Assembly (NCBI RefSeq): GCF_007856155.1
Contig: NZ_CP042266.1
Location: 7,192,001-7,256,000, forward strand
Direction of reading: 5' to 3'
DNA: 64,000 nucleotides
Origin: Streptomyces qinzhouensis
GTDB taxonomy: Bacteria > Actinomycetota > Actinomycetes > Streptomycetales > Streptomycetaceae
This document shows, piece by piece, positions 1 to 64,000 of the stretch. Each line of letters starts with the position of its first letter. The stretch's first letter is position 1. The position numbers were made by a program, and so were the translations under genes. Below the pieces are notes generated by a model, which was not told where the DNA came from, made no database searches, and saw only the letters and a program-made list of their open reading frames with translations.

Positions 1-3000
1 CGTCTCCGCCACCACTCCCGACGCCCTCCGGGCCCAGGCCGCCCGCCTGCACACCCACCTCACCGGCCGGCCCGCCCTCTCGGCCACCGACCTCGGCTAC
101 TCCCTCGCCACCACCCGGTCCGCCTTCGACCACCGGGCCACCGTCCTCGCGGGCGACCGCAACGAACTCCTCACCGGTCTCGCGGCCCTCGCCGACGGCC
201 GTACCGCCTCCCACGTACTGCGCGGCGAAGCCACCTCCCGCAGCCGCAGGACCGCCTTCCTCTTCTCCGGCCAGGGCGCCCAGCGCCCCGGCGCCGGCCG
301 TGAACTCTATGCCCGGCAGCCCGTGTTCGCCCAGGCACTGGACGAGGTGACCGCACGGTTCGACCTGGAACTCGACCGGCCACTGCGCCCCCTGATGTTC
401 GCCGCGGAAGGCACCCCCGAGGCCGCCCTGCTCGACCGCACCGGATACACCCAGCCGGCCCTGTTCGCCCTCGAGGTGGCCCTCTACCGGCTCATCGAAT
501 CCTGGGGCCTGCGACCCGACTTCGTCGCCGGACACTCCATCGGCGAACTCGCCGCCGCCCAGGTGGCGGGGGTGTTCTCCCTCGACGACGCCTGCACCCT
601 GGTGGCCGCCCGCGCCCGGCTGATGGCGGCACTGCCCGCGGGCGGCGCGATGGCCGCCGTCCGGGCGACCGAGGACGAGGTACGCGAACACCTGACCGCC
701 GATGAAAGGGTGTCGGTCGCGGCGGTGAACGGCCCCCGGGCCGTCGTCGTCGCGGGCGACGAGGCAGCCGTGGACCGGATCGTCCGGAGCTTCGCGGACT
801 CCGGCCGCAAGACTAGGCGTTTGCGGGTCAGCCATGCGTTTCACTCCGTGCACATGGACGCCGTGCTCGACGACTTCGCACGAGTGGCCCGGGGCATCAC
901 CTACACCGCCCCGAGCCTGCCCCTCGTGTCGAACCTGACCGGGGAACCGGCCGACGCCGAGCTGATGTGCACCCCCGACTACTGGGTACGGCACGTCCGG
1001 GAGACCGTACGGTTCGGCGACGGACTGCGCGCCCTCGCCGCCCGCGGCGTCACCCGCTTCCTCGAACTCGGCCCGGACGCCGCCCTGTCCGCCCTGGCCC
1101 AGGACATCGACGGGCTGCCGGGCGCCGCGGCCGTGACCGCCGTACCGGCCCTGCGCCGGGGCCGTCCCGAACCGGACACCCTCCTCGCCGCCGTCGCCCG
1201 TCTGCACATCGAAGGCCGCGCGCCCCACTGGCCGGCCGTCTTCGCGGGCACCGGAGCCCACCGGGTGCCGCTGCCCACATACGCCTTCCAGCGCGAGCGG
1301 TACTGGTCCCACCCGAGCCCGGCCGTGGCCACCCCGCCGGCCACGGCGGTCGCCGGAACGGACTTCTCGGACGATGCCTTCTGGACCGCCGTACGCGCCG
1401 AGAACCTCGACTCACTCGCCGGAACCCTCGATGTCGACAGCGACGCACTCTCCCAAGTGCTGCCCGCCCTCGACGACTGGCGACGCCGCCGCGCCGAGGA
1501 GACCACCGTCGACGGCCTGCGCCGCCACATCACCTGGCAGCCGCTCTCCCGCCCCCGGACCCGTACCGGCCCGCCCGCCGGGCCCTGGCTGGCCGTTCTC
1601 ACCACCGCCCACGCCGCCGACCCCTGGACGGACTCCGTCATCGGCCGCCTCGGCCCGGACACCGTCCGCTTCGAGATCACCCCGGACGCCGACGCCGACC
1701 GGGAACGGACGGCGAAGCGGCTGCGGGAACTGGCCGCCGCCTCCGGCGGAGCGTTCACCGGCGTCGTCTCCCTCCTCGCACTCGACGAGACCGGCGAGAT
1801 CCCGCGGGGCGTGACACTGACCGCCACCCTGCTCCAGGCACTCGGCGACGCCGGCCTGACCGCACCCCTGTGGTGCGTCACCCGGGGCGCGGTCGCCGCG
1901 ACCCCCGGCGAGCCCGTACCGGGCCCGGCCCAGGCCGCCGTCTGGGGCCTCGGCCGGGTCGCCGCCCTCGAACTCCCGCAGCGCTGGGGCGGCCTGATCG
2001 ACCTCCCGGCCGGCCCGGTCGACCCCGCGGACCTCGACCGGTTCACGGCCTTTCTCGCCGCACCGGATGGGGAGGACCAGATCGCCGTCCGGTCCGGCAC
2101 GCTCCACGGCCGCCGACTGGGCCCGCCGCCGCCCGCCCGTACCCCTGCCCCGGCGCCGGCCCGGACCTGGGAACCGGAAGGCACCGTCCTGATCACCGGC
2201 GGTACCGGTGCCCTGGGCGCGCACGTCGCCCGCCGCCTCGCCGCCGCCGGAGCCCGCCATCTGGTCCTGCTCAGCCGCAGCGGCCCGGACGCCCCCGGCG
2301 CCACCGCCCTCCGCACGGAACTGGCCGAAGCGGGCGCCGACGCCACCCTCGCGGTCTGCGACGCCGCCGACCGCGAGGCACTGACCGGCATCCTCGCGGC
2401 CATCCCGGACCATGCGCCGCTGACCGCCGTCGTCCACGCCGCCGGGGTACTCGACGACGCGGTCATCGACAGCCTCACCCCGGACCGCTTCACCGACGTC
2501 TTCCGCGCCAAGGTGACCTCCGCACTGCTCCTCGACGAACTCACCCGGGACCTGGACCTGTCGGTGTTCGCTCTCTTCTCCTCCGCATCGGCGGCCGTCG
2601 GCAACCCAGGCCAGGGCAACTACGCCGCGGCCAACGCCGTTCTCGACGCCCTCGCCGAACAGCGCCGCGCCCGCGGCCTCGCCGCCACCTCCCTCGCCTG
2701 GGGAGCCTGGGGCGGAGCCGGCATGGCGGCCGCCGACCGGGCGGCCGGGGCCGCTCAGCGGGCCGGTATCAGGCCCCTGGACCCGGACCTGGCCGTCGCG
2801 GCGCTGCGGCGCGCGGTGATGGAGCCCGAGCCGACCACCGTCGTCTCCGACGTCGACCCCGGCCGGTTCGTCCGTGCCTTCACGGCCGTACGGCCGAGCA
2901 GGCTGCTGGACGGTCTCGCCACGCCCGAAGCCCCGGCCGAGGCGGGCCCGGTGGGCGCGCCCGCGGTCCCGGAGCAGCGCGCCCAACTGGCCGCGCTGCC

Positions 3001-3294
3001 CGCGGCCCGGCGCGGGGCCGCCGTACTCCGGCTCGTACGCACCAGTGCCGCCGAGGTTCTCGGCCTCGCCGGAACCGAAGCCGTCGGCGCGGAGAAAGCC
3101 TTCCGTGAGCTGGGCTTCGACTCCCTCGGGGCGGTGGAACTGCGCAATCGGCTCACCGCGGCCACCGGCCTGGAACTGCCCGCCACCCTCGTCTTCGACC
3201 ATCCGACCCCGGCCGAACTCGCCGAGCACATCGCCCGGCGGCTGGACTCGGCGGCGTCCGGCGACTCCGCCGAACCGGAGCACGGAGAAAACGC
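1..3294 (+). other. PKS module 16 (partial): AT(malonyl)-KR-ACP
   Basis: The AT spans about 250-1135: GHSIGE nucleophile elbow near 531-548 and HAFHS at 833-847, so malonyl-CoA. Its N-terminal glycine motif is irregular ([12 protein letters not shown], where sister ATs read [10 protein letters not shown]). There is no DH. The KR structural half begins near 1370 (DDAFW). The catalytic half has TGGTGALG near 2196-2218, LDD at 2449-2457 (B type), Ser in FSSAS and Tyr in NYAAAN near 2617-2634, so it should be active. The ACP serine codon is 3122-3124 in LGFDSL. The product is a beta-hydroxyl, predicted at C13. Confidence 0.85.
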
Positions 3295-3586
3295 CGAGAG
3301 CACGGACCGGGCACGGCTCGAGGCCCTGCTGGCCTCCGTGTCGCTGGCCGAGCTGGGCCGTATCGGTGTACTGGAGCCGCTGCTGAGGCTGGCCGCCGAA
3401 CACGGCCGGGGTGAGGAGCCCGCGGCCGGGGCGGGTGAGGATCCGGCGTACGCCGACTCCATCGACGCGATGGACCTGGACGCACTCGTCCGGGCGGCCC
3501 TGACCACGGATACGACGACCGCGAACGCGACGACCACGGACACGACCACATCCGAACCGGTCCACCGCGACGAACCGCGGGACTGA
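1..3586 (+). CDS. fscD: Type I polyketide synthase, 3' end (AT-KR-ACP of module 16 plus C-terminal docking domain)
   Basis: Partial gene, open at the left edge; the frame starts at base 2 and stops at 3586. What remains is the end of the KS-AT linker, a malonyl-type AT, a KR with its structural half, one ACP and a C-terminal docking tail. The in-frame GTG at 323 lies inside the AT and is not a start. Module type (malonyl, KR only) and position before a 2-module and a 3-module-plus-TE gene fit the last module of an FscD-like protein. The predicted product step is the C13 hydroxyl of an aromatic heptaene macrolide. The next gene starts 29 bp downstream, so the two are very probably co-transcribed. 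The enzyme family is certain; the fscD name rests on whole-window architecture. Confidence 0.85.
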
Positions 3587-3720
3587 CGGAACTGACGGAG
3601 CAGACGGAGCTGAACATGGCCACGCCCACGCCCCCCGACAAGGTCGTCGAAGCGCTCCGCTCCTCGATGAAGGAGACCGAGCGGCTGAGGCGCCAGAACC
3701 TGAGTCTGGTCGCCGCCGCC
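3295..3720 (+). other. Docking pair FscD C-terminus / FscE N-terminus
   Basis: After the module 16 ACP the tail has one helical stretch ([14 protein letters not shown]), a linker and a final short helix with [15 protein letters not shown], then a Thr/Asp-rich end. The next protein starts with a basic amphipathic helix ([20 protein letters not shown]) directly before its KS. This is the usual class 1 four-helix-bundle plus coiled-coil arrangement. The acidic tail facing a basic head supports direct transfer from module 16 to module 17. Both ends look different in sequence from the other docking ends in the window, which would help keep this junction specific. Confidence 0.7.
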
Positions 3721-6700
3721 ACCGAACCCGTCGCCATTGTGGCGATGAGCTGCCGCTACCCGGGCGGGGTCCACTCGCCCGAGGGTCTGTGGGACCTGGT
3801 CGCGGCGGGAGCCGATGCCATGTCGGACTTCCCGGCCGACCGGGGCTGGGATCTCGACGCCCTGCGCGGCGCCGGAGTCGACGCACGCGGCCACGGCGTG
3901 AGCCGCGGCGGTGGATTCCTCGACGACGTGGCCGGCTTCGACGCGGACTTCTTCGGTATCTCCCCGCGGGAAGCCGTGTCCATGGACCCGCAGCAGCGGC
4001 TGCTGCTGGAAACCTCCTGGGAGGCGTTCGAGCGGGCCGGGCTCGACCCGTCCCGGCTGCGTTCCAGCCGGACGGGCGTCTTCATCGGCACCAACGGCCA
4101 GGACTACGCGTACCTGCTGGTCCGGTCCCTCGCCGATGCCACGGGGGACATCGGTACGGGCATCGCCGCCAGCGCCGTATCCGGCCGGCTCGCCTACCAG
4201 CTCGGGCTGGAAGGCCCGGCGGTGACCGTGGACACCGCCTGCTCCTCCTCGCTGGTCGCCCTGCACTGGGCCGTCCAGTCCCTCCGCGCGCGCGAATGCT
4301 CACTCGCCCTGGCCGGCGGTGTGAACATCATGTCCACGCCCGGATCCCTGATGGAGTTCAGCCGGCAGGGTGGGCTGGCGCGGGACGGCCGGTGCAAGGC
4401 GTTCGCGGACGCCGCCGACGGCACCGGCTGGTCGGAGGGTGTGGGCGTACTGGTTCTGGAACGGCTCTCGGATGCCCGTCGTCATGGGCACCGGGTGCTG
4501 GCCGTTGTCCGTGGTTCGGCGGTGAACCAGGACGGCGCGAGCAACGGTTTCACCGCGCCGAACGGCCCGTCGCAGCGGCGAGTGATCCGGCAGGCGCTGG
4601 CGGCGGCCGGGTTGTCGGCGGCGGATGTCGATGTGGTGGAGGGACACGGTACGGGTACGCCGCTGGGCGACCCGATCGAGGCGCAGGCGTTGTTGGCGAC
4701 GTACGGCCGGGAGCGGGGGGAGGCCGGCCGGCCGCTGTGGCTGGGTTCGGTGAAGTCGAATATCGGGCATACGCAGGCCGCTGCCGGTGTGGCGGGTGTC
4801 ATCAAGATGGTGATGGCGATGCGGGAGGGCGTGCTGCCACGCACCCTGCACGTGGATGCGCCGTCCCGGCACGTCGACTGGACGACCGGTGGCGTACGGC
4901 TGCTCATGGACGCCGAGAAGTGGACGGTTGGTGGCCGCCCGCGCCGGGCGGGCGTGTCCTCGTTCGGTATCAGTGGGACCAACGCGCACGTAGTACTGGA
5001 GGAAGGCCCGGCCGAGCCGACCGCTGCTCCCTCGGACGCCGCGGTGCTCACACCGTGCCTGGTATCGGGTAAGTCGGCGGCCGCGCTCGAAGCGCAGCTG
5101 GAACGGTTGACCGGGGCCACGGGGTCCCGGCTCGACGTGGGTTTCTCGTCGACGGTGTCACGGGCGCGGTTCGCGCATCGGGCGGTGTTGGTGGACGGGG
5201 TGGAGGTTGCTCGGGGTGAGGCTGTTGCGTGTTCGGTTGCGGTGTTGTTTTCGGGGCAGGGGTCGCAGCGGTTGGGGATGGGGCGGGAGTTGTATGCGCG
5301 TTTCCCGGTGTTCGCGGAAGCCTTTGACGCGGTCTGTGGGGAGCTGGGCTTGCCGGTGCGGGAGGTGGTGTGGGGTGAGGATGCCGATGTGCTGAACCGG
5401 ACGGTGTTCGCTCAGGCCGGGTTGTTCACGGTCGAGGTGGCGTTGTTTCGGCTGGTGGAGTCGTTGGGGGTGCGGCCGGAGTTTGTGGCGGGGCATTCGG
5501 TGGGGGAGATCGCGGCTGCGCATGTGGCGGGGGTGTTGTCGCTGGCGGATGCGTGTGTGCTGGTGGCGGCGCGGGGGCGGCTGATGCAGGCGCTGCCCGA
5601 GGGCGGTGCGATGGTCGCGGTGGACGCTTCCGAGGAGGAGGTCCGGCCGCTTCTGACCGAGTCGGTGTCGATCGCCGCCGTCAACGGCCCGTCGGCCGTT
5701 GTCGTCTCGGGCGCCGAGGCCGATGTGGAGGCTGTTCGAACCCACTTCGACGAAGCGGGCCGCAGGACCACCCGGCTGCGGGTGTCGCACGCCTTCCATT
5801 CGCCGTTGATGGACCCGATGCTGGACGAGTTCCGTGCGGTGGTGTCGGGGCTGTCGTTCTCGGCGCCGCAGATCGCGTTGGCCACTGACGCGGAGCTGGT
5901 ATGCGATCCGGAGTACTGGGTGCGCCACGTCCGGGACACCGTACGGTTCGCCGACGCGGTGCGCTCACTGGCCGACCAGGGCGCCGACACGTTCCTGGAA
6001 CTCGGCCCGGACGGAACCCTCTGCGCGCTGGCCCGGTTGAGCGTGGACGCCGTGGCCGCGGTCCCCGTACTGCGCAAGGACCGGGAAGAGGAGAAGACAC
6101 TCGTCGAAGGGCTGGCGAAGCTGTACTGCGCAGGTACGGCGGTCGAGTGGGAGCGTTGGTACGACGGTACCGGGGCCCGGCGCTTGGACCTGCCGACGTA
6201 CGCCTTCCAGCATCAGCGGTATTGGCCGGAACTCACCCCGGACACCGGCGACGTCACCACGGCGGGACTGATCGCCGACGCACACCCCATGCTCGGAGCG
6301 GTTCTTCCGCTCGCCCCATCGGAAGGCGTGGTCTTCACCAGCCGGCTCTCGGCCCATGCGCAGCCCTGGCTGACGGAGCCGCGGACACCGGAGACAGGCC
6401 TGCTGGAACTGGCTCTCAGGGTCGGCGACCACGTCGGCTGCGACCGCGTCGAAAGCCTCGTGCACACAACCCCCCTGTCCCTGCCCGTGGACGGCGGAGT
6501 CATGCTCCAGGCCCGGGTCGGGGAGCCCGATCAGGCGGGTGCCCGCACGGTCGCCTTCTTCTCGCGGACGGACGGCGGGGAGTGGACGGAGCACGCGAAC
6601 GGCGTACTCGTCCCCGCTGCCGACCAGCCGATGACGGACACCGTCGCTGCCGAGACGGAGTTCGCGCTGTCGGGTGAGGCGGCGCGGGAGGCGGATCGGT

Positions 6701-9700
6701 TTGGTCTGCATCCGGCGTTGTTGGGCGAGGTGGTGCGGGTTGTCGTAGGGGAGGGTGAGTTGGTGCCGGTGGGGTGGCGTGGGGTTTCGCTGCATGCGGC
6801 GGGTGCTTCGGTGGTGCGGGCGCGGATCGACCGTACGGCGGACGAATCGGTTTCGCTCTCGTTGGTGGATGCCGAGGGTATGCCGGTTCTGACGGTTGAG
6901 GAGTTGAGCCTTGGGCGGCCTGGGGTGGTTCCGGTGGGGGTGGTGCCGGGTCGGGAGGGGTTGTTGTGTCTGGAGTGGGTGCCGGCTCAGGTGTCGGCTG
7001 TTGATTCGGTTGTTGATGAGGCGGCGCTGACGGTGGTGCGTGTGGAGGGGGGTGGGACGCCGGAGGCGGTGCATGGGGCGTGTGCGCGTGTGCTGGGTGT
7101 GTTGCAGGAGTGGCTGGCGGAGGAGCGGTCGGCGGATGCCCGGCTGGTGGTTGTGGTGCCGGGTGCTGATCTGGCGGGGGCTGCTGTCTCGGGTTTGGTG
7201 CGGGTGGCGGAGTCGGAGAATCCGGGGCGGTTTGTGCTGGTGGATGTGGAGGGTGGGGGGGAGGTGCCGTTGGCGGAGGTGTTGGGGGTGGGTGAGTCGC
7301 AGGTTGTGGTGCGTGGTGGTGTGGTGCATGTGGGGCGGTTGGCGCGGTTGGATGCGTCACTCGGCGTCGTGGAGTCGTCGTTGGGTGGTGGGACGGTGTT
7401 GGTGACGGGTGGTACGGGTGGTCTGGGTCGTGAGGTGGCGCGGCATTTGGTGGTGGTGCACGGGGTGCGGAGTCTGTTGTTGTTGTCGCGTGGGGGGCTG
7501 GCTGTTGAGGGTGCGGTGGAGTTGCGGGACGAGTTGGTGGGTTTGGGTGCTGATGTGTCGGTGGTGGCGTGTGATGTGGGGGATCGGGAGGCGTTGGCGG
7601 GGGTGTTGTCGGGGGTGGTGTTGTCGGGGGTGGTGCATGCGGCGGGTGTGCTGGATGACGGTGTGGTGACGTCGTTGACGGCGGAGCGGGTGTCGGGGGT
7701 TCTGCGTCCGAAGGTGGACGGGGCTTGGTATTTGCATGAGTTGACGCGTGGGATGGGTCTGTCGGCGTTTGTGATGTTCTCGTCGGTGTCGGGTGTGATG
7801 GGTTCGGCGGGTCAGGGTGGTTATGCGGCTGCGAATGTGTTTCTGGATGCTCTGGCTGTGCACCGTCGTGCCGAGGGTTTGCCGGGGCAGTCGTTGGCCT
7901 GGGGTGCGTGGGCGCCGACGGGTGGGATGACGGCGACCCTGTCCGAGGCGGACCGGCAGCGCATCGCCTCCTCGGGTGTTCCGCCGCTGTCCGTCGAGCA
8001 GGGTCTGGCGCTGCTCGACGCGGCGATGGCCACCGACCTCCCCTACCTCGTCCCCCTCGGCCGGATCGGGACGACACAGCGTCCGGACATCGCCGTACCT
8101 CCACTGTTCCGTGGGCTGTTCAAGGCCGCCCGGCGGACGGCTGTGTCGACGACTGCCGGTGCGCTCGGGCTGCGGCTCGCCGGTCTGACCGAGGAGGAAC
8201 AGCTCCGGCACATGCTGGAACTCGTACGAACCGAAGCCGCCGGGGTGCTCGGACATACCTCGGCGACGACGATCGACCCGGAGCGGGAGTTCCAGGACCT
8301 GGGCGTCGACTCCCTCACCGCACTCGAACTCCGCAACCGGCTGGGCCACGTCACCGGCCTGCGGCTCTCCGCCACCCTGGTCTTCGACTACCCCACTCCC
8401 CAGGCACTCGCCGCGTATCTCCTCACCGAACTGCTCGACAGGCAGCAGGCCGTGGAGCCGGGCGTGCCGGAGGTGTCCGCAGCCGATGAACCGATCGCGA
8501 TCGTCGGCATGGCGTGCCGCATGCCCGGCGGCGTGGACACACCGGAAGCCTTGTTCGAGATGCTTCTCGAAGGCCGGGAAGGGATGACCGACTTCCCCAC
8601 CGACCGCGGCTGGGACCTGGCCGCCCTCTTCGGCGACAGCACTCCCGGCAATCGCGGAGCCAGCGCGACCCGGCGCGGCGGATTCCTCTCCGCACTCGGC
8701 GACTTCGACGCGGGCTTCTTCGGTATCTCGCCGCGCGAGGCCCTCGCCATGGACCCACAGCAGCGGCTGCTGCTGGAAACCTCCTGGGAGGCCATCGAGC
8801 GCGCCGGCATGGATGCCTCCCGGCTGCGCTCCAGCCGGACCGGCGTGTTCGTGGGCACCACCGGGCAGGACTACGCCTCCCTCGTCATGAACTCGCGCGA
8901 GGACGTGGAAGGCCACGCGAGTACGGGACTGGCGAACAGCGTCATCTCCGGGCGGGTCTCCTACACCTTCGGGCTGGAAGGCCCGGCCGTGACCGTGGAC
9001 ACCGCCTGCTCCTCCTCGCTGGTCGCCCTGCACTGGGCCGTCCAGTCGCTGCGCAGCGGAGAGTCCTCACTCGCCCTGGCAGGCGGTGTGACCGTTCTGT
9101 CCACGCCGATGAGCTTCCTCGGCTTCAGTCGGCAGGGTGGATTGGCGGGGGACGGCCGGTGCAAGGCGTTCGCGGACGCCGCCGACGGCACCGGCTGGTC
9201 GGAGGGTGTGGGCGTACTGGTTCTGGAACGGCTCTCGGATGCCCGTCGTCATGGGCACCCGGTGCTGGCCGTTGTCCGTGGTTCGGCGGTGAATCAGGAC
9301 GGTGCTTCGAATGGTCTGACGGCACCGAACGGACCCTCCCAGCAGCGGGTGATCCGGCAGGCGCTGGCGGCGGCCGGGTTGTCGGCGGCGGATGTCGATG
9401 TGGTGGAGGGACACGGTACGGGTACGCCGCTGGGCGACCCGATCGAGGCACAGGCGTTGTTGGCGACGTACGGCCGGGAGCGGGGGGCGGCCGGCCGGCC
9501 GTTGTGGCTGGGTTCGGTGAAGTCGAATATCGGGCATACGCAGGCCGCTGCCGGTGTGGCGGGTGTGATCAAGATGGTGATGGCGATGCGGGAGGGCGTG
9601 CTGCCGCGCACCCTGCATGTGGATGCGCCGTCCCGGCACGTCGACTGGACGACCGGTGGCGTACAGCTGCTCACGGAGAACACTGCCTGGCCCGAAGCGG

Positions 9701-12700
9701 GTCGGCCCTGGCGGGCGGGTGTCTCCTCGTTCGGCCTCAGCGGCACCAACGCGCACATTGTCCTGGAGCAGGCGGTCGAAGCAGAGGCGGCACCGTCGGA
9801 TACGGCGGCCGTGACGCCCTGGGTGGTGTCGGGCCGGTCCGAAGCGGCGCTTGACGCGCAGGTGCGGAAGCTGGTGGGAATGGCAGCGTCCGGACTGGAC
9901 GTGGGTTTCTCCCTGGTGGCTTCGCGGGCGCGGTTCGCGCACCGGGCGGTGTTGGTGGACGGGGCGGAGGTTGCCCGGGGTGTGGCGGTCCCGCGTTCGG
10001 TTGCGGTGTTGTTTTCGGGGCAGGGGTCGCAGCGGTTGGGGATGGGGCGGGAGTTGTATGCGCGTTTCCCGGTGTTCGCGGAAGCCTTTGACGCGGTCTG
10101 TGGGGAGCTGGGCGTGCCGGTGCGGGAGGTGGTGTGGGGTGAGGACGTCGATGTGCTGAACCGGACGGTGTTCGCTCAGGCCGGGTTGTTCGCGGTGGAG
10201 GTGGCGCTGTTTCGGCTGGTGGAGTCGTTGGGGGTGCGGCCGGACTTTGTGGCGGGGCATTCGATCGGTGAGGTGGCGGCGGCGCATGTGGCGGGGGTGT
10301 TCTCTCTCGCTGATGCGTGCGCGTTGGTGTCGGCCCGGGGGCGGCTGATGCAGGCGCTGCCCGAGGGCGGTGCGATGCTAGCCGTCCAGGCCACGGAGGA
10401 GGAAGTCCGCCCGCTTCTCGACGAGTTCGTGTCCATCGCCGCCATCAACGGCCCCTCCTCACTGGTCGTCTCCGGCACCGAAGAAACCGTCGAGAGGATC
10501 GACTCGCACTTCCGGGGCGCGGGCCGCAGGACCACCCGGCTGCGGGTGTCGCACGCGTTCCATTCGCCGTTGATGGATCCGATGCTGGACGAGTTCCGTG
10601 CGGTGGTGTCGGGGCTGTCGTTCTCGGCGCCGCAGATCGCGTTGGCTACTGACGCGGAGCTGGTGTGCGATCCGGAGTACTGGGTGAGGCACGTCCGGGA
10701 CACCGTACGGTTCGCCGACGCGGTGCGCACCCTGCGCGCGGCCGGTGCGACCGCCTTCGTCGAGCTCGGCCCGGACGGCCTGCTGGCCGCCCTCGCTCAG
10801 GAGGTACTGAGCGCCGAGGACCCGGCGGACTTCGTGTGTGCCCCGGTGCTGCGCAAGGACCGGGGAGAGGAGAGGGCACTCGCCGAAGGGCTGGCGAAGC
10901 TGTACTGCGCAGGTACGGCGGTCGAGTGGGAGCGTTGGTACGACGGTACGGGCGCCCGGCGCGTGGACCTGCCGACGTACGCCTTCCAGCGCGAGCGCTA
11001 CTGGCCCGTACCGGCCGTCCGAACGGGCGATGTGGCGGGTGTCGGCCTCGCACCGACCGGACACGCCCTCCTGGGCGCGGCGGTGACCCCCGCGGACTCC
11101 GGCGGCAGCATGCTCCTCACCGGCCGGCTGTCCGTGGCGGCCTTGCCGTGGCTCGCGGACCACCTCGTCGACGGGGTGGCCGTCTTCCCGGGCGAAGGCC
11201 TGCTGGACATGGTGCTGCGAGCCGGGGAAGAGGCCGCTTGTGAGCACATCGCGGAACTGACCCTCACCGGCCGGCCACTGGTCCTGCCCGTGACGGGAGC
11301 CGTGGTCGTCCAGGTGGCGGTCGGTGCTCCCGACGAGGCAGGGGGCCGTACGGTCGGCTGCTACGCACGCCCCGAGGAGACCCCCGACGGACCGTGGACC
11401 TGCCATGCCACCGGACGTCTGACGACTGAGGCGGCCGCCGTCGACCTGGCAGGCGACAGCGAGCCGGTCGGCGCGTCCCTGCCCGGCCGAGGCGAGGACG
11501 CGGGGCTCTACGGTCTGCATCCGGTGTTGTTGGGCGAGGTGGTGCGGGTGGTTGTGGGGGAGGGGGGTTTGGTGCCGGTGGGGTGGCGTGGGGTTTCGCT
11601 GCATGCGGCGGGTGCTTCGGTGGTGCGGGCGCGGGTGGTGCCGGTGGGTGAGGATGCGGTTTCGCTCACGCTGGTGGATGCCGGGGGTGGGTTGGTCTTG
11701 TCGGTGGAGGAACTGGTTCTCGGGGCTCCGGTGGTTCCGGTGGGGGTGGTGCCGGGTCGGGAGGGGTTGTTGTGTCTGGAGTGGGTGCCGGCCGATGCGC
11801 CGGCTCAGGTGTCGGTGGGGTCGGCCGTCGATGATGGAGGGTTGACGGTTCTTCCGGTTGTGGGTGGTGTGTCGCCTGAGGCGGTGCATGGGGCGTGTGC
11901 GGGAGCCCTTGCCGCGGTACGGGAGGTGCTGGAGGGGGCGGAGGGTTCGCGTTTGGTGGTGGTGACGCGGGGTGTGGTGTCGGGTGCTGATCTGGCGGGT
12001 GCCGCGGTGTGGGGTTTGGTGCGGGTGGCGGAGTCGGAGAATCCGGGGCGGTTTGTGTTGGTGGATGTGGAGGGTGGGGGGGAGGTGCCGTTGGCGGAGG
12101 TGTTGGGGGTGGGTGAGTCGCAGGTTGTGGTGCGTGGTGGTGTGGTGCATGTGGGGCGGTTGGCGCGGTTGGATCCGTCGCTGGGTGTGGTGGAGTCGTC
12201 GTTGGGTGGTGGGACGGTGTTGGTGACGGGTGGTACGGGTGGTCTGGGTCGTGAGGTGGCGCGGCATTTGGTGGTGGTGCATGGGGTGCGGAGTCTGTTG
12301 TTGTTGTCGCGTGGGGGGCTGGCTGTTGAGGGTGCGGTGGAGTTGCGGGACGAGTTGGTGGGTTTGGGTGCTGATGTGTCGGTGGTGGCGTGTGATGTGG
12401 GGGATCGGGGTGCGTTGGCGGGGGTGTTGTCGGGGGTGGTGTTGTCGGGGGTGGTGCATGCGGCGGGTGTGCTGGATGACGGTGTGGTGACGTCGTTGAC
12501 GGCGGAGCGGGTGTCGGGGGTTCTGCGTCCGAAGGTGGACGGGGCTTGGTATTTGCATGAGTTGACGCGTGGGATGGGTCTGTCGGCGTTTGTGATGTTC
12601 TCGTCGGTGTCGGGTGTGATGGGTTCGGCGGGTCAGGGTGGTTATGCGGCTGCGAATGTGTTTCTGGATGCTCTGGCTGTGCACCGTCGTGCGGAGGGTT

Positions 12701-13542
12701 TGCCGGGGCAGTCGTTGGCCTGGGGTGCGTGGGCGCCGACGGGTGGGATGACGGCGACCCTGTCCGAGGCGGACCGGCAGCGCATCGCCTCCTCGGGTGT
12801 TCCGCCGCTCTCGGTCGAGCAGGGTTTGGCGCTACTCGACGCGGCGCTGGCCACCGACCTCCCCTACCTCGTCCCCCTCGGCCGGATGTCCGGCGCGGGC
12901 GCACCCCGGATGCGCGGCGACGTGCCCCCGCTGCTGCGCGGGCTGGTCAGATCCGCAAAGCGGCAGGCCATGGCCGGTGGTGGTCCCGCGGCCGACACGC
13001 ACCACATGTTGGCGGCCCGGCTCCGGGAGCTGCCCGAAGGAGATCGGCTGCGGCAGGTAAGGGAACTCGTACAGGCAGAGGCGGCGGCGGTGCTCCGGCA
13101 TACATCAGCCCGGACCGTCGACGCCGAGCTGGAGTTCAAGGAGCTCGGTATCGACTCCCTCACCGCGCTGGAACTGCGCAACGGACTGACGTCCGTCACC
13201 GGACTGCGGCTGCCCGGCACCCTCGTCTTCGACTACCCGACGCCGAACGCCCTGGCCGAGCACCTGCTGGCGACGCTTCTCCACGAACACCGGGGCGGCC
13301 GAGATGACCAGTACACCCTCCTCGCGGAACTCGACAGGGTGGACGCGGCGCTGACGGCGGCCGAGCCCGACGAACCCACCCGCGCGGCAGTCTCGCTACG
13401 GCTGCGCCACCTCCTGGAGAAGTGGCGAGCCGGTGACGAGGACACCGAATCCGCCGAGGTCGTGGAGCGGATCGAAGCCGCCACCACTGACGAAGTCCTC
13501 GCGTTCATCGACAACGAGCTCGGCCGGCTGAGCGACCGCTGA
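3616..13542 (+). CDS. fscE: Type I polyketide synthase, two modules (17 and 18), each KS-AT-inactive DH-KR-ACP
   Basis: Complete 3308-residue PKS starting at ATG 3616, with GGAG at 3606-3609 as ribosome site. Order: N-terminal docking helix (residues about 1-35), KS-AT-DH*-KR-ACP, KS-AT-DH*-KR-ACP, C-terminal docking domain (from about residue 3230). Both KSs keep the TACSSS cysteine and both His motifs. Both ATs carry HAFHS, so malonyl-CoA is predicted. Both KRs keep Ser and Tyr and have LDD (B type). Both dehydratase regions are shortened and lack the catalytic Asp, so each module should leave a hydroxyl, predicted at C11 and C9. It lies between fscD-like and fscF-like genes with short gaps, so one operon is likely. 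Large parts of the two modules are nearly identical in DNA. Confidence 0.92.
4372..4893 (+). repeat. Homogenised KS 3' block, copy 1 (module 17)
   Basis: From [19 protein letters not shown] to HVDWTTGGV the DNA is nearly identical to 9132-9663 in module 18, and most of it to 14332-14815 in module 19. The block covers both KS histidine motifs, including the shared EGHGTGT variant. Confidence 0.8.
6665..8055 (+). repeat. Homogenised DH*-KR block, copy 1 (module 17)
   Basis: From the [16 protein letters not shown] region through the KR to the PYLVPLG motif, this DNA is almost the same as in modules 18 and 19. By eye, four substitutions separate modules 17 and 18 over the 570 bp from 7381. Codons inside the block end mostly in G or T (gtg, ttg, ggt), while flanking sequence ends in C or G. 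A divergent patch (about 7080-7160) interrupts it: [12 protein letters not shown] against [10 protein letters not shown] in the others. Confidence 0.85.
9132..9663 (+). repeat. Homogenised KS 3' block, copy 2 (module 18)
   Basis: Counterpart of 4372-4893 in module 17. I see scattered differences around the NQDGASNG codons and a few single bases elsewhere. The flanks diverge on both sides. Confidence 0.8.
11510..12890 (+). repeat. Homogenised DH*-KR block, copy 2 (module 18)
   Basis: This is the second copy of the block. It includes the Gly-for-Asp DH end ([10 protein letters not shown]), the interdomain stretch ([15 protein letters not shown]) and the whole catalytic KR. It shares with module 19 the patch [20 protein letters not shown], which module 17 lacks, so copies 2 and 3 are closer to each other there. 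Confidence 0.85.
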
Positions 13543-13695
13543 TCGGGCCGTCCGCGCCTTTGACCTCTCCCTCCTTCGCTGTAGGAAGGCTCCACCCCCA
13601 TGCCGAACGACAGCAAGCTCGTTGACTACCTCAAGTGGGTCACCGCTGATCTGCACCAGACTCGCCAACGACTGCTGGACGCCGAGTCGCAGAAG
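13294..13695 (+). other. Docking pair FscE C-terminus / FscF N-terminus
   Basis: The FscE tail after its last ACP contains helices ([29 protein letters not shown]) and ends with the acidic recognition helix [11 protein letters not shown]. The FscF head is a basic coiled coil ([20 protein letters not shown]) running straight into the KS. This is the class 1 docking code common in actinomycete modular PKSs. The same two types of end recur at the FscB/FscC junction, so selectivity must rest on a few charged residues. The 57-bp gap between the genes holds a good ribosome site (13584-13589) and nothing else I can identify. Confidence 0.72.
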
Positions 13696-16600
13696 CAGGA
13701 GCCGATCGCGATCGTCGGTATGTCCTGCCGACTTCCGGGCGGTGTGCGTTCACCCGAGGACCTGTGGCAGCTGGTGAGGGAGGGCCGCGACGGCATCTCC
13801 GCCTTCCCCACCGACCGCGGCTGGAATCTGGCGGCCCTGGCCGGCGAGGGGAACGGCAGCAGTGCCTCCGCGGAGGGGGGTTTCGTCGACGCCGCGGCCT
13901 TCGACGCCGAGTTCTTCGGCATCTCCCCGCGTGAGGCCATGGCGATGGACCCGCAGCAGCGGCTGCTGCTGGAAACCTCCTGGGAGGCCTTCGAACGGGC
14001 CGGGATCGACCCGGCGACCCTGCGCTCCAGCCGGACCGGTGTGTTCATCGGCACCGCGGGTGTGGACTACGTGGGCGTGGTCATGAACTCCCTGGAGGAT
14101 GTGGAGGGCCACGCGACGACCGGCCTGACGGCCAGCGTGCTCTCCGGTCGCATCTCGTACGCTCTCGGGCTGGAAGGCCCGGCGGTGACTCTCGACACCG
14201 CTTGTTCGTCCTCACTCGTCGCACTCCACGTCGCCGCGCACGCCCTGCGCGCGGGTGAGTGCACCATGGCCCTGGCCGGTGGAGTGACCGTTCTGTCCAC
14301 GCCGATGAGCTTCGCCGGCTTCAGTCGGCAGGGTGGGTTGGCGGGGGACGGCCGGTGCAAGGCGTTCGCGGACGCCGCCGACGGCACCGGCTGGTCCGAG
14401 GGCGTCGGGCTGCTCGTCCTGGAGCGGCTCTCGGACGCCAAGCGCAACGGACACGACGTCCTCGCGGTGATCCGTGGTTCGGCAGTCAATCAGGATGGGG
14501 CGACGAATGGCCTGACCGCGCCGAATGGTCCGTCGCAGCAGCGGGTGATCCGGCAGGCGCTGGCGGCGGCCGGGTTGTCGGCGGCGGATGTCGATGTGGT
14601 GGAGGGGCACGGTACGGGTACGCCGCTGGGCGATCCGATCGAGGCACAGGCGCTGTTGGCGACGTACGGCGAGAACCGCCCCGACGGAAGGCCGCTGCTG
14701 CTCGGCTCGCTCAAATCGAACATCGGACATACCCAGGCCGCTGCCGGTGTGGCGGGTGTCATCAAAATGGTGATGGCGATGCGGGAGGGCGTGCTGCCGC
14801 GCACCCTGCACGTGGACAAGCCGACCACACATGTCGACTGGTCGACCGGCGAGGTATCGCTGCTGACCGAAGAGACGGCCTGGCCGGCCACGGGCCGACC
14901 GCGCCGGGCCGCTGTCTCGGCGTTCGGTATCAGCGGGACCAACGCCCACACGGTCATCGAGCAGGCCCCGCCGGCCGAAGACGAGCAGGTCGAGCCGACC
15001 ATGACACCGGCCGTCGCTCCGTGGGCGGTATCGGCCAAATCCCGGACAGCGCTGGAGGCGCAGCTGGCGCGGCTGGGCACGGCCCCCGGGAAGTCCCCGC
15101 TGGACGTGGGCCATTCGCTGGCCGCCCGGCGCACACTCCTGGCACACCGGGCGGTGTTGGTGGACGGGGTGGAGGTTGCCCGGGGTGAGGCTGTTGCGTG
15201 TTCGGTTGCGGTGTTGTTTTCGGGGCAGGGGTCGCAGCGGTTGGGGATGGGGCGGGAGTTGTATGCGCGTTTCCCGGTGTTCGCGGAGGCTTTTGACGCG
15301 GTCTGTGCGGAGCTGGATGTTCCGGTGCGGGAGGTGGTGTGGGGTGAGGACGTCGATGTGCTGAACCGGACGGTGTTCGCTCAGGCCGGGTTGTTCGCGG
15401 TGGAGGTGGCGTTGTTTCGGCTGGTGGAGTCGTTGGGGGTGCGGCCGGAGTTTGTGGCGGGGCATTCGGTGGGGGAGATCGCGGCGGCGCATGTGGCGGG
15501 GGTGTTGTCGCTGGCGGATGCGTGTGTGCTGGTGGCGGCGCGGGGGCGGCTGATGCAGGCGCTGCCCGAGGGCGGTGCGATGGTCGCGGTGGACGCTTCC
15601 GAGGAGGAGGTCCGGCCGCTTCTGACCGAGTCGGTGTCGATTGCCGCCGTCAATGGGCCGTCGGCTGTTGTCGTCTCGGGCGCCCAGGATGCGGTTGACA
15701 CCGTACGGGGCCACTTCGAGGCATTGGGCCGCAAGGTCAACCGCCTTCGTGTCTCGCACGCGTTCCATTCGCCGTTGATGGATCCGATGCTGGACGAGTT
15801 CCGTGCGGTGGTGTCGGGGCTGTCGTTCTCGGCGCCGCAGATCGCGTTGGCCACTGACGCGGAGCTGGTGTGCGATCCGGAGTACTGGGTGCGGCACGTC
15901 CGCGAGACCGTACGGTTCGCCGACGCGGTGCGCTCATTGGCCGACCAGGGCGCCGACACGTTCCTGGAACTCGGCCCGGACGGAACCCTCTACACCTTGG
16001 TGCAGTCGAGTCTCGACGCGGTGGCCGCCCCGGTACTGCGCAAGGACCGGGGAGAGGAGAGGGCCCTCGCCGAAGGGCTGGCCCGGCTGCACTGCGCGGG
16101 CGTGGGGGTGGACTGGGCGAGCTGGTACGACGGTACGGGCGCCCGGAGCGTGGACCTGCCGACGTACGCCTTCCAGCACCAGCGGTACTGGCCGCGGCCC
16201 GCGCTGCCCGTGGGAGATGTCGCCGGTGCCGGGCTGATGCCCGCCGAGCATCCGCTGCTGGGCGCCACGGTCTTCCTGGCCGGTTCGGACGGGACGATGC
16301 TCACGGGCAGGTTGTCGTGCGCATCACAGCCGTGGCTGGCCGAGCACATGGTGGGCGGCCAGGTGATGTTCCCACCGGCCGGACTGCTGGAACTCGCCAT
16401 CCGGGCCGCCGACCAGGTGGGCTGCGGCCGGGTCGAAGAACTGACACACACCGAACCACTCGTGCTCACGGAGGACGGAGCGGTCGCCGTTCAGATCTGG
16501 GTGGGTGCTCCGGACGCATCGGGCGAGCGGCCGTTCCGGCTGCACTCCCGGCGCGAGCAGGACTCGGACGCCGAGTGGACCGAGCACGCCACGGGCATTC

Positions 16601-19600
16601 TGGCGACCGGTTCGGCTGCTGCGGTGGAGGTCACCGAAACGGAGGTGCAGTGCGCCCTGTCGGGTGAGGCGGCGCGGGAGGCGGATCGGTTTGGTCTGCA
16701 TCCGGTGTTGTTGGGCGAGGTGGTGCGGGTGGTTGTGGGGGAGGGGGGTTTGGTGCCGGTGGGGTGGCGTGGGGTTTCGCTGCATGCGGCGGGTGCTTCG
16801 GTGGTGCGGGCGCGGGTGGTGCCGGTGGGTGAGGATGCGGTTTCGCTCTTGTTGGTGGATGCCGGGGGTGGGTTGGTGTTGTCGGTGGAGGAGTTGAGCC
16901 TTGGGCGGCCTGGGGTGGTTCCGGTGGGGGTGGTGCCGGGTCGGGAGGGGTTGTTGTGTCTGGAGTGGGTGCCGGCCGATGTGCCGGAGATGCCGATCGT
17001 CGATGACGCGCTGTTGACGGTTCTTCCGGTTGTGGGTGGTGTGTCGCCCGAGGTGGTGCATGGGGCGTGTGCGGGGGCTCTTGCTGCGGTACGGGAGGTG
17101 CTGGAGGGTGCGGAGGGTTCGCGTTTGGTGGTGGTGACGCGGGGTGTGGTGTCGGGTGCTGATCTGGCGGGTGCCGCGGTGTGGGGTCTGGTGCGGGTGG
17201 CGGAGTCGGAGAATCCGGGGCGGTTTGTGTTGGTGGATGTGGAGGGTGGGGGGGAGGTGCCGTTGGCGGAGGTGTTGGGGGTGGGTGAGTCGCAGGTTGT
17301 GGTGCGTGGTGGTGTGGTGCATGTGGGGCGGTTGGCCCGGTTGGATGCGTCACTCGGCGTCGTCGAGTCGCCGTTGGGTGGTGGGACGGTGTTGGTGACG
17401 GGTGGTACGGGTGGTCTGGGTCGTGAGGTGGCGCGGCATCTGGTGGCGGTGCACGGGGTGCGGAGTCTGTTGTTGTTGTCGCGTGGGGGGTTGGCTGTCG
17501 AGGGTGCGGTGGAGTTGCGGGACGAGTTGGTGGGTTTGGGTGCTGATGTGTCGGTGGTGGCGTGTGATGTGGGGGATCGGGGTGCGTTGGCGGGGGTGTT
17601 GTCGGGTGTGGTGTTGTCGGGGGTGGTGCATGCGGCGGGTGTGCTGGATGACGGTGTGGTGACGTCGTTGACGGCGGAGCGGGTGTCGGGGGTTCTGCGT
17701 CCGAAGGTGGACGGGGCTTGGTATTTGCATGAGTTGACGCGTGGGATGGGTCTGTCGGCGTTTGTGATGTTCTCGTCGGTGTCGGGTGTGATGGGTTCGG
17801 CGGGTCAGGGTGGTTATGCGGCTGCGAATGTGTTTCTGGACGCTCTGGCTGTGCACCGTCGTGCGGAGGGTTTGCCGGGGCAGTCGTTGGCCTGGGGTGC
17901 GTGGGCGCCGACGGGTGGGATGACCGCGACCCTGTCCGAAGCGGACCGGCAGCGCATCGCCTCCTCCGGTGTTCCGCCGCTCTCCGTCGAGCAGGGTCTG
18001 GCCCTACTCGACGCGGCGCTGGCCACCGACCTCCCCTACCTCGTCCCCCTCGGCCGAATCGCGACCGGAGCCGGGGCGCGGCCGCGCGGCGACGTACCCA
18101 CGATGTTCCGCGGGCTGGTCCCCGGCCGACGGCGGATGGCTGCGACCACCCCTGACGGGGCAGCGGCAGCCGTCGCTCTCGCCACCCGGCTGGAGGACCT
18201 GAGCGACGCGGAACGTACCCGTACCGTGGTCCAGATGGTGCGCACGGAAGCCGCGTCTGTCCTCGGACACGCCTCCGCACAGACGATCAGCGCGACCCGG
18301 GACTTCCACGACCTGGGAGTCGACTCCCTCACCGCACTGGAACTGCGCAACCGCCTCACCGAGGTCACCGGCCTGCGCCTGCCCGCCACTCTCGTCTTCG
18401 ACCATCCCACCCCCACCGCGCTGGCGACCCATCTCCTCAACGAACTGCTCGACGAGAACGGCGACGTACGCCTTCCGGCCGCCGTGGCCACCGGGGTGTC
18501 CGACGATCCGATCGCCATCGTCGGCATGGCCTGCCGGCTGCCGGGCGGCATCGACTCGCCCGAAGACCTGTGGGACCTCGTCCTCCAGGGCCGCGAAGGG
18601 ACAGCCGACTTCCCCACCGACCGCGGCTGGGACCTGGACACCCTCCTCGGGGCGGGTGACGGCCCGGACGGGCGAGGCCGCAGCGCCACCGCCAGAGGCG
18701 GATTCCTGCACGGCGTGGCCGACTTCGACGCCGGCTTCTTCGGGATCTCGCCACGCGAGGCCCTCGCCATGGACCCGCAGCAGCGGCTGCTGCTGGAAAC
18801 CTCCTGGGAGGCCATCGAGCGCGCCGCCATCGACCCGGCAACCCTGCGCTCCAGCGCGACCGGTGTGTTCGTCGGCACCGGCGGTCAGGACTACCTGACC
18901 CTCGTCATGAACTCCCCCGAGGACATCGAAGGCCACGCCAGTACCGGGCTCGCGGCCAGCGTCGTCTCCGGACGGGTCTCCTACGCCTTCGGGCTGGAAG
19001 GCCCGGCCGTGACCGTGGACACCGCCTGCTCCTCCTCCCTGGTGGCCATGCACCTGGCAGCCCAGTCGCTGCGCAGCGGAGAGTCCACACTCGCCCTCGC
19101 CGGCGGCGTCACCGTGATGTCCTCCTCACTGGGGTTCCCCGGCTTCACCCGGCAGGGCGGCCTCGCCACCGACGGTCGCTGCAAGGCGTACGCGGACGCC
19201 GCCGACGGCACCGGCTGGTCCGAGGGCGTCGGCGTGCTCGTCCTGGAACGGCTCTCCGACGCCCGCCGCAACGGACACCGCGTCCTGGCGCTGGTCCGCG
19301 GCTCCGCCGTCAACCAGGACGGCGCTTCGAACGGCCTCACCGCCCCCAACGGACCCGCCCAGCAGCGCGTCATCCGACAGGCCCTCGCCAACGCGGGCCT
19401 CACGGCCGCCGATATCGACGTGGTCGAGGGACACGGCACCGGCACCACCCTCGGCGACCCGATCGAAGCGCAGGCCCTGCTGGCCACCTACGGCCGGGAA
19501 CGCGGCGAGAACGGCCCGCCTCTGCTCCTCGGCTCGCTGAAATCGAACATCGGGCACACCCAGGCCGCGGCCGGAGTGGCCGGTGTGATCAAAATGGTCA

Positions 19601-22600
19601 TGGCCCTGCGTCACGACACCGTCCCGCGGACCCTGCACGTGGACGCACCCTCCACCCACGTCGACTGGTCCGCCGGTGAGGTGCGGCTGCTCACGGAGAA
19701 CACACCTTGGCCGGCGGTCGCCCGGCCGCGCCGGGCCGCCGTGTCGGCCTTCGGCATCAGCGGCACCAACGCCCACACGATCATCGAACAGGCCCCGCCG
19801 GACGAGGCACCGGCCGGAGAACCCGCCGTGGTGCCCACCGTGGTGCCCTGGGTGGTGTCCGGTACATCCGAGGCCGCGCTCGACGCCCAGACCGACCGGC
19901 TGGCCCTGCTGCCCGGCGCCCCGCCCACGCTGGACGTGGCGTACTCGCTGGCGGCCGGGCGTGGCGTGTTCGAGCACCGGACCGTGCTGGTCGACGGCGT
20001 CGAGATCGCCCGCGGGACGGCTGCGGAGAGCCGGATCACGGCCGTGCTGTTCTCGGGGCAGGGCTCCCAGCGGCTCGGCATGGGCCGGGAGCTGTACGCG
20101 CGCTTCCCGGTGTTCGCCGAGGCCTTCGACGCCGTGTGCGAGGCGTTCGACGAGCACCTCGCCCTTCCTCTCCGTACGGTCCTGTGGGGTGAGGACGAGG
20201 AGGAGCTGAACGGGACGGCGTACGCACAGGCGGGGCTGTTCGCCGTCGAAGTCGCGCTGTTCCGGCTGGTCGAATCACTCGGTGTACGCCCCGAGTTCGT
20301 GGCCGGCCACTCGGTCGGCGAGATCGCCGCCGCGTATGTCACCGGCGTCTTCGGTCTCGCCGACGCGTGTGCGCTCGTCGCGGCGCGCGGGCGGCTGATG
20401 CAGGCCCTCCCCGAGGGCGGCACGATGATGGCCGTAGCGGCCACGGAGGAGGAGCTGCGGCCGCTGCTCGATCCGGCCCTGGCGTCGATCGCGGCGGTCA
20501 ACGGGCCGTCCTCGGTGGTCGTCTCCGGAGCCGCCGACGAGCTCGCGAGGATCGGCGCGCACTTCGAGGCCCAGGGCCGCAAAGTCACCCGGCTGCGGGT
20601 GTCGCACGCGTTCCACTCCCCACTGATGGACCCGGTGCTGGACGCGTTCCGGACCGTGGCGGCCGGAATCACCTTCGCCGAGCCGCGGTCGGCGCTCGTG
20701 TCGAACCTGACGGGTGCGGTGGCCGGACCGGGCCTTGTCACCACCCCCGACTACTGGGTGCGGCACGTCCGCGAGACCGTCCGTTTCGCCGATGGGCTCG
20801 GCGCGCTGCGCGAGGCCGGGGTCTCCGCGTTCCTGGAACTCGGCCCCGACGGCACTCTCACCGCCGCCACCCGTACCGCACTCGGCGGATACGACGATGC
20901 CTCCGGTGTCGCCGTGCCCGCGCTCCGAACCGGCCGGCCGGAGGAGCGGGCCCTGGTCGAAGGTCTGGCCCGGCTGCACGTCAGCGGCGTACACGTCGAC
21001 TGGACACGGCTTTTCGACGGCACCGCCGCCCAGCACGTCGACCTGCCCACCTACGCCTTCCAGCGCACCCGCCACTGGCCGGAGACCGGGACCGCCGCCC
21101 GCCCCGTCCCGCCCCACACCGATCCCGCCGACACGGAGTTCTGGACGGCCGTCGAAAGCGAGGACCTGGCCGCGCTGGCCGCCGACCTGGACGTCGACGG
21201 CGAGGCGCTCGGCGCCGTACTGCCCGCACTGTCGAACTGGCGCAGGCACCGCCGTGATCAGGCGTTGCTCGACGCCCTCCGGTTCCACGAGGCGTGGCGG
21301 CCGCTGGACGCGGTGGCGGACGGCAAGCCCGCCGGGACGTGGCTCGTGGTCGAGCCCGCGGGCGGCGCGGACGACGACTGGGCCGCTTCGGTACGGGCCG
21401 TGGCCGGGCCCGGTGCCCCGCACCTCACCGTTGCGGCCGGAACGGACCGGACGTCACTGGCCGCACTGCTCGAACAAATCCGTGAGCCCGGAACCGAGTT
21501 CACGGGCGTGCTGGCCCTCCCGGCCCCGGACGAGACCGTCACCGTGGCGACGGCCCTCCTCTTCCAGGCCCTGGCCGACGCCGGGATCACGGCACCCCTG
21601 TGGTGCGTGACCCGGGGCGCGGTCGCCGTCGCCCGGACCGAGGAGCTGCCCTCCCCGGTCCAGGCCGGCGTATGGGGACTCGGCCGGGTCGCCGCCCTGG
21701 AACATCCACAGCGCTGGGGCGGGCTCATCGACCTGCCCGAAGTCCTCGACGCGCGGGCCGCCCGGCGGCTCGGCGCCGTCCTGGCCGGCCTCGACGGGGA
21801 GGACCAGATCGCGGTCCGTGACTCCGCGCTGTATGGACGACGGCTGGTAGCCGCGCCCGCCGGGTCGGCCGCCCCGGGCCGGCCGCCCGCCACCGCCGAC
21901 GGTGCGATGCTGTTCACCGGGGGAGTGGACGCGGGCGGGCAGCCCGGGTTCGTCGACGGGACGGTGCTGCTCACCGGCGGAACCGGCGGCCGGGGCAGCC
22001 GTACCGCCCGTCGGCTCGCGGCCGCGGGTGTACGCCGACTGCTGCTCGTCGGCCGCCGCGGCCCCGCCGCGCCCGGCAGCGCCGAACTCGTGGAAGAACT
22101 GCGGGCCCTGGGTGCCGAAGCCACCGTCGTGGCCTGTGACACCGCCGACCGGGACGCCTTGGCCGTTGTACTGGCGGCCGTCCCCGCCGAGTATCCGCTC
22201 ACGGCCGTGGTCCACGCGGCCGGTATCGTCGACGACGGGGTACTGGACGATCTGACCCCGGAGCGGCTGACCGCCGTCCACCGGGCCAAGGCACTGACGG
22301 CACTCCACCTGGACGAACTGACACGCGGCCTCGACCTGTCGGCGTTCGTGCTCTTCTCGTCCGTGGCCGGCGCCGTCGGCACACCCGGCCGGGCGGCCGT
22401 CGCCGCCGCGAACGCCGTCCTCGACGCGCTGGCCCAGCAGCGCCACGCACGGGGTCTGCCCGCGACCTCGCTGGCCTGGGGCGCCTGGATGGACGGCGAA
22501 CCCGAACCCGAAACCGAAACCGAGACCGAACCCGCCACCGTCCACACGGACGCCACCGGGCCTGCCGGCCACGAGCGGACCGCCGGCCCGGCCGGGGAGG

Positions 22601-25600
22601 CCACCGCAGGCGGTCGTACGCCCTCCGGCGAAGCCCAGACCACCGGCCCCGGCACCGACCGGGACGGAACCACCGCACGGCGTACGGCCGTCCCCGCGGT
22701 CCACCCCGAACTGGCGCTCGCCGCCCTGTGGCAGGCCGTCACCCGGCCCGACCCGACCCTGATCCTGCTCGACCTGCGGCAGCCGCATATCCTCGACACC
22801 CTCGTAGGACTGCGCGGCAACCCGCTGCTGGCCGGACTTCCCGCCGCCCGGCAGGCCCTCGCCGACGCCGCGGCGGCCCGCGAGGACATCACCTCACAGG
22901 CGCACGAACTCACCCTGCGGCTGCGTGCCCTGCCGACCACCGAACGGCTGACCCTCGTCACCGACCTGGTACGCACCCACGTCGCCGCGGTCCTCGGCCA
23001 CAGCGGCAAGGCCGCCGTCTCCGCCGACCGCAAATTCCGGGACCTCGGATTCGATTCGCTCACCGCCGTCGAACTCCCCGCCCGCCTCCACCTGGCCACC
23101 GGTCTGAAACTCTCCGCCACGGCCGTCTACGACTACCCGACCGCCACCGGCCTCGCCGAACACCTCCTCGCCGAACTCCTCGGCGAACAGCGGCCGGACA
23201 GCCCAGCGGCCCGAACCCTCCGCACCGTGCCCGACGACGATCCGATCGCGATCGTCGGCATGGCCTGCCGCCTTCCCGGCGGGGTCCGTACGCCCGAGGA
23301 TCTGTGGCAGCTGGTCTCCACCGGACGGGACGGCATCGAACCCTTCCCCACCGACCGCGGCTGGGACCTGGGAACCCTCGGCGCCGGCGACCGCGACGGA
23401 CGAGGCCGCAGCGCCACCCTGGAAGGCGGATTCGTCCCCGGCGTAGCCGACTTCGACGCCGGCTTCTTCGGGATCTCGCCGCGCGAGGCCCTCGCCATGG
23501 ACCCGCAGCAGCGGCTCCTCCTGGAAACCTCCTGGGAGGCCGTCGAGCGCGCCGGTATCGCACCGGGCTCCCTGCACGGCAGCCCCACCGGCGTCTTCGT
23601 CGGCACCAGCGGCCTCGACTACGCGACCCTGATGATGAACTCCCGCGAGGACATCGGCGGCCACGCCGGCACCGGCCTCGCCTCCAGCGTGCTGTCCGGG
23701 CGGATCTCCTACACTCTCGGCCTCGAAGGGCCCGCCGTCACCGTCGACACCGCCTGCTCCTCATCGCTGGTGGCCCTGCATTCGGCCGCCCAGGCACTGC
23801 GGGCGGGCGAATGCTCACTCGCCCTGGCCGGCGGAGTCACCGTCATGGCCACGCCGGTCGGCTTCGCGGGCATGACCGTCCAGGGCGGTCTCGCCGCCGA
23901 CGGTCGCTGCAAGGCGTACGCGGACACCGCCGACGGCACCAACTGGTCCGAGGGCGTCGGCATGCTCGTCCTGGAACGCCTTTCCGACGCCCGCGCCAAC
24001 GGACACGAGGTGCTGGCGCTGGTCCGCGGCTCCGCCGTCAACCAGGACGGTGCTTCGAACGGCATCACCGCCCCCAACGGGCCCTCCCAGCAGCGCGTCA
24101 TCCGCCAAGCCCTCGCCGCCGCCGGACTCACCCCCGCCGATGTGGACGCCGTAGAGGGCCACGGCACCGGAACCGCACTCGGCGACCCCATCGAGGCCCA
24201 GGCGCTGCTGGCCACCTACGGCCGGGACCGGGACCCGGACCGGCCGCTGTTGCTCGGCTCGCTGAAGTCCAACATCGGGCACACCCAGGCCGCCGCCGGA
24301 GTGGCCGGTGTGATCAAGACCGTCCTCGCGCTGCAACACGGCATCCTGCCGAAGTCCCTGCACATCGGCGAACCCTCGACCCACGTCGACTGGACCTCCG
24401 GGACCATCGACCTGCTCACCGAGGCCCGGCCATGGCCGCGGGCGGACCGCCCCCGGCGGGCCGGAGTCTCCTCCTTCGGCATCAGCGGCACCAACGCCCA
24501 CACGATCATCGAACAGGCCCCGCCCGCCGAAGCCCCGCCCGCCGAAGCGTCCGAAGCGCGGTCCCCGAGGCCCTCCGCCGTACCCTGGCCGGTGTCCGCG
24601 GCCGGCCCCGCCGCCCTGGACGAGCAGCTCACCCGCCTCACGGCACACGCCGAGGGCCGGGACCCGCTCGATATCGGCCACTCCCTCGCCACCTCCCGTA
24701 CCGCCCTCGCCCATCGGGCCGTGCTCATCGACGGCACGGAGGTCGCCCGCGGCGAAGCCGCCGGACACACCACCGCCTTCCTGTTCTCCGGGCAGGGCGC
24801 ACAGCGCCTCGGAATGGGCCGGGAGCTGTACGGCCGCTTCCCCGTTTTCGCCGAGGCCTTCGACGCCGTCTGCGCGCAGCTCGATCCGCTCCTGGAGCGG
24901 CCGCTGCGCGAGGTGATCTGGGGAGACGACCCCGAGCCGGTCGACCGGACGGAGTACGCCCAGACCGGGCTGTTCGCCGTGGAGGTGGCCCTGTTCCGGC
25001 TGCTCGCCTCACTGGGCGTACGCCCCGACCTCGTCGCGGGACACTCCGTCGGTGAGATCGCCGCCGCCCATGTCACCGGGGTGTTCACGCTCCCCGACGC
25101 CTGCACGCTCGTCGCCGCCCGCGGCCGGCTGATGCAGGCACTGCCCGAAGACGGCGCCATGGCCGCCCTCCAGGCATCCGAGGAGGAAGTACGCCCGCTG
25201 CTCACCACACGGCTGGCGGTCGCCGCCGTCAACGGACCGACCTCGGTCGTCGTCTCGGGCGCCGCCGACGCCGTGGAGTCCGTACGGAGTCATCTGGAGC
25301 GGAAGGGGCGGAAAACAACCCGGCTGCGGGTCTCGCACGCCTTCCACTCGCCGCTGATGGACCCGATGCTGGACGAGTTCCGGGCCGTCGTGGCCGACTT
25401 GGCCGTCGCCGAACCGGACACTCCGCTCGTCTCCACCCTCACCGGCACCGCGGTCGGAGCCGAACGGCTCCGGGACCCCGGCTACTGGGTCCGGCACGTC
25501 CGGGAAACCGTCCGCTTCGCCGCCGCCGTGCGCACCCTGGGCGAAGCGGGGACCTCCACCTTCCTGGAAGTCGGCCCCGGCGCCACCCTCGCGGCCCTGG

Positions 25601-28600
25601 TCCCACAGACCCTCGGCGCCGTCGGCGCCGACGCTCCTGACAGCGTCTGCGTACCCGCTCTGCGGGCGGACAGGGCCGAGGAGACCGCGCTGGTCACCGC
25701 CCTGGCCCGGCTGTACGTCACCGGCGTGGGCGTCGACTGGCCGAAGCTCTTCGACGGCACCGGCGCCCGCCGCACCGGCCTCCCCACCTACGCCTTCCAG
25801 CACGACCGGTACTGGCCGCGCCCCGCACCCCTGTCCGGGGACGTCACCTCGGCCGGTCTGGTGCCCGCCGAACACCCGCTGCTCGGCGCGGCGGTCCCGC
25901 TCGCCGGAGCCGACGGCACCCTGTTCACCAGCCGGCTCTCGCTCCGTGTCCACCCGTGGCTGCTCGACCACCGCACCGGCGGGACCGTCCACTTCCCCAC
26001 CACCGCCTTCCTCGAACTCGCCGTCCAGGCGGGCGACCAGGTCGGCTGCGGACACCTCGGGGAGTTCACCGTCACCGCACCTCTGCCGCTCTCCGGCGGT
26101 GCCGAACCCGTCATCCAGGTGTGGGTCGGCGCACCCGACGAAGCCGGCGGAGACCGTACGGTCGCCTGCTACGCGCGACCGGGCGACGCGGCCCCCGACG
26201 AGCCGTGGACCCGGCACGCCACCGGTGTCCTGACCGCGCGGGCATTCACCGCGACCCCGGCCCCGGCCGTGTGGCCACCGGCCGGAGCCGCGGCCGTCGA
26301 CCTCGACGGCTTCTACGGCGACCACGCACCCGGGCCCGTCTTCCGGGGCCTGCACGCCGCATGGCTGCACGGTGACGAGGTATTCGCCGAGGTACGGCTG
26401 GACGGTGAGGCAGCCGACGACGCCCGCTGGTTCGGCCTGCACCCGGCGCTGTCCGCCGCATCCCTGCACGCCGCCGCCCTCCTCGGCCTCGGCGACGAGG
26501 AGCAGCTGCCGCGGCCACAGGCATGGCAGGGCCTGACCCTGCACGCCGGCGGCGCCTCCGTACTGCGGGTCCGCCTCGCCCGGTCCGGCGACGACACGGT
26601 CGTCATCGACGCGTACGACGCCGAAGGCGCCCCCGTCCTGTCCGCCGCTTCGGTCACCCTGGCCGCCGCCGGCACCGGACCCGGCACCGCCCGCGCCACC
26701 GACCGCGAGCCGCTGTTCCGGCTGGAATGGATCCCGGCCGGCCCGGAGGGCGCGCCCGCCGCGGCGCCGGACGCCGTCGCGCTCGGCGCCGACGACCCCT
26801 ACGGCCTCGGCGCCCGCACCACCACCCTCGCCGAACTCGCCCGGCCCGGCACCCGAGTGCCGGAACTGGTCGTCGTACCGCTGCCCGAGTGCACCGGCGG
26901 CGAGGTCCCCGCCGCCGTACACACACTGACCCATCAGGTACTGGCCCTGGTACGGGAATGGCTGGACGGGGAGCGGTACGCCGCCTCCCGGCTCCTCCTC
27001 GTCACCCGCCGGGCGATCCGCGCCGCCGACGGCGACACCGTCGACGACCTCGCGGGCGGAGCCGCGTGGGGACTGGTGCGCTCGGCCAACTCCGAGCACC
27101 CCGACCGGTTCGCCCTCCTCGACACCGAGCGGGACACCGACGTCGCCGAGGCCATCGCCCGGCTCGCCGGCCCGCTCGCCGCGGGCGAGGCCCAGTTCGC
27201 CGTACGCGACGGAGTCCTGCACGTCGCCCGGCTCGCCAGACTGGCGACCGCCCCGAGCCTGCTGCCCCCGGCCGGTGAGGGATGGCGGCTGGCCCTGCCC
27301 GAAGACGGCGCGAACGGCGAGCCGCGGCTGGAGCCCTGCCCCGACCCGGCCCGGCCGCTCACCGAAGGCGAAGTACGGGTCCGCGTCGCGGCCGCCGGCC
27401 TCACGGGCGAAGCCACCGACGGCCCCGCCGCCCGGATCGCCGGCACCGTCACCGCCACCGGACCCGGCGTGACCGGCCTGCGCACCGGCGACCGGGTGAT
27501 GAGCACGGAACCGGCCGCCGCCGGCCCCTTCGCCGTCCTCCCGCGGAGCGGCCTCGCACCCGTCCCGGACGACTGGACCTGGGCCCGGGCCGCCGCCCCG
27601 GCCGGCCCGGTCGCCTCGTACGACATCCGGCACGCCCGGACGGTCCTGCGTACCCGCACCCCGGACAGCGAACCCCTGGACGGCACGGTGCTCACCATGC
27701 CGCCCGTATGGAACCCCGAGGGAACCGTCCTGATCACCGGCGGTACCGGCGCACTCGGCCGCCACCTCGCCCGCCGACTGGCCGCCCGGGGCAGCCGGCA
27801 CCTGCTGCTCACCAGCCGGCGCGGCCCGGCCGCGCCCGGCGCCGCCGAACTGGCCGCCGAACTGGAGACCCTGGGCGCCTCCGTCACCGTCGCCGCCTGC
27901 GACACCGCCGACCGGGCGGCCACGGCCGCCCTGATCGCGGACATCCCGGCCGCACACCCGCTCACCGCCGTGATCCACACCGCCGGTGTGCTGGACGACG
28001 GCATCATCACCTCGCTGACGCCCGCACGACTGTCGGACGTCCTGCGGCCCAAGGTCGACGCGGCCTGGCATCTCCACGAACTCACCCGCGGGCTCGACCT
28101 GGCCGCCTTCGTCACCTTCTCGTCCATCGCGGGTGTCATGGGCAGCCCCGGCCAGGGCAACTACGCCGCCGCCAACTCCTTCCTCGACACCCTCGCCGAA
28201 CACCGCACGGAACTCGGACTCCCCGGCACCTCCCTGGCCTGGGGCCCCTGGGTGCAGGACGCCGGCATGACCAGCGAACTCAGCGACACCGACATGCGGC
28301 GGATGCAGTCCGGCGGTATGCCCCCGCTCTCCATCGAACAGGGACTCACCCTGTTCGAGGCGGCCCTCGGCTCCGCCGAACCGCTCGTCATCCCGATCGG
28401 GCTGACCGGCGCCGGTATGCGCCCGCAGGGCGAGGTCCCCCCGCTGTTCCGGGGCCTGGTCCGCACCGCCCGGCGCACCGCCGCCAACACCACGGGCGGC
28501 GACGCCACCGGAGAACTCACCCGGCAGCTCCTCGCCCTCGGCGAGAAGGACCGGCTGCGCTACCTCACCGACCTGGTACGGACCGAGGCGGCGACCGTGC

Positions 28601-29739
28601 TGGGCCACGCATCGGCCGACGCCGTCGACGCCGAACGGGACTTCTACGAGCTGGGATTCGATTCGCTGACCGCCGTCGAACTGCGCAACAAGCTCGCCGC
28701 CTGCACCGGTATGCGACTGTCCGCGACGGTCGTCTTCGACACCAGGACCTCGACCGGCCTGGCCGGCTGGCTGCGCGGCGAACTCGCCGAACAAGCCCGC
28801 GGCGAGGACACCGCGGGCGGCGGCGCCGGCCTCGGCCGTACCTCCGGCGAACCGGAACCCGGCTCACTGGAGCGGCTCTTCACCGACGCCCTGGCCGCCG
28901 GCAAGGTCACCGAGGCCCAGCGCATGCTCGCCGCCCTGGCCGCGCTCCGCCCCGTCTTCGAGGAATCCGCCGAACTGGAGGATCTGCCCTACGCGTCGAA
29001 ACTCTCCGAAGGACCGGCCGCCCCCCGGCTGATCTGCGTCAGCGCACCCACCGCCAACGCCGGTATCCACCAGTACGCCCGGCTCGCCGCGCACTTCCGC
29101 GACCAGCGCCAGGTGACGGCGCTCCCCCTGGTCGGTTTCGAAACCGGGGAACGCCTGCCCGCCACCCCGGAGGTCGCCACCCGGGTGATCGCCGAGAGCG
29201 CCCTGCGGGCGGCCGAAGGCAAGCCGTTCGTCCTCGTCGGGCACTCCTCGGGCGGCTCCTTCGCCTATGCGGCCGCCGGACTGCTGGAACACACCTGGGG
29301 TATCAAGCCCGCCGGCGTGGTACTGCTGGACACCTACAGCTTCCAGCACAACGACGGAGAAGGCATCGACTACCGGGGCGTGATGCGCCTCAACTTCGCG
29401 AACACAGCCCCCCAGGACGGCTCCGTGGAAGGCCCGGTGGTCAGGCTCACCAACGCCCGGCTGTCCGCCATGGGCCGCTGGATGGTCCTCCTCAGCCGGC
29501 TCCGGGTACAGCACACCAGCGCCCCCGTACTGCTGGTGAAATGCGCGAGGCAGCTGTTCGGAACCGACGACCGGCCGATCGAACAGCAGCCGTCGGCGGA
29601 GCGCGCGCCCCTGGTCGCCGGAGCCCAGGAACGGGCCGTGGACGCCGACCATCTGTCGATGATCCGCGAGGACTCGGCGCGGACCGCGCAGATCATGGAG
29701 GAGTGGCTCACCGCGTACGCGCCAACGCCCCGCGGCTGA
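13600..29739 (+). CDS. fscF: Type I polyketide synthase, three modules (19-21) with terminal thioesterase
   Basis: Complete 5379-residue PKS starting at ATG 13600, with GGAAGG at 13584-13589 upstream. Order: N-docking helix; KS-AT-DH*-KR-ACP (19); KS-AT-KR(dead)-ACP (20); KS-AT-DH*-vestigial ER-KR-ACP (21); TE. All three ATs have HAFHS (malonyl). The TE makes this the last PKS of the line: it releases and cyclises the chain. Predicted oxidation from the carboxyl end is C3-OH, C5 ketone and C7-OH. This pattern is as I recall it for partricin-type aromatic heptaenes. The gene is followed by a 206-bp gap containing hairpins, so transcription may end here. The three modules differ in codon style: module 19 is largely T/G-ending, while 20 and 21 are C-ending. 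Confidence 0.93.
14332..14815 (+). repeat. Homogenised KS 3' block, copy 3 (module 19, partly diverged)
   Basis: It matches the module 17 and 18 copies in two sub-blocks (about 14332-14395 and 14525-14660, then again 14725-14815). The stretches between, for example around 14400-14500 and 14665-14720, are clearly different and use C-ending codons. This is the patchwork expected of repeated short gene-conversion tracts. Confidence 0.75.
16660..18055 (+). repeat. Homogenised DH*-KR block, copy 3 (module 19, in the next gene)
   Basis: Third copy, in fscF rather than fscE. It shares the left boundary ([16 protein letters not shown]) with module 17 and the interdomain patch with module 18, so it looks like a mosaic of the two. 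The right boundary is near PYLVPLG, where all three copies switch back to C-ending codons and diverge. Confidence 0.85.
18502..23190 (+). other. PKS module 20: KS-AT(malonyl)-KR(dead, Tyr to Val)-ACP; leaves a ketone
   Basis: The KS Cys codon is 19027-19029 and AT HAFHS is at 20605-20619. There is no DH. The KR structural half starts near 21130 (DTEFWTAV). In the catalytic half the nucleotide motif is altered (TGGTGGRG), VDD replaces LDD (22228-22236), and Val (codon 22399-22401) stands where the catalytic Tyr should be (GRAAVAAAN against GQGNYAAAN). The Ser is present. The KR should therefore be inactive and the module should pass on a beta-ketone, predicted at C5. A Glu/Pro/Thr-rich insertion follows (about 22492-22690). 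The ACP Ser codon is 23056-23058, and the helix after it reads ELPARL rather than ELRNRL. Confidence 0.9.
22492..22695 (+). other. Low-complexity Glu/Pro/Thr linker after the dead KR of module 20
   Basis: Directly after the WGAW motif of the KR, the protein continues with an alternating Glu-Pro/Glu-Thr run ([15 protein letters not shown]) and then about 50 Gly/Thr/Ala-rich residues before helical sequence resumes ([13 protein letters not shown]). The sister KRs have a short structured connection here, usually with Met-rich GM motifs. The DNA shows the matching hexamer-like repetition (cccgaa, accgaa). I infer relaxed constraint and repeat expansion in a KR that no longer works; a flexible tether is the alternative reading. 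Confidence 0.6.
23236..28800 (+). other. PKS module 21: KS-AT(malonyl)-DH(inactive)-ER(remnant)-KR-ACP
   Basis: The KS Cys codon is 23755-23757 and AT HAFHS is at 25336-25350. The DH is full length with His at 25969-25971 and a GPVFRG motif, but the catalytic Asp of [10 protein letters not shown] is Ala ([10 protein letters not shown]; Ala codon 26455-26457). About 27280-27710 is a shrunken enoylreductase: the start ([12 protein letters not shown]) and a central stretch (GLRTGDRVM) align to the module 3 ER, but the NADPH-binding HAATGGVG region and everything after it are gone. The KR is intact: LDD 27991-27999, Tyr 28162-28164. The ACP Ser codon is 28663-28665. Predicted product step: C3 hydroxyl. 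Confidence 0.88.
28870..29736 (+). other. Type I thioesterase domain, macrolactone-forming
   Basis: This is an alpha/beta hydrolase domain at the extreme C-terminus of the FscF-like protein. The nucleophile elbow is GHSSGG with Ser codon 29245-29247 (residue 5216). The acid is Asp in LLDTYS (29329-29331, residue 5244) and the base is His in DADHLSM (29650-29652, residue 5351). Order and spacing are normal for PKS TEs. It should take the full-length chain from the module 21 ACP and close the lactone onto the C37 hydroxyl made by module 4. Its presence marks the end of the assembly line, not the end of the gene cluster. Confidence 0.92.
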
Positions 29740-29752
29740 CCCGCGTCGCACC

Positions 29753-29778
29753 GGACGCGGACTCCCCGCTCCGTGTCC
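29753..29778 (+). terminator. Stem-loop 1 just after fscF
   Basis: This is an inverted repeat 14 bp after the fscF stop: arms 29753-29761 and 29770-29778, nine pairs including one G-U, with an 8-nt C-rich loop. There is no T tract, but streptomycete terminators often lack one. It is the first of two similar hairpins in this gap and may be the diverged copy. A terminator or attenuating element between fscF and fscB is the simplest reading; an mRNA 3' stabilising hairpin is the alternative. Confidence 0.4.
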
Positions 29779-29804
29779 CGACCCGACCCGACCCGACCCG
29801 TACC

Positions 29805-29839
29805 GCACCGGACCCGGACTCCCCCTCCGTGTCCGGTGC
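29805..29839 (+). terminator. Stem-loop 2 in the fscF-fscB gap (strong)
   Basis: The arms 29805-29813 (gcaccggac) and 29831-29839 pair perfectly over nine bases. One mismatch follows, then four more pairs (29815-29818 with 29826-29829), closed by a 7-nt loop. The stem is very GC-rich. It lies downstream of the thioesterase gene and upstream of the PAS-LuxR-like site of the next gene, the expected place for an intrinsic terminator separating the fscD-E-F unit from fscB-C. There is no T run after it. Confidence 0.5.
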
Positions 29840-29869
29840 GCCCTCGTGCTCCGCCGCCGCGGCACGCCT

Positions 29870-29885
29870 CTAGGGAAAATCGCAG
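29870..29885 (+). promoter_or_regulatory. Candidate PAS-LuxR (FscRI/PimM-type) operator upstream of fscB
   Basis: ctagggaaaatcgcag matches the published PimM-type consensus CTVGGGAWWTCCCBAG, as I remember it, at 13 of 16 positions. The left half is perfect; the mismatches are at positions 10, 11 and 13. It lies 60 bp before the fscB ATG in the only gap of more than 100 bp in the window. PAS-LuxR activators control polyene clusters (PimM for pimaricin, FscRI for candicidin) and usually bind over the -35 region. A weak -10-like hexamer (gagact, 29897-29902) follows. I infer an activator site driving fscB-fscC. Confidence 0.6.
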
Positions 29886-29928
29886 TCCGCGCTGGTGAGA
29901 CTGGGCGGGAACCCCGGCATCTCTCCTC

Positions 29929-29945
29929 GAGAGGTTGACATCCTG
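29929..29945 (+). promoter_or_regulatory. Ribosome binding site deciding the fscB start
   Basis: GAGAGG (29929-29934) precedes ATG 29946 by 11 bases. The alternative in-frame GTG at 29895 would add 17 residues unlike any PKS docking head and would put the start almost on the putative promoter, so ATG 29946 is chosen. Confidence 0.7.
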
Positions 29946-46025
<16,080 letters not shown>

Positions 46026-46105
46026 CCGATCGGGCCGCCCGTACCGAGCCGGCCGGTCACCGCACCACGCGTACCGCCCTTCCCGACTGTGAGGTTCTCC
46101 CACCG

Positions 46106-49100
46106 ATGGCACCCAAGGCCGGCCCCTCCTCCGAGGACAAGCTCCGCGACTATCTCAAGAAGGTCACCGCCGATCTGCGGCGCACCAAGCAGAGGCTGGA
46201 GTCCGTCGAGGCCCGGGACCACGAGCCGATCGCCATCGTGGGCATGGCCTGCCGGTTCCCCGGCGGTGTCCGTTCCCCCGAGGACCTGTGGACGCTGCTG
46301 GCCGACGGCACGGACGCCGTCGGCGACCTGCCCGAGGACCGCGGATGGGACACCGCTGCGCTCTACGACCCCCGTCCGGGCACCCCCGGGAAGAGCTACG
46401 TACGTCACGGCGGCTTCCTCGACGCGGCCGCCGACTTCGACGCCCGGCACTTCGGTATCGCCCCCCGCGAGGCCCTCGCCATGGACCCGCAGCAGCGGCT
46501 GCTGCTGGAAACCTCCTGGGAGGCCGTCGAGCACGCCCGGATCAGTCCCGACACCCTGCGCTCCACCGAGACGGGCGTGTTCATCGGTGGCGCCGACACC
46601 GACTACGGCTCCCTCGCCGAACAGACCGCCGAAACCGAAGGCCACCTGCTGACCGGCGGCGCGGTCAGCGTCCTGTCCGGCCGGATCGCCTACGCCTTCG
46701 GCCTCGAAGGCCCGGCCGTCACCGTGGACACCGCCTGCTCGTCCTCCCTGGTCGCCCTGCACCTCGCCGTACGCGCACTGAGGGCAGGCGAATGCACCAT
46801 GGCCCTGACCGGCGGTGTGGCGATCATGCCGACGCCCCGTCTGTTCACCGAGTTCTCCCGACAGCGGGGCCTCGCCGCCGACGGCCGCTGCAAGCCCTTC
46901 GCCGAGGCCGCCGACGGCACCGGATGGGCCGAAGGCGTCGGCGTCCTGCTGGTGGAGCGGCTGTCGGACGCCCGCCGCAACGGCCACCGGGTGCTCGCCG
47001 TCGTCCGGGGAACAGCGGTCAACCAGGACGGCGCCAGCAGCCGCCTCACCGCCCCCAACGGGCCGTCCCAGCAGCGCGTCATCCAGGCGGCACTCGCCAA
47101 CGCGCAACTGACCGGTGACCGGATCGACGCCGTCGAGGCCCACGGCACCGGTACCACCCTGGGTGACCCGATCGAAGCTCAGGCGCTCCTCGCGACCTAC
47201 GGCAGGGACAGGCCGGCCGGCCAACCGCTGCTGCTCGGCGGCATCAAATCGAACATTGGGCACGCGCAGGCCGCGGCCGGTGTCGCCGGCGTCATCAAGA
47301 TGGTCATGGCGATGCGGCACGGCGTTCTGCCCAGGACCCTGCACGTGGACCGGCCGACGTCGCACGTCGACTGGAGCGCGGGCGCCGTCGAACTCCTCAC
47401 CGAGCGGACCGACTGGCCCGCCACCGGCCGCCCGCGCCGCTCGGCGGTCTCCGCCTTCGGAATCAGCGGCACCAACGCCCATGTGGTGCTGGAACAGGCC
47501 GAACCGGCCCCGGCGGAGACGGATTCGGAGAGGGAGACGGAGACGGTCGGGCCTTCGGCGGTGCCGGGACCGGTGCCCTGGGTCCTGACCGGCCGCACGG
47601 AGGAGGCACTGCGGGACCAGATCGCGAACCTGTGCGAGTACGGGCAGCACACCGGCGCGCACCCGGCCGATATCGCCCTGACCCTCGCTGCCGGCCGGTC
47701 CGTACTCGGCCACCGCGCGGTGCTGCTGGACGGCGAGCGGCCGGTGGCGGAAGGCGTGGCCCGGGAAGGCAGGACGGCGTTTCTGTTCTCGGGGCAGGGC
47801 TCGCAGCGGTTGGGGATGGGCCGTGAGTTGTATGCGCGTTTCCCGGTATTCGCGGAGGCCTTCGACGCGGTCTGCGCGGAGCTGGAGCCACCGGTCCGTG
47901 AGGTGGTGTGGGGTGAGGACGCCGATGTCCTGAACCGGACGGTGTTCGCTCAGGCCGCGCTGTTCGCGGTGGAAGTGGCGCTGTTCCGTCTGGTCGAGTC
48001 CTGGGGTGTGACCCCGGACTTCGTGGCGGGTCATTCGATCGGTGAGGTGGCCGCTGCGCATGTGGCGGGGGTGTTCTCTCTCGCTGACGCGTGCGCGTTG
48101 GTGTCGGCGCGTGGCCGCCTGATGGACGCGCTGCCGGAGAGTGGCGCGATGCTGGCGGTCCGGGCCACGGAGGACGAGATCCTGCCGCTGCTGGACGCGT
48201 CCGTGTCCATCGCCGCGGTCAACGACCCCACGGCCGTCGTGGTCTCCGGCACCGAGGAAACGGTGGAAGCGGTACGGGTCCATTTCGAGGCCCAGGGCCG
48301 TAAGACGACCCGCCTTCGGGTTTCCCACGCCTTCCACTCGCCGTTGATGGACCCGATGCTGGACGCGTTCCGTACGGTCGTCTCCGGGCTGTCGTTCGCG
48401 ACTCCACGGATCGGCATGACCACAGGCACGGACCTGGTGTGTGATCCGGAGTACTGGGTGCGGCACGTCCGTGAAGCCGTCCGTTTCGCGGACGGTGTGC
48501 GGGCGTTGCACGAGCAGGGCGTGACGAGGTTCCTCGAACTCGGCCCGGACGGCGTCCTGTCCGCCCTGGCCGCCGCATGCCTCCCTGACGACGGTGACAC
48601 CATCCTCGTACCCCTCCTGCGCAAGGGCGTCGACGAGGAGACGGCCGCACTCACCGCCGCCGCCCGGATGTTTGTCGACGGCGCGGACGTGGACTGGACG
48701 ACGGTGCTGCGGGGAACGGGCGCGCGGCTCATCGACCTTCCGACCTATGCCTTCCAGCGGAAGCGCTACTGGCCCACCCCCGGCGCGGCACCGGCCGGTG
48801 CGGTCCGGGCCGCGGGGTTCGACGCGGCCGGGCATCCGCTGCTCGACGCCTCCGTCGAACTGTCCGACGCCGAAGGCATGCTGTTCACCTCCCGCCTCTC
48901 CGCCCGGTCGCACCCCTGGCTGGCCGACCATGTGATCCACGGATCGGCCCTCCTGCCCGGAACCGCGTTCCTGGAACTCGCCGTCCGCGCCGCTGACGAG
49001 GTCGGCTGTGGCGTTGTCGAGGAGCTGACGCTCGCCGCGCCACTCGCCCTTCCGGCGCAGGGCGGTGTGCAGCTCCAGTTGAGGGTGGCCGCCGCCGACG

Positions 49101-52100
49101 GCAACGGCCGCCGGACGGTGAGCATCCGCTCGCGCCGTGAGGGAGCCGACGACCGGGCGTGGCTCACGCACGCGACGGGTGTACTGGCCATGGGTGAGCG
49201 GACCGTCGCCCTTGACGCCCCGGGCGCCGGCTGGCCCCCGGCCGGCGCCGAACCGGTCGACCTGACGGGCCTCTACGACCGTATGTCCGAGGCCGGATTC
49301 GACTACGGCCCGGTCTTCCAGGGCCTGCGGGCCGCCTGGCAGCAGGGCGAGAACGTGTACGCCGAGGTCGCACTGCCCGAGGGCGTCGACGGCAGCCCCT
49401 ACGGCCTGCACCCCGCGCTGCTGGACGCCGCGCTGCATGTCACCGCCTTCAACGGGGTGCCGCGGGGTGTGGTGCCGTTCTCCTGGGAAGGTGTGTCACT
49501 GCACGCCTCCGGCGCTTCGTCGGTGCGGGTGCGGGTGACCCGTACCCGCGAGGACTCGCTCACCGTCGCCGTGGCCGATACGGCCGGTGAGCCGGTGGCA
49601 TCGGTGGAATCGCTGGTGCTGCGCCCGGTCGGTGCCCCCCGTCCGGGGGACCGGGACCCGGTGTTCGGTGTGGAGTGGGTACCGGTCCGGGTGCCGGGGC
49701 CGGTGGCGGTGTCCCCGGACGTGGTCATGGTGCGGCTGTCGGGTGACGAGGACGTGGTGCGGTCGGCGCACACGCTGTCGGCGCGGGCGCTCTCGCTGGT
49801 GCGGGAGTGGCTGGAGGAGGAGCGGCCCGCCGACTCCCGGCTGGTGTTCGTCACCCGTGGCGCGCTGTCCGGCGAGGATCCGGCCGGCGCCGCGGTGTGG
49901 GGGCTGGTGCGTTCGGCGCAGTCGGAGCACCCCGGCCGGTTCCTGCTGGTGGACGTGGCGGGCGAGGAGCCGGGGAGCGGCCTGCTGGACACCGTACTGG
50001 CCGTGGACGAGCCCCAGTTGCTGCTGCGCGACGGCGAGGTGCTGGCCGCCCGGCTGACCCGCGCCGGTGCGGACCGGGAGACGGCTCCGGAGTGGGCGGG
50101 CGAGGGAACGGTCCTGATCACGGGTGGTACGGGTGGTCTGGGGCGGGTGATCGCCCGACATCTGGTGGCCGAACACGGCGTACGCGGCCTGCTGCTGGTG
50201 AGCCGGAGCGGCCCGGCCGCGGAGGGCGCCGCCGAGCTGGTCGCGGAGCTGACCGGGCTGGGTGCCGAGACCGTCGTCGAGGCCTGCGATACCGCCGACG
50301 CGGCAGCGGTGACGGAGCTGTTCTCCCGCCATCCGGTGCGGGCCGTGGTCCACACGGCGGGTGTGATCGACGACGGTGTGGTGGAGGCGCTGACGCCCGA
50401 GCGGCTGTCGGCGGTGCTGCGCCCCAAAGTGGACGCCGCGTGGAATCTGCACCAGGCGACCAAGGACCGCGACCTCGCCGCGTTCGTGCTGTTCTCTTCC
50501 GTCTCCGGCCTCTTCGGCGGCCCGGGCCAGGCCAACTACGCCGCCGGAAACGCCTTTCTGGACGCTCTCGCCGAGCACCGCCGAGCCGCCGGACTGCCGG
50601 GCACCTCGCTGGCCTGGGGCCCGTGGACCAGGGACGGCGGTATGACCGGCACCCTGTCCGAGGCCGACCGTCGGCGCATCTCCCGTACCGGCATGCCGGA
50701 ACTCTCCCCGGAGGAGGGTGCCCGGCTCTTCGACGCCGCCCTGCTCGCGGACGCGGCCCTGGTCGCCCCGGTGCCGTTCGACTTCGCGGCCGTGCGGGCG
50801 CGGACCGAGGTACCGGCGCTGCTGCGGGGGCTGGTCCGGCCCGGCACCCGGAGCCGGCGCTCGGCGGCTTCCGGCGCTCCCGGTTCGCCCGCTGCGACGG
50901 GCCTGCTGCGTACGCTCTCCGACCTCACGGCCGACGAGCGGCGCGAGGTGCTCCTGGACCTCGTACGCGGGCACGTCGCAGTCGTCCTGGGCCACACCGA
51001 CGCCAGCGCCGTCGAACCGTCGCGGGCTTTCCAGGACCTCGGCTTCGACTCCCTGATGGCCGTCGAGCTCCGCAACCGGCTGGGCGCGGCGGCAGGCCTG
51101 CGGCTGCCGGCGACTCTGGTCTTCGACTACCCGACGGCCGAGGTGCTGGTCGGTTTCCTGCTCGACGAGCTGTACGGCGGCGGTACGGCCGATACGGCGG
51201 CGCTGCCGCCCGCGGGGACCGTGGCGGGGCAGGACGACCCGGTGGTGATCGTGGGTATGGCGTGTCGTTTTCCGGGTGGGGTGGGGTCGCCGGAGGATTT
51301 GTGGCGGTTGGTGTTGGATGGTGTGGATGCTGTTGGTGGGTTTCCGGTGGATCGTGGTTGGGATGTGGGGGGTGAGTCGTTTGTGCGGGCGGGTGGTTTC
51401 CTTTATGACGCGGCGGGGTTCGATCCGGATTTCTTTGGGATGAGTCCGCGTGAGGCGTTGGCGACGGATGCTCAGCAGCGGCTGTTGCTGGAGACGGTGT
51501 GGGAGGCGGTGGAGCGGGCCGGGATCGACCCGGTGTCCCTGCGGGGCAGCCGGACCGGCGTTTTTGCCGGTGTTATGTATACGGACTATCGAACCCTGCT
51601 GGAAGGCAAGCAGTTCGACGGCTTCCGGGACAACGGCAGTGCGCCGAGTATCGCTTCCGGTCGGGTGTCGTACACGTTTGGTTTTGAGGGTCCGGCGGTG
51701 ACGGTGGATACGGCGTGTTCGTCGTCGCTGGTGGCGGTGCATTTGGCGGGGCAGGCGTTGCGGTCGGGGGATTGTTCGCTGGCGGTGGCGGGTGGTGTGA
51801 CGGTGATGTCGACGCCGACGACGTTTGTGGAGTTCGGGCGTCAGGGTGGTCTGTCGTCGGATGGGCGGTGTCGGTCGTTTTCGGATGCGGCTGATGGTGT
51901 GGGCTGGGGTGAGGGTGTGGGTGTGGTGGTGTTGGAGCGGTTGTCGGATGCGGTACGGAACGGGCATCGGGTGCTGGCTGTGGTGCGTGGGTCGGCTGTT
52001 AATCAGGATGGTGCGTCGAATGGGTTGACAGCGCCGAATGGTCCGTCGCAGCAGCGGGTGATCCGGCAGGCGCTGGCGAGTGGTGGTCTGTCGGTGTCGG

Positions 52101-55100
52101 ATGTGGATGTGGTGGAGGCGCACGGCACGGGGACGACCCTGGGTGACCCGATCGAAGCGCAGGCCCTGATCGCGACCTACGGCCGGGATCGCGCGGAGGG
52201 GCAGCCGCTGTGGCTGGGCTCGGTGAAGTCGAATATCGGGCATGCGCAGGCCGCGGCGGGTGTCGCGGGGATCATCAAGATGGTCATGGCGATGCGGCAC
52301 GGTGTGCTCCCGCGCACGCTGCATGTGGAGGCGCCGTCTTCGCATGTGGACTGGGCGGCGGGTGAGGTGGAGCTGTTGTCGGAGGGGCGTGCCTGGCCGG
52401 AGTCGGGGCGGGTGCGTCGGGCGGGTGTGTCGTCGTTCGGTATCAGTGGCACGAATGCGCATGTGGTGCTGGAGCAGCCGGAGCCGGCTGCTTTGCAGGA
52501 CGGGGAGCCTTCGATGGTTCCGGGTGTGGTGCCGTGGCTGGTGTCCGGGAAGACGGAGGAAGCGCTGCGGGACCAGATCGCACGCCTGCGCTCCTACACG
52601 GAGGGGGCGGGGTTGCGGCCGGTGGATGTGGGTCTGTCCACCCTCGGCCGGTCGGTCTTTGCTCATCGGGCTGTCGTACTCGACGGTGAGCAGGTCATCG
52701 AGGGCCGGGCGCGGGATGGCAGGACGGCGTTCCTGTTCTCCGGCCAGGGCTCGCAGCGGCTCGGCATGGGCCGTGAGCTGTATGCGCGTTTCCCGGTGTT
52801 CGCGGAGGCTTTTGACGCGGTCTGTGCGGAGCTGGATGTTCCGGTGCGGGAGGTGGTGTGGGGTGAGGACGCGGATGTCCTGAACCGGACGGTGTTCGCT
52901 CAGGCCGCGCTGTTCGCGGTGGAGGTGGCGCTGTTCCGGCTGCTGGAGTCGTGGGGCGTCACACCGGACTTTGTGGCGGGTCATTCGATCGGTGAGGTGG
53001 CGGCGGCCCATGTGGCGGGGGTGTTCTCTCTCGCTGACGCGTGCGCGTTGGTGTCGGCGCGTGGCCGCCTGATGGACGCGCTGCCGGAGGGTGGTGCGAT
53101 GCTCGCGGTCCGGGCGACGGAGGACGAGATCCTGCCGCTGCTGGATACGGCGGTGTCCATTGCCGCGGTCAACGGTCCTTCGGCCGTCGTGGTCTCCGGC
53201 GCCGAGGAGGCGGTGGAGGCGGTACGGGTCCATTTCGAGGCGCAGGGCCGTAAGACGACCCGCCTCCGGGTCTCGCACGCCTTCCACTCCCCGCTGATGG
53301 ACCCGATGCTGGACGCGTTCCGTACGGTCGTCTCCGGGCTGTCGTTCTCCGCGCCCACGATTGCCCTGGTGGCGGGCGCGGAGGAGCTGTGCGATCCGGA
53401 GTACTGGGTGCGGCACGTCCGTGAAGCCGTCCGTTTCGCGGACGGTGTGCGGGCGTTGCACGAGCAGGGCGTGACGAGGTTCCTCGAACTCGGCCCGGAC
53501 GGCGTCCTGTCCGCCTTGGCCGCCGCATGCCTCCCTGACGACGGTGACACCATCCTCGTACCCCTCCTGCGCAAGAACCGTGAGGAGGAGACGGCCGCCC
53601 TCCAAGCCCTCGCTGAGCTCTATGTCGACGGTGCCGAGGTCGACTGGTCAGCCCTCTTCACCGCTACCGGGGCCCGTCCCGTCGAACTGCCCACCTACGC
53701 CTTCCAGCACCGGCGCTACTGGCCCATGAGCGGCGGCTTCGGGCGCGGTGGTGACATACGGCTCGCAGGTCTGGAATCGGCTGAACACCCCCTGTTGGGT
53801 GCGGCCGTGGATCCGGCGGACTCGGATACGTTCCTCTTCACGGGACGGCTGTCGCTGGCCACTCACCCATGGTTCGCGGACCACGCGGTCATGGGTACGG
53901 TGCTGGTCCCGGGAACGGCCCTGGTCGAGATGGCCGTCCGCGCCGGTGACGAGGTGGGATGCCCGGCGGTGGAGGAGCTGACGCTCGCCGCGCCGCTCGA
54001 CCTGCCCGCTGAGGGCGGCGTTCGTGTGCAGGTGGCGGTGGGCGCGCTCGACGGGCTCGGCCGCCGAATGGTGACGATCCACTCCCGCCCGGACGGCGCG
54101 GACGAGGCTCCTTGGATCCAGCACGCCACCGGCTCGCTCACGCCCCCAACCGCTCCGGACACGGCCTTCGACGCGACGGTCTGGCCGCCGGCCGGTGCGG
54201 TGGCGCTGGACGTGGCGGATGTGTACGAGCGGTTCGCCGAGGCCGGATTCGAGTACGGCCCGGTGTTCCAGTGCCTGCGAGCGGCCTGGCGGCTCGACCA
54301 CGAGGTCTACACGGAGGTCTCGCTGCCGCAGGACACGGATCTGACCGGATTCGGTCTGCACCCTGCCCTGTTCGACGCCGGCCTGCACGCGGCAATGCTC
54401 CTCGGTGACGGGGAACAAGGCGTGCCCTTCTCCTGGTCCGGGGTGTCCCTGCACGCCTCAGGTAAGTCGGCTCTGCGGGTACGGCTGTCCCGTACGCCCG
54501 ACGGGGCGATCTCGGCGGCCCTGGCGGATGCCGAGGGAGAACCGGTTGCCTCGGTGACGGCGCTCACCGTGCGTCCGATCTCCGCCGAGCCGCGGCATGA
54601 TGCGTTGTTCGGGGTGGAGTGGGTGCCGGTCCGGGTCCCTGGTCCGGTGGCGGTGGACCCGGATGTGGTGGTGCACCGGCTGACCGCCGAAGGCGATGTA
54701 CCGGCCTCGGTGCACGCGCTGTCGGCTCGGGTGCTGGCTCTGGTGCGGGAGGTACCGGAACCGTCGCGGCTGGTACTGATGACCCGGGGTGCGGTGTCGG
54801 GTGCGGATGTGGCCGCGGCGGCGGTGTGGGGGCTGGTGCGTTCGGCGCAGTCGGAGCAGCCGGGCCGGTTCGTGCTGGTGGATGTGGAGGGTGAGGAGCC
54901 CGCCGCACTGCTGGAGTCGGTGCTGGCTGTCGACGAGCCTCAGGTGTTGGTACGGGGCGGTGAGCTGCTCGTGCCCCGACTGGCCAGGGTCGCGGCCGTG
55001 GGGGAGTCCGCCCCGGCGTGGGCGGGCGAGGGCATGGTTCTGATCACGGGTGGTACGGGTGGTCTGGGGCGGGTCTTCGCCCGGCATCTGGTGGCCGAAC

Positions 55101-58100
55101 ACGGCGTCCGTGGCCTGCTCCTCGTCAGCCGCAGCGGCCCGGACGCCGAGGGCGCCGGCGAACTCGTCGCCGAGCTGAAGCGGCATGACGTACAGGTCGT
55201 GGTGGAGTCCTGTGACATCGCCGAGCCCGCCGCCGTACGCGACCTCTTCACCCGTTATGACGTACGGGCGGTGATCCACACCGCGGGCGTGATTGATGAC
55301 GGTGTGATCGGCTCGCTGACGAACGAGCGGCTCTCGGCAGTGCTGCGGCCCAAGGCCGACGCGGCCTGGAACCTGCACGAGGCGACGAAGGACCGCGACC
55401 TCGCCGCGTTCGTCATGTTCTCCTCCGTCGCCGCCGCGTTCGGCAGCGCGGGGCAGGCGAACTACGCGGCCGGCAATGCCTTCCTCGACGCCCTTGCCGG
55501 GCACCGACGGGCCCTGGGCCTGCCGGGTGTCTCCCTCGCCTGGGGTCCCTGGGAACGGACCGGCGGAATGACCGGTTCGCTCACCGACGCGGAGGTCGAG
55601 CGCATCACCCGGCTGGGTATGCCGCCGCTGCCCGTGGCCGATGGCCTGGCCCTGTTCGACGCCGCGCTCTCGGCCGAACGGTCGGCGATCATGCCGGTCC
55701 GGCTGGACCTGGCCGCGATCCGCGCGCTGGGCGAGGTGCCGGCGCTGCTCCGTGGTCTGATCCGGACCAGGGCGCGCCGCACCTTACGCACGGGGACGGC
55801 CGACGCGGCCGCACTGCGCACGAGACTGTCCGGCCTCGCCGCTGAGGAGCGGCACGAGGCCGTGCTCGACCTGGTGCGCGCACAGATCGCGCTGGTGCTC
55901 GGGCACGGAGGCGCGGCCGATGTCGATCCGGCGCGGGCCTTCCAGGATCTGGGCTTCGACTCCCTGACGGCGGTCGAGCTGCGGAACCGGCTGGGTTCGG
56001 TGACGGGGCTCCGGCTGCCCGCCACCGTGGTCTTCGACTACCCGACGGCGGACGCGCTCGCCGGATTTGTCCGCGGCGAAATCCTCGGGGGTGAGGCCGA
56101 AGCTGCTCCGATCGCCGTGCCCCAGGCCGTGGCGGGGCAGGACGACCCGGTGGTGATCGTGGGTATGGCGTGTCGTTTTCCGGGTGGGGTGGGGTCGCCG
56201 GAGGATTTGTGGCGGTTGGTGTCGGATGGTGTGGATGCTGTTGGTGGGTTTCCGGTGGATCGTGGTTGGGATGTGGGGGGTGAGGCGTTCGCGCGTGCGG
56301 GTGGTTTCCTCTATGACGCGGCGGGTTTCGATCCGGATTTCTTTGGGATGAGTCCGCGTGAGGCTTTGGCGACGGATGCTCAGCAGCGGTTGTTGCTGGA
56401 GACGGTGTGGGAGGCGGTGGAGCGGGCCGGGATCGACCCGGTGTCACTGCGGGGCAGCCGGACCGGCGTTTTTGCCGGTGTCATGTACAGCGATTACGCG
56501 AGTCTGCTCGACGGCCGGGAGTTCGAGGGGCAACAGGGCAGCGGCAGTGCGCCGAGTATCGCTTCCGGTCGGGTGTCGTACACGTTTGGTTTTGAGGGTC
56601 CGGCGGTGACGGTGGACACGGCGTGTTCGTCGTCGCTGGTCGCGCTGCATCTGGCGGCGCAGGCGCTGCGGTCGGGGGATTGTTCGCTGGCGGTGGCGGG
56701 TGGTGTGACGGTGATGTCGACGCCGACGACGTTTGTGGAGTTCGGGCGTCAGGGTGGTCTGTCGTCGGATGGGCGGTGTCGGTCGTTTTCGGATGCGGCT
56801 GATGGTGTCGGCTGGGGTGAGGGTGTGGGTGTGGTGGTACTGGAGCGGCTGTCGGATGCGGTGCGGAACGGGCATCGGGTGCTGGCTGTGGTGCGTGGGT
56901 CGGCTGTTAATCAGGACGGCGCCAGCAACGGCCTGATGGCCCCGAACGGCCCCTCGCAGCAGCGGGTGATCCGGCAGGCGCTGGCGAGTGGTGGTCTTTC
57001 GGTGTCGGACGTGGATGTGGTGGAGGCGCATGGCACGGGCACCACACTCGGTGACCCGATCGAAGCGCAGGCCCTGATCGCGACCTACGGTCAGGACCGT
57101 GAACTCCCGCTGCTGATCGGTTCGGTGAAGTCCAATATCGGGCATGCGCAGGCCGCGGCGGGCGTGGCCGGAGTGATCAAAATGGTGCTGGCCATGCGGC
57201 ACGGCCTGGTGCCGAAGACGCTGCACCTTGATGCGCCGTCCTCGCACGTCGACTGGGCGGCGGGTGAGGTGGAGCTGTTGTCGGAGGGGCGTGCCTGGCC
57301 GGAGTCGGGGCGGGTGCGTCGGGCGGGTGTGTCGTCGTTCGGTATCAGTGGCACGAACGCGCATGTGGTGCTGGAGCAGCCGGAGCCGGCTGCTTTGCAG
57401 GACGGGGAACCTTCGATGGTTCCGGGTGTGGTGCCGTGGCTGGTGTCCGGGAAGTCGGAGGAAGCGCTGCGGGACCAGGTCGAGCGGTTGCGGTCGTATG
57501 CGGAGGGGGCGGGGTTGCGGCCGGTGGATGTGGGTGTGTCCACCCTGGGGCGGTCGGTTTTCGCTCATCGGGCTGTCGTACTCGACGGTGAGCAGGTCAT
57601 CGAGGGCCGGGCGCGGGGTGGGAAGACGGCGTTTCTGTTTTCGGGGCAGGGGCCGCAGCGGTTGGGGATGGGGCGTGAGTTGTATGCGCGTTTCCCGGTG
57701 TTCGCGGAGGCTTTTGACGCGGTCTGTGCGGAGCTGGATGTTCCGGTGCGGGAGGTGGTGTGGGGTGAGGACGCCGATGCCCTGAACCGGACCGTGCACG
57801 CCCAGGCCGCGCTGTTCGCGGTCGAGGTGGCGCTGTACCGGCTGGTCGAGTCCTGGGGTGTGACACCGGACTTTGTGGCCGGTCACTCCATCGGTGAGGT
57901 GGCCGCGGCCCATGTGGCGGGGGTGTTCTCCCTCGCTGACGCGTGCACGCTGGTGTCGGCGCGCGGCCGCCTGATGGACGCGCTGCCCGAGGGTGGTGCG
58001 ATGCTGGCGGTCCAGGCGACGGAGGACGAGATCCTGCCGCTGCTGGAGACGTCGGTGTCCATCGCCGCGGTCAACGGCCCCAGGGCCGTCGTCGTCTCCG

Positions 58101-61100
58101 GTGCCGAGGAAGCGGTGGAAGCGGTACGGGTCCACTTCGAGGCCCAGGGCCGTAAGACGACCCGCCTCCGGGTTTCCCACGCCTTCCACTCGCCGCTGAT
58201 GGACCCGATGCTGGACGCGTTCCGTACGGTCGTCTCCGGGCTGTCGTTCGCGACTCCACGGATCGGCATGACCACAGGCACGGACCTGGTGTGCGATCCG
58301 GAGTACTGGGTACGGCACGTCCGCGAAGCCGTCCGCTTCGCGGACAGCGTCCGCACCCTCACCGAAGCGGGCGTGACCCGCTTCCTCGAACTCGGCCCCG
58401 ACAGTGTGCTTTCAGCCCTGGGCCAGGATTCGGCACCGTCCGACACCCTCTTCCTGGCCGCACTGCGCAAGGGCCGCAACGAGGAAGAGACGGCCGTACG
58501 CGCCTTGGCCGAGCTCCACGTCGCTGGTGCCGGGGTCGACTGGTCAGCCCTCTTCACCGCTACCGGGGCCCGTCTCGTCGACCTGCCCACCTACGCCTTC
58601 CAGCGTCGGCGCTTCTGGCCCGCCGGCCCGGTACTGCGGGCCGGTGACGTGCGGTTCGCCGGGCTCGGTGCGACCGAACATCCGATGCTGGGCGCGTCCG
58701 TGAGCCTGGCCGACGAGGACGGGACGGTACTGACCGGCCGTCTCTCGCGGCAGACCCACCCGTGGCTGGTCGACCACACCGTCAAGGGTGCGGTGCTGAT
58801 GCCGGGCACCGGTCTCCTCGAACTCGCCCTGCGGGCGGGAGCCGAGGTCGGCTGTGCGGCGGTGGAGGAGCTGACGCTCGGTGCGCCGCTGGTGCTGCCC
58901 GAGCAAGGTGGCGTACAGATTCAGGTACGGGTATCGGCACCCGAGGCCACCGGTCGTCGGACCGTCGGTGTGTACTCGTACACCGAGGGAACCGGCGACG
59001 GGGTATGGGTCCGGCATGCCGACGGTGCGCTCACCACGGACGCCACGGACACTGTGGATACCGTCGGGTTCGATGCGGTGACCTGGCCGCCTGCGGACGC
59101 GGAGACGGTACCGGTCGAGGGGGCCTACGAGCGATTCGCGGAGGCTGGGTTCGGTTACGGGCCGGTGTTCCGTGGGCTGCGGGCGGTATGGCGCCGCGGT
59201 GAGGAACTCTTCGCCGAAGTCGCGCTGCCGGTGGAGGAGCGGGCTGCCGCAGGCCGGTTCGGCCTGCACCCGGCACTGCTGGACGCTTCCCTGCACGCCG
59301 GTCTGCTGGAAGGCGACGGCGATGACACGATCGTCCCCTTCACATGGAACGACGTCACGCTCCACGCCGTGGGCGCCGCCGAGGTACGGGTGCGGCTGAC
59401 CCGCGTCGGGGACGAGGGCCTTTCGTTGCAGATGGCCGACACGGCCGGACAGCCGGTGCTGTCCGTGGGCTCGATGCTCAGCCGTCTCGTATCGGCGGAG
59501 CGGTTGGGGGTCGGGGTTTCCGGGGGTCCGTTGTTCGGGGTGGAGTGGTCGGTGGTTGCGGGTGGGGTGGGGGATGTGTCGTGGGTTGGTTGGGAGGAGG
59601 TTGGGGTGGGGGGTTCGGTGCCGGGTGTGGTGGTGCTGGATTGTGGTGTCGGGGTGGGGGTGGGGGATGTTCCGTCGGGGGTGCGTGCGGTGTCGTATCG
59701 GGTGTTGGGGGTGGTGCGGGAGTGGTTGGCGGATGAGCGGTTCGCGGGGTCGCGGTTGGTGGTGGTGACGCGTGGTGCGGTGGGGGTGTCGGGGGGTGTG
59801 GATGTGGATGTGGTGCAGGCTCCGGTGTGGGGTTTGGTGCGTGCGGCGCAGGCGGAGAATCCGGGTCGGTTTGTGCTGGTGGATGTGGAGCCGGGTGCGG
59901 CCGTGGACTCGGTGGGGCCTGCGTTGTTGTCGGGGGAGCCGGAGTCGGCGGTGCGGGCGGGTGAGGTGTGGGTGCCGCGTTTGGTCCGGCTGGGGGCGGC
60001 CGATGGCGTACGGGAGTTCGATCCCGAGGGGTCGGTTCTGGTGACCGGGGGTACCGGTGGTCTGGGTGGGGTGGTGGCCCGTCGGCTGGTGGCGGAGTAC
60101 GGGGTACGGCATCTGGTGCTGGCCGGTCGCAGGGGTGCCGCTGCCCCCGGTGCGGAGGAGTTGGTCGCCGAGCTGGCCTCGCTGGGTGCTCAGGCTCGTA
60201 TCGCCGCGTGTGATGTGTCGGACCGGGAGGCGCTCGCGGCACTGCTGTCCGGAATGGTCGCGGAGCGCCCGCTGACCGCAGTCCTCCACGCCGCCGGCAT
60301 CAGCAGCAACGCGCTCGTCGGCGCACTGACCGAGGACCACTTCGAGACCGTCCTCGCCCCCAAGGCGGATGCCGCCTGGTATCTGCACGAGCTGACCCGG
60401 GACATGGACCTGGCCGCGTTCGTCCTGTTCTCCTCGGCCGGCGGACTGGTGCTGACCGCCGGACAGGGCAACTACGCCGCGGCCAATGTCTTCCTCGACG
60501 CCCTCGCCGAGCACCGGCAGGCCGAAGGACTGCCCGCGACCTCCATGGCCTTCGGCCTCTGGGACGCGGGAGCGGGCATGGGCACGCTCCTCGCCGACGT
60601 GGACCGCCGGCGGATGGCGGACCAGGGACTGCCCGTCCTCTCGGCCGATACCGGCCTGGCACTCTTCGATTCGGCGTTGCGCTCCGCCCGCCCGACCGTC
60701 GTCCCCCTCGTGGTCGACTCGGCGGCCCTGCGCACCCGCACCGACGAGATCCCCGCTCTACTCCGCGGGCTCGCCCCGGGGCGCGCCCGCCGGGCAGCCA
60801 TCGCCGGACACAGCAGCGCCACAGCCGCCTCGCTGACCCAACGGCTGTCGGGTCTGTCGGCGGGGGAGCGCCGGCGTACGGTGCTGCAGCTGGTCCGGGC
60901 GGAGGTCGCGTCCGTGCTCGGGCATGCGTCGGCCGAGGCGATCGGCGCGGACCGGGCCTTCCAGGAACTGGGCTTCGACTCACTGGCCGCGACCGAGCTG
61001 CGCAACCACCTCAGCCGGGCCACCGGTCTGCGACTGCCCGCCACCCTCGCCTTCGACCACCCCAACGCCCACTCCGTCACCGACCACCTCCTCACCCTCC

Positions 61101-64000
61101 TCGGCGGCAGCGACGCGACCTCGGACGCGGCCCTACGGGGCACCGACGAGCGGCGTCCCGTGGACGGCGACCCGATCGCGATCGTCGGTATGGCCTGCCG
61201 CTATCCCGGTGGGGTGACCTCGCCGGAGGAACTGTGGCGGCTGCTGATGGACGGTGGGGACACCGTCTCCGACCTGCCCGCCGACCGCGGCTGGAACATC
61301 GAGGACCTGTACGACCCGGAGCCCGGCAAGGAGGGCAAGAGCTACACGCGCCGCGGCAGCTTCCTCCATGAGGCGGCGGACTTCGACCCCGCCTTCTTCG
61401 GCATCTCGCCCCGCGAGGCCCTGTACATGGACCCGCAGCAGCGGCTGCTGCTCGAAACCTCCTGGGAGGCACTGGAGCGGGCCGGTATCGACCCCGTCAT
61501 GCTCAGGGGAAGCCGCACCGGTGTCTTCGCCGGCGTGATGTACCACGACTACGCGCTCGGCGCGCACCCCTCCGGTACCAGCGGCGGCAGCATCGTGTCC
61601 GGCCGGGTCTCGTACACGCTGGGCCTGGAAGGCCCGGCCGTCACGGTGGACACCGCGTGCTCGTCCTCACTGGTGGCCCTGCACCTCGCGGTGCAGGCCT
61701 TGCGGTCCGGAGAGTGCTCCCTGGCCCTGGCCGGCGGTGCGACCGTCATGTCCACACCCGGCATGTTCATCGAGTTCAGCCGTCAGCGCGGGCTGTCCCC
61801 GGACGGCCGTTGCAAGGCGTTCGCCGGCAGCGCGGACGGGGTCGGCTGGTCCGAGGGTGTCGGCGTGCTGCTCGTCGAGCGGCTGTCCGACGCCGAGCGC
61901 AACGGGCACCGGGTCCTGGCCGTGATCCGTGGTTCCGCGGTCAACCAGGACGGTGCCAGCAACGGCTTCACCGCCCCGAACGGGCCCTCGCAGCAGCGGG
62001 TCATCCGCCAGGCCCTGGCCGCCGCCGGCCTGTCGGCCACCGAGGTGGACGCGGTGGAGGCACACGGCACCGGCACCACACTCGGCGACCCCATCGAGGC
62101 TCAGGCGCTCATCGCGACCTACGGACAGGACCGCCCGGAGGACCGTCCGGTCCTCCTCGGCTCCGTCAAATCGAACATCGGGCACGCGCAGGCCGCGGCC
62201 GGTGTCGCGGGCGTGATCAAAATGGTCATGGCCCTGCGGGAAGGTGTACTGCCACGCACCCTGCACGTGGACGAACCCTCGCCGCACGTCGACTGGAACG
62301 AGGGCGCGGTGGCGCTGCTCGGAGAAGCGGTGGAGTGGCCCGAGACCGGCCGTCCCCGCCGCGCGAGCGTCTCGGCGTTCGGCATCAGCGGTACCAACGC
62401 GCACGTGATCCTGGAACAGGCCGCCACGGAAGGTCCGATCCCGCAGACCGGGACCAGGCCCGGGGCCGGTGCCGTGGCGGGATCGGAGACCGGCGTACTG
62501 CCGTGGCTACTGTCCGCCGCGACCCCGGAGGCCCTGCGAGAACAGGCCGCGCGCCTGCTCGCGTACATCGACACCCGGCCGGACCTGGACCTGACGGCGA
62601 CGGCCGGCGCGCTGGCCACCACACGGACCGCGCTGGAGCAACGGGCCGCGGTCGTCGGCACCGGACGCGAGGAACTGGCCAGGGGACTGCGCGGCCTGGC
62701 CGCGGGAAACCTCGCACTTCCGAATGGTGTCGTCACCGCGTCCGCCCGAAAGACCGGAACGTGCGCCTTCCTCTTCTCCGGCCAGGGCTCGCAGCGACTC
62801 GGCATGGGGCGTGAGCTGTATGCGCGTCTCCCGGCGTTCGCGGAGGCCTTCGACGCGGTCTGCGCCGAACTGGAGATCCCGGTCCGGGAGGTGGTCTGGG
62901 GCGAGGACGCGGATGCCCTGAACCGGACGGTGTTCGCTCAGGCCGGGTTGTTCGCGGTTGAGGTGGCGTTGTTCCGGCTCGTCGAGTCCTGGGGTGTGAC
63001 GCCGGACTTTGTGGCGGGTCATTCGATCGGTGAGGTGGCGGCTGCGCATGTGGCGGGGGTGTTCTCTCTCGCTGACGCGTGCACGCTGGTGTCGGCGCGT
63101 GGCCGCCTGATGGACGCGCTGCCGGAGGGTGGTGCGATGCTGGCGGTCCAGGCCACGGAGGACGAGATCCTGCCGCTGCTGGACGCGTCGGTGTCCATCG
63201 CTGCGGTCAACGGTCCCACGGCCGTCGTGGTCTCCGGCGCCGAGGAGGCGGTGGAGGCGGTACGGGTCCATTTCGAGGCCCAGGGCCGTAAGACGACCCG
63301 CCTCCGGGTTTCCCACGCCTTCCACTCGCCGCTGATGGAACCGATGCTGGACGACTTCCGCGCGACGGTGTCGGGGATGTCCTTCTCCGCGCCGTTCATT
63401 CCGGTCGTCTCCAACGCGACGGGCGAGATCGCCGAAACCGAGCGGCTGTGCACCCCGGAGTACTGGGTGCGGCATGTCCGTGACGCGGTCCGCTTCGCCG
63501 ACGGCGTCCGCACCCTGGCCGGCCTGGGTGTGACCTCCTTCCTGGAGGTGGGACCCGACGCCGTGCTCTGCGGTATGGCAGCGGACTGCTCGGACGGCAT
63601 CCCCGCCCAGCCCTTGCAGCGCGCGGGCCGGGACAGCGCCACCACCCTGGTCGCGGCGCTCGCCGCACTGCACTGCGCCGGAATCGCCGTGGACTGGCGG
63701 GCGTTCTTCGACGGTACGGACAACCGCCGCATCGACCTGCCGACCTACGCGTTCCAGCGACAGCGGTACTGGCTGGACGCGACCCAAGGGGCAGCCGACT
63801 TGGACTCGGCCGGTGTCTCCTCCGCGGATCACCCGCTGCTGGGCGCCGCGACGGAACTCGTCACGCCCGACGGCTATCTCTTCACGGGCCGGCTGTCGAT
63901 CCGGACGCACCCATGGCTGGCGGACCACACCGTGATGGGCGCGGTGCTGATGCCGGGCACCGGTCTCCTCGAACTCGCCCTGCGGGCGGGTGCCCAGGTC
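46106..64000 (+). CDS. fscC: Type I polyketide synthase, polyene-forming modules 5-8 (open at right edge)
   Basis: Reads open for 5965 codons from ATG 46106 to the window end, with GAGG at 46091-46094 upstream; the preceding gap is only 80 bp and shows no clear signal. Order: N-docking helix; three full KS-AT-DH-KR-ACP modules; then KS-AT and the start of a DH. All four ATs carry HAFHS (malonyl). The three complete DHs have both the HxxxGxxxxP histidine and the catalytic Asp, and all three KRs keep Ser and Tyr, so successive conjugated double bonds are built. FscC of candicidin has six modules as I recall, so about two more are expected to the right. The C-terminal docking tail of the preceding gene fits its N-terminal helix. 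The KR of module 7 is atypical. Confidence 0.92.
46220..51175 (+). other. PKS module 5: KS-AT(malonyl)-DH-KR(IDD)-ACP, first polyene unit
   Basis: The KS Cys codon is 46736-46738; the loop before it reads [22 protein letters not shown] is at 48326-48340. The DH is intact: His 48929-48931 ([11 protein letters not shown]), YGPVFQG, and Asp 49424-49426 ([10 protein letters not shown]). The KR has IDD at 50366-50374 (both Asp kept, B-like) and Tyr 50537-50539 in NYAAGN. The ACP Ser codon is 51050-51052. A B-type KR feeding a DH normally gives an E double bond, predicted C34=C35. Confidence 0.9.
51218..52545 (+). repeat. Duplicated KS block, copy 1 (module 6)
   Basis: From the [19 protein letters not shown] start of the KS to [11 protein letters not shown] after it, this DNA nearly repeats at 56128-57455 in module 7, including the unusual TDAQQR loop and the [15 protein letters not shown] stretch. 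It shows the same G/T-ending codon style as the fscE blocks. It is interrupted by a variable patch around 51570-51640, where the residues after GVFAGVMY differ. Confidence 0.85.
51233..56090 (+). other. PKS module 6: KS-AT(malonyl)-DH-KR(IDD)-ACP
   Basis: The KS Cys codon is 51716-51718. The KS is unusual: the highly conserved MDPQQR reads TDAQQR, and the surface loop after DRGWD is shorter than in every other KS here except module 7. AT HAFHS is at 53276-53290. The DH is intact: His 53882-53884 ([11 protein letters not shown]), YGPVFQC, and Asp 54374-54376 ([10 protein letters not shown]). The KR has IDD at 55292-55300 and Tyr at 55463-55465. The ACP Ser codon is 55961-55963. Product: predicted C32=C33, E. 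Confidence 0.9.
56128..57455 (+). repeat. Duplicated KS block, copy 2 (module 7)
   Basis: Counterpart of 51218-52545. Differences are concentrated around 56485-56560 and 57085-57240, where module 7 has C-ending codons (for example [13 protein letters not shown]). The near-identity then continues into the AT of module 7 up to about 57780. Confidence 0.85.
56141..61110 (+). other. PKS module 7: KS-AT(malonyl)-DH-KR(no LDD)-ACP
   Basis: The KS Cys codon is 56624-56626, with TDAQQR as in module 6. The AT glycine motif is FSGQGPQ (near 57636-57656) rather than GQGSQ; HAFHS is at 58178-58192. The DH is intact: His 58775-58777 ([11 protein letters not shown]), YGPVFRG, and Asp 59282-59284 ([10 protein letters not shown]). 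In the KR the LDD region reads ISSN (60299-60310), and the usual WGPW/WGAW motif is FGLW. Catalytic Ser and Tyr (60473-60475) are kept. It is therefore active, but not classical B type and without the A-type Trp. Predicted product: C30=C31, possibly Z. The ACP Ser codon is 60980-60982. Confidence 0.88.
61166..64000 (+). other. PKS module 8 (partial): KS-AT(malonyl)-start of DH
   Basis: The KS Cys codon is 61658-61660 with a standard MDPQQR loop (ALYMDPQQR). AT FSGQGSQ is near 62770 and HAFHS at 63314-63328. The DH begins near 63820 and its first catalytic His (63926-63928, [11 protein letters not shown]) is present. The window ends shortly after, before the Asp motif and the KR. It should give the next double bond, predicted C28=C29. 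Its KR type, which would bear on E/Z geometry, is beyond the edge. Confidence 0.85.

Follow-up and report, generated by a model that had tools for sequence, protein, structure and literature searches.

The third ketoreductase (KR) of a polyketide synthase (PKS) frame in this stretch of DNA lacks the LDD motif, raising the question of whether the synthase itself sets the cis double bonds of an aromatic heptaene and, if so, which of its domains respond to them. The window, meaning the whole stretch of 64,000 nucleotides that was analysed, covers bases 7192001–7256000 of one 8.15 Mb contig.

Layout and affiliation of the assembly line

All PKS features within the window lie on the plus strand. 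The window opens on the end of an FscD-like PKS for modules 11–16 (2–3586; start at genome 7166808; 9592 aa, six modules), module 11 of which combines a dehydratase (DH) with a KR carrying LDD. There follow a bimodular PKS for modules 17–18 (3616–13542, 3308 aa), a trimodular PKS for modules 19–21 with the C-terminal thioesterase (TE) motif GHSSGG (13600–29739, 5379 aa) and an FscB-like PKS for modules 2–4 (29895–46025). The last frame, an FscC-like PKS of 10279 aa, starts at 46106, is open at the window end (64000) and runs on to genome 7268945; the open reading frame and its domain order give six modules, 5–10. Outside the window, FscC is adjoined by a loading protein (AMP-binding, ACP, ketosynthase (KS), acyltransferase (AT), ACP) and by an aminodeoxychorismate synthase-like protein (GATase plus chorismate-binding), with a stand-alone thioesterase, a P450, a glycosyltransferase and an ABC transporter protein also encoded there. 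In number and order, the PKS modules correspond to the set 1–21 that builds an aromatic heptaene.

The HAFH motif marks a malonate-type AT, and this motif is found in the AT of module 2. Published work gives a malonate-type AT in module 2 as the rule for the partricin group (PMC8944477). With PKSs of this group (partricin, trichomycin and the Couchioplanes caeruleus cluster) the locus shares that AT, a DH together with a KR without LDD in modules 7 and 8, and separate proteins for cycles 17–18 (bimodular) and 19–21 (trimodular, TE-ended); an aromatic starter loading module (AMP-binding, ACP) accompanied by an aminodeoxychorismate synthase gene is likewise present, as the group has it. Aromatic starter loading and heptaene modules 5–11 are common to the candicidin (FR-008) PKS as well, but the candicidin synthase has a methylmalonate-type module 2 AT (YASH) and its KRs without LDD in modules 8 and 9, as published and as also found in genomes G669, G211 and G1067, whereas here module 2 reads HAFH and KR9 retains LDD. 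Judged by its sequence, the cluster belongs with the aromatic heptaene PKSs of the partricin group.

Several features of the surrounding proteins stand on their own. An additional single-module PKS lies by the cluster, outside the window and on the minus strand (genome 7157282–7164460; L002), with a YASH-type AT, a DH, an ER and a KR with LDD; it carries a C-terminal TE motif and is a second TE-ended protein, superfluous to the 21-module count. The KRs of modules 17, 18 and 19 are identical in the loop and in the stretches of the active site (33 residues in all), which suggests recent gene conversion. KR4, in the FscB-like frame, reads LRD and KR10 (window-equivalent 75623–76225) reads LAD, the first Asp being gone and the second kept; both variants recur in G1032.

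Ketoreductases of modules 7 and 8

Module 7 consists of KS7 (56147–57355), which clusters with the KSs following E modules and has a 29-residue loop, AT7 (57626–58453; HAFH, malonyl type), DH7 (58640–59497), which keeps two 10-residue stretches and belongs to a clade of Z-module DHs, and KR7 (60026–60637). In KR7, ISSN (60299–60310) replaces (V/I)LDD and FGLW (60551–60562) replaces WGPW. The preceding E-type reductases, KR5 (50102–50701) and KR6 (55028–55627), have IDD in the loop and end in AWGPW. Catalysis by KRs depends on Lys, Ser, Tyr and Asn, and the residues taken to fill these roles are all retained in KR7, along with an intact nucleotide motif, TGGTGGLG. The first-pass annotation had read these motifs, the retained Ser and Tyr and the IDD loops exactly. 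It had also predicted that the KR of module 8 would lack LDD, and this is borne out beyond the window, where KR8 (genome 7257180–7257791) has the loop IGDS. Neither of the next two, KR9 (LDD) and KR10 (LAD), breaks the pattern: KR5, 6, 9, 10 and 11 all retain the last Asp, and KR7 and KR8 are without LDD.

KR7 and KR8 are 80% identical and share a 20-residue stretch. At the DNA level, modules 7 and 8 are a patchwork in which runs of 137 bases (59528–59664) and 202 bases (60903–61104) are identical and the DNA between them is less similar, an arrangement that looks like gene conversion. Module 8 continues with KS8 (61172–62395), the first KS after a Z module, with a 22-residue loop, then AT8 (62762–63610; HAFH) and DH8 (63791–64000), which is cut by the window end.

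The annotation treated loss of LDD as the mark of an A-type KR, and this holds only in part. KR7 resembles the classical A-type KRs of the Caffrey fingerprint in lacking LDD, but their conserved W between the catalytic Ser and Tyr is missing from the corresponding 15-residue stretch, so KR7 does not qualify as a canonical A-type enzyme; by these motifs, loss of LDD does not by itself make the full A-type fingerprint. Among solved sequences, the closest to KR7 are KRs of the ordinary modular PKS kind, e.g. 8g7w, 9pat and AmphB. Of 42 KRs that accompany Z-type DHs, no more than 5 are reported to have the W motif, and LDD is said to tell A from B type only roughly in such modules; LDD is retained by some KRs partnered with Z-forming DHs, and a Z bond can also come about in other ways (PMC11228615).

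In partricin-group PKSs, a DH and an A-type KR have been placed in modules 7 and 8, with cis bonds at C28 and C30, and in candicidin they occupy modules 8 and 9, with cis bonds at C26 and C28 (PMC8944477). The assignment of C30=C31 to module 7 and C28=C29 to module 8, reached in the annotation by counting, agrees with this, and the Z-bond reading of KR7 and KR8 is supported but already in print. Partricins are given as 28Z and 30Z (PMC8470227) and trichomycins as 28Z,30Z by NMR (PMC12748807). The annotation erred in giving candicidin D as 28Z,30Z, since candicidins are 26Z,28Z (PMC12748807; PMC8944477).

Very probably, then, the locus encodes a partricin-group synthase in which KR7 and KR8 would turn the beta-keto group into a hydroxyl of the configuration from which their DHs form a Z bond, module 7 giving C30=C31 and module 8 C28=C29 in the predicted product of this strain. 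Modules 5, 6, 9, 10 and 11 would give E bonds, and KS8 and KS9 seem adapted to accept a once-bent and a twice-bent chain, respectively.

Position rule in twelve related lines

Searches for KRs of the KR7 type matched 14 of 392 genomes in the genus (E 1e-90), 4 of 248 among relatives (1e-95), 6 of 394 in the class (1e-95) and 17 of 394 in the family (1e-97); the four samples overlap, the window's own genome is counted in each, and some of the matched KRs belong to other PKSs. FscC from module 5 onward was obtained for 12 lines, the window's line among them. The other 11 were selected for their resemblance to KR7 and are of common ancestry, so the counts below are not independent events and accord with the published rule without testing it many times over; lines without such KRs had, by this selection, no way to enter. 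Fragments G841, G912, G316 and G338 and matches G810, G940 and G1039 were left out. In G338, a draft assembly of some 1510 contigs with runs of N, LDD is present one module after the first Z module, where the assembly is suspected to have collapsed. G806 holds a different PKS, with a tandem pair of KRs without LDD. A loading domain of at least 60% identity occurs in seven other genomes, of which G211 is candicidin-like and G316 is one of the fragments; in the parts examined of G060 and G175, every KR beside a DH carries LDD, and G337, G036 and G048 have only the KS of the loading protein in the stretches examined, on one side.

The pair of KRs without LDD stands at modules 7–8 in nine of the 12 lines and at modules 8–9 in three (G669, G211, G1067), in line with the geometries in the literature, 28Z,30Z and 26Z,28Z. 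The module 2 AT is HAFH in all eight 7–8 lines where it was seen (G926 being the exception) and YASH in 3/3 of the 8–9 lines. All 24 Z-position KRs lack LDD (18 GDN, 4 GDS, 2 SSN), and all 47 KRs examined at other positions keep the last Asp (41 LDD, 4 IDD, 2 LAD), a contrast not attributable to chance. This rule of position, like the sequences and the clades, is observed directly. Set against the nine partricin-group lines, the KR7 loop of the window is SSN and not GDN, SSN being found otherwise in G1032 alone among the 12.

Z-module KRs fall into one clade (support 100/100 with 8 rows; SH-aLRT 100 with 24 rows), to which those of the candicidin-like lines also belong, and Z-module DHs likewise form their own clade. 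This DH clade would suit a scheme in which KR7 and KR8 still produce a B-type hydroxyl and the DHs set the Z bond through a different elimination or binding mode, a possibility named in PMC11228615. The A-type W is found in 0/24 Z-position KRs, which favours that scheme and leaves the hydroxyl configuration uncertain from sequence. The scheme is nonetheless improbable: LDD is lost in every Z-module KR and the last Asp in 0/47 others, and the DHs keep their usual His and Asp motifs, with HPA(L/I)LD in 24/24 and HxxxD in two DH8s. Those two, from G926 and G886 (loci within L134–L139 and L143), have HxxxD and not HxxxG as the catalytic His motif, and the second-module DH of G841 also missed the motif pattern.

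Ketosynthases downstream of the Z modules

KSs have been described as tied to upstream processing domains (PMC11321453). The trees comprise 71 rows, because G930 supplies modules 5–9 only, its module 10 lying in another frame. The KS tree shows four groups: 12 KS5s, 12 KSs that follow the first Z module, 12 that follow the second and 35 that follow an E module, among them the KS belonging to the first Z module. Those following the first and those following the second Z module make up two separate clades, complete at 12/12 each. Grouping of KSs by module number across both line types is rejected (p-AU 4.5e-67, 1.1e-41 and 2.2e-11), in a test whose groups were named after the trees had been seen. 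An AT has its closest relative within its own genome in 62 of 71 cases; each of the 24 KSs after Z modules is instead closest to a KS of the same role in another genome, as would be expected of KSs that remain matched to the form of the incoming chain. A nesting of candicidin-like lines inside partricin-like ones, suggested by a quick KS tree, was dropped because a single group of partricin-like rows was not rejected with any of three KS sets (p-AU 0.523, 0.592 and 0.671), and no kink position is therefore claimed to be the older.

The KS groups also differ in a loop beside VMYH. From VMYH to SGR there are 29 residues in 35/35 KSs after E modules, 22 in 12/12 after the first Z module and 17 in 12/12 after the second, with certain residues fixed within each group. 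The corresponding stretch of KS5 has 30 residues in 12/12, the KS5 sequences of four lines being without VMYH. Compared with a solved DEBS KS, KS9 is missing 12 residues at the loop, and KS7 aligns gap-free there. KS7–KS10 have VMYS or VMYH at the place of the motif in VMYH gatekeeping KSs, and differ from these in the loops of KS8 and KS9, which are shortened to 22 and 17 residues; the available text on gatekeeping KSs makes no mention of Z geometry (PMC11321453). The separate clades and cut loops of the KSs after Z modules support a view in which Z bonds are both made and read on the assembly line.

Polyenes isomerise readily, and the Z bonds could be imagined to arise after assembly, through light or an isomerase, the KR change then being neutral or tuning something else. 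Such an origin is scarcely credible, as the KR change tracks both published kink positions and the KSs right after Z modules have clades of their own, escaping the homogenising within genomes seen for ATs. Candicidin D and the partricins, moreover, photoisomerise from cis-trans to all-trans (PMC8468583), so that light removes Z bonds from the native forms and does not make them. The annotation's view of the cis bonds as genome-encoded, not photo-isomers, is supported.

Outside the heptaenes, short loops occur in 7/12 KSs that follow KRs without the last Asp, counted in DH-bearing modules, vs 3/16 after LDD or LAD (Fisher p 0.0497, from hand-entered counts that are not independent); 22 further contigs, none among the 12 lines, were scanned and left out of the comparison. 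This link is weak, and a universal tie between KRs without LDD and short-looped KSs was discarded as unsupported outside the heptaenes, where five of the 12 such KSs are long-looped and three of the 16 after LDD or LAD are short. The KS-side hypothesis thus draws clear sequence support inside the heptaenes and mixed support outside them.

The non-heptaene counts, as well as the relatedness of the 12 lines, lend something to the thought that the KS clades reflect old ancestry or the reach of gene conversion only, with no selection for chain geometry, which would be compatible with the KR explanation. This is a possible but rather doubtful account, given that in candicidin-like lines the KS clades shift one module later along with the Z KRs, and that ATs of the same modules homogenise within genomes. 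Adaptation of the KSs leads to a tentative proposal, put a little short of an even chance, that the cis kink is a travelling unit. In it, Z-forming DH–KR pairs would be coupled to two KSs of their own, further down the line, that sense the form of the chain; the loop would shorten stepwise (29, 22, 17 residues) so that a polyene bent once and then twice can enter, and the unit would sit one module apart in partricin and candicidin types.

The core relation, between the KR pair and two Z bonds, is already known. No prior report on KS loops and Z geometry was found in the part of the open literature covered; the KS side may be new, or could already be in print, for example in the 739-KS study cited in PMC11321453 or in key reviews. 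Native aromatic heptaenes are bent, and their all-trans forms are reportedly more selective for fungal over human cells (PMC8468583). If KR/DH pairs set the geometry and the next KS checks it, direct production of an all-trans drug by the strain would need the matching KSs changed along with KRs, and polyketide engineers would have a specific sequence feature, open to testing, by which to recognise KSs that accept Z chains. KRs whose loop reads xDN, ADG or the like, often in tandem, also occur in other actinobacterial PKSs (G806, G054, G147, G557, G620, G005, G382, G158, G166 and G092; the whole set being L103–L115 and L140–L142), which are candidates for further makers of Z,Z-dienes.
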